Assembly: GCA_019054805.1 (NCBI GenBank)
Contig: JAHQIY010000008.1
Coordinates: forward strand, 1,845,501-1,909,500
Reading direction: 5' to 3'
DNA length: 64,000 nt
Origin: Brachionus manjavacas
Lineage: Eukaryota > Rotifera > Eurotatoria > Ploima > Brachionidae
In this document: positions 1 through 64,000 of the stretch, piece after piece
Numbering within the stretch: position 1 is the first letter of the stretch
How the letters are laid out: each line of letters opens with the position of its first letter
Notes under the pieces: model-generated
Databases searched by the model: none
Told to the model about the DNA's origin: nothing
What the model saw: the letters and a program-made list of their open reading frames with translations, nothing else
Made by a program: the position numbers and the translations under genes

Positions 1-495
1 AAACCAATGCGATCAAGTTCTATTAAAAAAAAAAAAAAAATTTCTGATAAATTCTTGAATTTTTAATATTTTTTTTTTCAATTCAAATTGATTGCATATT
101 AGCTAAATGCAAAGTAATTAAATTAATTTTTTTAAATAAAAAACTTACTATATCATCCTCCCAATCCGTGCTAATAGCAAAAAGAGAACATTGTTTTCAA
201 AATCAGAACACACAAAGGATGATGTCAAAATAAATGTTGACATCTATTTTAATTGAATTATGTTATCGTTAATCTATTTCAACTGCAAATAAAAATGAAA
301 AATTTAAAGAATAGAAAAAAACTTGCTGCCAAAAAATCAAAAAAGCGGAAATAAACAATCCAAAGGCTAAAACAATGTCATTGATGACGCTTGAAACCGA
401 AAACCTACGGGGATGTGGCAAGCAGAAAAGTGGAATATTTAATGCGAATGCATATGATGCAGAGCCAAGCCTGAAGCATCAAAGCGGACCAGTTA
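1..495. other. AT-rich intergenic sequence, no gene seen
   Basis: This stretch is AT-rich with long A and T runs. I see no convincing exon, splice-site pair or RNA gene in it. It may be 3' flank of the Islet gene or of a gene to the left of the window. Confidence 0.5.
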
Positions 496-695
496 TGTCC
501 CTTTTTCGATCCTAGTGGACAATGGGGAAGTGCTCATCTACACCGCAATTATTACCCAGTCGAAACTGGTGCCCCTAATTTTATGATGAAAGAGGTTTAA
601 ACATTCACGCCGTATTGCAGAGCTATTTTGAAGGTTTTTTTCATTTTAAAGAACCCTCTGCTTGCATGGCTAGCACCCAAGCCATTCGGCTATAC
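496..695 (-). mobile_element. tRNA-derived SINE copy, minus orientation
   Basis: Read on the minus strand this begins with a tRNA-like head in which TAGCCGAATGG matches a Pol III A box. It then shares a body with copies at 4558-4802 and 22019-22312. The shared body includes a stretch near a CTGCAATACGGCGTGAATG-type motif, a motif with CCTCTTTCATCATAAAA, and a 3' end around CCATTGTCCACTAGGATCGA. The three copies differ by internal deletions and point changes, as expected for dispersed retroposons. The family is not named; a Ser- or Leu-type tRNA ancestor is a guess. Confidence 0.75.
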
Positions 696-1155
696 GCGCT
701 CACTTATGGAACAATACAGATTAGAAATACTAGGTACATGCGAACGTCGCTGGACCAAAATAAATTGTTTTGTTTTTTGTTCAGTTCCTTAAACATTTTT
801 GAAAATAAAAGCATTTTTTTGTGTTCAAATTTTTTATTTTTTATAACTAAATAAAATATCGAAGCTAAAAACAAAATATGACAAGAAAAAAAAAAGAAAA
901 AAAAGAGAAGCAAATTCAGAATTTCAATTTGTACATTTCTAAACACGAAAAGATTCATCCGGTTGATTTACATGAGCGCATCCATTTCCCTGGGAGAATA
1001 AATGCGCCAACAAAAAAAGGAAAAGGCGACAGCTTGAACAAACAACATCATCCAAAAATTAAAAATGAGAAAATTTCCTTTTCCGAGCTGATGAATAAAA
1101 AAATTAAATTAAATAAAGACACTAAATAACAATTGAAAAAAAACAAAAAAAAAAA
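696..1155. other. AT-rich 3' flank of the Islet gene
   Basis: No exon is supported. The weak open frames here are low-complexity Lys/Phe-rich translations of A and T runs. Part of this stretch is probably the 3' untranslated region of the minus-strand Islet gene. Confidence 0.5.
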
Positions 1156-2806
1156 CTAGTAACAATTATCATAGATTAGATTATGATGGGCCTGTGGAAT
1201 ATGCTGGGTGGCAAACGACGGATGCATGGGCATTTGGACATGCTGGCCTTGCTGTTGACTTTGCTCAGGTCGAACAAGCATATTTTTCTTTTTGTCTTTG
1301 CATCGTTTGTTCTGGAACCAAACGCGGATCACCCGAGGATTCAGGCCGGTCAGCTCGACCAGTTGTTCCTTCATGAGAGCGTCGGGCCGCGGATTAGCGC
1401 CGTAGCAGGCGCGCAACGTGTGCAGCTGCTTCTCGTTGAGCACGGTCCTGATCCGCGCCGGCTTGTGACTACTCTGGTGGTTGACTTTGAGCAGCGAGCT
1501 GGTCGAGTAGTTGCTCTGGAACGACGGCTTGCTCACCTTGCTTGCCACAGCCTTTTTTTTGCTCCTATTCAGCCCGCTCTCGCCAACTGAATTCTCTTCG
1601 CACACTGAATTGTCGTTGTCGTCATCGTCCTGCTCCACTTCGTCATCACTCACACTCCTATCGTCTGAAACAGAACAAAAAAATTTAGTTTTTTTTTTTT
1701 TTTTCCTTTTAAAAAAAGGGTTTATTAACGCTCGATTTAAATGTGGCCATATGCTCTATTATCTAACACTCAAGTGCTCAAGAGAGAAATAGAAAAAAAA
1801 AGTCAAGTCAAGCAGAAAATTGATAAGTATATATTCACATTTTGTTGTTGTTGTTGTTGTTTTATGTGGCCAAATGTCCTTGTTTGTTTAGTGATAACAA
1901 AAAATATTTACAAATTAGATTAAATGGATTTGTTGCTCTACTAAACTGGTCCAATAAAAATAACAAGCACACAAAACGAGCAGTCTGTGAAATAGTTTCC
2001 GAACTCTAACAATGCTCATTTGACTTATCATTACCGTCACATTCAAAGCTTATCTTAACTGTGAATATCAGCTTTTTTGGGTTTATTGAATAAAAAGTTG
2101 AAAAAAAAAAAGCAAAAAAATTTTTTTTCATGTTCCCTCAAAACTATTTTAATTAGACACAATTAATGAAAATAAAACTGCTAATACCTTCTTTTTCTTG
2201 ATATTCCGAGTTGTTGTGATCCGAGTAGGAGAAGCCGTGGGCAAAGCTGGGGTAGTTGTAGCTTGAAAAGCTAGTGGAGTTGTTGGGCGAGTCGACGACC
2301 GACGAGCTGGACGAGTTTTGACTGGGGCTGTACGAGGACGAGACCGAGTTGTCGGGCGTGATGGCCACTGTGTTGTAGATGCCGGCCAAGTACAGCTGCG
2401 AGCTGGCATAGGCGGTGCTTAGCGCGTCCTCTTTGCAGTAGATGTGCTCGTCTCTCAGTTGATATTCGTCGCCCGGCTGCAGCTTCTTGCTGCACACCGA
2501 GCACGAAAAGCAGTTGTAGTGGTACACGCTCGACTTTGACCTCATGACCAAATCATTTTTGCGCACTACTTCGCCGCACCCAACGCACTTGACCATGAAC
2601 AAGCGGGCATAGTCGCTCTTGCAGTACGCCTTGCCATTCTTCACGAAGCATGTCGCATTTTCGCCCAGCTTGCACGCGCACTCGCAACATTTCAGACAAT
2701 GCTCGTGCCACTGCAGGTCCGGCGAACATTTGAGCACAAACTGGTCCTGAATAGACAGGCCGCATCCCATGCACACCGCATTTTTATTAGCAGTACCTTC
2801 TGGCAT
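1156..2806 (-). CDS. isl: Islet LIM-homeodomain transcription factor
   Basis: Two coding exons, 2806-2188 and 1664-1156, join across a 523-base intron with a GT donor at 2187 and an AG acceptor at 1665. They give 375 residues. LIM1 (about residues 12-66, starting [12 protein letters not shown]) and LIM2 (about 72-125) carry the paired zinc-binding Cys/His sets. The homeodomain is at about 274-333 and includes [26 protein letters not shown] and [14 protein letters not shown], which are diagnostic of Islet rather than other LIM-HD classes. Islet factors act in the nucleus in motor-neuron, sensory and endocrine specification, usually with LDB/NLI cofactors. The linker is Ser/Asn-rich, and an acidic run (EQDDDDNDN) precedes the homeodomain. 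The tail after the homeodomain is short compared with vertebrate ISL1/2. The ATG at 2804-2806 is chosen because LIM1 follows immediately and it is the first ATG in the exon compatible with the family N-terminus. Neighbours are unrelated. Confidence 0.95.
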
Positions 2807-2829
2807 TATTTTTTCTTTTTTCTTTTTGA

Positions 2830-2848
2830 CTCTCTCTCTCTCTCTCTC
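2830..2848. repeat. (TC/GA)n microsatellite in the Islet 5' leader
   Basis: A perfect CT/TC run lies about 25 bases upstream of the Islet start codon, reading as GAGAGA on the sense strand. GA runs in this position can bind GAGA-type factors in some animals, but no function is shown here. Confidence 0.8.
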
Positions 2849-4557
2849 AATAAATAGGTAAAATCTCAATTGTTGATTTTTTTTTTTTTTTGTTCTAAAC
2901 AAAAATATTTAAAGCTAAAATAAAAAAAAAAGAGAAAAAGAAAAAAAACTTTATATATATTTTATTAAAATAGAATGCAGCCAATTGTGAGTGGAAACGA
3001 GGAGAGAAAAAAATGCTCAATTGGTTAATTTAAAATGGACCAATTGAGAATTTGATTTGGATTTGGCAAGAAGGAGAAGGAGGAGCCAACTAGGCTTTTT
3101 TGTTTTTCAGAATTAAACAGTGAAAATCTGCTTAAATCGACACTTTTAATTCACTCTCAATCAATGCAACTATGAAACAGGAATCGGAGAATGAATGAAT
3201 GAATAGAAAAAAAAAGGGAAAAAAATGCTTTCTTTCAATTGATAAATCTCTGGACAATTAATTTGATAGATAGAGATACTGGCGACAAAAATTCGACAGT
3301 ATTTCAGGTGAGAACTATTCGGTTGGAATTTTAAGCCGAGCCATTCGAATGAACACAATAGGCCAAGTAGAAAAAGGGGCGTTTGTTTGGCTAACAACTA
3401 CGTGACTTGATTGAGAAAGAGAGAAAAGCCCCGAGAAGCGATATGTGATATGTGCTCCGAATGAATCATTAGATAACTATTGGTAACCAGCAGAATTGCG
3501 TCTAATGAGAAAAATATGCGAGCACTTTTTTTCTGCTGCTTCAGATTCAGAAGCCCCGCGAGACTCTCAAGCCTTCTAAAGCAAATATTTTAATAGATAG
3601 TACAACTTAAAGCAACACGGTGTCATAATTAATGTTTATTAAGTCTAATATAAATTCACTTATGTCCACAGAGCATATTTGTCGAGCAAATAGAAAAACA
3701 CTCAATTATTGCAATTCTTCTGAGCTTCGAGAGCTCAACGTGTCATAATGATAGGTATACAATACGTGCTGTTTGAGCATTCAATTTGACTCTGACACCA
3801 CTTCTGCTTTGTGTGTATGTGTACATGTGTATGTGTATGTGTGTGTATGTGTGTGTGTATAAATACGTGCATGTGCAGACAGAGATTGACTGGTGGCAAC
3901 GTTATCTGCAGTGTGATCGTTGCGTTTAAAGTCTATCATTTTGAATTTTCAAAGGATTCGATCGATCTGCTGATTCCAACACCTAATTACACGTGTTTTA
4001 ATTTAGGCCTATGGACTGGCAATGGCTTTTTCTTTTTTGGCTTTTTTTGCAGCTAATAGTGTGTGGTGTGCATTAGCATTGTAGATGTGGTCTCGAGATA
4101 AGCTCTCGATTAGACGTGTTAACGTGTTCGAATAGTGTACCAAACAGCAAAATAGAGTTTTACTTTGGTCCATGACAATTTGATTGATTGGGAGATATGG
4201 AGGCCTAAGGCGAAAATCTTGTCGAATTTGATTGAATTACAGCTTTTTAGTAGATTACCGATTTGATTTTGCATGATGAATTTTTCTAACACTGTATCAT
4301 TTTTTTGTTGTATTTGTTCAAAATTTGTTAAATATTTTAGAAAAAAAAAAGTACCATGCTAATCATACAAGCACTGGTTGGCAAAGTTCGAACCTAAATG
4401 TGCATGCAGTACCAAGCGCATGTGTATACCCGGTTTGACTGTGTCTTTGGTTGGAAGGCATTGGGTGTCAACAAAATTGCTAATTATCAATAAGTCACAT
4501 TCCCTTATTAAGACTTGGAATTTTGCTCTCACAAATTTGAGACTAGTTTATTAGCTG
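2849..4557. promoter_or_regulatory. Upstream flank of Islet, candidate cis-regulatory region
   Basis: No coding exon is seen. From about 3300 to 4250 the base composition is visibly less AT-rich than the non-coding DNA elsewhere in the window. Near-palindromic motifs such as ACGTG and CTCGAGATAAGCTCTCGA occur here. This lies directly upstream of a developmental transcription factor gene, so enhancers are plausible. That is inference from composition and position only. Confidence 0.35.
3811..3860. repeat. (TG)n-rich microsatellite
   Basis: An imperfect TG/TA dinucleotide array (ATGTGTATGTGTGTGTATG type) lies in the Islet upstream flank. The open frame over it is a low-complexity Met/Cys/Val translation and not a gene. 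Confidence 0.85.
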
Positions 4558-4802
4558 TATAGCCCTTAAAGCCGAATGGTTTGCGTGTTAGTCATGCAAG
4601 CAGAGGATCGAGGGTGCAAAACCCGCTGAGGGTGAAAAAATCTTCAAAATATCTCTGCAATACGGGGCGAATGTTTAAACCTCTTTCATCATAAAAATGC
4701 GGTGCAGTAGCCTCTGTGTCAGATCGAAGCCATTGCTCAAAAAGGTACATGAAAAGGAGATGAGCGCCTCCCCATTATCCACTAGGATAGAATCGGGACA
4801 AT
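4558..4802 (+). mobile_element. tRNA-derived SINE copy, plus orientation
   Basis: Same family as 22019-22312 and, inverted, 496-695. It begins near GTATAGCC, then AGCCGAATGGTTTGCGTG (A-box region) and GCAGAGGATCGAGGGTGC (B-box-like), followed by AAAACCCGCTGAGGGTG. It ends near CCATTATCCACTAGGATAG. A short duplication near the A box (TAGCCCTTAAAGCC) and an internal deletion separate it from the 22 kb copy. Confidence 0.8.
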
Positions 4803-5438
4803 TACTACTTATTAGCTTTGTTTTTTTTGATTTGACCAAGTTGAACTTTGATTATTAAAGGACAGGCTTTTGAGCACCCCAAATTGAAAAATTGTCCCAT
4901 GTAAAGGCATTATTGAATTGTTCGCTCTGTATTTGGTTGTAACTTGTTCTAATCAATACTAATATATCTATTCTAACTCTTTTTCAAATTTCTAAGCTAT
5001 TTTTTTTTGGCTTTTTTAAAAAAATCATATATTTTTAAAAAAAAGTTTGAGCTCTTTGAGCCAAATCTTGTCTAAAAATTAGTATTTTACATAAAAAGAA
5101 ATCAAAAATACAAATCATTTATTAAAATGAACTTTAATTTTATTTTTACTTATTTATCCCTTTTTTTATATATATTCTGAAGGAGCATTAGCTCGGTACA
5201 GATAAACAAATAAATAAATAACATATCATTTTTTTAAATGAACGATTTTACTGTCAAGTAAAAAGTCAAAAATACTCTCTCAAATGCTAATCAATTAAGT
5301 CAAAGAGTGGGGCAAAGAGAGTCCCCAGAGAAGCTAGGCCGGGCATAGAATCTTCAAGATTTTAGTTCTGTCCCATTAAGAAGAGAGTCACGTTTGGGCT
5401 TGTCCTTATTTCATTTTTTTAAAATAAGTTTGAGCAAT
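4803..5438. other. AT-rich intergenic sequence with a retroelement tail
   Basis: No gene is seen. A short dispersed tail is listed separately at 5178-5222. A less AT-rich stretch around 5305-5345 (GGGGCAAAGAGAGTCCCC) is unexplained. Confidence 0.4.
5178..5222 (+). repeat. Retroelement 3' tail fragment with (AAAT)n end
   Basis: GAAGGAGCATTAGCTCGGTA followed by ACAGATAAACAAATAAATAAATAA. Related tails occur at about 39520-39562 (plus), 50940-50990 (minus, interrupted by changes) and 52650-52690 (plus). A shared short sequence ending in a simple repeat fits the 3' end of a 5'-truncated LINE or SINE. The family is not identified. Confidence 0.55.
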
Positions 5439-5447
5439 GACAAGATT

Positions 5448-5807
5448 GGTTTTGTGAAATTCGGTATAAAATGAAAAAAAGGACAGAAAAAATGTAAAAA
5501 ATTGAATAACTTTTTTCCTAAAGGTTTAAACTTAGTTCTGTAAATGCAACATAGTGCAACACTCAAAGTTGCACCAAATATCAAGGTTTGCTAAATTTAC
5601 AGATTTAAGCAGAAATTAAATTTCAATACAATTGAGCGTAGTGCATTTTGCAGAGATTTTGCACACCATTAGTAGACTTTTACAATTTTGCAACCTTGAA
5701 TGTAGCACCACGTTGCACTCTTAGAGCTAATTTTAAACTTTTTGAAAAAAAGTCATTTAATTTTTTCACACTTTGTTATGATCTTTTGTACTGAATTTCA
5801 CAAAACC
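5448..5807. mobile_element. Palindromic MITE, 9-base target duplication (MULE- or Merlin-like)
   Basis: The element starts GGTTTTGTGAAATTCGGTA and ends with its inverse, TACTGAATTTCACAAAACC. The terminal inverted repeats extend imperfectly for about 125 bases. The nine bases GACAAGATT flank both ends (5439-5447 and 5808-5816), a perfect target-site duplication. A 9-base duplication with GG termini fits Mutator-like elements (8-11 bases) or Merlin (8-9 bases). There is no transposase, so it is non-autonomous. Relatives lie at 13998-14155, 39601-39675 and 58512-59038. Confidence 0.85.
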
Positions 5808-5892
5808 GACAAGATTTGGCTCAAAGAAAGGACTAAGTTTTATTCCAAACTGTCAGGGTATAACCCAAACTATACTTTTTAAAAAAACAATT

Positions 5893-6085
5893 ATGAGTGT
5901 TCGAAAGATGACACAAAATGGTTGATGTAATGGTGTGTTAATGCTTTCTTTGGAATTATTGAATTTTTTAGCCATCACTCGCTTTTCTGGATACCCTTGT
6001 ACACTTTGTCAAAAGTAATCTAATTGAACTTAAAATTATCAAATAAATTTTATCATTTATTTTTTACAGTGTTTATTTTTATAAA
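5893..6085 (+). pseudogene. Displaced fragment of REEP5 (exon 3, intron 3, start of exon 4)
   Basis: This is a close copy, on the opposite strand, of the minus-strand REEP5 gene from about 14640 down to 14445. It covers the exon-3 stretch that encodes [11 protein letters not shown], the whole short intron 3 and the first bases of exon 4. The intron is retained, so it moved as DNA and not as processed RNA. The codon for the last tryptophan region has become a stop, and there are several other substitutions, so it is not a gene. It begins about 85 bases past the right target duplication of the MITE at 5448-5807. Confidence 0.85.
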
Positions 6086-9000
6086 ATTGACAAACATTTT
6101 TTAACTTTTAAAAAATAATTTAAATTTTTGAACAACAATGATTAGAAAGAAAAATACTTGTCTAAAAGCTTAGGAGATCGGAGTTTAAAAATCATTTTTT
6201 TACCAAGCGTGTAATGGAACAAACAAAATCTCGGGGTTTCATCAATTAGTGCAATGGGTCCTGCTTCAAAAATTGAAGGTCACAATCAAGGAATTGAAAA
6301 ACAATTAAGAAGTAATTGTGATAAGAGGTAAATTTTTTTGGTGAATCTATTTGTACTTAATTGGAACAATTTACCATGTCAAACGGTCAAAGCTAAGACA
6401 ACAATCAATTTTAAATATCTCTTGGATACTAGAGAAAATTTTTTTCAAAGATAAATGGAAAAGTATGGTCATCTGACTCATACTTTAGCAAGTTAAATCT
6501 TGTAGCTCATTTTTTTTATTATTATTATTATTCTATTTTAAAAATTAGTTTAATAAACAGATTTTTAAATTCAGAACATTCGTTTTGATTTATTTTATTT
6601 TGAATTTTTTTTTAAAAATAGAACCATTATCATTATAAATTGTTAAAAATTAATCCCAACAATTTTGATAATTTTTGAATTTGATCATTTAAGAAAAAAA
6701 TCAAAAACACATCGAAACAAAGTGAATTTTGTCTTTCAAGATAAAGTGTAAACTGTATTTTAATCAAACTATATCCACAATAACTCATGTTTTTTAAGAT
6801 AATTTTTGAGTTTTTTTATATTTGATAGATTTTTTAAAACCTGAATAAAATTTTTCATAATTTTGAAATTTTTGAAAAAGCATTAAAAAAATGAAATTTT
6901 TCAAATTCGGTTACCTTCCATCTGAGACAGAGGTAGCTGTTTAAAATATTCGTAATTATTCGGCTTTACTAGTAAAAATCATTTAAAACTTGTTTAATTC
7001 AATCTCATCCATAGCAGAATTTATCATAACAATGCAAACACAAAATATAAATTTATTTTATACTCAAATTCTTTTTATTCTAATTTTTTAAAACTAAATT
7101 TAAAATAAAATATTATTTCAAATTATTTATTTTAAAATAAAATAAATATTTATTTAAAATAGATTTTTTGGGGTACCCAAGTTGGCTTCGAACGACATAA
7201 TTCCCTGCTTTTCAACCTCAGAAGAAATATTTTTATTTTAAGGATAAAAAAGATATAAAATGATTTAAGCAATTCGAGAGGAGAATTTAAAAAGGGAAAT
7301 AAAAAATTATTAAATTAATGCAGAAAAGTATTCGAGAATTTACAGATTCTATTTTAGTTGCGCCTTACTTAAACAATGGTAGGCAAATATTAGGTTAATT
7401 AGAATTAATTTTTGGTTTGAAAAAGTCAGAAATTGGACATTTAATAATCGAGGATAAGCAAAATTTATTTCAAATAAAGAAATTTTTTTCTTTTTTGAAC
7501 AAAAAAAAAAAGAATGACTCATCATTCTTGAAATTTTTTCAAATGAGACTCAGTCTTTAATAATATTAAGTCTATTTTTAGAAAGTCACTTAAAATTTTG
7601 AATCTATTGATATTTAAATGTTTAATTATTTAACAAAAAAAGGAGTTTGTGTAAAAAAAAATTAATTTTTTTTTAAATCAAAGTCTGTCCTAGACAAGAC
7701 AAATTTAAGCTCATTTCAAAGTTTTTGAGACAATTTTAATTCAAAATCAATTTTATTTAGTCTTCTAACCCAAGTATAAAATTTAGATTAGTGAAACAAT
7801 GAGGTTATATAGGACACACTCCTTTAATAGTTCTGACTTTACCATGCTTTACCATACTTTGTAATACCTAAGAAACAAGATGCTTATCAATAATAATAAA
7901 TACCAATATGAACTTCCAAAATTGGTTTGAATCTCGCAAATTTATTTTAAGTGCTCTTTTTAGAAACAAATTTTTTCTTATTTTGCTGTTAATCATCTCT
8001 TGATAGCTAATTTAAAATTGCCCTTTTTGCAATTGTCCAATTTATTTTAAAAATTAATCTCGACTCCAAAAACTTTTATTTTAAAATTTTTTTAATTTAT
8101 TTTCTATAAAAAGCTTTACAATTTTTAAAATTGAAAATTCTATTTATTTTGGAGATATTAACATCTGAACCAAGTTACAGCAATTTTTTAATTTATTTAA
8201 AAAAAAATAATTTCTTAAAAAGGAGAACCAAAAGAAAGCAAACATCAAATTGCCCACGAGTTCATTTATTTATATTTTAAGTAAAAAAATAAACATTAAT
8301 TTTAACTTTGAAAAAATTGATTTTTAATTTTTACTCAGAGCTAATTTTAATTCTAAAAGCATCTGCGATTAGTATTTCCGGTGAATCCGCGCAAATAATT
8401 AACTTATTCATTTTTTGAAAAATTGCTTGATGAAAAATCGGAAAAAGACCCATTTCCGTGTAAATATTTTTATAAAGAACCTGGATTTTTAAAGCCTATG
8501 TTCTAAAGCAATTCGCCTTTAGAAAAAATTGTATAATATTTTTTTAAAAGTCTTTAGTTAAATTTTTGGGTTGAATTAAAACGCCATTCATTTTAATGAA
8601 TTGAATTTTTTAGCCTGCAGATCAGTTTTACTTTAGATATTAAATTTAAATATTGACTTAATCTATATATTCTATTACGCAGTTAAGTTCAGCCATTCTA
8701 TTAAGTATAAAAAACTGAATAAAATTTTTTCAATTCAAAATTTGAGTGAAAAAATAATCAAATTAATTTGTTTTTTATTTATAAAATATCAAATATTAAA
8801 AAAATATTTTATTATTGATATTAAAAATCCAGCATAAGGTAAATAAAATTCTATACGCACATTATTAAGTGATTACAAAACAAATTTTTCTATTTTTCTT
8901 TATTAAATTCTATTTTTTGTCTTCAAATTAAATTTTAAACAAATATTCGTTTTAAACAGCCTTTTTAAATTTACACCTAAAAATAATTTGATTCATTCTT

Positions 9001-9629
9001 CTTCATAAATAAAATTAATGGATTAATTGACAACCTAAAATTTTATTGAATTTCATTTTTTTTAAATTTGATTCCCTGTTTCGGACGTATATCCTTTTCC
9101 AGTATATTCTTTAATTTTTATCAGAATTTTTTTAATTTTTATTTTAATCAAATTTCATGACAAAAAATTAAATTGAAACTGAAATCTTTGCTTCTATTTC
9201 TTAGCGTATTTCTTTTAAATTATCAAATAAAGATTTAAAACTAATTGGTTCAAAAAATAAATTTAATTTTCAGTCAATCTGATCTACTAGAGCAATTTCA
9301 AAAAATTTGAAAAAATATTGAAGAGATTTGCATAGTATTTTTCAAGTGCTTTAAAATGTTAAAAAATTTAAAAATAACCATAAGAACAAGCTTTTGTAAT
9401 AAACTCAACAATTTTTTTTCTAACTTGACTTTTGATGACAAGTAATTTAAAACGATTTTTGTGCATCATGTAAATAAAGACCAAATTTTTAAAAATTTGC
9501 AATTTTTTGTTTTTACTACTTTAGGAATTTCTAAAAATAAAATACCTGTATAAAAATTTAATCAAATACTTAAACATTAAAAAATTAGTATAGCTTTATT
9601 TTTTATTATTACTAAAAATTTCTAGTTTC
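6086..9629. other. Long AT-rich stretch without a recognised gene
   Basis: I see only A/T homopolymers, short TTA arrays (near 6515) and degenerate sequence. I found no exon with matched splice sites and recognisable protein, no RNA gene, and no clear transposon ends. Decayed elements below my recognition limit are likely. Confidence 0.45.
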
Positions 9630-10070
9630 TCAAAAATTAAAGTACAAAGCAATCGGTTTCAAAATCTGATGATAAACTATACATACTCCTCCAGATTTAC
9701 TTGGTAATAAGAGCCAAACAATTAGCACAATCTTCGAAATTAAATTAAAAAAATTAATTAAACTTAAATATTTTACTTTTATCCATGAGTAATAAGGTAT
9801 CCAGTAGAGATATGAATCTGATAAATAGATAAAAACTTTGTACGCAGTATAAACTGTGCAGCACATCGACCAGAGTGAGTCATTTTGGGCTACTTTGTTC
9901 ATCAAATTCACAAAAGTCATCACCCTATTCAAAATTTATCAGTAAAAATATAAAAATGATTTAATTCAATGCTTACGATACATATGTGGTGTAAATAAAA
10001 AATAAAATATCCCATACATAATTTTCTGTCCAAGAAATGTACCAGTAGAACAAAATAAATCCAATTGCAC
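9630..10070 (-). CDS. Divergent REEP/TB2-DP1-HVA22 family member (5' exon not found)
   Basis: Three minus-strand exons are supported: 10070-9977, 9924-9777 and 9731-9630, with GT/AG borders. The first is 94 bases, exactly the length and phase of exon 2 of the REEP5 gene at 14-15 kb, and encodes a matching pattern (GAIGFILFYWYISW against [14 protein letters not shown]). The second ends DSYLYWIPYYSWIK, matching the family's SDxxLxWIPxYxLxK block. The last carries WLLLPSKSGGVCIVYHQILKP, matching the WxxxPxxxGxxxIYxxxIRP motif. Family members are hairpin proteins that shape tubular ER. It is much more diverged than REEP5 and ends soon after the TB2 domain. The expected first exon is missing or unrecognised upstream, where a LINE has inserted at 10660-11581. 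It could be a live fast-evolving paralogue or an early pseudogene; the frames are open in all three exons. Confidence 0.7.
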
Positions 10071-10659
10071 CTTTTTCAATTTAAAGTTAAGAAAAAAAAA
10101 TTATTTAAATGGGACTAATATACTCCTAAAAAAGCCTATATCACCAAAAAATGTTCTAAAAACCTTAAATTTGGAAAAAAAATCCATAATTAAAAATTTT
10201 AAAGAATGTTTCATGTACAAGTACTTGTTTAGAGAGAGCATAATTTTTTAACTAAAATAAAAAATTTAATTTTGTATTCATTTGTTTATGCTGAAGTTTT
10301 CCAATTGATTTTTAGAATGATAAGATATTCATAAATAACTAGGAGGCAAAATTTTGAATCTGTTTTTTAGAATATAAATGATCACTATTAAAACTTATCA
10401 ATTCTTTAACAAAAACAGGCGTCATCTGTTGAAATTAAATTATTAATTCTAACTAACAAGAATTGAATAAAATAGCTTTTTTTAAATATTTTATTTTTAA
10501 ACTATCTGATTATAGGTGTAATATCAATTCAACTTAAAAAAAAAAAAAATAAAAAAAAAGATGACTATTTGTAAATTTTATAGAAAAATATGTCCCGATA
10601 AATATTTTGAGCAAATTTTTTTGGTTTAATTTATCTCCCAAAATAAATTAGTTAAACCA
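10071..10659. other. AT-rich sequence upstream of the REEP-like exons
   Basis: The missing first exon of the minus-strand REEP-like gene should lie here or beyond the LINE. I see no matching exon with a donor in the right phase. Confidence 0.4.
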
Positions 10660-11581
10660 TATGGTTAATCGGATCTCTAAGTCCAGACTTAACCACACCA
10701 CTTTCTGTACAAACCGAGTTAAACAACCTGACTACTTGGACAGATCTATGGTCTACTGATCTAAATTTAGAAAAATGCATTGTAATGCACATTGGTAAAA
10801 AGAACCCTAATTTTCAATATCAAATAATTAATCAAGCAAATGATCTTTCTCATACTCTAAGCGAAACGATTGAAGAAAAAGATCTTGATGTTTATATAAC
10901 AAGTGATCTAAAGTGGAAAAAACAATGCTCAGCAGCATCGGCAAAAGCAAATAGAGCACTAGGTATGATCAAGCACACTTTTAAAAACTTAAGTGTTTTT
11001 TCGCTTAGACTACTCTATACAGCACTAGTCCGTCCTCATTTAGAATATGCTGTAAGTGTCTGGAGTCCAACAGCAAAAGGTGACACATATATAATCGAAA
11101 AGGTGCAACGTAGAGCGACCAAATTTCTAAGTTGTTTAAAAAATCTACCATATGAATCAAGGTTAAAGATCTTAAATTTGACAACTCTTGAAGAAAGACG
11201 TAAAAGAGGTGATCTAATCCAAATGTACAAATTAGTCAAAGGTATGGAAAATATCAATTTAATAAACGGAATTAATTATGCGAAAACAACAACAGGGCCA
11301 GCTAATAATCTGAGAAGACATGAAAAGAGGCTAGTAAGAGAACTAAACAAGAATGGTCCGCATCGCTTTAACTTTTTAACAAACAGAGTAGTGGACATAT
11401 GGAATGGTTTGTCAACACGAGCTATAAATGCGGTTTCACTCAATGGTTTCAAGGCAATAATCGACAAAGAAGTTTTTGGAATAAATAGAAGCAACGACTG
11501 CTAAGGCTCTTAATAGGCCAGACGTCATATTTGGCGTTGGTATAGCATTCGTTTGCAGTTTATACTACTACTACTACTACA
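10660..11581 (+). mobile_element. 5'-truncated CR1-like LINE with (ACT)n tail
   Basis: A long open frame (10785-11504, with readable coding back to about 10663) encodes the C-terminal part of a non-LTR reverse transcriptase. It contains KCIVMHIGKKNP, then LLYTALVRPHLEYAVSVWSP, EKVQRRATKFLS and LEERRKRGDLIQMYK. These are hallmarks of the region after the YADD catalytic motif in CR1/Rex-type LINEs. It is truncated at the 5' end just before YADD. After the stop at about 11502 comes a short 3' UTR ending in an array of ACT triplets at about 11563-11580. Other copies in the window end in the same triplet. The frame is intact over 240 codons, so the insertion is fairly young. Confidence 0.9.
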
Positions 11582-11849
11582 AAATTGATTTTTATTGTTT
11601 ATTATTTATTTGTATTTCTGTTTGGATTTAGGCTCCTTTAGTTAAAAAACTAAAGTAAAGTATAAATGCTGAATTTTTACGTTTTTTGATGAGTTTTTTT
11701 CCGCCATTATAAAAATTAGAGTAATCAATTAAAAAAATCAAAAGTAAGATTCCCCCAAACCCTAGATTTTACTCTTTTTTCAAATACTACTCCATCAGAA
11801 TTTAATGAAAAATTTTATTAAAGAATTAAAATTAAGACCATCTTAGTCT

Positions 11850-13921
11850 CTTCCGTCCCAGCAGATAGACATTACGAATTCTGTCCTTGAAGAGAATCAA
11901 GCCAGAAAAAGTATTGTGTTATGTCTGAAGCAAGAGTCAAACATCGATGTTGGAGAACAAGTGAGAAATCTTTTTGAAGTGATTGGTGTTAGCTCAAGAA
12001 AAATCGAGCATGTGCGAAGATTCAGACGAACGAACCCAAACAGTGTTCCTCCGATTTTTATCCGTCTCAAAATGGGCGTCGATAGAAATAGTGTCTTGGC
12101 GGAAGCCAAAAAGTTGAAAAGAATTGAAAGTCATTTAGAAGTGTATATATGTCCCGACCGGACAGAGTGCGAGAGAAGATTAGAGAAGCAGCGGAGAAGA
12201 CTCATGTGTTTTTAGAGTGGAAATTTGCAATAAAAGATGTGACAAGGTTTCCGAAAAAAAAGATAAAAAACGGAAGAAAATCCGATTTTGACCAAATCAA
12301 CACTGGTATGGGGTCAGTGGAATGGAAAAAAAAAAGGTTTTTCCGGATAGAATATTAATGAATTTCCAAGTTTCCTGAAAGAGTATCTGCGACCATGTGA
12401 GAAACATGTACCGGAGAAAAGAGAGAATTTGCGAAAGAGGGAAAAATAGATGAACTACGAGGTGAAAAGAGTGATAGAACTGAAGAACCGAGCTTGAAAT
12501 AGGATGAAAGCATGTAAAAAAAGCTTATTTGAAACAAGTAAATGTGATTATGGAAAAGTATGTAGAGATTTAGAACAGAAATTGAGAAAAATAAAATTGG
12601 ATTAAGAGAACAGACTCACTAAAAAGGCAAAAAGTTATCCGAAACTAATTTATGCTTATCTAAGAAGCAAAATGGGAGTAAAGGGAGAAATAAGAATGTA
12701 ACGACCAAAAGAGGGTGAAGTAACGAGTGAGAAAAATTTGATTGCTGAGTTGTTAAATGATCAGTTTCATTCCGTCTTTAAAAAAGAACCCAATGATACT
12801 TTGCCTTTTTTCCTTTACGAACTTCTTCTTATTTCAATATTGAGGATGCCATGCAAGAGCTTAACGAGGATCTGATTGAACGGATACTAAAGAAATTAAT
12901 TGGCAATAAATCGATGGGCATTGATGAAATACGTCCACTGGTACTGAAAAAATGCGCAAAAACGATGTCAGTGTCATTGAAGATAATTTTCGCAAAATCA
13001 TTAGAGACAGGAAAGATCCCAAAAAAGTGGAAAAGAGAAAATGTTTCGCCGTTCTTAAAAAAAGGAAGTAAATTATAGCCTGTTAATTATCAACCCGTAT
13101 CACTTACTTCAGTTGCATCTTAAGTCCTGGAAGGTATTTTCAGGGACAAACTAATGTTTTGCCTTCAAGAGAATAATCTAATAATTGGAAGTCAGCATGG
13201 ATTTGTACCAAATAAAGGTTGTGTTTAATGAATGTTTGAGTTGGCAAAAGGTAACAGTGTGGATGAAATACTTTTTGACTTTTCAAAGGCTTTTGATACT
13301 GTACCGCATCAACGACTTCTTCGTTAACTATGTGGTTACGGGTAAGGTGAGAAAATAGTTAGATGGTTCGAAGACTTTTGGAGTATGAGTACTCAGCGAG
13401 TTGTTGTTGGTGATGGAGATTCTAGATGGTCAGAGGTGCTGAGTGGAGTTCCACAAGGATCTGTACTTGGACCCCTGCTATTTGTTCTATACATAAATGG
13501 CCTACTTGGCAAAGCTGAATAAAAGAAGAGTAAGAGGGGACTTGATTGAAATGTACAAATTATTGAATGGAATAGAAACGAAAGGCCTGGTCAAGAATCT
13601 AGTGAAAAAATCAGAAAACAAAGGTCCAGTTGGGGCGTTAAGAGGAAATAGCATCAGAGTCAAGAGAGAAAGTTTTATTATCAAATTAGAAACGATTTTG
13701 CAGCTGCACCAAGCGCCAGACATGTATTTTTTTCAAAAAGAGTAGTTCCGCATTGGAATAAGTTACCAGAAAATGTGGTGAAATCTAAGTCAACTGCTAA
13801 TTTTAAAATGGCTTTAGATAAGTTCAATGGAATCGGCTGCTACAGCTCTGCACGGCTAATTATCGGTGATGTGCTCAGACTCTCTACATGTTAGGTGTCG
13901 CAGCAAGAACTACTACTACTA
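11850..13921 (+). mobile_element. Degraded, longer CR1-like LINE copy
   Basis: About 2 kb of one element in plus orientation, with several frame breaks. Near 11916-12215 an ORF1-like or upstream segment reads HVRRFRRTNPNSVPPIFIRL. Near 12850-13075 the start of the reverse transcriptase domain is readable (MGIDEIRPLVLKKCA and GKIPKKWKRENVSPF). Around 13260-13500 the core follows, including DFSKAFDTVPHQ and SGVPQGSVLGPLLFVLYING. The YADD region is missing through an internal deletion. The C-terminal domain resumes at 13497 (KRRVRGDLIEMYKL), and the copy ends in ACT triplets at about 13907-13920. Confidence 0.85.
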
Positions 13922-13997
13922 AGTACACCAAAAAAATATTTTGGTTATGATGCGGTTTGCTCTTTATTAATAACTAATTTTATTAGTGATCATATTT

Positions 13998-14155
13998 GAT
14001 TTTGTGAGGTTCAGTACAAAAGAACAGTACAAAGTTTAAAAAATTAAATAACTGTTTTACTAAAAGTCTAAACTTAGTTCTGTGAATGCAGAATGGTGCA
14101 AAATTCAAAGTTTCATCAACTTTAAAAGTCTTCTAATGAAATCTCTGCAAAAAAA
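13998..14155 (+). mobile_element. Left-end fragment of the GGTTTTGTG MITE family
   Basis: Starts GATTTTGTGAGGTTCAGTAC and follows the left arm of the 5448-5807 copy, including CTAAACTTAGTTCTGTGAATG. It then stops without a right arm. It sits about 130 bases beyond the 3' end of REEP5. Confidence 0.75.
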
Positions 14156-14281
14156 TAGCAATTTTTCTTAATAAATAAAATCATATTTTAAAAGTTAAAA
14201 AATCTTTGTCAATTTTATTCTAAAATAATTGGTATCTTTCGAAATAAATAAGATTTTAGAAAATAAGAAAAAAAAATCCAT

Positions 14282-15237
<956 letters not shown>

Positions 15238-18200
15238 GATTTCGATTCACTTATCTAAAAAAAACGAAATTTAATGAACAAGATTCGAGATGATGACTAA
15301 ATGTAATTATAAAAAGTGATTATTTTTCTTTGCTACAAACATCATTTTGCTAAGCAAAGGTTTTGACGTTTTTGCAAGCATCCAGAAATTTGTTTAGAAA
15401 TAAATAGAATTTTTAAGTTTGAAAAAAGCACACTTTTCTTATTAAAATTGCATTTGAATTTTAAAAGCATTCATATTGCCAAACCTGCACTTATTCATAT
15501 TGCCACATTTCCTTGTCTTTAAAATAATTATCAAAAATAATTAAATTAAAATAATTAATTATTAAAAACTATTTTGCAAGAATTTCGTAAACATTCATAA
15601 TGGAAGCAAAATTTGTTTTATTAATAAATTATTGGCAATAGTCTCTGTTTAACATAAGGAAAATAAATTTTCTATTTTAAAAAAAATACATCTTTTTCTG
15701 TACATGTGTTTTAGTATTGTTGCTATTTTTTCAAAATTAAAAGCTAACAATATCAAGTTAACCTTGCTGATTAATTTAAAAAATTTAAATTCTTATAGCC
15801 AAAAAAAATTAAATAAATTTTTTAAAATATTTTCCTCTTTATAAACAAAATTTTAAATTCATCAAAAGTATTTACTCTAAATACATAAATTATCTTTTTA
15901 TTATTAGCAAGCCAAATATGCTATCAAATAATTATCCTTAATTTAGTTAAGTCATATTAAAACAAGTTTTATAGCTTTCAAGATAAGCACATGGAAGCTA
16001 AAAGTCTTTCAATAAATATGCTTAAATTTTGGTATAGTCAAGAATTGATTGCTTAGAATATAAGATATAAAATATCAAGATCAATGTTTCTTAAAAAAAA
16101 AATTCAGGGATGCATTCCTAATTTGGGAAATTAATTTAGAAATATGAAGCCTTTGAGCGACTAGGGGGGAAAATTCAGATAAAAATTCCTGATTAAATAA
16201 GCTCGCTGAATCCATCATTCCGTAGGCCTCAAAATCCTTTTCCTAAATTAATCAGGTTTTAATTATTTTAAAATAATTTAGTAATTACAATTCCTCTTTT
16301 AACATAAAATTATAAAAATAATACGATCTATTAAGAAAACTGTTGATAACAGATCGTTAAGTAAATCATTAAAGAGCAATTTGTATTAAAAACAGATGTT
16401 TTAAAAATTTTATAACTCATTAACACAACTTACTATTCTTTTGGTTTAAATAATTTTTTTTAAGCATTCAAAATAAACACTCATGTTTCCAGCTAAAAAT
16501 ATAAATTGACTTTTATCCATTTTATAAGATATCTATTGTTTTTAAAAAAATAAAATTTCAGCTATCATATTAAATGATTAAAGTCTAATAGGTTAATCAA
16601 AATTATTTTTTTTTAATTAAATAAAAGAGAACAAGAGTTGGATCAAATTTTTGATGAATTTTTTCTTTAATCTGAAAACAATATTTTTTCTAAATAAAGT
16701 AGCTGAGAAAATTTCTCTTACGTATCATTAATGATCTTAATCAACGGAATAATGCTTTAAAAAGTAAAATGCTTTTAGAATTATTATATTTAAAAAATTA
16801 AAAAATAAAACAATTTTTGAAAATCATCTAAATCATCATTTTTTAGCTATTTTTGATTTAAATTATTGAAAAATTCAAATAAATTAAATTTAAATTTAAA
16901 ACAAATTTATAAATAAAAGTGATCTTCCGAAAGGTTATGTGAACTAAATTACAATTCGTAAAAGCTTCTCAAATAAATTGATAGAATTTGTAAAATCTTG
17001 TATTCTATCTTGATTTTTCACAATCCAAATATATCTGTTTTAAGATTTTTCAAATTTTTTAGGATGAAATTTTTCAGGATAATAAATATTGCACAAAAGA
17101 TTTAAATTTGGTAGACTATTGTAACAGAATGAAACTTTATGATTTGCAGAATTCATTTTTAAATTTGTTTTTAAAAGTTATTTAAATTATCTAATTGAAA
17201 TGAACTTTATTAAACCTCTCAAAAAAATTTTAAACAAAATCTTTAAAATAGTGTCAATAATTAAAAACAAAATTATTGGAAAAAAATAAAATTCCCATTA
17301 GGAATAAAAAATAAGGTCATTTATTAAAAATTGGACCAAAAAACACATGAATTAGTACCGAAAATAATTTGAAGTTTTTATAAGTGGAATTACCGCTGAA
17401 ATTTTGTTTTGAGGTAAAAAGACTCTTAAGGTTTTTAACTGATAAGAGCCTTGTCAATTTTAATTGAGTCATTTTTAAATTAAAAGAAACCTCCAATTAA
17501 TGTTCGACTCTTATTAACTATTGGAAACTGTTAATTAAAAAAAAATTAAAAAAAAATATTAAAAAGAAAAAATAGTGTTTAAAATTTTTGCTTCTTAATT
17601 TCATTAACAATTCATATAATTATATATTTTTTTAAAATATATATTACATTTAAAAAAAGAACAAACATTAGAAAATACTTTTTCATTCACCTTCTATTTT
17701 TTATTTAAACATCACCGAATTTAGCGTAATTTTTATAAATAAATATCGCTAAAAAATTTCATTCACAAAGCGTTTTGCCTTTCTCAATTCACATATGGTA
17801 TTAAAAACCTATCACTAGACAACAAAACCCTCAAACATTGATCAAAATTAAACAAATTTTTAATCTAAAATTTTAATTGTCAAATGTCTGGAGTCTTAAA
17901 AGTTCTTAAACTTTTTAAAATTGAACAACTTTATCTTTTTTTCAAGATGTCTTTGATCAGTTCTATTGGGTTCAATTATTTATTATCACAAATATTTAGA
18001 TCTCTAACAATTTTCATTGTTCTACCCTTTCCTCTGGAAATGACCTTAAGCGACTGTCACATCTCACTAAAAAAATTCTTGATTCAGTGCTAACTAGTCT
18101 TGGCCGGCTGAAATTGGATCTTTGTTTGAAAAAATTAAGATTCAAATCTTATCCTTTAAAATACTTTAAAATACTTCTAGAATGAATTAATAAAACCAAA

Positions 18201-20093
18201 TTAAATCAGTTTAATTCTTCTGGTCCAGAGATGGTTTAATCAATAGCTGTATTTTCTTCCTTTTCTAATTTTTATTTGGATTCAATTTTTAATTTTTATT
18301 CTACTTCTCATTTAGGAGATTAATTTGAATATAATAAATTAATAAATATAAAGTCTAAAAAATTATTTTTTTTACTAATTAACTATTTTTCAGTCTTTAA
18401 TATAGCTAGAATTGACGTGAATTTAAAATAAATAGTACAAACAAAAAAAGCATTTAAATAAAAATAGCAAACTTGACATTTTGTTTTTGGGCCTTTGTTT
18501 GTGTCTTCAAATCTTTCTTAATAAAAATAAATCTTGAAATTTAGGTTATTTTTTATTAATAAAATGAGCCTCATGAGGATGTTCTAAAAATTTGATAAAA
18601 ATAACAAGAAAAAATAAGAATTAATCGAATAAAACACACGAAATTAAAAAATTATGAAAACCCTATGTTTAAAATTCTTCTAAAAACTCACTTTACGAAC
18701 AGTCAACAATCCAGCTTTGGAAACTTGGCAATTTTATTATAATCTGTGCCACATTTTCTATTCACAGTTTTCAATCACTCGAACATGATAACTTATAAAA
18801 ATCTTGTTTTTTAAAGATGTTTTTTAAATTCTAAAAGATTTTTTTAAGATATTAATGATAAAGATAAAAACGAAATTTCTTATTTTATATAATTAGAGTT
18901 CGCGCCATTCAAAAAACCACACTATCTGAATTTCCAAAATCATGTTTAAAAATCTTGTTTCTTTGAGAGAAAATTGTTTGACCAAAGGGGTTCCAACTTT
19001 TTTGGCTTTTGAAGGAATTAATCGCTTATTAGTATGACAAATTACTTCATAAATATTAAATTTGATGCAGATTTTAAAAGAGAATAAACTTTTTTCTCAC
19101 GCTTAGAAAAAAAAAGAAAAAAAAGAAAAGAAAGTAGAGAAAAAGAAAGAAATAGAAAAAAAGAAAAAGATTAATTTAAAATTCAAATGCAATGGTGATG
19201 TAGTATATGTAGCATATGAAAGTGTGAAGTAGTATTTGAATGTTTTTTTTTTTTTTTTTTTTTTTAGCTTGTTGTAACTTATATTATTATTATTTATTAT
19301 TATTTTGACCTAAAAATTTAAACAGTTTTTTCTTTCTGCAGTAAATTTTTATGTGTAATGTGCAAAGAGCTACCATAGGTGACCTCCTAGTAGGCCACCT
19401 CCGCAAGCTAGTCTTGCTGTAGCTTATATATATTATTATTATTATTATACATGTCATTAGTTAGGCTAACAATTAAAAAGACAAATTTTTCTAGATTTTT
19501 TAACATTTCCTCCAAGAATTATCCCAAATATATTTAACTAGTGACAATTTTGTACAATAAAAAATTCTTAACAAAATGTGATTTACAGAGTTATTGTATT
19601 TTGATGAAAAATAAACAATTATTCCAGACATTTCGAACAAAAAATTAATTAATTGACGTTTTTTTATCAAATTATTTGTTATTTAAGAATTTGCCTTCAA
19701 AAAAAGCCAAAAAGTTGAAACCACTCTTGTCATTTGTAAATAATGAATTGCTTATTTAAAATTAAAATTTCTAAAATTATAAGGATCATAATTTGGAGCT
19801 CATTTTTTTCTTCTAAATTTTGTCAAATTTATAAAATAAGTATTCATTTTATTTTAATAATAAAAAATTTTATTAAAATTCGATTAATTTTTTTGAATTT
19901 TTTTTAAATAGAAAATATAGGACAAAATTTTTGCAATCAAACTAAAAATATTTTTGCATTAAATCCGTCATTCTTATGAGCTGCCGATTATTTTGAAATC
20001 GTGCAAATTATCTATAAATAATTTCTTTAATTTATTTCAAACGCAAGAATTCATAAAATAAAAGAAAAATTTAGCTCTCAAAATTTAGTTTTA
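15238..20093. other. Gene-free AT-rich stretch with low-complexity tracts
   Basis: No exon or RNA gene is supported across nearly 5 kb. Notable pieces are a purine-rich GAAAAAGAAAG tract (19105-19170) and a T-run (19242-19266). Two related segments, each followed by TTA triplet arrays, start at about 19266 and 19408 (GCTTGTTGTAACTTATATTA and GCTAGTCTTGCTGTAGCTTA) and look like retroelement tails. A 69-codon frame near 17884 has no supporting features. Confidence 0.45.
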
Positions 20094-20371
20094 ATGCCAA
20101 TTAATTCTAACATAGGTGTACAACAAACGTCCCACCGTTTACTCAGATATTCTTCTGCTATAGCTCAGTGCTCTGTTCAGGTAACATTGATTAATTTTTT
20201 ATCATTAAACTCTTCTATTCTAATTAAAATTTTAAGTCTGTTGCCTACGGTAAGTGCGTTGCCAAATTCAGTGAAAGCATACAAAAAGACGCGTGTCAAA
20301 AAGAATTTAACGAATTCAAAAACTGTGTAAAAAATGTACTTTTAATTGAAAATAATTTAAAATTTTTCTAA
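20094..20371 (+). CDS. ndufaf8: NADH:ubiquinone oxidoreductase complex assembly factor 8
   Basis: Two exons, 20094-20180 and 20237-20371, joined across a 56-base intron (CAG|GTAACA to TTTTAAG|TCT), encode 73 residues; human NDUFAF8 has 74. The protein has a twin CX9C motif: CSVQSVAYGKC, then CQKEFNEFKNC, each with exactly nine residues between cysteines, on the helix-turn-helix scaffold imported by the MIA40 pathway. YGKCV, a KDxC step and EFxxxxxC match NDUFAF8 specifically, which works with NDUFAF5 in complex I assembly in mitochondria. The start is the first ATG, preceded five bases upstream by an acceptor-like TTTAG. The stop lies about 15 bases before the splice acceptor of EMC7, an operon-like spacing. 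Confidence 0.85.
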
Positions 20372-20386
20372 AAAATTTTTTTTTAG

Positions 20387-21077
20387 GTTTTGTCAAAAAA
20401 ATAATTTTTTTTTCTTTTCGGTACTATTGTCAATTATTGTTAATACAAAATGTCAAGATTCAGTGGGCATAGAAACTACAGCTGTCATGTCAGAAACTGA
20501 ATTGTTTACAATACGTGGCAAAGTCAATCTTCGCTCCGATAAACTAGACTTGGATAATACTCGAATTTTGATTGATGACGGACAACACGTTGGATTTTTG
20601 CATTCAGACGGCACCTTTACCATACCAGGATTAACAAGTGGCTCTTATGTTATAGAGGTTTCAGCGCCTCGTAATGTCTACGAACCAATTCGAGTGGATA
20701 TAAACTCAAAAGGGAAAATTCGTGCCAGAAGACTTAATTTAATCCAACCATCGGACATCACAATTTTACGCTATCCTCTTCATTTTGAATCCAAAGGCTA
20801 CCCGAACTACTTTTTCAAAAGAGAACAATTTAGAATAATGGACATTTTGCTAAGTCCAATGGTTCTAATGATGGTTTTACCTTTGGTTTTGATGTTCATT
20901 TTACCCAAATTAATAAACCAAGATCCAGAGTTGCAACGAGAACTTCAGCAAACCACCAACTTATTTCCGCAAAACCAAAATATGCCAAGTTTGAGCGAAA
21001 TGGCTTACAATCTGCTCGATGGAGGTAAGAAAAAACCTGCCAAGAAACAAGATGGACAAGGATCGAGAAGAAAATAA
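20387..21077 (+). CDS. emc7: ER membrane protein complex subunit 7
   Basis: EMC7 is a single-pass subunit of the ER membrane insertase EMC, with a lumenal beta-sandwich domain. The lumenal part shows DDGQHVGFLHSDGTF, SGSYVIEVSAP and RVDINSKGKIRARRLN. These match human EMC7 (DGEEHVGFLKTDGSF, SGSYVVEV, RVDITSKGKMRAR). The membrane segment follows at about 20850-20920 (LLSPMVLMMVLPLVLMFILP), then a cytosolic tail ending in Lys/Arg. The exon begins after TTTTTTTTAG at 20386 and is open in frame from there. It gives a hydrophobic run (FFFFSVLLSIIV) that looks like the expected signal peptide, but no in-frame ATG precedes it. The first in-frame ATG (20487) would remove the signal. The initiating ATG must come from an unseen 5' exon, or the exon is joined to a leader. 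Identity is sure; the start is not. Confidence 0.92.
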
Positions 21078-21275
21078 AAAATAACTTGTTGATTTTAAGT
21101 TGATTAGATGTTTTATTTAAAATTAATTAAATTAAAAACTTAAAAAAAGATATTGTTATTTTTATTAACACTAAATGATCGCCATTAATTATTTGTTTGA
21201 ATTAATTGAAAGGTATTTTTTACAAATTCTTAAATGTTCAAAAATAATAGATGAAAATAATATGATTCTTAATCA

Positions 21276-21450
21276 GAGTTGTTCTAAAATCACATGCCTT
21301 AAGTCAAATCGTGTCATTGACTTAAACTTTTTTTTTAACTTAAACTTGTGACTTAAAAACAAGTCTGTTTTTAATCAAAGTGTTAGTTCAATCTTAAAAT
21401 AATCTTTATATCAAAATGTAACAGAGATAATTTTGAACAATACTAGATAT
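21276..21450 (+). mobile_element. hAT-type MITE left-end fragment
   Basis: Begins CAGAGTTGTTCTAAAATCAC and contains repeated GACTTAA/TTAAGTC motifs, as in the hAT-type element at 48917-49376 (CAGAGTTGTTTAAAAGTC). A matching right terminus was not identified, so the end is approximate. Confidence 0.5.
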
Positions 21451-21714
21451 ATTGATCTCTTTATCTACCATTCTTTTTGAGTTATTTAATTTTTAAAAAA
21501 GGTATGCTTTATTTTATCCTTTTTTTTTAACAATTTAGATGATAGAGTTCTATAGTTTGTCAAGTAGATCGAACATAATCGGAAATCTAAGAATCTTGAA
21601 TCAAAGCAAAGAAAAATGAAAATTTACTTAAATTAGATGCTTCAAATTTATTTTTAAATTAAAAATTTGGAGTTACTTTTGCAATCTTATAACATTGAAA
21701 TTGAAAAGGCTGCA

Positions 21715-21925
21715 TCAAACATAGAATATTTAGTTTTATTCTTTTAAAACAATAAAACTTTGGCTTTTATAGTTTTTTTTTTATACAAGTAAAGAAATAA
21801 TTTTAATTTCAAAGTTAATAAAGAGACTATCTTTTAACTGCCTATATTTTTTAGACTGATTAACACTGCATTTATTTTAATTCAGTATAAAAGCATTCTT
21901 TAAAATTTTTGAATTAAATCAAGAA
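21715..21925 (+). repeat. Left arm of a long inverted repeat (partner 25193-25413)
   Basis: About 210 bases starting near CATCAAACATAGAATATTTA are repeated in inverse orientation at 25193-25413, with high identity and few indels. The outer ends differ, so these may be the terminal arms of a foldback element, or an inverted duplication. Between them lie a SINE and the MULE at 23544-24850. Confidence 0.75.
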
Positions 21926-22018
21926 TTAAAAAAGTTTTGATTATTTTTATTTATTATTTATTTATTAAGCTCCTTTAAAAATAAAAAATAATCACCTGCT
22001 AAATTCCCATAAATGATC

Positions 22019-22312
22019 GTATAGCCGAATGGTTTGCGTGATAGTCATGTAGTCATGTAAGCAGAGGATCGATGATGCAAAACCCGCTGAGGGTGAAAAA
22101 ATCTTCAAAATAACTCTGCAATACGGCGTGAATGTTTAAAACCTCTTTCATCATAAAAATAGGGGCACCAGTTTCGGCTGGGTAATAATTGCGGTGTAGT
22201 TGATCAGCTCGATGCAGTAGCCTTTGTGTCAGTTCGGAGCCGTTGCTCAAAAAGGTACTTGAAAAGGAGATGAGCTGCTCCCCATTATTCACTAGGATAG
22301 AATAGGGACAAT
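22019..22312 (+). mobile_element. tRNA-derived SINE copy, fullest of the three
   Basis: The head reads TAGCCGAATGGTTTGCGTG (A box TAGCCGAATGG). It is followed by an arm containing a short direct repeat (GTCATGTAGTCATGTAAG) and a B-box-like GGATCGATGATGC. The body includes GGGTAATAATTGCGGTGTAG, absent from the 4.6 kb copy. The end is near CACTAGGATAGAATAGGGAC. The minus-strand open frame across it is incidental. Confidence 0.8.
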
Positions 22313-23534
22313 TATATATTCCGATATAATTTTTTGCGATAATTCCTTCAGTACACTAAAAAACCTTTTAGCACATCTATACAATTCCTTTTACAATTTT
22401 CATGATTTTTTGTCTTTTTAAACAAAAAAATTTTTATCACATTTTTTATAAAGTGTGTCTTAATTTAATAAAAAAAATTTTATTATTTTTAAATTAGAAA
22501 GATTGTTCAAATTATAATAGCTTAAATTACGAAAATCGAATACCATTGAGTTTGATCAAGATTTAAATGGCAAAATGCTAAGGATGCCAAAAAAAATTTT
22601 CTTTTTGCATCTCATTCTTTTCTATGCTAATTATTAAATAAAAATCTTTGGAATAAAATTTATAAATTTAATTCGCATGATTTAATTAGAGATTAATTTT
22701 CTTTAAACATTAAAGATTGTTTTAATTGAAGATTGATTCAATTTCCTACAACTTTTTAACAAGGTGCAATATGTCATTATCATATTATATTATCATATTA
22801 ATTTGAAAGAAGATTTATTATTTATTTCTTTTTCAGTTTGTCTATTTTAATTTGAAATTTGAATTGAAAATTTTTAAATTAAACTTTTATTTTTTTAACT
22901 TTTCTTGAGTTGATTCTTAATAAGTGCGTTCGTCTAAATATTTCTTGTGTCCCAAAATTTCGGGGTTTTATATACAATTTTAGGTGTAATCGGGTTAACC
23001 GCTTTAACTCTTTTGGACCTCACACAATTAACCGCCGGAGGCAAAGGAGTAAAAAAAATCAGAGAAATTAGGTGACTATTTTTGAAGCTTTCGAACAAAA
23101 TGGGTGCGAAAAATTCAAAATAAGGCACTGGGTTAGACTTGGTTACCATATTTATTTTTTTAATTTTTTTTTATTATTTTACGAGTAACTGGAAGAAATT
23201 TCACTTTTTTAACTTTAAAATTTTTGTTTTGAAGATTTCTCAAATTTTAATCAGCAAATAAGACAAAATTTTTAAATGTTATCAAAAAAAAAAAAATTAC
23301 AGTTGATTTTTGTATTTTTGTCAATGACTGACTGTAATGTTTACATGAGAACCCTTGGGTCTGTCTATTCGAGCAGCTATTTATGCTCCTTGTTAACACA
23401 TGGTTAAATTAGTCAACTTATCAATGAAATGGACAAGGATGTCTCTATGTCACAACTGACCATTTTTATTCAAAGATTGAAATATTTAAAGAAATGGATG
23501 TCAAAATGTTTGCTGATAAAACAGCATTAAGTTA
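22313..23534. other. AT-rich intergenic sequence
   Basis: No exon seen. A less AT-rich patch around 22955-23060 (GGGTTAACCGCTTTAACTC, AATTAACCGCCGGAGGC) is unexplained and has no supported frame. Confidence 0.4.
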
Positions 23535-23543
23535 CTAGAAATA

Positions 23544-24850
23544 GGCTCTTTAATATCTAGGCCATAAATTTAGAATAAAATACCCCAAATTTAAAATTTT
23601 TTACCCCAATTTTTTAATAAAATACCCCTTTTAATTAAGTAAACCATAAAAAATTAAGATTTACACCTAATTAAATAAGATGTTACTTTTTCTTTTATTT
23701 TGACACTAAATCAATTAAAACTACACCTAATTAATTAAAACGAACTCTAGTTTATTAAAATGAAACCTAAATTTTTTGACACTTTTTTAATAAATATTTA
23801 AAAAATATTCCTATATAAGAAAATTTTAAATTCAAAACGTTTTGGTTTGATTCCATTTCTAAACGAATGTCGAGATAATATTTTGAAAGAATGGTCAACT
23901 GAACGTGCACCTACATTATCATTGATTGATCCAGAAACAAATCAGCCTCAAATCGTTGACAACTTAAATCAAAAAATATTTTATGAATTTCCAAATGTTA
24001 CAAAGGATGACTTAGTAAAAGCTTATAAATGGAACAGTTATAACAAAACAATTATTCATTTGAAAGATGATAATTATTATTATTTAACTGCTGATGACAA
24101 GATAGATATCAACAAAGAACAATGTAAACAATACAATCAGTCATTAATTGAAAAAAATGGTTTTCATTCGATCATATGATTACTTCCATTTTTAGTATTC
24201 GTAAAATTAAATTCAATGAAAATAGTTGGACTTTGAGTAGTTGCAATTGTTGGTATTGGTTAAAAAATTACAAATGTTATCATCTTACAACTATTGCAGC
24301 AAGAAAAAAAATGCAATTTCGACTCAGTTGGTATGGATATACCTATACAAGCCAATAGAAAGAAAGGAAGGCCAAAAGACACAGCTGGACCACTTGAACA
24401 TCAACCGAAAGAAACACAAGCAACAAATTCGGCACCTAAAGGGATTGATACAGATGATGAAGATTCGAGTTCGACAAAAGAAAATCCATCAAAAATACCT
24501 CGAATTGATTCAATCAAACAAGTCGAAGAAAAGTTTTGTGATAAATGTGGCGCTAAAATGACTAAAAGAAGATATTGGGCTTGCTCAAATAAATGTGGAA
24601 AAAGTAAATTTTTGGGGTAAGTATGCTCTGAATTCGACTAAATTTTTGGGGTTAAAAATAATAAAATAGTTCATTTTTATTAATTTTGGTATTTTTATAA
24701 TTAATTTGGTGTCGATTATAAAATAAAATTGTCATTTTATTTTTTTAATTTCTTTTTTATTTTTTGGTGTTATCTTAATAAAATAGGGGTAAAAAATTAA
24801 AAATTTGGGGTATTTTATTCAAAATTTGGGGTAATAAAACTAAAAAAGTC
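23544..24850 (+). mobile_element. Mutator-like (MULE) element with SWIM transposase remnant
   Basis: Nine bases, CTAGAAATA, flank both ends (23535-23543 and 24851-24859). The inner ends are related inverted repeats (GGCTCTTTAATAT at the left, GACTTTTTTAGTTTT at the right when inverted). These lead into repeated AATAAAATACCCC and TTTTTTACCCC subterminal motifs on both sides. Inside, plus-strand frames 23847-24179 and 24176-24620 carry the C-terminal part of a MULE transposase. A SWIM zinc finger (SSCNCWYWLKNYKCYHL, CxC...CxH) is followed by a basic GRPK tail (RKKGRPKDT) and a short C..C...C..C motif near the end. The catalytic DDE core is absent and the frames are interrupted, so this is an internally deleted relic. 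Age looks moderate because the target duplication is still perfect. Confidence 0.85.
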
Positions 24851-24859
24851 CTAGAAATA

Positions 24860-25192
24860 AAGATAATTAAACTGTTCTAAGGAGTTAATATTTTAAATTT
24901 TATTTTAATATTTTTATATATTTTAAATTTCTTAGAAAAAATAAACTAGCCTATAACTTATCAACTAAAGCAAAAAGGGAATTTATGAATATCAAAAGAC
25001 TTTTTTATCGGTCTTATTTCAACACAAAATAATTGAAAGAATTATTACTTTTCTTTTGAATTTTTGGTTTTAAATAACTCATCCTAGATTTAAAAGAGAA
25101 ACTAGTAAAAATGAATAAAATAAATTTCTTTGTGATCAAAAGATCAATAAATTGAAGATGTGGTTCAAAAAATTTTAAAAAAATTCAAAAAC
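24860..25192. other. AT-rich sequence, nothing recognised
   Basis: No gene or clear element end seen between the MULE and the inverted repeat arm. Confidence 0.4.
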
Positions 25193-25413
25193 TTTTTTAA
25201 TTCCTGATTTAATTTAAAATTTTTACAGAATTCTTGTATACTGAATTAAAATAAATGCAGTGTTAATCAGTCTAAAAAATATAGGCAGTTAAAAGATAGT
25301 CTCTTGATTAACTTTGAAATTAAAATTATTTCTTTACTTGTATAAAAAAAACTATAAAAGCTAAAGTTTTATTGTTTTAAAAGAATAAAACTAAATATTC
25401 TATGTTTGAAGCG
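25193..25413 (-). repeat. Right arm of the long inverted repeat (partner 21715-21925)
   Basis: Inverse copy of 21715-21925, including ACTGAATTAAAATAAATGCA and CTAAATATTCTATGTTTGA. See the partner entry. Confidence 0.75.
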
Positions 25414-25639
25414 TCGCACTTTTTTATAAATAATATGAAATTGTTTAGAATTTTTGAGACGAAAAAATACACCAAATATTTATATATGTATTTATGCTCT
25501 ATTAACATTTTTTACTAGTGTTATTTTTATAGTAAAAGAAAAACATTTTTGTTTTTTAATGACTTTATTTTAAAATAATTATTTTGAATTTTTTTATAAA
25601 TATTTTGGATGAAAAATAAAAATAAAGTCATAAAGCCAT

Positions 25640-25866
25640 TCTTCTTTGACTTGTATTTAAAGGATTCAAAAAAAATTTTAATAATCAAGTCCAAAAGTTG
25701 ATGATCATCAAAAATTCAAATTTAAAATTCAATCTTTTTGATAAATTACAGTTTTGAGTCTTTCTATCTTTGAGTAAAATTATTCTCAAGTTCTTATATA
25801 CAAGTCAAAATTACCAATTCATTTCATTTGACTTGACTTTGACTTTATGACTTTTGAACAACTCTG
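25640..25866 (-). mobile_element. hAT-type MITE end fragment
   Basis: Ends ATGACTTTTGAACAACTCTG, the inverse of the CAGAGTTGTT terminus. It is preceded by the GACTTGACTTTGACTTTA motifs typical of the family. The inner boundary is uncertain. The flanking eight bases do not match those at the 21276 copy, so the two are separate insertions. Confidence 0.5.
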
Positions 25867-26009
25867 GAAAAATCTAATAAATAAACTTTAATTTTCACAA
25901 AAACATTAAAAAAATAACAAACACATTTTTTACATTTCGTAAAAAATGATTAATTAAATTCTGAATAACATTAAATAAGTTAAAATAAAATTTCAATTTC
26001 AAATCAATT

Positions 26010-28264
26010 TTAATGCATATCGACAAAGTCCACTAAAGTTTTGGGCAAATTATTTTTGTAATCGAATTCATTTTTTTTTATAACAACAGCACATAAACAT
26101 TTTAAGGACAAATAATTAAATTTTTCCTTAAAAACCACTAAATACTTTTCTTCATACTTTTGAATAAATGTCTTATTATGGTCGTTTCTGTAGTCCAAAT
26201 GAGCACCGTGCTTGAGAAACAAAGCAATTGTGGAGTCAACTAGAGGCTTATTTCTGTACAACTCTTTGGTCATAATGCACGCATTAACACAATTGTTTTT
26301 GCTTGATCGACTCCAATGCTGCTTTGAATCCGGATCAGCACCACATCTCAAAAACAACTCAGCACATCTGACACTAACCGGGTCGTACAGTTTAAACTGA
26401 TTCCGGTATTGGTAATCTATTAACAAATTTGATTTTAAGCACATGGCTAAAATACTCATTTCCCCAATAAAATTTCTATCATAAATAACCAAATTTCTAG
26501 CTAGATTTACCAAGTCATCACTAAACTGGTCCGATTTATCAACCAGCAAGCGAATCATTGAAACTGAAATTTTTTTTAGATTCTCTAAATTGTGGACTAT
26601 GTAAAAGTGGTCTTTGGATGCACAAGAGTCTACTTTTACCATCTGTTTCACCAATCGTTCATCGTTGAACTCAAATATTTCATCAGAATTGAATTCATCT
26701 GGACAAAAATTGGTACGGAACAATGATTTTGGCCCGGTTTGATGCACCCTATTCATTTCATGTAGGCAAATTTTGAGAATTTTGACCAAAAATTCGTCAA
26801 AAAGAACCATGCTATATTTGGTCAGACGACGATTTGTTTGCAAATAATTAAGAAAAGCAGCAAAGTTTAATAAATTGAGCATTATCGAGTCGTCCAAAGG
26901 TCTCAGATATTTAATTTGAAGACACAGAGTAACTGTCCATAGATACTGAATTCTGTCACAGTTTTTGGCAAAAAAACTTTCTTGATTGAATTTTTTTACA
27001 ATAAAAAAAAGCATGTTGTAAAGGTCAAATTTGGCAAAGTTGTTCAATCGGTTGGATTTGATCAGCACTCGTTCTCTAATGAGCAAATTTTGCATTATCA
27101 TTTCAATTGAACACTGGGAAATTTTGCTAAGGTCAGAGAAAGAGTTGAATTCGGGCAGAAAATTTTGAATATAAATTGGATCTTTGACAATTCGGCCCTT
27201 TTTTCCTTCAACCAAAGACATCTCCCAATAATCCAGTGCTTTATGGAAACTTTTCTCACACATTTTGCTGCCAATTATTTCCAAAGCAAATATTTTTACT
27301 GTTGAATCAAAGCGAAATTTTTTAATTAAAATATTAAATTTTTCGCAATCACCTTTCAGCAAAAATAAAAATAAAATCAACTAATGATCAACTTACCATT
27401 TAAAGCTGCCAACACCAGCGGAGATTCGAATGTCAAACTTTTTGCCACACTAGGATTCTGACTGATTAGATAATTGAATTTATCATTTTTTCTTAAATCA
27501 ATACTATAAATAAAAACATTTCTTCCCAAATTATTTTTAAGCTGTAAATCAGCGCCATGGCTTATTAGATATTTAACCATTTCTAAATTATCCTCAATAT
27601 TACGCACTGATAAATAAATAATTAAAAAAATCTATTTCTTTTAATTTATTCAAACAATTACCAGCATAAAAAAGACAATTTTCTCCTTTTGAATCCAAAG
27701 TGTTCACATCAACTTTGACTTCTTCGACAAGATAGCGGACCAGAGTTAAATTGTTTGCAAGACAAGCAGCCCTAAACTAAAGTTAACACTTGATAAACGC
27801 GAAGAATACAAAAATTACATTAAAGGAGTAGAGCCAAAGTAGGATTCAGCATTTGAGTTAGCGTTTGCACCCATTGAGACAAAAAACTTTACCATGTCTA
27901 TATTTTTCATTGATTTTATACGACAAAGGTGCCACAAAATAGGTGCCGTAAAATCAAATAGAGCCTTGTATCCGTCATTGGTTTCATAACTAAAAAAAGT
28001 AAAGTTGTCCCAAAATTCCGAGTTTTTCATTGAAATCTTTATCTCAAGATCGGCATCACATTCATTGATTAAAAATTTAGATATTTTAAAATTATTTCTC
28101 AAAGCTGCTAATAAAAGATAGTTTGGTCCGCAGTTTAAATATGTCTTGTTGGTGTAAGTCGAGTTTATGAGCATGGAACGATCAGATTTAGTCAATGATA
28201 ACAAATTTTTTTTTAAAGATTCCAAGTCATCGTTTTCAATAGATTCAATAATCTTGCTATTCAT
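26010..28264 (-). CDS. FEM1-family ankyrin-repeat protein (CUL2 ligase substrate receptor)
   Basis: Four exons, 28264-27819, 27771-27662, 27606-27397 and 27352-26010, with phase-consistent GT/AG junctions, encode 702 residues (human FEM1B has 627). The N-terminal half is ankyrin repeats (for example FFVSMGANANSNAESYFGSTPLM, shown here in part as GANANSNAESYFGSTPLM, and MVKYLISHGADLQLKNN). The middle matches the FEM1 TPR-like region. The C-terminus is diagnostic: a last repeat with FLKHGAHLDYRNDHNKT, then SLKCLCAVVIKKN, where FEM1 has its VHL-box-like SLKCLAARAV, then NLPKTLVDFVDMH against human QIPRTLEEFVGFH. FEM1 proteins recognise Arg-ending and related C-degrons for CUL2 E3 ligases. It is fast-evolving, and orthology to FEM1A, B or C cannot be decided by eye. 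The ATG at 28262-28264 is the first in frame. Confidence 0.85.
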
Positions 28265-29529
28265 TTTTGCACAAATTTTTTCAGATTTTAAATCAAAATG
28301 AAAAAATTATCAGAAAAGCAAAATAATTTTTTATTACAATTTTGGAAAAAATAAAGGATTTCTTGTTTTCTGGTCAAAAAACAACTTGGCATGGCGTTGA
28401 AGAATGGCTTATTTAGGAGAAATAACGTTAAATAAAATCTGATTTAGTGTATTACTAAATTTATAATTTTGAAAATAAATGCATACGAAAACCACAATAC
28501 GAATTCTATCCATGTAAGCCAAATAGAGAATTCATAACCTAAAATGGAATATGGAATAAATAAATAAACGAAATTGAAGATAAAAATGAAAGATTTTGCC
28601 AGCATAAATTATAATAAAATAAATTAGTTGATTTAAAAAAATAATAAAAAAATTTTAATATTAAAATTATTAATAAGGTAAAAACAAAAAAATTCTATTT
28701 CTGAAAATTTAAAAAATTTATTTTAAAAATAATAACTTTTAAAGATGATTTTAATTAAAAAAAATTAAAATTTTTTTATTATTATTTAATAGAGTCAAGA
28801 GCATTTGTATTTTAAGTGATTTCTAAAATATTTAATTGTGCTTGAAAAGTTTAAAAAGAATGCAAAAATGGATGCAAAAAGTTTCTTTAGATTTTTTTAC
28901 CTTTTTTTGTTATTTAACTTGTGGTCACATATTTTTGAGTTAGAGTACTGGTCACATAATATGTGACCATCTGATCATTTGTGATAATAGACCCTTTTTT
29001 TTATTTTAAGAATTAGAGAGTTTTTTTTTTCTATTTAACTTTTTTGAAATTTTGAAATTACGTTGTTTCATTAAAACTAAAAACTGAAGCATGTTAAAAT
29101 TTGAAACATAATTACGCAATTATTTTTAGAAATGTAAAATAGAAAAAAAAAACTTGCCAATTTAAAAATTTAAATTTGTTGGAGACCAGTTTAAAGATTT
29201 ATGTGATCACTTTTAAATTTTTTATTTCCAATCAGAAAAGTAAATAATTGACAAAAGGTGTAATTATTTTTATTTTAACGACTGAATCTTAAATTTAAAA
29301 AACGTTTTTTTTATTTTAATTTTTCATTTTCTTTCTTTTTATTAGTTTTTGTAAAATTTAATTCATTTTTTAATCTTTAATAATGTTTCATTCTAACACT
29401 TTTTTCTTGAATAGCTAAAAATGGATGTAGAATGAAAATTTTGTGCTGATTTGAAAAAAAATGATAATTTCTTTAGCTTTTGATTATTATCCACATTAAA
29501 AGTATTAATATTTTTTTTAAAGTAGGAAA
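28265..29529. other. AT-rich intergenic sequence
   Basis: No exon seen. Two copies of a GTCACATA-type motif occur near 28924 and 28951 (TGTGGTCACATA, GGTCACATAATATGTGACC). The second is a perfect GGTCACATA palindrome around AT. Confidence 0.4.
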
Positions 29530-29856
29530 TATTTTTATTTGATGCAAGAGTCTCAAGAATTGGTTGAAAAAAGCAACAATTTTAATGTCACCAAAATCCA
29601 AGGAAGAGGTCACTGCTTCAAATATCACAAAGAAATTTCGAGGCTCCAACATAGAGATAACTTTTTTTTCAACAGAACCGCTAACATATGGAACTCACTG
29701 CCAAATCAATTAGTTGAAGCCCCTAATGTTAACAGCTTTAAAGCAGGCATTGATTGCTGGATGAGCAGCAATCAATCACATCAGCTGTCATAGTGTGCCT
29801 TATCAGCACACTCGCTGGCTAGCCAGCTACAGTCAAAACTACTACTACTACTACTA
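29530..29856 (+). mobile_element. 3' end fragment of the CR1-like LINE family
   Basis: An 84-codon frame (29539-29793) is the extreme C-terminus of the LINE reverse transcriptase, including FFNRTANIWNSLPNQLVEAP and NVNSFKAGIDCW. It is comparable with the copy at 10660 (FLTNRVVDIWNGLSTRAINA). A short 3' UTR with an inverted GCTGGCTAGCCAGC follows, then ACT triplets at 29836-29855. Confidence 0.85.
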
Positions 29857-29962
29857 GTCTAAAATCAATTAAGACGAAATCGTTGAATCTTTTTTTTAAT
29901 CTAAAGTTCAATTAAAATTAAATTACAGGAACTATTTATTTAAAAATTTTTATAATAACTAA

Positions 29963-30198
29963 TTAACTGGATTCCTTCGAGATAGCTTTGTAGTTGATAT
30001 TAATTTTGTTTCGATTACGAATAGTTCGCCAGATCGCCAAAGTTTCATCTGTGGAACAAATGTAAAAATTAAAAAAAAATTAAAATTTTAATTCTTACTT
30101 TTGAATTCTTTATATACATTGACAATTTCGTGCACTGCCTCTTGTCTTTTTGTCTTAAGTGCACCTAAAGAAATTGCTGGCTTGGTTTTTCCATTCAT
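29963..30198 (-). CDS. Small two-exon protein of unknown function (61 residues)
   Basis: Exon 1 is 30198-30099 and exon 2 is 30048-29963, separated by a 50-base intron (donor GTAAGAAT, acceptor TTGTTCCACAG). The joined frame starts at the ATG and ends in TAA after 61 codons. The sequence begins MNGKTKPAISLGALKTKRQE and ends NINYKAISKESS. It is basic, predicted helical, with no signal peptide or membrane segment, so it is probably cytosolic or nuclear. Strong splice sites, a compact intron and visibly lower AT content than the surroundings support a real gene. I do not recognise the family. Confidence 0.7.
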
Positions 30199-32458
30199 TT
30201 TTTATCAAAATTCGAAATTTTAAAGAAATAAGAAAATTCAATCATAAAAATATATTGATCCAAAAAATTGTAGTAGTCATAGTAATTCTTGAGAAAGTCT
30301 AGTCGATCAACTTACTTTATTTTTTTTGTAGTTAAGATGTTTGATATTTAATTAAACAAACAGGTCTTCTAAATGGAGGCTAGTTGAATTATAAAAAATG
30401 GCTTCATTAGATTTGGAAATTCAATGAAAAAATGACAATGGAATTCAGAAGTTTAAGAAGCCTCTCATGGTCCTCGGCTAGAGATGAAATCTGACATACA
30501 TGTTTTCTATGACACATGGTTTTTACATAAGATTACACTAAATTACTTTATTTAAATTTTTAAAGAAATATTACAGGATTAATTAAAAAGATTAAAATTG
30601 AAAATTAAGCTTTTTCAGCTTATTATAGAGAATTTCTAATTTTCGCACACAAAAATTTCTTTCCTCGAATTTTGTCCAAGAGTTAGAAAAAATTTTGGGT
30701 CATTTTGAGACTTTTGAAAGGTAATATCTAAAACTTACACCCATCAAGACTGCAAAAAAACAACACCAGGTGTAAATCGCCAAAATGTTTTTAAAAGTTC
30801 AAATCTTTTTTGATACTTTTATTCCTAATTATCTGAATTTTACTGTACACCCATTTTCATCTAAAAAAAAAATTTCATCACCTTTAAATTTCGAATGAAA
30901 AATTCAAGTTTTAAATCAACATTAATTAAGGGAGGATGAAGTTGGGAGAAATTTTTTGTAGAATAAAACATTAATAACATAATCGAACGAGGAAATGCGG
31001 TATAATTTGTCCCTAACGGACGGACCTAATTTGTCCTTAAGGTATGATACCTTCAAAATTAAAATAAAACATTCAAAAAGTCAATTTTTATTTTAATATT
31101 TTATTTTAATTTTATCAATCCGAAATTTACTTAAAAACGAGATGAGTTTAGGGCTTAAAGGTGAAGTTCAATCAAAAAATTTAAAATAGAATTTACAGGT
31201 TAATAGATTTAAGCTCTAATTTTTACAACTAAAAAGCTTCCCGCTGTAGGAAGCGGCAGTAACCTTTGAAAATTTTATAAAATATTCAATTTAGTTAAAA
31301 TAAATAAGCATTTATTTTTAAATTTTTTTGCATTAATTTTAATTTTTTAGAAAGCATGAAAAAATATAAAATTTTATTTTAGAATTTATTTTTTTGAATA
31401 AAAATTTCTTGTCTTTAAAAATCTTTACAAACAAATGATGAAAAATTAATTTAAAAAAATGTTTTGCTCACATTTAACAGGTGTTAAAAAGACGTTCTTT
31501 GTTTTACGAGTATGATAATTTAAATTCTTCTTTGTTTTTTTATTTGAAAAAGAGTATCCAAAAATTAAAAAATTATAAAAAAACAACTATAAAATTTTAT
31601 TTGAATTTTCATAATGTCTTTTAATCCAAAGCTTATATTCAATTTCACAAGTGTGCTAAGCTCAAGTCAATTTATAAACTTGATCAAAAGAAATAAAAAA
31701 TGAGGAATTTTTTAACTTTCAATTTTTCTACAAGAACTGAATATTTTAGAGGTTTTTTCTACATAAATTCCTGCCAAAAATCCGATCCGATCAGGGTATT
31801 GGTAAATTCTGAGGGTTGGACATGCAAACAAAAAAATTAAGAAAAATATTTTAAATTTTAAAAACTATATAATATTTGTAAGTCATTTCAAATTTCCAAA
31901 ATATTTTCTATATTTAATCATTATTTTTCATTTAATTGAAATTTCGGACAACCATTTTTAGGCACCCATCAAAATTTTTGCAGATATTGCTAATTAATTT
32001 TAACTTTTCTCTTTGAATAATGTAGTTGTAGTTTTTTTAGTAAGTCTGCTTTGATTTCCAAAATAAAAATTTTGCATTTTTTTTTCTATTTTTGCTTTTT
32101 TAATACTTTTTAGACAAGATTAAAGAATTTATTTTCGGCTACTACGAAAATATTTACACTTGTTCTTGTATTGTTTGATATCTTATAATGTCTTAACTGG
32201 ACTCGTGAACATAAGAAAAAGAAGCCAAAAAGCATTTTTTTATCCTTTGATTTAAAATATTTTTCTAAAATAAATTTGGCATACTAATCAGTAAATAATT
32301 TGGTATTTAAATTTTGGTTAATCATTTGATATATATCAAAATTTCATATGAGTTTGCATTTTTTAGCGTTAGATAATTAGAAAATATAAAAGTCAGTTAA
32401 AATAATTTTATTTTGTTTTTGTTTTTTTTAATAAATTAAAAGATTGCACGTCACGCAC
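30199..32458. other. AT-rich intergenic sequence
   Basis: No supported exon. Short less-AT patches occur at 31005-31030 (TTTGTCCCTAACGGACGG, with a second ATTTGTCC) and near 31240 (CTTCCCGCTGTAGGAAGCG, a small hairpin). Neither is assigned. Confidence 0.4.
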
Positions 32459-32860
32459 TCATTTTTTCATAAAATAGTGATAATAATAACAAAAATAGTT
32501 GTATGGTTCACAATAACTGTAACTAGGGTGTATTGGAAGAAATTTTAAACCAGTGATTTTTTGGTAAGCACCACCCTTTAGATTCCCTTTCTTGGAAGAA
32601 TCTTTCAAAAAAATTGGTCTAAATATTGATATTTGGTCCTCAAATGATTCACTTTCTGATGTAAACTCTTCTGAAATTGATTCAAAACTTTCAAAAGATT
32701 CGACTGATATTGAATTTTCATATGAACTAAAAAAATTTTGATAATCATCTGGAAGAAAGCCATAGTCAAACAAGTCGCGGCTTTTTAAATTCCCCAGTTC
32801 TGTGGACAGCAGGCTTTGGCTTCTAGCAGAAACAAAAAATAAAATTAATAAGCATTTCAT
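32459..32860 (-). CDS. Small secreted protein, Ser/Glu-rich with Tyr-rich C-terminus
   Basis: Single exon of 133 residues. The N-terminus MKCLLILFFVSARSQS is a good signal peptide. The middle is acidic and Ser/Phe-rich with imperfect repeats (ESFESFESISEEF, ESESFEDQ). The C-terminus is Tyr-rich (YNYFCYYYHYF) and ends in Lys-Lys, a pattern reminiscent of the Gly/Tyr-rich secreted peptide at 61687, which ends YYKRR. The first ATG of the frame directly precedes the hydrophobic core. No family is recognised. A lineage-specific secreted, mucus or cuticle-type protein is a guess. Confidence 0.6.
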   Translation of the reverse strand: MKCLLILFFVSARSQSLLSTELGNLKSRDLFDYGFLPDDYQNFFSSYENSISVESFESFESISEEFTSESESFEDQISIFRPIFLKDSSKKGNLKGGAYQKITGLKFLPIHPSYSYCEPYNYFCYYYHYFMKK

Positions 32861-33089
32861 TCTAGTTTTTAATTTTTAGTTTCTAGTCTAGATCAAATAA
32901 TTTTTGGTCAATTATTTTATAATCATTTAATTGCTAATTTTAACCATTTCCATAAATATTTCGATTGGCATCATTTTAAACTTCTAAATTAAGAATCCTT
33001 TTAAAATTTTACTCTTTTTTTATTTTCTACCTTGAACTGATCTCTCATCAATTCATTGAAAAAAATAGTTTCTCAAAAAATTTTTTTTT

Positions 33090-34333
33090 TAGTAGTAAAA
33101 ATAACTGCGACTCGAGCAAGTCGAGTTAAACCGTAAGGCTGTGGCAGTTCTTTGCAATCATACAAGATTCTGTACCATGAACCATTCATCAAGTCTTGCT
33201 TTGAAGGAATTTAATGAATTTGCTTCAACAACATTTTTTGGCAAACAGTTCCAGTCGTTTACAACCCTGTTTGTGATAAAGTTGAAACGTGATGGACAAT
33301 TTTTTTATAAGTCTATATATCTTATTATTTTAATAAGTTCGATATTATAATATCTTCTTTCAGGTATAGATTCCAAACACTAACTCCATATTCAATAAGA
33401 GGTCTTACCAATGAGGTATACAATAACTTGACCACATTGGCGTCATTCCCAAAATCTTATTCGCTCTGCCAGAAGAGTAGCTAACATGTGCACCCCATTT
33501 TAGATCATTTTGAAAAAACACACCCAAATATTTTTCCAATATTGTTTTATCTAATGATTCTGTTCCATATTTATTAAAAATTGTGTAGTCAAACTGAGGA
33601 TTTTTATTACCAATATGCATAACTTTACACTTTTCTACGTTTAAATCAGTCGCCCATCTAATCGCCCAGCTTAAAACAGTATCTATATCGCGCTGTAAAG
33701 ATAAGTTTTCATTTAGATGGTAAACAGCTGCTTAAATTTTCATATCATCAGCATAGACTTTTGTTTCATTACTTAAAGATTCGGACAATTCGCTTATGAA
33801 AATAACAAAAAGAAGAAGCCCAAGGACGGATCCTTGCGGAACCCCACTAGTAACATCAAGCCATTCTGATTCAACGTTACCAAGAACAACCCTTTGCTTT
33901 CTTTCATCTAAAAAATTTTTCACCCAATCTAATATTTTTCCTTCAAATCCATTAGCTGATAACTTGTAGAGTAACAGTCGATGTGAAACTTTGTCAAAGG
34001 CCTTGGAAAAGTCAGTGTATACAATGTCGATCTGATTGCCAGAGACTAGTAGATTTGAGATTATATCCATTGTTTCTAGTAAATTTGTAGAGCACGACTT
34101 TTTTGGAACGAAACCGTGTTGAGCGTTAGATAAAAGAGCGTTTTTCAATAAGTGTGTTAACATTAGTTTTTTAATTATGCTCTCCAGTATTTTACAGACA
34201 ATACTGGTAAGTGAAACAGGACGATAATTACCTGGATCGAGCTTAGCTCCATTTTTATATAATGGAGCCACATTTGCATTTTTCCAAATGGAAGGTAATT
34301 CACCTGTTGCAATTTTAGAAGAGTTTATCATTT
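33090..34333 (-). mobile_element. 5'-truncated CR1-like LINE, minus orientation
   Basis: The frame 34331-33732 encodes the reverse transcriptase core: NYRPVSLTSIVCKILE, DFSKAFDKVSHR, SGVPQGSVLG and the catalytic YADD. After a frame break, 33620-33405 continues with KVMHIGNKNPQFDY and EKYLGVFFQNDLKW. The C-terminal domain is damaged down to about 33110, and the 3' end has TAGTAGTA, the inverse of the family's ACT tail. It is the same family as the copies at 10660, 11850 and 29530. The 5' end is lost near 34333. Confidence 0.88.
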
Positions 34334-36911
34334 AGAAATTATAAAAAATTGACCTTTTTATAATTATTAAATAAATGGTGAGCCAAATATAAAGATATGC
34401 TAAAAAGACTCAATAAACTTTCTTTAATTTTACTTTTGCCAGCATCAGCTTTTATTGTTTATATTTTTTAGAATTCAAACACGAATAATATTAAATTACT
34501 TTTTTGCTACTTAAAAATTATATTAAATATAAGTGAACTGGAGGTCTTAATTTTTAAAAAACCAGATCTGAAAAATAGTTATTAAAAGAAGCTTTCAGAT
34601 AAATTTTATTTTCAAAGTAAAGATTAATTCACAAAAAAGTATTTATTAAACGTTTTGTATATTTTAATGATTTTTTTTAATTAAAATTATATAAAATATT
34701 TAGAACTACTAATTTTTATCTTTTAGACAAAAATTAAATTTATAATCTATTAATAGCTGGATTTTTTCATACTAAATTAGTAAAAATTAACAGTTTAAAT
34801 TTTTTCATAGAACTTTACACTTTTTAAAGACTTAATTTATGGACTTAAAAGTAATAAATTAAAAAAGTGAATTTCGCAATTTGTCCAGAATTTTGTTTTG
34901 AGAAAAAGTTGTTGTTCTTTAAGACTCAAAATCAATAAGATAAAACTTAAATATATTAAAAAAGTATATGTATTCTGAAAGAGCATAAAATTCTCTACAT
35001 GCTACTGTAATTTAGAAGAAAAAATGAGTGTGGCGGTTTTTGTTGGCAAAAAAAAGGAAAAATATAATAAAAATGCATGGGTACTTAGAAAAAAAATGGA
35101 ATATTATTAGTTAGAATTATGTTTTGATATTTAATTAGTGCTTTTTTTAGTAATCCAATAAACTGAAAAGCACCAAGTACAACTTAGAATCAAGAAATTG
35201 CTATTATTGTTAATGAAATATTTAGTTGATTATTGTATAAATAAAAAATCCTTAACCTTTTCTAAATATTTAAAAACCATGTTGTGAAAAAGCGAAAATA
35301 TGCAAAAGGCTAAAAAAATATTTATTTTGCACCATTTCTTGCAAATATAACTTTTATTATTTTTTTAAAAAAATTCAAATCTTTGAAATTCATCTTTTTT
35401 TTAAAAATTCAAGTCCATTAATTAAAGAAAAAACATGTTAGGGTTATTTCCATTTTTTTCTTCATCACCTAAGAGGTATTTTTTGAAGTTAATAATAATA
35501 ATGATTTTAGGTAAGATAAATGAATCAATGAAGCCAACGTCTTATGAAATTCTAAAAGAGCTTGTGTTACTTATATTTAACCTTATTATTAGATCTCTTC
35601 TTATCAACAATCTCTTTAATTCATTGCACAAATGGAAAATTTTTTCTTCTATAATTTTCCGACGAACGTATTTGAAAACACTTTTACGGATTACAAAAAG
35701 TGATTTTTTTTTATTTATTTTAGATTTTTTGACAAAATTGTACTATTTATTTTAAAAAAAATTTTCTAAACGCTTTTATATTTTACGACTTTTTTACGTA
35801 TTTTTATCTTAAAAATTCATGATAAAATTAATATTGAAAGTATAAATTGGATTTGAGCATTTTTATGGAAAATTCTTAAGTTTGTATCAAATTGACTTAA
35901 ATCAAAATTTAAAATCATAACTTTTTTAAAAATTTTGAAAATTTTAAGATATGTTTAAAGCTTTTCTTTCTTTGAAGATCTTTTTTTTGTCATTAAAAGA
36001 ACTACAGCATTTATAATAAATTTAACAAATTCTAAATTTACTACTTTTCATTTAAAAAGAATAATGATAAATGATTCTCATTTTATTTCTAATTAAGGAA
36101 TAATAAGAACTCCTCAGAATAAAGAAATTGATTTTGTTGATGTTCACAAATTCAATTCGCAAAGAATTGCTATTTAAAACATAGATAAAATGATAAGTTT
36201 TCAATAAAAATTGTATTTTATCTAATTAAATTGGTTAACAAAACAATCATTTCATCTCTATAATTTATAGATCCGCTGATCCTTATCTAAGCAGTGGTAT
36301 AATTTATAAAGTTAGTGAAATTTTATAAATGCATATTTCCTATGAATTAATTTAAAGCAAACAAATAAATATTTAAAGATTTATTAACTTGGAATCCTTC
36401 TCATAATTTCGCAGATATTAAAGAAAATTTCTGAAAGAATAATCAGCCATTTTCGATTAAAATTGATTTAATTATTTCTTATTTAAAATAAAGCCACTCG
36501 AGGGAGATACTTATTAGCCTACGATTGTCTGAACAAATAGTCTTGACCGCTTCATAGACAACTAATTTAATTTATTGTAATAAATCGAAATTTTATTAAA
36601 ATTTTCCAAAACTTATTTAAAAATCAATAATTTCAAGTATATCAACTTGATTTATACAGTTTATTTAGCTAGTTGATAAATTAGCAAAGAAAATTTCGGA
36701 AAATCTTTTATTCTCGAGAATTCATTAATTATCAAAAGTTTAAACAAATTTCCACTTGAAATAAATGATAGAAAGAAAATTAATGTCACATATGAGATAA
36801 TGTGTATTTAGAAATAAGCTTATCAAATAATTTGTTGATCTAGCCGTCTATAGATAGCGGACCATCAAAATGAGTTGACTAAAATTTTTTTTTAATTTTG
36901 TCTTATTTTAG
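34334..36911. other. AT-rich intergenic and probable peroxidasin 5' region
   Basis: No exon supported. A 106-codon frame at 35435-35755 has no recognisable features. A dispersed repeat at 34903-35063 is listed separately. The last few hundred bases presumably contain the promoter and any untranslated first exon of peroxidasin. Confidence 0.4.
34903..35063 (+). repeat. Dispersed repeat, second copy at 42367-42530
   Basis: About 160 bases (AAAAAGTTGTTGTTCTTTAA to GGTTTTTGTTGGCAAAAAA) recur at 42367-42530 with few differences. The body includes ATTCTGAAAGAGCATAAAAT and CTCTACATGCTA. It is probably an internal or terminal piece of an unclassified transposon. Confidence 0.75.
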
Positions 36912-36915
36912 AAAG

Positions 36916-39900
36916 ATGAAAATTTTTAATTTTGTAATTCTCATTGTTGGAATTAATTGCCAATATTCGAACTTTTGCTCTGACGATCCTCGATGCAGAT
37001 GTCACTCAATAGTCAGTAGTTGTACCAGAGCTGGTCTAAACCGGGTTCCAAAAATTCAGCAAAATTCAATTATATTGTAATTTTTTTTTCATTTGAAAAA
37101 TAAAAATATTAAATTTCATATTTTTTCTAGTGATTTACGCGAAAATTTTATCACCAAAATAGATTATGGAATTTTCTTTAGCCTAAGAAAATTAAGATCT
37201 TTGTAAATAAAGTTTTTTTTTCTTTTTAAATTTATTAAATTAGAAAATAATTGCTTATTGTTAAGATTTTTGAGCAACAATCGAATTACTGAGCTTGAAG
37301 CGTATGCTTTCGTTGGGCTTGATGAACTAAAAGATCTGTAAAAAATGTCTCTTTTAAAAGTTGGCTAAAATTTATTTTTTTTCAATAGTCACCTTTATGA
37401 AAATTCGATAGAAAAAATTCATCCATATGCGTTTTACAATCTCAATAATTTAGAAACTCTGTATAAATTAATTATTTTTTTATTAAAATTTTTTGTCAAT
37501 TAATTGATTAATCTTAGGTATCTACAACAGAACCAAATAAAAAAACTAGACGCTAATACATTTGATAATTTGCTCAAACTCGAGCGCTTATTATTGACTT
37601 CAAATTTGATCTCAACATTTCAAGAAAACTTAGTCAAACCACTAATTAATTTAAAATCACTGTATGTGTTTTTTATTTTTATAATTTAAAAAATATTAAA
37701 ATAATTTACTTAAGCCGCTTGGATGATAACCGATTGAACTGTGATTGTGATATGTATTGGCTTTGGAAAGCAATTGAGCCTGTTTCCTATCAATATCGAG
37801 TATATAATTTTAGCATTAGCGCTTCGTGCTTTACTCCTAACGAATTGAGAAATAAAAAATTGTCAAGTTTGAGCAAGCTGGATTTTAAGTGTATCGAACC
37901 ATTGATTGTAGAGGCGCCAAAAGATGTAGAGAACAGCTGGAACAGTCTAAACAGCCAGGTGCAATTTGAGTGCAAAGCAATTGGGTATCCAGTTCCAACA
38001 ATTCAGTGGTTTAAAGAGGGGTAGGTTGATCACGAGCGATTTACGGAAATACATTTTTTATTTAGACGTAGACTTTTTTCTGACAAATATTCGATTTCTG
38101 ATCAAGGCAATTTGATAACAATACGAAACGTGAATGAAAATGATGCTGGAATATATGAATGTCATGCATCCAGTGATTTTGGCCAAGCAAGAGCTTCGGC
38201 AAATTTTAAAATAACCCATGACTCATGTAATTTGAAAATAAAATCTAAAATATTCTTATTTAGACAAAAAAATTTTAGTCGATGAATTGGAATTTAAAAA
38301 TCAGCATCAAGCAAATAAATTAAACAATTTTATAGTGGAAAATGACATCATAATTCTTGATTCGAATGAAATACAGAATCAAACTCCATTAAGTCGCTAT
38401 TGTAAGAACTTTTTAAACTTTTAAAATCATAATTTATAAAATATATAAAGTTATTTCAAGAGAAGATATTACAAGATAATAATTTATAAAGTTTTTAAAA
38501 CACCATAGACTCTTTATTAGTACATTTTATCAATTTAAGAATAATCTAAAAATAAGACTGGAATTTATTAATTTTTTAAAGTGAATTTAAAAATAATTTA
38601 CTTGGGTCGATAAAAATTTTAAATTTGAATTTTTAAATTTTTATTAGGGAAAATTCAAAATTACGGTCTTATTTTTGAATTATTTTAAAAATTCATTCAG
38701 AGAAAATCCCAATTCAAAGTTACCTCTAAGTGTCCTGATTGACAGCATACAGCAAATTTTGAATTTAATGATTTTCTTTCATAAAAAAATTGGGTTAGTA
38801 GTTCTGGGTTTTTGTTTTTGAACAATGATAAATAGGGTCTAAGCTCTTTTAATATTGAATTGAAACTTAAATCTAGAGCCTCAAAAAATGATCCAAAGAA
38901 TCAACACACTTAAATTCTTGAAAATTTAATGTCAGTTGTAAACATCCTTGAAAAATCTTTTAAATTATTATCCCATGACACATTGTCGAAATTTAAATCT
39001 TTTATCATTGCCTTGAAATATTCTATAGAGTCACACTCTTGAATCAAGTTAAAAGTCTTAGCTGGGTTTCTATTTTTTTTATCGGCGTCATGGATAGTGT
39101 CGTCGAAATTTTTCTCCAGAAGACTTGTTGAGCTTGAATTTTTTAAAATTTATTGAGATTTTATTTTTACACTTAAATGTATTGTTTTATATCTTATTTC
39201 ATGACAGAAAAATTTAGTGTCGAAATTATCAATCAAGGTTTATTTTTAATATTTGAGCTTCTTTTAATAAAAATAGTCCCAAAGTTACAAGCTTGTTTAT
39301 ATTTTATTTGAAAAGGTTTCAATTTTTTTTAATGTTTAATTGTTATTTTTGGGATATTCTATTTTGTTTTGGGGTATTTAATATTGGTAGACAGCCTATT
39401 TCAATATTTGTCTTTTAAACTTTCTTTACATTTTTTTAGCTTTTTTACTTTATTTTTATTTTATCTTATAAAATTAACTTTATTTTTATTCTTTTTTTTC
39501 TTTAATTTTTTCTGAACTCTAGCTCGGTAAGAAAACAAATAAATAAATAATAAAATAAATAAATGTTCAAAATTTGGGGAATTGTTTTGAGTCAGCCCTT
39601 AAGAAAAAAAGTTATTCAATTTTTTAAACTTTTTTTCTGTTACTTTTATCATTTTGTACTGAATTTCACAAAACCATTTGGATTCAAATTTTAACTCACA
39701 AGATAATTAAATTTAAACATTAACTTAAATAATTCTAAACTCTATTTAAATTATTTTTTAATTTAAAAAAAAGAGTTTTTAAAAACTTAATAAAGAAATT
39801 TTATTCGATTTTAAACAATATTAATTTTCAGACAAAGCCTTAATTATTTTATTTTTTAAATTCAAAATTGAATTGAATTATGATTCAAATTTTAATTTAA

Positions 39901-42900
39901 ATTCAATTATTATTCTGAGTTTAAATCAAAACTCAAAAAAAAAAATTGTTTAAATACTGTCTAAATTTAAAAATTTTACTTAAAATTTATATTTTCAGTT
40001 TCAATTTTAATAATTAAGCACTATTTTTTACTAAAAAAATAATAAATATAAAAAAAATAGAAGAAGAGTTGATAGATATTAGTTATTCTTTAAAATAAAA
40101 ATATTAAATCTATCTTCTCTTGTAATAATATCCATAAGTTGGATAACCATAACCATATCCGTAGTCACACAGTCCGTAACCATAGCTCGGATTACCATAT
40201 ACGTGACCATAGTTTATTCCGTAATCATACAATCCAAAGCCATATCCACCGTAGCCATAACCAATAGATCCCTTTAACCAACAGTTCACTTGGCGAAGCT
40301 TGTTAACTATTTGTTTGCTTTTGGTCAAATAATTCTTGCAAATTTTCTGATTTTAATTTAGAAACTTTTGGTTCAGCAAGTGTAGTAACAAATGCTATGG
40401 CTACTACTGATAAGATGATAAAGTGCAAATTAAAAATTTCGAGATCATTTTCTGGTAATTTATTGAATTAAGAAAATTCACTTTTTTCTCTTAAATCACA
40501 AATTTATACCTTTGAAATCAATTTTTTTGATCTAGAATAAATTTCATTTTTATAAGGACACAATTTTTCTAAAAAAATTTTTTCAAGTTTTCATTTATTT
40601 TTATCAAAAAATTTGAAAGCCCTGACCTTGAATTATTTAAAAAGAATTATATCAGTGAAGGCGAATGTGATTATCTTTTGTCTCTTGTTTTTGTTTTAAT
40701 AACCAGAATTGTAATCATTTACAAACACTTTTTATCTATATTAAATGAAAAAATTTATATATTAAATTTTCAAGCAAGCGATTTGTCTTTTTTAACGATT
40801 CCCAATGACCTGACAGTCACAGAAGGCAGTACAGTCACATTTTCTTGTCAATCTAGTCGATATACTGACCGAGTCACTTGGCTCAAAGTAATTTAAATAT
40901 AAAATACCATTTTCATTAATTATCAATGCCGAAAAGGATGGAGTAATTATTGAAAACAATTATCATTTTAGAATTAAATACAATGGAGATCTAGAAATTC
41001 AAAGAGTATTGGCTGAAGATGAAGGATTTTATGTTTGCTCAATTGGAAACAACGATAATATCAAATACGCTCAAGCAAAACTTACAGTAAATAGTAAGAA
41101 TATATAAGATTTGGATTTTTAAAGCTAATATAATCATAATTAAATTTTAAGTCGCTGCTTCATTTATAAAAAGGCCGGTTGATGTCACTGCAGTTGAAGG
41201 AAACTACGCTGAATTCTATTGCAAAGTCGCAGGAAAGCCGGAACCCAAAGTTATGTGGAAAAAAGATGGTAGAAACGAAAAATTTTATTTTTTATGTAGA
41301 AAATTTTATTTAATTTAAGGGGCAACAATTGAAAAAAAAAATAATCAAAATTTGATTCTATCAGATTTTGAATTCTATCAGAATAATGAATTATTACGCA
41401 TCAAAAACTTAAATCAAGTAACTCATTCTGGTTTGTACACTTGTGTTGCAGTTAATGCAGTTAATACTGTATCTTCCAACGCTTTGCTTCAGATAACTCA
41501 AGCAGGTAATTTGACAAAAATTTCATATTTTGTTACTTACAATTTAATTTTTGCGCGAATAATTTTGTGACTAAATGATGAAATTTTCATAAGTTTAATT
41601 TCTAAATAAATTAATATGAGGTTTAATCGTAGTTAATATTAGGATCGCTCAAACAATAATAAAGTAAAATAATACGACTTGTATTTAATGATCAGTATTT
41701 TAAATATTTGGATCTGTAAAATTTACCAGTATGATATAAATATGATCAGCATTTAATTAAAAATTAAAGTAAATAATTTAAATGATCAGTATATTTGATC
41801 AATATCCGGTTGATCAGGAATTAAAAGTGTCAATCAGTATTTTATTGACATTATCAGTATAATAAATAATTTATCGGTGATATACTAGTAACGATTGTTA
41901 TTTTAATGAAAATGATAATGTTTTTTTTTTTATTTTTAATGTGAATTCGCTTTTAAACTAATTTAATCTCTTTTTCATGTTTTTATTTTTATCCAATTTT
42001 ATTCTATCATCAAAATTTATATCAATTTTTCTTTTTAATGCGGGCTCAAACGAAGGTCTTGCACCATTCGAACGTGCCCTGGGATCACCCCCTAAATTAT
42101 TTTATAAATAAATGAATAATAATAAAGATAAGAAAAAGAAGACTGCTTTAATTGAATGCCTTTAGCACTATTTTTGCAACATTACAGCGACAAAATGTTC
42201 AAATAAATATAAAGTTCACGAAATTCAAAACTTAAGTGCTATCTGAATTTCACATTTTTGACTCAAAATTCGTAATCTACGCCCTCAAAAACCCCAAAAA
42301 ATTTTTTTGAAGGGGGCAAAAAGAAAAATTTTTTACACCCAGGGTTCCAAAAATAGCAAACCCTTTAAAAAGTTGTTGTTCTTTAAGACTCAAAATCTCA
42401 AAGATAAAACTTAAATATACTAAAAAAATATATATATTCTGAAAGAGCATAAAATTCTCTACATGCTAATGTAATTTAGAAAAGAAATAAAAGGGTGTGG
42501 CGGTTTTTGTTGGCTAAAAAAAGGAAAAAAATGTGTTTTTTCTGGATTAAATCGTATCTCCTCCGAGGGATCAATTATGACTCGATTTTTTTTTTAAATC
42601 TAGACAAAATTCTGAACAATTCTATGGTTTTACTTTTTTATTTTATTGCTTTATTTTTCTTAAAAAATCTCTTCAAATCATGCGATAATTAACAAATTTG
42701 TATATTAATATTTGTATATATGATATTTTTTTTCTAAATTTTACTAAAAACTTATCTTAGTATAAATAAAATTTAGTGAAAAATGCCTAAAAAATTAAAA
42801 TATAATCAATAATCAATCTCGCGTTAGTTACCTTGGAGTTTTCGGCCAAAGAAAGAGATGATGAAGATGATCACATGGAAATAGACGTTGAACCCGATAT

Positions 42901-45900
42901 AAATAAAAATTACCATGATTTTTTTTACTTCATCCGAATCTTCAAAGGGTTTGCTATTTTTGGAACCCTGGGTGTAAAAAATTTTTTTTTGCCCCCTTCA
43001 AAAAAATTTATTTTTTGGGGTTTTTGAGGGCGTAGATTACGAATTTTGAGTCAAAAATGTGAAATTCAGATAGCACTAAAGTTTTGAATTTCGTGAACTT
43101 TACAAAAGATGACAAACAATTCATTCAATCGCCCACAATGGAACCAAAAAAATGGACTCAAGTCAATCATTGGGCTAAATGCAATAAAACAATTACCTCG
43201 CACGTGTTTGAAACCTCAAAAGAATACTACATACCAGCTGGTGAAGAAGAAATCAGAAATGTGAAAGAAATGCATTGGCACTTTTTTCCAATGCAAAAAG
43301 AGAGCTTTCGCTGTTTGAATCATGACTCTACCAAATTGAGATGATATGGCAGTCAATTGGAAACAAGGTAAATGTCCATCCTTTTTCGAGCAATAAGATT
43401 ATAATATGTCAAACCACCATAAAAGTAGCAAAAAAGTACTAATTGGTGAAAAACGTTAAAAAGGATGGCCAAATAAGGCAACAAAAGCTTTATTAAATGA
43501 TTAAAATTCCTTTTTATTTATTTGACTGTTTGTTTTTTTTAATCAATAATACTTTAAATTACAAATTAGTAGATTTTACTTTTAATATTTAAATTTTATA
43601 TGACGTCATATATATCAAATACTGATCAAAATAATAAAAAAATACTGGTCAAAATATTTATTTTACTAATCAATTAATATATTGTCAAATAAAACAAGCA
43701 TATTTAATGAATAAATTTATTTTTAAGATAGGCAGAGTTAAAATTTTGGAAAAATTGATTAAGTTTTATCCAAAAAATTCTTTAAATTTTCGACTTCATA
43801 ATTTTTTTTTATTTGTGCACCATTTTTTATTAAAAAAACTTAGTTGAAAAAAAATCTAAAGCTCCTTCAAAAAAAATTAAAAAAAGTTTGATTAAGTTAA
43901 AGTATACTATGACTTTTTGTAATTAAGTTTTCACTTCAAATAAGCGTGAGAATTTTCTTTGACTATATTCGCTAGCACAATTGCACACAACGCATTGAAA
44001 ATGATATTTTTACACTTTATATTTAAAAAGAATATGATATTAGCTAAGAAATTGAACCTTGAAAATTTCTTAATTCTATAATTATGTTCAGCTTTTTAAT
44101 TAATTCTTTTAGAATTTTTTGAAAAATCAAATTTTTTTGTAGCTTCAAAGCTTGAATATTAACTTACTAAAAGTAATTGAAAATATCTAGCATCAAAAAT
44201 TGTTGGATTTTTTACTAAATTAGCCTGGTATCAATTCCCATAGCCTAAAATAAGGGTACCGATTCCTTTAAATATTTGCAATTATTTACGAATTTAAATT
44301 CTTATTCCCAAGCGTATCCCATTAAAAATAAAATAAAATAAAATAAAAGATTTATTTAAATAATTTTTATTCCAAACTAGAATTTTATTTTAAGTGAAAC
44401 CATCTTTTAAAATAAGTCAACAAAATGTGAGTGTATACGAAAACCAGTTGACTACATTCGAGTGCTTTGCCGAAGGTAAGCCCAAGCCCCAAGTTTTGTG
44501 GTACAAGAATGGTCAACGCATAAAAACTGACTCTCGGGTTTACTTTGACTCGTTCGGATATTTGACTCTGACCCAGGTCCAAGTAAACGATGCCGGTGAT
44601 TACATTTGCCGCGCGGAAAACATCGCTGGTTCAGCGGTCCACAAATTTACCCTGAGTGTTAAGGACATTTACGGAACAGTGATCTCAGACGCTGTTATAA
44701 CTCAAGCAGTGGCAACTGCACGCAAACAAGTCAACAAACAATTTCAAAATTCCTTGAATAGGCTGCTGAAAAGTCGCAAGCCAAAGACCCACTCAGAGTT
44801 GATGGCTTTGATTCGCTTTCCCAAAGACAGTACCCTTCATCTGGCATCAAGTGAAGAAATATACGAACGTGCTCTGGATATCATATTCCGCCATGCGGAC
44901 AACATCACTTTTAATCTAACACAAAGAAACTTTAAAACCCAAGACTTGTTAACTCATCGTCAATTGCAGCAAATATCCGATTTGTCCGGATGTTCTCGCT
45001 ATAAACGTAAGGTGAACTGCTCACAACGATGCCTAAACTATCGCAGTTTTGACGGCACATGTAACAATCTGAAAAATCCAAGATGGGGTGCAGCAAACAC
45101 TGCTTTGAGGCGTTTGGCGCCTGCCGAATACGAAAATGGCTTTTCTACGCCTAAAGGATGGAACAGGTCAATGCTTTACAATGGTTATATGCTGCCAAAT
45201 GTGAGAGATGTGACCACACGGCTAATAACTACAGATAAAATAACCACTGATGAAAAGTTTAGTCTCTTATTGATGCAATGGGGACAATTTTTAGACCATG
45301 ATTTGGGTCATACTGTGATGGCCATTAGTTTGAATAGATTTAGCAATGGAATAGCTTGTAGAGATTCATGCACAAATGAGCCACCGTGCTTTCCCATTGA
45401 AGTACTTCCGAATGATACACGGAGGAATCATTTGCCTGGTTTATGCATGGAGTTTATAAGAAGCTCGGCAATTTGTGGTTCTGGTGAGACCAGTTTACTC
45501 AGTGGTAATGTTCATCAGCGTGAACAGATAAATCAGCTAACTGCGTTCATTGATGCTTCAAATGTGTACGGAAGTAGTGATCAAGATGGCTTTGACATTA
45601 GGGAGAGAACAATTAACAATGGCAAACTGAAGGTTCATACGACGCCCAGTTATCCCAAAGGTTTTTTGCCGTTTAATTTAGATACACCGATGGATTGCCA
45701 CAAAGATAATAGATCTACAGTTGGATGTTTTATGGCTGGAGATTATAGGGCAAATGAACAACTGGGTCTTTTGGCAATGCATAATCTTTTCGTAAGACAT
45801 CACAATTATATGGTAGACAGACTTAAATCGGTCAACCCACATTGGCTTCCCGAACAATTGTACCAAGTAAAAATTTCCTTTGCGTTAATTTTTTTTTTCA

Positions 45901-48900
45901 TTTTCAGTCTCTCTTTTTTTTTAATTGAACTTCTAAAAGTTATTTACTGATTGTATTGTAATTAATTGTAAAAGACTATTTTTTTAATTTAAATAGGCTG
46001 ATAATGTAATCATGTAAAGTATTCCTCGAAAAATATTTTTTTTTTAGATTATTTTTTAATTTCTGCTTGATATTTAACTCAAAACTATTTAATTATTGTT
46101 TGTTTTTGTTGAAATTTTTCAATTGTCTTTTAATTAAAGAATACGTTTATTTTCACGTAAATTATCTGTAAATAAACAAAAAGAAAATCAGATAAAATAT
46201 CTGTAAGTGAATTAAAAAAAAAGTTTATTTTCAGATAAAAAAAAAGATTAATCAATTAGCACATTCATTACAAATCCATTTCTTTTTTTTTGGAGCATAA
46301 GTTCTATCAACACATTTTAAATGAAAAATACAAGAACAATTATCACAAACTATATTCTTAGACTCGGTTCCACTCATTGAATAATTTACCCTAATTTCGG
46401 CTAAACAGCCACATGGGTTAATATAGCTTTGTTTGGGTCGTATACCAGTACTCTTTGATGTTATATCATTTATCTCCCTGTGATGGATACACTTGATTTC
46501 AAGATATCTAAAATTGTTGTCTTCAAGTTTTCGGCTACTAACGGTTGTCCAAATAGAATAGCTTTGTTTCGAATATTCATTTAAAGTTTGGATAAATTCG
46601 TCAAAGTTGTTGAAAAGTTGTCCAAGATATAACTTTTCAGAGATTTTTTTTCATAAGTTGTAAGCGTATTAAGGTAGTTTTGTTTATGATAAGTAAAAGG
46701 AGTTAAGTAAGAAACAAGTGCATTTTAAATAAAGATTTAGGATTAATTTTTAATTATGGTTTCACTTAATTAATTCGGCTTAATCAATTTGTTTCAATTA
46801 TTATGGTCTTTGAATTGTTTCTATTTTTATTCTTTTGATTATTGACATTTACGTGAAAATAAATAATTTTTTCATTCAGGTTAAAAAATAAAAAAATTTA
46901 TTTACAGGTAAATTACTGTTTCTAATATTGTTTATTTTCAGATAATTTATCTGTTCTAATTCTTCATTATTTTGAAAAATTTTCTAGGTCCCCTTTTTAA
47001 GATTAAATGATAGATCTACTCACTGGAATGTTTTTTTGTAAAATTTGAATGAAGCAAAAAAATTTGGATTGTTTAAAAACTGCAGTTTATTCCATATTCA
47101 TTAAAATATGGGAAAGAAGTCGATTGTTTTGGAGAATATATGATTCTTCGGTAAATATTTAAGTCGAATCCTATTTTATTTTAAGAATCAATGCAATTCA
47201 GTTGAATCTCAAGCAGTTAATTATATTAACTGAAAATTCAATAAATAAAAAAGCTTTAAACTTGAGGATATTTTTTTAAAATCATCCTCCATTTTTAATA
47301 GTTATTTTTATTATATTTAAATTTGAATTAAACAAATTTGCTAAATCTATTTTATAAAAAAGCTTAAAAAATTATAAAATCTACAAAATTCAAAGAAAAG
47401 CTTTAAAAGAGACTATTTTTGACCCTTTTATAATTTACGAAAAAAGAATTCAATTTTTTTTTTCATTATTAAAGTGATTTTAATTTTGAAATAGTGAATG
47501 AAGTTGGAAACTTTTTTATTTGAAGTAGAAGAATTTTTATTTAATTGAATTTTTGCATATCTATTTGACCAAAAATACAGATCTAGATTTTAAAATAAAT
47601 CACAACTGTTAAATTTTTTGTTGATAAAAAAATTAAAAGGACAAGATTTTTTAGTATTCGTTATTCTGGTAGAAAATGGATTGAAAAATCGATTTTCGAT
47701 TCGAAACTGTTGACTAATACATATTTGTAAAAAAAATTAGTTGTTAAATTTTTTCCAGCATTCTGATATAACTCAAAAAAAAATTAAATTTTAAAAAATA
47801 AAAAGTAAGATAAAAATATCAAAATTTATCAAATGAATTTTAGAAAAAGGTTTTAGTCTTTTTGATTTAATCAATTTACTAAGAATTTTAATTTGAATTT
47901 TTTAATGTTTGATTTTGATTCTCAATTGACTAAAGTTTTTATTTTTTCTACAGAATCTTCTGTCCGGATTTTAGTGACAACCAGAAATTAATTTTTTTCC
48001 TTTCTTGAGGTCAAATATCCTTGCAGATTTCCAATTTTAATTAAAAACTCATTTTTTCATTTAATAACATTAAGGCAGCAAAAAAATTGTCTGGAAAAAT
48101 TTTTTCAACATATTAAGATTAAATTTAAAATTTTAATTAAAAAATGTAGTCTTGATTTTAGTTTGGAAAAATCTAAAATAATATTTTTAACAAGGAAACA
48201 AGAAAAATAGTTGGAGCTCAGATGCAGTACATTACCTATGAGCTATGGCTTCCTTATGTTTTGGGTCAAATTGGTATGAGACAACTTGGCACTTACAAAG
48301 GCTATGATCAGAACGTCGATCCCACAATGACTAATGAATTTGCCACAGCTGCTTTTCGGTAAATTTAACTCGCCATTCAAAAAAAATTTCTTTAAAACAA
48401 TTCAATAATTCAAGTTTTGGTCATGCTTTAATCCAGCCTTTTACATTCAGACTAAATGAAAGCTTTCAGCCAATACCTGAGGGAAACTTGCTGCTAAGAG
48501 ACTCTTTTTTTGCACCTGAGAGATTATATCACGAGGGTGGAATAGACCCCATTCTACGAGGTCTGTTTGGGGTAGCAGCTAAAATAAAACTTCCGCGTGA
48601 AATAATGAACAGTGAATTGACCGAAATGCTATTTCATGTATCTAGAACAATTGCACTGGATTTAGCGGCTTTGAATATTCAGGTAAGCTTAAAAAAATTT
48701 TATAAAATAGGTTAAGACTCATTTTTCGTCTAATTTAAATTTTAAACAAATGTTCACATTTTATTTTATTTTAAAATGTGAATAAGATCAAATTAAATGC
48801 GATTTATTTGTTATCTCAATTTAACTTCTCAGTTTGTATTTAAGTAATTTTAACTTAAAGTCAGAGAATAAACTTGACTAAAAATAAATTTAATTAGAAA

Positions 48901-51900
48901 TAAAATGAATTTCTTTCAGAGTTGTTTAAAAGTCTTTAAAAAAAGTCCAAGTCTTTAAAAAAAAAGTCAAAGTCCAGACTTTTTTTTTTTATTTTCTTCA
49001 AAGTCCAAGTCAGGACTGGTTCAATGTGTTTTTACCATTTTTGTGGTCTATTTGCTTCAGGCCAACTTTTGTTCCATTTCATACGCCAATTTTTGCTAGT
49101 GTTGGATACGGTCAAAACAAACCGGTCCATTACACGGACGATTTTTTAAACAATAAAATAAACAGTCTGAATTAATCGGGCGGCAAAAAAGCCGGCCAAC
49201 ATTTAGGAAGGCGGTCTTTCAGCTTGGCAGTCAAAATTGTGGACTGCTAAGCTGAAAAAATATAAAAATAAGATAATAAAAAAAAATCAAAGTTTTTGGT
49301 GGTTCTTATGAAAAAAAAAAAAAAAAAAGTCTTGACTTGGACTTGACTTGAGACTTGTGACTTTTAAACAACTCTGATTTCTTTTCATTTTAGGGTTGAT
49401 CATATTTAATAATGACGAATCTATTTGTGATATCCGTATTTTAATAAAATACCAAATTAATCCAATTTTCAAAATTAAAGAAAAATGCTCTTTTAAACCA
49501 GACTTGGGAAAAAGTCAAAATTTTTAAGCCATTTTAAAATCTACAAGTCAAGTCATTTAACAAGATTTTTTTGAAATTAAAAGGGCTCTTAAAAAAATAT
49601 ATGAAAAATGATTAAATATTTAGAGATCGATCAAGATAAATTTTAGTCGATTTGAAAAATTACATTAGTAAGGCTTTCTATTTTAGGGTTAAATCATTCT
49701 AAACTTCAAATATACAAGTCAAATGACTTGACTAAACTTTGACTTAATAACTTTTGAGTAGCTCTGTTTAAAACAATTTAGCACAAAATTGATTAAAACC
49801 AACATATTAAAGAATAAAAAAAAAACAGAGTTGTTTAAAAGTACCAAATTAAAGTTCAAGTCATTAAAAAAAAAGTCTAAGTCCGGACTTTTTTTATTCC
49901 CGTAAACACTCGATAATTATCCCGGTACAATTCCCATATTTTTGAATTTATGCGAATGTTATAATAACCCATTTTAATTTTTTTAAAAAATTTTAAAGTC
50001 TGGACCTCAAAAACCTGATTTTCAATCAACATCTGGCTTAAATTTAGAACTAAACAGGTCTAAAATCAAAATTGTACCGATCTAATTTACCTCCCAAAAA
50101 TGGGTTATTATAAGATAAGCATAAATTCAAAAATATGGGAATTGTACCGGGATAAGTATCGAGTGTTTACGGGAATAAAATTATTCAAAACTGAAATTAA
50201 TCTTTTCTTTAAAATCTAAATCTCATTCTGCAAAATGGTTTGGTATTTTATTAAAATACGGATATCACAAATAGATTCGTCATTATTAAATATGATCAAC
50301 CCTAAAATGAAAAGAAATTCATTTTATTTCTAAATAAATTTATTTTTAGTCAAGTTTATTCTCTGACTTTAAGTTAAAATTACTTAAATACAAACTGAGA
50401 AATTAAATTGAGATAAACAAATAAATCGCATTTAATTTGATCTTATTCAAATTTTAAAATAAAATAAAATGTGAACATTTGTTTAAAAATTGAGGCTGAA
50501 AATGACTTCAAAAAAAATCCAGGGACAATTAGTGAGATTAAGTCAAATTTGAAATTGATTTTGAAAAAAAAAGTTTGATCCAAACAAACCTAATTAGGCT
50601 AACTTATCTTGACCTAAAGCATCTGAATAAAATAAAAAGATAATAGCTGTCAGTAATCAAGGTGCTGGCCTTTAACTGTGTGAATTCCTAGGGTTAAGAG
50701 GTAAATAGGGTTTCACCCCTTGATTCCGAGAATTCATCCAATTAACGCCAAAAATAACCCATTTGACCGATTTTAACCCGTTTGCCCCAAAATATCGTAT
50801 TATGTTAGATCTGGGATTTAAATAAATTTTATTTTTTGAGAAATTATTCCCTGAATTTTAAATTTCAAATCTTCATAATTAAATAAAACTCTTAAGAAAT
50901 TTGAAAAAAATATTGAAAATTCTTTTTTTAACTTTAGAATAATTTATTTATTTTTTTAACTGGACCGAGCTAATGGTCCTTCAATATAAAAATATATGAA
51001 AAAAAACTCAAATAATTCATTTAGATTTTTAAATCTATATTAAATAGTTGAAAAACTGGGTATTGTGAAAAATATTCTTGACCTCAGGTTTTTTCAATAT
51101 TTTTTTTTTTTATTTTTTTAAATATCAAAAATTAAATCTCAATTTCGTTTATTCAAAAATTATTTTTTAAAATTTGTAAAAACTAATTGTGAAATAGTTA
51201 AATCCATATCGATTAAAAAAAATTTTTGATGAAATTAATTTTTTTATTCCTTTTGAATACAAAAAGAGTAATTTTTATAAAAAACTTAAATTTTCTAGGC
51301 AATCGGGTGAAAATCCGGCTAACCGTGTTAATATGCGTGGCAATCCTACTAAAAAATGTGGAAATTAGGTTAACCCTATAAACTCAGTTGCCCCTTACCT
51401 AGTTTTAACTATAAAATTGCAGTTACAACATAATTTTGAATTTAAATTTAATTTTAAAATAGTTCTAAAAGATATAGATGCTTAATAAAATAAGAAAGTT
51501 TGAAAAGTAAAATTGTTTCTTTTTTAGAGAGGGAGAGATCACGGAATCCCGAGTTATGTAAAATACCGACAAATATGTAATTTAAGAGAGGCTAGAAATT
51601 TTGATGATCTACGAAATGAAATATCTAGCAAAGAGGTTCGAGATACATTAAAAAAAATTTACAAAGATGTCCGCAATGTTGACTTATGGGTGGGTGGTAT
51701 GCTGGAAGATGTAGTGGATGGTGCCAAAATGGGACCTACATTTTTGTGTATAATAGCACAACAAATGAAAGCATTTAGAGATGGAGATAGATTTTGGTAT
51801 GAAAATCCGACTCAATTTACACCAGAACAGTTAGCTGAAATAAAGAGAACAAGTTTGGCAAAAATCATCTGTGAAAATGGTGATAATATTGATCATATTC

Positions 51901-52100
51901 AAAAGGACCCGTTTTTGAACGCTAAGTTTCCGAATGATATGTTTAAATGCTCGGAAATAAGAGACATTTCATTAGAGCCTTGGAGAAACTGCTGTCAAAA
52001 AAATCCAGTTGGATTGTGTGGTGAGCCGGCCTACTTCTATGTATCAACTGAATATTCACGAAAAAAAAGACATTTAAATGGAAAAGATAGCTTTTATTGA
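36916..52100 (+). CDS. pxdn: Peroxidasin, 16 coding exons
   Basis: Exons: 36916-37076, 37131-37202, 37266-37337, 37389-37460, 37518-37661, 37715-38020, 38066-38226, 38264-38401, 40775-40887, 40937-41093, 41152-41268, 41320-41505, 44395-45866, 48195-48358, 48415-48682, 51528-52100. All phases agree and give 1,391 residues. Order: signal peptide ([15 protein letters not shown]), LRR N-cap, LRRs with one repeat per 72-base exon, LRR C-cap ([15 protein letters not shown]), four Ig domains, and an animal haem peroxidase domain. The last has the distal-His motif WGQFLDHD (about residue 868), catalytic-Arg region [12 protein letters not shown], proximal-His motif [10 protein letters not shown], and [14 protein letters not shown]. 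Peroxidasin is secreted and forms the sulfilimine cross-links of collagen IV using hypobromous acid. The C-terminal VWC domain of vertebrate PXDN is absent; the protein ends soon after the peroxidase domain. An AG lies four bases before the ATG. Introns 8, 12, 13 and 15 are swollen with repeats. Confidence 0.95.
39601..39675 (-). mobile_element. End fragment of the GGTTTTGTG MITE family
   Basis: Ends TACTGAATTTCACAAAACC, the right terminus of the 5448-5807 copy. It is preceded by the arm sequence AAGTTATTCAATTTTTTAAA. Only one arm remains. It lies in peroxidasin intron 8. Confidence 0.75.
40110..40448 (-). pseudogene. Broken paralogue of the Gly/Tyr-rich secreted peptide gene
   Basis: Read on the minus strand, a start at 40448 opens MISKFLI, parallel to MTSKFTL of the intact gene at 61687. 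The remainder of the signal peptide ([14 protein letters not shown]) is in another frame. The Gly/Tyr-rich body ([15 protein letters not shown], then [14 protein letters not shown]) is in a third register. At least two frameshifts therefore separate start, signal and body. The ending YKRR and the YGYGYPTY unit match the intact gene. It lies antisense in peroxidasin intron 8. Confidence 0.8.
41640..43700. mobile_element. MULE-like relic with inverted arms and clustered ATCAGTAT motifs
   Basis: Two near-identical inverted arms, 42211-42366 and 42946-43101, share GTAATCTACGCCCTCAAAAA and ACACCCAGGGTTCCAAAAAT. The right arm runs into a coding relic (43084-43344, reading [19 protein letters not shown] and [13 protein letters not shown]). 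After breaks it ends near 43445-43500 with a basic GRPK-like tail ([12 protein letters not shown]). This resembles MULE C-terminal ends. Outside, 41680-41890 and 43600-43690 carry repeated GATCAGTAT or its inverse, which could be subterminal binding sites. Outer termini were not determined, and the arms may belong to a different nested element. It lies in peroxidasin intron 12. Confidence 0.55.
42367..42530 (+). repeat. Dispersed repeat, second copy of 34903-35063
   Basis: Lies between the inverted arms of the 42211-43101 structure. It shares GTTGTTCTTTAAGACTCAAA, ATTCTGAAAGAGCATAAAAT and GTGTGGCGGTTTTTGTTGG with the 34.9 kb copy. Confidence 0.75.
46140..46960 (-). mobile_element. TIR-element relic with FAR1-like and PHD-like zinc-finger frame
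   Basis: The minus-strand frame 46640-46252 is open for about 125 codons and ends in TGA. It has no start codon. Its N-terminal part ([20 protein letters not shown], then [27 protein letters not shown]) resembles the FAR1/ZSWIM3-type DNA-binding region of MULE transposases. The C-terminal part ([17 protein letters not shown], then [10 protein letters not shown]) is a PHD-like C-x2-C...H-x2-C...C-x2-C finger. TTTATTTTCACGTAAA near 46147 and its inverse near 46850 may be terminal repeats; TTTATTTTCAGATAA occurs on both sides as well. Boundaries are approximate. It lies in peroxidasin intron 13. Confidence 0.6.
48917..49376. mobile_element. Non-autonomous hAT-type element carrying an exon-like block
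   Basis: Terminal inverted repeats CAGAGTTGTTTAAAAGTC and GACTTTTAAACAACTCTG are perfect over 18 bases. The flanking eight bases ATTTCTTT are duplicated (48909-48916 and 49377-49384). The 8-base duplication and CAGAG termini are hAT features. The other arm of the surrounding inverted repeat shows the unoccupied site (GAAAAGAAATTC). Inside, about 49025-49270 is much less AT-rich than the rest. After TTTGCTTCAG (49060) it has a 37-codon frame, 49062-49175, ending in TAA. The frame includes [20 protein letters not shown]. It looks like a captured terminal exon with part of an intron and a 3' UTR. The source gene is not in the window. Confidence 0.8.
49829..49892 (+). mobile_element. hAT-type MITE end fragment
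   Basis: Starts CAGAGTTGTTTAAAAGTACC and continues with AGTCTAAGTCCGGACTTTTT, as in the element at 48917. It is cut off where the palindromic element at 49893 begins. A facing right-end fragment ends near 49769 (TTTTGAGTAGCTCTG). Confidence 0.6.
49893..50180. mobile_element. Short TIR element starting TTCCCGTAAACACTCGAT
   Basis: Inverted arms of about 80 bases: TTCCCGTAAACACTCGATAA, ATCCCGGTACAATTCCCATA and AATAACCCATTTT at the left, with their inverse at 50097-50180. The central 120 bases are unique. No clear target duplication was seen, so superfamily is unknown. It appears nested in or next to the hAT fragment at 49829. Confidence 0.7.
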
Positions 52101-54822
52101 TATTTGAAAATTATTTTTGAATAAGAAAAATTAGATTTTTAAAATCCATTTATTAAGTGTAATTTTTTTAGATGTAAGAAAAATATGTCATAGTTCATTT
52201 TAAAAATTCAAATAATTCAAGACTTAAAATCAAATTTTTTCAAAAAAATGTAAATATCAAAAAATTTTCCTTTAGAATAAATTCTTAAATATTAATTGCT
52301 TTCGTCTTAAAAAAAGTTTTAATCAGACTATTTAAAAATCAAATGTGTGAAAATCTTAGCTAAAAAATTAAGCATGAAAGAAAAAACTTTGCACGCTTAT
52401 TAAAAATGATACGAATAATTTTCCCACGCCTAATACAAAATTTACTTTTTTCAGAAATAAAAAAATTAGACAATAAAATCTAATTAAAACGACTAATTTA
52501 AATCGACATTTACTTTAATATAGTAAATTTATTATGCTGTTAGCTACTTGTTTAAGTATTGAACAAATCAAAAAATAAAAAAATTGGGGTACCAAATCTT
52601 TAAATTTCTCTTATATTTCATATCTTAAGTCACTATTTATTTTTTAATCTAAAGAAGCTATAGCGCGACACAGATAAAAAAAAGTTGGAAGACCAAAAAA
52701 AAATAAATAACTTGTCAATTTTCATAGATTTTTTTTTATTTGTTTCTTAATTGATTTTAATTAAAATATATTTTTGTAACACTTATTTTTTGATCTTGAA
52801 AACCAATATCAGGTAATTAAAATGAGTATCAGTAATTGAAAAATCTGATCTTGAATTTCACTGATCTTGAAAATTGAAGATCATTGATCTTGAGTTTTAA
52901 CAGACCCCAGATAAACATATCTATCATCTATAAATGATTAATAATTAATAGTTAAAAATTTTCAAAATAAAATTTTTTTTTATAAAAATTTTTCTCATTA
53001 TTTTACTTAAAAAATTATTTTTCTTCAAAGTCAAACCTGCCATTTTAACTGAATTTTTTTTCCTTGATTATTTTTTATTAAAATATTTATTCTCAAAAGC
53101 TACAAAAAAAAGAAAAAATGAAAAATTATGTTCAAAAATTAATTCAAAAGACAAATAAATTTTTAAAACTAGCAAAATGAATCATCAATAAATCTGTAAT
53201 ATTTATATTTTTCCTTAAAATTTTTTATCTTTTTTTAATTTCCATTTTCTTAAACATTCACTTTTTTTCTATTTACGTAATCATTTGAATAGAGTGACAT
53301 GTAATAAAAAATTAACACATTTTAAAACTACAAACAATTGTTAAAGCTTATATAAAATTCTTTATAAAATGAAAATTGAATTAACTTTATTTTTTAACTA
53401 TGTTAAAGTTGGAGGTTTTTTTTTAGCATGGGTCAAATTTATTCATTTTTTAAGACATGTCATTAAAATTGAACATTACTCTTTTTAAAAACAATGCTCA
53501 TTTTTTAGTGACATGTCACTAAATTCGGATAATTACGTTATGACAGTTCATCATTACCTCAACTTTTTAACTCTAACAATAATTCCATACAAAATGTTTC
53601 TCTATTATGAACATTTACTAAATTAATGATGATTCTTTAAGAAATTTTCACTAAATCTTTATTTATATAAAAATTTTATTTTTTTTGCCAAATCAAAAAA
53701 AAATTATTTTTCCAATTGTCCAACCTACCATGATTTTGTATCAATTTTTTTTAGAATTTAAATGAAAAATTATTTAAAAATACAGTGGTGTTCCGGATTT
53801 AGTAATTTACGATAATTTACGTAAAAAACAGTAAATTTACCGAATTTTACGTAAATTTCTTGATTTTACGTAAAATTTGGTAAATTTCGATCATTTTACG
53901 TAAATTTATGTAAAAAAAAAAATGTCCAAAAAATTGAAATAATTTGGCACTTTTTAAAAAAAAATGAATTTTTGTTATCCTTCAATGTTTATTTTCAAAA
54001 TTATGAAAAAAAAAATTACCATAATTTACGTAAATTTTGGTAAAATGTAATCAATTTAATGGTAAAAAATAGTAAAAAATGGTAAAAAATGATTATTTAA
54101 AATTTTAAATTTGAAAAAATTTTTTTATTAGGTTGGTTATAATTTTTCAAACACTTTAAGGGTGAAAAATTAATTTTAATTTTCTTTTATTTTTATTATT
54201 TTTGTTGAAAGGCAAAGATTTAAGTAGAGAGCGCATTAGGGTATTTGAAATTGTTAAAAGAGAAATACCAGGTCAAAAAGATCAGAGATTAATGATTTAA
54301 AAATTATTAAATAGTTTTTTTATTTTTTTTTAATTTTTGAAGGAGCTTTAGAAATAGCTTAGAATTTTCTCTGATCTTTTTGACCTAGTATCTATTTTTG
54401 AAGGAAAACTATAAAATAAATAGGGGAAAAAGTTGATCTTCGACTGACTAAAATTTATCTCTCAAACAAGTAAATCCTTAACTGAAAATTATTCTAATTT
54501 TAAAATAAATCAAAAGATTTATTTAGAATATTATTTTAATTGATAATAATTCATATATAGCAAATATGTATCTATAAAGAAATTTTTTTAGACAAAGCCA
54601 TCATTAGCTTTAATTTTGAAACCAAAAAATATTGCTTACCTTGGGTAAAATTTTCTATTTTTCTTATGGGACTTCAAATTTTAATAATGTAACAAAATGT
54701 CATTTAAATCTAAATAACTTTATTAAAAATCGAGTTATTTTTAAAGAATCAGCGATACTTGTTTGTCTAAATAATATCTATAACAATAAATATAAAAAAA
54801 ACTTAAAAATAAAATTTAAAAA
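52101..54822. other. Intergenic sequence between peroxidasin and the coiled-coil gene
   Basis: No exon supported. Contents: a retroelement-tail-like segment near 52650-52690, a cluster of GATCTTGAA/TGATCTT motifs at 52790-52905, and a TTTACGTAAA-rich patch at 53770-54110 listed separately. The frame at 54632-54844 is low complexity. Confidence 0.4.
53770..54110. repeat. Patch rich in TTTACGTAAA palindromes and GGTAAA repeats
   Basis: TTTACGTAAA or a one-off variant recurs at least five times between 53808 and 54035, with interspersed TTTACCGAATTTTACG and TTTGGTAAA. The right part is GGTAAAAAATAGTAAAAAAT-type repeats. This may be the subterminal region of an unknown transposon or a degenerate satellite. 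Confidence 0.6.
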
Positions 54823-57800
54823 TTATTTATTTTCAATAAAGTGAAATTCTTTTGGATCTTTATTAATCATTTTTAGCAAATAATTTTCCATATTTCCAAG
54901 TTCACTATACATTTTGTTAATAACAGATCCGACTTGGTTCTCTCTGTTCTTAGTGGTATCCAATAGAGTCGCAAGTCTATTGACCAGATCATTATCTTGC
55001 TCTTTGAAAAAATCCTTCAACTCTTCATCGGACTTCCAGCCGCTTAGCAATTGCTGGTGCAGTTTTTGATACTCGATCTCTAATTCATCTTGGGTCGTCA
55101 AATGATCAACTGCAAACTTATCCATGTACTTAAACTCGGGCTCAAATGCTTGTATCACCTCAGCAAATTTATTGTTTTGATCCTTGATTGTTTGCATCTT
55201 TAATCCAGTCTTGAGAATTTTATCTTCCAGCTCGACTGATTCTGCCTTTTGTTTTTTCATTTTTTCCAATGATTCAGCTCTTTTTGTCTCGAGAACAAAT
55301 TCTAACTCATCCTGAAATCAAAATTAAATTTCAAAATATTTTCTTCAAATATAAGTACCCTCGAATCATTATGTTCCTTTATTTGCTGTTTGACTTGGAT
55401 AATTTTGTTTTCAAAATTATTTTTTCGTGTTTTGGCATCTTCAGATAGATAAATGATATTTATGGTATTTTTGGTATGCCAAAAAATTCACGTTTTCTAA
55501 TTTTTTAAACTAAAATTTTACCAAAAAATAATTCTGTATTATTTTTGCATGAAATGGTTCCCAGTTGGGACAAATGTATCTTCAATTAAAAAATCATGTT
55601 TGCTTTATTTTAAAATAATCCGAATGCATTAAGGTCTAGCTGTTTTCTTCTGGCTAGAATTTAAGTGAGGTCTCGTGCGTTTATTTTTAATTATTGATGT
55701 TTGTGTGTATGTATAAATAAAAAGATCAAAAGAGGTTATTTAAATTGAATTAAAGAATTCAAAAAAATTAAATGTAATAAATTTGCTTAGCAATTCGATC
55801 CAAAATAATAAACTAACTAAAAAAACGCAAATTTTTTGTCGCCCTCTAAAAATTAGTGCCTTACTTATCACAGATTTTCGCGTTTCTTCATAATCTTTGC
55901 ATTTGTCTCTATAAAGTTTACATAAGTTCTTGTACTTAGGCTCCAATTCATTTAGTTCAATAAGATTTTTGTCATTTTCAGTGGTGTAAAAGCTATATTC
56001 TTTTTCCAAATTGCTCAAATTAGCTTCCAAATCTGATTTCATTCGGCCATAGATTGTAATAGCTTCATCCACTTCAGTTGTCAACCTATTTTTTTCTTTA
56101 TCATTATGATTAATAATTTCATTCAATGATTTTTCCTAAAACAACTTTAAACTTTTTTATCTAAATTTTTGATAATTTTAAATTACTTTTTGCTGTAGTT
56201 CGGTCGTTCTGCTTTTATTTGAATTCATAAAAGTATCAACCGAAGATTGAAAAATAATCAAATTGGCATTAAAAGCCTCAATTTCGCCCAATTTAGCTTC
56301 ACGCTCAGCTTGTTTAATCAATCGTGTCTCTCTTTCATGTTTTAGTTGATCTTTACACTGCTCAGCTTCTCGCTGCAGCGAATCCATTACTTGACTTAGT
56401 AAAAAGTTAACTAATTTATTTAGAGAGTTTTTTTTTTTAAATTATCTTTATTTTTTAATTAAAAAAATTAAAACTTAGTATTATTTTTGAATGATTTTTT
56501 GGGAACCGTTTTTGAAAACCATTAAAAAATGGAGAAGAAACTGACACTATAAACAAAGGCGTATTATTTTTTAATGACTCTAATTTATTAAAAATAATTT
56601 CTAATTTTATCACTAATTTTACTTAAAGATCTTACTTTTAAAAATAACATGCCAAAATTTCTTATTCTATTTAATAAAACTAATTAACAATTCTCTCAAT
56701 TCTCTTATTAAAAATATCTTTAAAGTCTAATTGTATTGCATGCTAAACAACGATGTTTTTTCCTATTTCTTTTAGGCTTTTGACATAAAAAAATTAAATA
56801 CCTAAATCAATAAATAGTGAAATTTTAATTTGATTTTATAAATCATTTAAATAATTTAAATGTCTAGCCAAAACACGTTTTTTAGTATAATAAAATTACT
56901 GCACTTACTGAGCTTCTTCATGTTCGATATCTTCAGATTCGCTAAGTAATTCCTGTTTAAAATCATTTAATTTAATATTTTGATTTTTAGAAAAGAAAAT
57001 TTTGATTTAAATTATTTTTATTCAAACCCAAGAAAAATAAATAAGTATTTGAGAGTTTACCGATAAAGAAATAAATATAAATTTTAAACAAATAAGGTTT
57101 ATAAATTACAAAATGAATAACTTCAGCACTTTTGGATAGAATGATTCATAAAACTACAAAAAAATTAAATTCTAATCAGGATTTTCCAAGTTAATTTTAT
57201 GGTCCAGGAATGAATGTTCCAAACTAGACCAATTTAAACAATACAAACATTTTAAATTAAAATCTTAAATCGAAATTGAACAAAAAAATTTAAAATTAGC
57301 TTTGCAGATTTTAATGAGTAGATTACTTACTCAAAATAAAAAGACTAAAACTTTAAAAGGTCTTATCAAAAATTTAATTTGATTTTTCGAAAAAATTCTT
57401 AATAATTATTATTCTGATTTGTTTGCTTTTATTTAAAAGCTTTACTTTTTTCACTTAAACAAAAATGGTCCTAAATATAAATCTAAAAAAGCTTAATAAA
57501 AGTAAAATTATGAAGTAAAAAAAGAATTGATACAAAATACGAAATATTTTTTTTAATAATGGACATGGGGCATAGGGCAATATGAAAAAATATCAAAATT
57601 TTGAATTCTACGATATCTTCCTAAGAATTTGACGAGCTGAACCCAAAAATATCAAAAATCTGAAAATCGGAATTTTAATTTCGTTTCTAAAGATATTTTT
57701 ATTTTTTGTAAAAAAACGTTTTCTTAAGGCTTTTTCATTTTCAATAATTGAAGAATCATTTTCGGAAATCGGACAACTTGTTCTATTTTGTTTTAATTTT

Positions 57801-60800
57801 TAAATAAGAAAATAAAGTATTAATTAATGAATTTTTTCACTCATTCATGCATCAAATTTTTTTCATTTTTAATTTTTTTAATATTTAAAAAAAATTAGGC
57901 ATTGTGAATTTTTATACAAAAATTTAGTAAAATTTAAAAAATAAAATTCTTTTTCATCAATTCAAATTGATAATATTGAGCTTTTTAAACTTTGATGATG
58001 AAACAATATGAAACAAAATATGTTTCATTAAATTGAATCAACAAAAATTAATTTTAATTAACAAGGGAATATTAAAGATCAATTAAAATATTAATATTTT
58101 TAAATTTTTTCAAATTTAAATGTTAAAATTCTGTCATAGCTACTTAAACATTGTTTAAAAACAACTTTTAATTAGTAAGCTATAATTGTAAAAATTTTAT
58201 TTTTTAGTAATAAAAATAGAATTTAAAATAGAATTTTATTAAAAATAATCAATTTATTGGCAAATATCACTTTTAATTTTTTCCTTAAACTGGACTGTTA
58301 AATGAAACATTGATCGTTTCACCTTTTTAAAACTTACAGAAAAATCTGAAACACAAAATCCATATTTTTATTAAGAATTTAAAATTTTGTGTTGGAATCT
58401 TTGTATGAAAATTTACAATGCCAAAAAATTGAGCAATTTTAGTAAACAAAATTATGGCACCTTCTTTTAAAAATAACAGATTGAAAAATATTCTCTAGAA
58501 TTAAAGAATTTGGTTTTGTGAAATTCAGTACATAATGAAAAAAAGGACAGAAAAAATTTAAAAAAATTGAATAGTTTTTTTTCTAATATCAAAGGCTGCT
58601 AAATTTGCAGAGTTATGCAGAAATTAAATTTCAATAAAATCGAGCGTGGTGCATTTTGCAGAGATCCTGCACACCATTAGCAGACTTTTAAAGTTGATTC
58701 AACTTTAAATGTTGCACCATGCTGCATTTACAGAATTTATTTTAAACTTTTAGATAAAAAGTTATTCGATTTTTTTATATTTTTTCTGTTCTTTTTTTCA
58801 TTTTATTCTAACTTTTAAAAGAGGAGGCTATGAAAGCTGAAAGTGATGGGTTTGATCCAAGAGACATTCAACATTGTGACAATCTGGCTCAAATTTTACA
58901 AGATTTAGTACTACATTTAACTCTTATTATTTTTATTTTCTAAAATTTTTTTAGGAATTCAGTATAAAAAAAATGCATGAAGAATTAGAAACCGAGACAA
59001 TAAAAGCAAGTGTTTTTAGGCATGTATTTCACAAAACCAAAGAATTTTGATAAAAAAACATCAAAAAATATATAAGTTACTTATTTTTTTTTCAGAAATT
59101 TTTTAATCGTATTAAATATGTATTTCTGACAATGACTTTTGATCAACTAAACTGAAGAGCCAAATAATCTGGCAACAATAAAACATTTACGGGTACCCTA
59201 TGAATACCATATTTCTAAACTTTTTAAAATCAAGACATACCTATGAGCTTGTTGATTTTCTCCAAGCTGAACATAAAGAGCTTGATTTTTTTCTTCCAAT
59301 TCGGCTATTTCTTTGTATTTTTCACCAATTTCAGCTTTGATGCCATCGATAGATTTTTTAATGGCATCATTAATTTTTTGTAATTCTTTAAATCTGTCAT
59401 AAATCTGCTTCAATTCAACTTTTTTACTCTCCTGCTCTTCTTTGAGATTTTTAACATTCTCAATCTCTTCGGTAGTTTGTTCAGCTGTTTCTTTAGTTTT
59501 TCTAATGGTATCTGTTTTATTTTGGTTATAATCTTGCTGAGTTTTGGCCTCTAAAGCAGTTAGTCGTAAACTTTCGGTCACCGATTCTTCATGTTCTCTT
59601 TGGTTCCGCTCAACCTGCTTAGTTCCATTTTTAATTTCAGATTTCAATTCTCTATTTAGCTGCTCATATCTCTCATTTTCTCTAAATAATATTCGAACAG
59701 ACTTGTTGCTTTCCTGTACGGCTTTTTTGGCGGCTTGAACTTCTCTGAACAAGGCATTTAATTCAACAATTTATCTTTATCTTAATTACCTTAATTTAGT
59801 TTGATTAAACTCTTCTTGTTCCATTGCTTTGGCATTTGTTTCCCTCTAGTTCATTAATTTAGAATACAATTTCTGATTTTTTTAAATGATTTTACTTTTT
59901 CATCATCTAGTCCAATTTTGATATCGCGAGCCTCAGCCCTCTCTTTTATCAATTTTTCATTCAAGCTTAGCATATCTTCTTCTAAATCAAAAATCTAAAA
60001 GCAAAGATTGATAAAAGTTAACAAATTTTGTTTTTTTACAGTCTGATTAAGTTCTCTTAATAGATCTCTAGTTTCATTTAATCTTATTTGAGACAAAGCT
60101 TTGTGGGCCATTTGGTCATTTAACAATGTTATGATGTTTTCATGCTTGGTCTCCAACGAGCGTTTTTCTGGTCTTGTAAAATTCATAAAGTAAATTTTGA
60201 CCGCTTTATAAAAATATTACTCCATTTGAGCAATTTCTTCAGACAACTGCTTGTCCTTTTTATGCAGGACTTCTATTTTTTTTGTCAATTCTTCTAATTT
60301 GTTCTTAAGGTCTAAAATTGCTTCCATGTTTGAATCTCTTGCTGCTTTCACATTTTCTTAAATAATTTTTTTTATCTAAATTTATTTAACAACTAGCAGC
60401 TTTTTATTTACCGCCAATCTCTCGCTGTAAATCGGACTCAAAGAAGGTCATTTTATGCCTAAAAACACTTGCTTTTATTGTCTCGGTTTCTAATTCTTCA
60501 TGCATTTTTTTTATACTGAATTCCTAAAAAAAATTTTAGAAAATAAAAATAATAAGAGTTAAATGTAGTACTAAATCTTGTAAAATTTGAGCCAGATTGT
60601 CACAATGTTGAATGTCTCTTGGATCAAACCCATCACTTTCAGCTTTCATAGCCTCCTCTTTTAAAAGTTAGAATAAAAAAAGTATAATCAAATTTTTTTG
60701 TTGGTAAAAAAATGAAATTTATTGCTTTCGGACGGGTGTTCAAAAAATCCACAAGTTTTACAAGAAAAAAAAATTGTTAATCAAATTTTGTACAAAATTT

Positions 60801-62719
60801 AATAAATGCTCGATTTTAATAAAATAAAAAAAATCTAGTTGTTTCTTGATTTTTTAACAGAAAAAGATATGAAAGCTTTTACCTATAAATGAAACCTGTC
60901 CAATTTTTATCTAGATAATAAAATTATTTAATACCTAATTTAAAGAGCAATAATTGCTGACTTTTTATTTAATAAGATAATTTTTTTTAAATCTTTATAT
61001 TTTGATTCAATCAAATTTCAGTTTTAAATTTTCTATTAAAAAAAAACAGCTATTTATACTATTGTATTATAGAATATATTTATCCTAAAAATTATCTGAA
61101 TATTTTTTAGATATAAAAAATTTTAATAAAGTTCGATTTTTTTTCAAATTTAAATCAGAACTATTACACGTGGTAATTAAACTTTATTTTTTTTTAAACT
61201 ATTTTAAAAAAATTATGAATTTTTTCAAGAAACTTTTACTAGAAATATTGATTATTATTTAGAAGTTATTTTCAGCCCAACTCAAAAAAATGATTTTGGT
61301 AACATGTTTAATGACTTATTAGTCACAAAACGTAGAGAAGCGAAGATAATATATTGTTTTATCAAAAAAGGCATTATTCGCAAATTGCGAATATTAATAT
61401 ATAGGTGAAGGCTGACAAACCAGAAAAAAAATATGTCTCTGACTTAAATATTTAAAATGGATGAGAAATCAAAAATAAAATTGAAAACCAGTGAATTAAA
61501 TATATAAAAAATTGAAACTAAAAAGTTCAAAACCTATTTTTAGATAATAAAATAGAAAATGAAAGTGGATCAAAAATATTTGGTATAAATAACCAAGATA
61601 TTTTACCAAGATAATCATTCAAATTAAAATAATTCAATTAAATAATTAAAAATATTCAATTAAATTTTCTAATCTAATTCTTAAAAATGACTTCAAAATT
61701 TACATTGGCATTTTTAGTTGTTCTCTTGTCAAGCACAGCTGTGCTGAGTACTTCCCTTGGTGAAAAACTTCAATCAACTGGTCTTAAATCCGAATCAAAC
61801 AATTTGCAGTCTTCGTCAGGAAATCTTCAAGGAGCATTTGGATACGGTGGTGGCTATGGAGTGTATGATTATGGTTATGGCTATCCAAGCTACGGATATG
61901 GTTTGTATGACTATGGAATAGGTTACGGTGTTTCTGGATATGGTGGTGGATATGGTTACACATATCCTAGCTATGGATATGGATACGGTTATGGCTATCC
62001 AACTTATTACAAGAGAAGATGAACTATTTAAATCTCGCACAGATTAGATTAGTTTTTAATTTTTTTGTCAGCTTTTATTTGGTTTAATAATAAAATTTTA
62101 ATGAAACATTTTTTGGTTTCAATTTTATTAAAAAAAAAGTCAAAATATTCACAGCGTCAATTTTCAATAAATCGAGAAAAGTTAAATTCAATCCGATTGA
62201 ATTTATTTGACAATATATTTTTCCATTTTACCTTTCACAGTAATAAAGGATATAATATAGCTTATTCTAATAAAACGTTAAAACTGTTTTGAAGTAAATT
62301 AAACAAAATTTTAAGAGCTTCTTATTCAAACATTACTTAACAATAACACCTTTAAATCCTTTTTAAAAAACCAAGAATAAATCAAAAGCTAATAAAAAGC
62401 ATCCTAAAATAAATAAGTAAAAATTAATTCAATTAATTCCTGAAGCTTAAAAGATATAAGCATTAAAAATTAGATATAATCTGTTACATAAAAAAAGATA
62501 AAGTATTTTTTTTAATTTTTATTAGAGATTTTATCAGGCTTGCCTTTTTATTTAATTTTTTATTTTTAACTGTCTGAACACTTTTTTCCTTCAATTAATA
62601 AATTTAAAAAAATCCCCTTTGAGATTCCATTTTAAGTTTTTTTTTCTAATCTTCCGATAAATAAAAAAATTACCTAATTGTTTGAGGTAGCTAAGGGCAT
62701 TGTTGACAATCATAGACAT
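54823..62719 (-). CDS. Long coiled-coil protein, tentatively CCDC175-like
   Basis: Exons recognised: 62719-62674, 60657-60572, 60523-60412, 60356-60221, 60172-60040, 59994-59896, 59845-59790, 59744-59241, 56952-56909, 56394-56187, 56135-55865, 55438-55359, 55311-54823. Phases agree except between 59241 (phase 2) and 56952 (phase 0), so at least one exon in that gap is unseen. About 755 residues are covered. Nearly the whole protein is predicted coiled coil rich in Glu, Lys, Gln and Asn, with no membrane or signal segment. N-terminal blocks (LEFSIKKMHEELETE, MTFFESDLQREIG, then a run ending LNEKLIKERAEA) resemble, from memory, the order seen in human CCDC175, a little-studied testis/cilium-associated protein. 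That assignment is tentative. The last exon has a less repetitive segment (LLSGWKSDEELKDFFKEQDN). An AG lies one base before the ATG. Intron 1 contains the gene at 61687 in antisense, and the big intron contains a MITE with a copy of exons 2-3. Confidence 0.8.
58512..59038 (+). mobile_element. Gene-capturing MITE (Pack-MULE-like) with a piece of the coiled-coil gene
   Basis: Same family as 5448-5807. The left end is GGTTTTGTGAAATTCAGTAC and the right end is GTATTTCACAAAACC. The nine bases AAAGAATTT flank both ends (58503-58511 and 59039-59047). Within the right arm, about 15 bases from the terminus, lies 58801-59023. This 223-base block is an inverse copy of 60455-60678 of the same gene: all of exon 2 with its acceptor, the 48-base intron and 60% of exon 3. 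Differences are a single-base T-run indel and essentially nothing else that I can see, so capture was recent. The intron is retained, so capture was at DNA level. There is no transposase. Confidence 0.92.
61687..62022 (+). CDS. Secreted Gly/Tyr-rich peptide (GYG repeats)
   Basis: Single exon, 111 residues. MTSKFTLAFLVVLLSSTAVL is a clear signal peptide. A short Ser/Asn/Leu linker (SLGEKLQSTGLKSESNNL) follows. The rest is imperfect repeats of GYGxYDYGYGYPSYGYG, ending [12 protein letters not shown]. Gly/Tyr-rich secreted peptides of this kind occur in invertebrates as antimicrobial peptides (for example the nematode NLP/CNC group), cuticle proteins and mucus or adhesive proteins. Which applies here cannot be told. 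The gene lies antisense inside intron 1 of the coiled-coil gene. A broken paralogue lies at 40110-40448, also antisense in an intron. A TATA-like TATAAATAACC lies about 100 bases upstream of the ATG (near 61583). Confidence 0.85.
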   Translation: MTSKFTLAFLVVLLSSTAVLSTSLGEKLQSTGLKSESNNLQSSSGNLQGAFGYGGGYGVYDYGYGYPSYGYGLYDYGIGYGVSGYGGGYGYTYPSYGYGYGYGYPTYYKRR

Positions 62720-62931
62720 CCTAATTAAAAAAATAAAATTAAAATAAAAAAATTTAGAAATTTTTCGTTAAAACCGAAGAGATAATCAAACCCTTGAGTA
62801 TTTTCAGCAAAAAGAAAAATAATTTTTTAAACAAATTTATTTATTCAAATTATATTAAAATTTAAATAAACCATCATTTAACATAACAAGTCCAAAATTA
62901 ACTTAAATAAAAAAACTAAAGCTCTAAAATT

Positions 62932-63506
62932 TTATTTTTTCTTGGTGTTTTTTTTCGATGTTTCGGACACTGATTTACTAGATAAATTTCGGCGTTCATT
63001 TTTAGAGCATCCATTCGGACTCATCAAATGCTCTTTCCAATTTTCTTCTCCCAGACCAATGTTTAAATGACACAATGGACACTTATTGGTATTTTTTTCG
63101 AATGGAATACATTTTTTAAGTTTGAAATGGAGATCATTCTCTTGCCCAATGTTAGTGTTTACCGCTTCGCTGCACCGTGGACACTCTTTATAATTATTTT
63201 TGAATTGACATTCTGTTAATAAGTGTTCATTTTGAGTTGCCACTTCTATCACTTGTTTGCAATTAGTACATTGCTTTAGCATTGGACACGACTTCCAAAA
63301 ATGCATTTCAAAACCTTGTTTGGCAAATTTTTCATTCACATCTCCACAAAACATGCAAGTATTGTCTTGACCATATTCGGACTCGTCGATCATACTAGTC
63401 GGTGTTTTACGATCCAGGCTAGCATTTTGATTCGGAGTCTTTGAGCGGTTTTTTGTTGGGGTTCTTCGACCAGGTCGAGGTGTGTGCGAGCCCATATGGT
63501 CACTCT
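62932..63506 (-). CDS. cep104: CEP104, last coding exon (gene continues beyond the window)
   Basis: The exon begins after an AG acceptor at 63507 (TTATTTTTTAG) and ends at TAA 62932. It encodes the C-terminal zinc-finger array of CEP104: CMFCGDVNEKFAKQGFEMHF, WKSCPMLKQCTNCKQVIEVA, HLLTECQFKNNYKECPRCSE and KCPLCHLNIGLGEENWKEHL. These align with human CEP104 (CIFCGERDESFTEEGLDLHY, WKHCLMLTRCDHCKQVVEIS, LCHENFSPGEEAWKAHLMGP). CEP104 is a microtubule plus-end and ciliary tip TOG protein that binds CP110 and EB1 and supports ciliogenesis. A basic Pro/Thr/Ser linker (PRPGRRTPTKNRSKTP) precedes the fingers and could be an EB- or microtubule-binding stretch. Upstream exons (jelly-roll, TOG) must lie to the right of the window. 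Confidence 0.93.
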
Positions 63507-64000
63507 AAAAAATAAAAAATTTAAAATTGTTAATTTTAAAGTTTATTTATTTTTTTAGCAAAGCTTAAAAAAAGATTTTTTTAAATAAAATTTTTGATGA
63601 AGGTAGCAGATAGCCGATTAAAAAGGATCTTAAAATTCGGAATGAACATTGCAAAAAAAATCATTAATGATTATCAACTTCAAATAAAATTTTCTAATTT
63701 AAATTTTTTATAATGAAATAACTAAAATAAAAAAAATTAAATTTCATACCAGATTATAAACTAATTAATTTTTTAGTAGTCCGTTTTTTAATAATTTGGA
63801 TCAAATTTTATTTTTGGAAAATTAGAATATTTTTTAGATGTTAATAGCTGATTCTAAAGATTTGTTAGTTAAGATAGTTTATTTTTTGAAAATTTATTCG
63901 ATTTTTAATGTATTAATTTTTTATAAAATAATTTAGAAATATTTTTTCATATATTTAATTTTTGAAGTTTATTTTAAACATAAATGATGGCGGCTTGAGG
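63507..64000. other. CEP104 intron, AT-rich
   Basis: Intron sequence upstream of the last CEP104 exon. No further exon is identified. The final 15 bases (GATGGCGGCTTGAGG) are conspicuously less AT-rich and could start an exon beyond the edge. Confidence 0.5.

Follow-up and report, generated by a model that had tools for sequence, protein, structure and literature searches.

A short transposon in an intron of a predicted gene of the rotifer Brachionus manjavacas carries, inside its right terminal repeat, the first part of that same gene in inverted and near-identical form. We consider it probable (roughly 0.8) that this resident element was patched in place by local gap filling from the gene in which it lies, and that it is therefore a single-copy Pack-TIR. 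The evidence comes from a window of 64,000 nucleotides (contig JAHQIY010000008.1, positions 1,845,501 to 1,909,500), within which all positions below are numbered (Table 1). In the order of events that we infer, a short non-autonomous DNA transposon with a 9-bp target duplication would already have been lodged in intron 7 of the minus-strand gene, its arms able to fold into a hairpin, when a break or a stalled fork arose in its right terminal repeat, about 24 bp or less from the tip. Template switching would then have brought in 224 bp, in inverted orientation, from a donor about 1.4 kb away at the 5' end of this gene, and rejoining would have cost the element about 10 bp at most. Whatever the cause of the break, such gap filling in place would yield a Pack-TIR.

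The element is 527 bp long, or 304 bp without the copied stretch, and it begins and ends with the tip GGTTTTGTGAAAT (58512-58524 and, inverted, 59026-59038). It has the features of a MITE, being short and non-coding, with terminal inverted repeats, a target duplication of fixed length, and a family of two complete and two partial copies in 64 kb. Within its arms, 58534-58586 pairs with 58750-58802 at 47 of 53 positions. The window has five exact occurrences of the 13-mer of the tip, two bounding this element, two bounding the complete family member at 5448-5807, and one at 39663-39675. When up to two mismatches are allowed, the motif is no commoner than chance (11 occurrences against a mean of 7.98, with at least 11 in 20 of 100 shuffles); the case thus rests on exact paired ends and on longer similarity within the family. 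The element matches 5446-5521 over 77 bp (89.6%), 5577-5787 over 212 bp (81.1%), 39676-39602 over 75 bp (86.7%) and 14138-14018 over 121 bp (82.6%). The complete member at 5448-5807 aligns with its own reverse complement at 68.4% identity over 377 columns.

The first-pass annotation had described a MITE-like element with family-specific ends and a perfect 9-bp target duplication, and both descriptions hold. It had also tied its capture model to the presence of such a duplication around other copies, and this check is passed: 5448-5807 is flanked on both sides by GACAAGATT, so that a perfect 9-bp duplication surrounds both of the only two complete family copies in the window. The empty site that corresponds to the insertion at 58503-59047 would read TTAAAGAATTTTG. 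None of the 24 window ORFs of at least 90 aa touches any of the four family copies. A 20-base pattern from the tip has no exact match in viral contigs, and the eight bacterial-contig matches to a 19-base pattern share just 19-25 bp at the tip and nothing longer, which we attribute to chance. A literature search with the letters of the tip returned matches that are unrelated by title.

Table 1. Features of the element, its family, the copied stretch and the predicted host gene.
Feature	Position	Strand	Basis or remark
MITE-like element with copied gene stretch	58512..59038	+	13-bp perfect tips and family copies in the window
Left 9-bp target-site duplication, AAAGAATTT	58503..58511	.	Identical to 59039-59047
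Right 9-bp target-site duplication, AAAGAATTT	59039..59047	.	Identical to 58503-58511
Left terminal inverted repeat	58512..58586	+	Pairs with right arm; family matches at 5446-5521 and 39676-39602
Inner part of right terminal inverted repeat	58750..58802	-	Shares its last 2 bp, at the junction, with the copied stretch
Outer tip of right terminal inverted repeat	59024..59038	-	13 bp perfect, exact tip match
Complete family member without captured sequence, 360 bp	5448..5807	+	Exact tips, GACAAGATT on both flanks
Partial family member (one arm)	39602..39676	-	Similarity to element arm
Partial, decayed family member	14000..14152	-	Family similarity
Donor	60455..60678	-	From 29 bp upstream of the ATG to nt 69 of exon 2, with coding exon 1 and intron 1 between
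Inverted copy of host-gene start, intron retained	58801..59023	+	Alignment with donor
Host gene (predicted), 12 coding exons, 732-aa protein	54823..60649	-	Continuous frame over GT-AG introns
Predicted intron 7, 2,299 bp, holding the element	56942..59240	-	Gene model

When 58801-59023 is aligned locally to the reverse-complemented donor (60455-60678), 223 of 224 positions are identical (BLASTN E 1.8e-112). The sole difference is a 1-bp gap in a poly-T run, and there is no substitution in the 224 positions. A gap-free repeat finder reports the same pair as inverted arms of 152 nt (100%) and 94 nt (94%), with inner ends 1,431 nt apart. According to the gene model, the donor comprises 60678-60650 upstream of the ATG, exon 1 (60649-60572), intron 1 (60571-60524) and 60523-60455 of exon 2, that is, 69 of the 112 nt of exon 2 (60523-60412). 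The near-unchanged inverse copy claimed in the first-pass annotation is thus confirmed, intron included. Its description of two captured exons stands as to an intron-retaining gene start, but what was copied is one whole coding exon and part of the next, together with 29 bp of upstream sequence.

The copy has no substitution and keeps the predicted 48-nt intron 1, which argues that it was templated by DNA and not by spliced mRNA; a retrocopy is ruled out by the retained intron. The opposite direction of transfer, in which exons of the gene derive from the element, is also ruled out, since 5448-5807 and 14000-14152, both of which include the right arm, lack the stretch, and since in the gene it forms part of an open frame with splice sites. 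The window has no Rfam match at gathering thresholds, so the stretch is not a known structured RNA. A 25-base probe from it, allowed up to three mismatches, finds just the copy and the donor in the window (none in 100 shuffles), and by this probe and by self-comparison the donor is unique within the 64 kb. The copied stretch also shows resemblance to the element tip. A 10-bp likeness in the copied stretch (GAATTCAGTA), seen by eye, has an orientation unfit for simple strand invasion, and the start of donor exon 2 at 60509-60523 (GAATTCAGTATAAAA) resembles the tip (GAAATTCAGTACAAAA), likely by chance in AT-rich DNA.

The host gene is a prediction whose splice sites were picked by hand to hold the frame open, so that the model consists of the frame and its GT-AG sites. 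As the first-pass annotation proposed, it would be transcribed from the minus strand with the element in one of its introns, here the seventh of a predicted 12-exon gene. Ten of the 11 predicted introns measure 45-514 nt, and the exception is intron 7 (2,299 nt). The frame of 732 codons is unbroken; thus, insertion of the element has not visibly broken the predicted gene. A branch-point-like sequence followed by AG lies just upstream of the ATG as a candidate 3' splice site, with which the copied exons could be numbers 2 and 3, as they are numbered in the first-pass annotation. Should the predicted gene end shortly beyond exon 7, the element would be part of its 3' flank and not of an intron.

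The 732-aa protein looks coiled-coil-like by eye. It has no Pfam match at E 0.01 over its whole length and one weak PDB match (2efk_A, E 0.0091). The peptide of exons 1-2 (60649-60412) matches Pfam Synaptonemal_3 (SYCE3) at E 2.4e-4 with 21.4 bits, below the curated cut-off of 27; with this score, and with the whole protein matchless at E 0.01, we do not name the gene after that family. The window also encodes an animal haem peroxidase with Ig domains, LIM and EMC7 domains and a CEP104 zinc-finger domain, which are the grounds for taking the sequence as animal. It further has two short Gly-Tyr-rich stretches, at 61687-62022 and 40113-40352, one on each strand and both ending in YYKRR.

The copied stretch splits the right terminal repeat at 13-15 bp from its tip: right-arm sequence (58750-58802) lies on one side and just 59024-59038 on the other, which bears out the earlier placement of the copy in the right arm. 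Read inward from the tip, other ends of the family run GGTTTTGTGAAATTCAGTACAAAATGA... or close variants. The right end of this element reads GGTTTTGTGAAAT, then ACATGCC (of which the last five bases are gene sequence), then the gene stretch up to GAATAAAA, and then TGAAAAAAAG. By eye, about 10 bp of element sequence or less is missing, and no breakpoint is farther than about 24 bp from the right tip. The original sequence at the inner junction can be approximated by the element's own left tip, by the 39.6-kb tip or by the 5.4-kb tip, and the bases shared there number 2, 4 or 6 bp, respectively, by eye; among 20,000 random junctions for each, these lengths are reached in 25%, 6.2% and 1.7%. The 2 bp at the outer junction may be either homology or filler. 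Microhomology at the junctions is therefore suggestive, not proven, and depends on the stand-in tip chosen.

These features can be set against the Pack-TIRs of Tan et al. (2021), who report 370 such elements in 100 animal genomes (PMC8277862). By that count, the first-pass impression of few clear animal cases is not supported. Their definition asks for a TIR on both sides with at least 10 bp at each terminus, an insert of 100-5,000 bp, a parental copy that is at least 90% identical, a length ratio of 80-120% and a unique best parent; retrocopies are excluded, as are cases with a transposon within 100 bp of the parental copy (PMC8277862). Here, the tips are perfect over 13 bp on both sides, as compared with copies in the window; an insert of 223 bp faces a donor of 224 bp at 223 of 224 identical positions; and predicted intron 1 is present in the copy. 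Within 100 bp of the donor, self-comparison of the window shows no other repeat at E up to 1e-8.

Among unique Pack-TIRs, 160 of 281 (56.9%) lie within 15 kb of the parental copy, mostly within 5 kb, a bias towards cis donors that Tan et al. take as the mark of gap filling (PMC8277862); the donor here is 1,431 bp away. They report microhomology at one breakpoint or more in 190 of 281 (67.6%), a gap with a median of 4.6% of the element, a median captured size of 224 bp and exonic sequence in 13.4% of Pack-TIRs, and, in primates, 91 of 97 have an orthologous, duplication-free element in outgroups (PMC8277862). Single-copy Pack-TIRs arise, in their account, mostly by transposition-independent gap filling (PMC8277862). 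Our element resembles these gap-filled cases as a short TIR transposon with 224 bp copied, equal to their median, a donor within 5 kb, an intron kept, a small loss of element sequence and a single copy within the window (compare PMC8277862). The complete family copy at 5448-5807, which has no insert, also counts in favour of gap filling. Against it counts the breakpoint near the tip, as Tan et al. find breakpoints skewed to the element interior (PMC8277862). The case further differs from gap-filled Pack-TIRs in general in that donor and host are the same gene, in antisense. One precedent for a shared host and donor is H2BC15, in which an intronic piece was duplicated into the gene's own 3' UTR (PMC8277862).

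In place of a spontaneous break, a transposase that cut the right end, or began an excision that failed, could also have opened the gap. We regard this variant of gap filling as possible but less likely. Breakpoints so close to the right tip would suit it, and exact 13-bp tips with 9-bp duplications in both of the two complete copies allow recent activity of the family, although this is a family without a known transposase and the loss of about 10 bp or less is small against the larger deletions expected after abortive gap repair (PMC8277862).

According to the first-pass annotation, the element captured the exons earlier or elsewhere and then transposed, whole, into an intron of the gene that had supplied them, a sequence of events that we find unlikely. 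The tips and the perfect 9-bp duplication do flank the whole unit, and multicopy Pack-TIRs that moved after capture exist, but in the set of Tan et al. those that moved are always in distal regions (PMC8277862), whereas this element would have needed to land independently about 1.4 kb from its own source. Moreover, the mere 13-15 bp of right repeat outside the copy would probably impair recognition by a transposase, and neither self-comparison nor the probe finds a second insert-bearing copy in the 64-kb window, a weak negative with that scope. Gap filling in place fits the position of the copy inside the right repeat, the nearness of the donor (1.4 kb) and the small amount of element sequence lost.

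Relative age gives a further, weaker indication on the order of events. Outside the copied stretch, the element has singletons in 10 of 142 columns when compared with 5448-5807 and 14000-14152, and in 5 of 76 columns when compared with 5448-5807 and the 39.6-kb copy. This comes to 15 singletons in 218 three-way columns, against 0 substitutions in the 224 positions of the copied stretch. If the singletons arose at the 58512-59038 site, the element would be older than the copy. The other family copies carry as many (16 and 14 of 142; 5 and 5 of 76), so these differences represent normal divergence of the family and may predate the insertion, and we regard them as a weak hint. The donor 1,431 bp away in the same gene is the stronger argument on the order of events.

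As to superfamily, the 9-bp duplication and the terminal GG could fit both Mutator and Merlin. A 9-bp target duplication is typical of Mutator, and the duplication here has that length. The Tm1 elements of nematodes, in the Mutator/Foldback family, also have 9-bp target duplications (PMC3169594). Merlin transposons are described with terminal GG and 8- or 9-bp target duplications (PMC8101967), features shared by the tip GGTTTTGTGAAAT and the 9-bp duplication of our element. Membership of Merlin would further imply a DDE_Tnp_IS1595-type transposase with matching tips, as membership of Mutator would a MULE transposase. No transposase with the tips of the element was identified in the part of the window that was scanned. 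By its target duplication of 9 bp the family also differs from most Pack-TIRs, of which 323 of 370 are hAT or Tc/mariner (PMC8277862).

Comparison can be extended to other systems. Like plant Pack-MULEs, the element has terminal inverted repeats, a 9-bp duplication and a genomic gene fragment with its intron. Pack-MULEs frequently take their inserts from other chromosomes, and a third of them are multicopy (PMC8277862); here, by contrast, the donor lies at a distance of 1.4 kb and membership of Mutator is unproven. Tan et al. found no Pack-MULE in animal reference genomes (PMC8277862), whereas the duplication here fits Mutator or Merlin. The Tm1 Mutator/Foldback elements of root-knot nematodes are likewise animal TIR or foldback transposons with MITE-like members and 9-bp target duplications (PMC3169594), a likeness of description. 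Unlike the family here, Tm1 has a putative transposase, and the word 'captured' does not appear in the main text of PMC3169594. Local and inverted insertions made by template switching (PMC7954356, PMC11724301) similarly paste a nearby stretch at a break or switch. Those of PMC11724301 are mostly 5-34 bp long and come from yeast, compared with 224 bp and a break in a transposon terminal repeat in the present case. Our literature search was not exhaustive, and we claim no priority for the antisense arrangement within one gene.

If the gene model holds, the pre-mRNA is certainly self-complementary in sequence. In minimum-energy folds, the gene-strand RNA from 60700 to 58780 reaches -635.3 kcal/mol with the copied stretch and -331.1 kcal/mol without it, and 223 of 224 donor bases pair with the copy. 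The transcript could thus form a near-perfect duplex of 223 bp, close to the 220 bp or so anticipated in the first-pass annotation, around a 1.43-kb loop that would enclose exons 3 to 7 and what remains of exon 2. Spliced exons 1-2 together with the antisense arm would still fold at a predicted -283.6 kcal/mol. The strength of these folds follows from sequence identity and speaks for capacity, not for use. Our default expectation is that the fold-back is tolerated and mostly silent, because splicing of the 48-nt intron 1 would usually precede transcription of the antisense arm, and because that arm would be removed with intron 7.

The alternative is that the fold-back transcript is a working regulator, with endogenous siRNAs, editing or a circular RNA of exons 3-7 tuning the host gene. 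This is compatible with an origin by gap filling, and the pairing of 223 of 224 donor bases, like the pairing that spliced exons 1-2 would keep with the antisense arm, would provide for it. Such folding is, however, what identity alone yields, and the arms would be separated by more than 1 kb of transcription and several predicted splicing events, so we consider a regulatory role improbable. The same doubt applies to the fuller proposal of a Mutator- or Merlin-type Pack-TIR inside its own donor gene whose duplex lowers or reshapes expression through small RNAs, editing or circular RNA. If true, an accident of repair would have led in one step to a gene that silences itself.

Self-comparison of the window (E up to 1e-8) returned five other pairs of at least 80 bp and at least 94% identity, all five of them inverted. 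The pairs are too few, and partly transposons, and we make no claim that local inverted duplication is a habit of this genome. The stretch 50239-50491 matches, in inverted orientation, 48737-48916 and 49377-49456 run together (97.2% and 100%); two of the five pairs (48737-48916 and 49377-49456) thus seem to go back to a single event that a later insertion has divided. The sequence that splits the original, 48917-49376, has the ends CAGAGTTGTTTAAAAGTC and an 8-bp duplication, ATTTCTTT; presumably it is a hAT-like MITE, whose empty site the inverted copy at 50239-50491 seems to preserve. By eye, the duplication lies between stretches that resemble peroxidasin coding sequence. Another pair, 21712-21949/25176-25412, has inverted arms of about 238 bp that are 94% identical and 3.2 kb apart; no convincing target duplication was found around it, and the ORFs between its arms (23847-24179 and 24294-24620) have no Pfam match at E 0.001. 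The inverted pair 5898-6082/14449-14633 (94.6%) adjoins the family members at 5448-5807 and 14000-14152 and probably represents copies of a dispersed repeat. Repeat copies at 42210-42532, 42941-43102 and 34903-35065 occur in both orientations at 91-95% identity, and the inverted pair 42210-42369/42941-43102 overlaps this dispersed repeat.

Whole-genome amplification yields inverted chimeras between neighbouring sequences, and the copy could in principle be such an artefact of amplification or of assembly, but a chimera should show one junction and run on, whereas here two junctions lie in one transposon with its outer tip and target duplication intact, copy and donor differ by 1 bp, and the second local inverted duplication (48737-48916 and 49377-49456 against 50239-50491) is partly diverged (97% and 100%) with its original split by an apparent later MITE insertion, so that at least one such event looks genuine and we judge an artefact highly improbable.

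The process proposed here, gap filling of a resident element, is known from hundreds of animal cases, and in one of them, too, a single gene is both donor and host. What this locus offers is an apparent example that is clean and young, with the element, its source, both junctions and an insert-free sister copy all within 64 kb. It would also add a family with 9-bp target duplications to animal cases dominated by hAT and Tc/mariner. The locus further has the same exons in both sense and antisense within a single predicted transcription unit; otherwise it is an ordinary repair scar.
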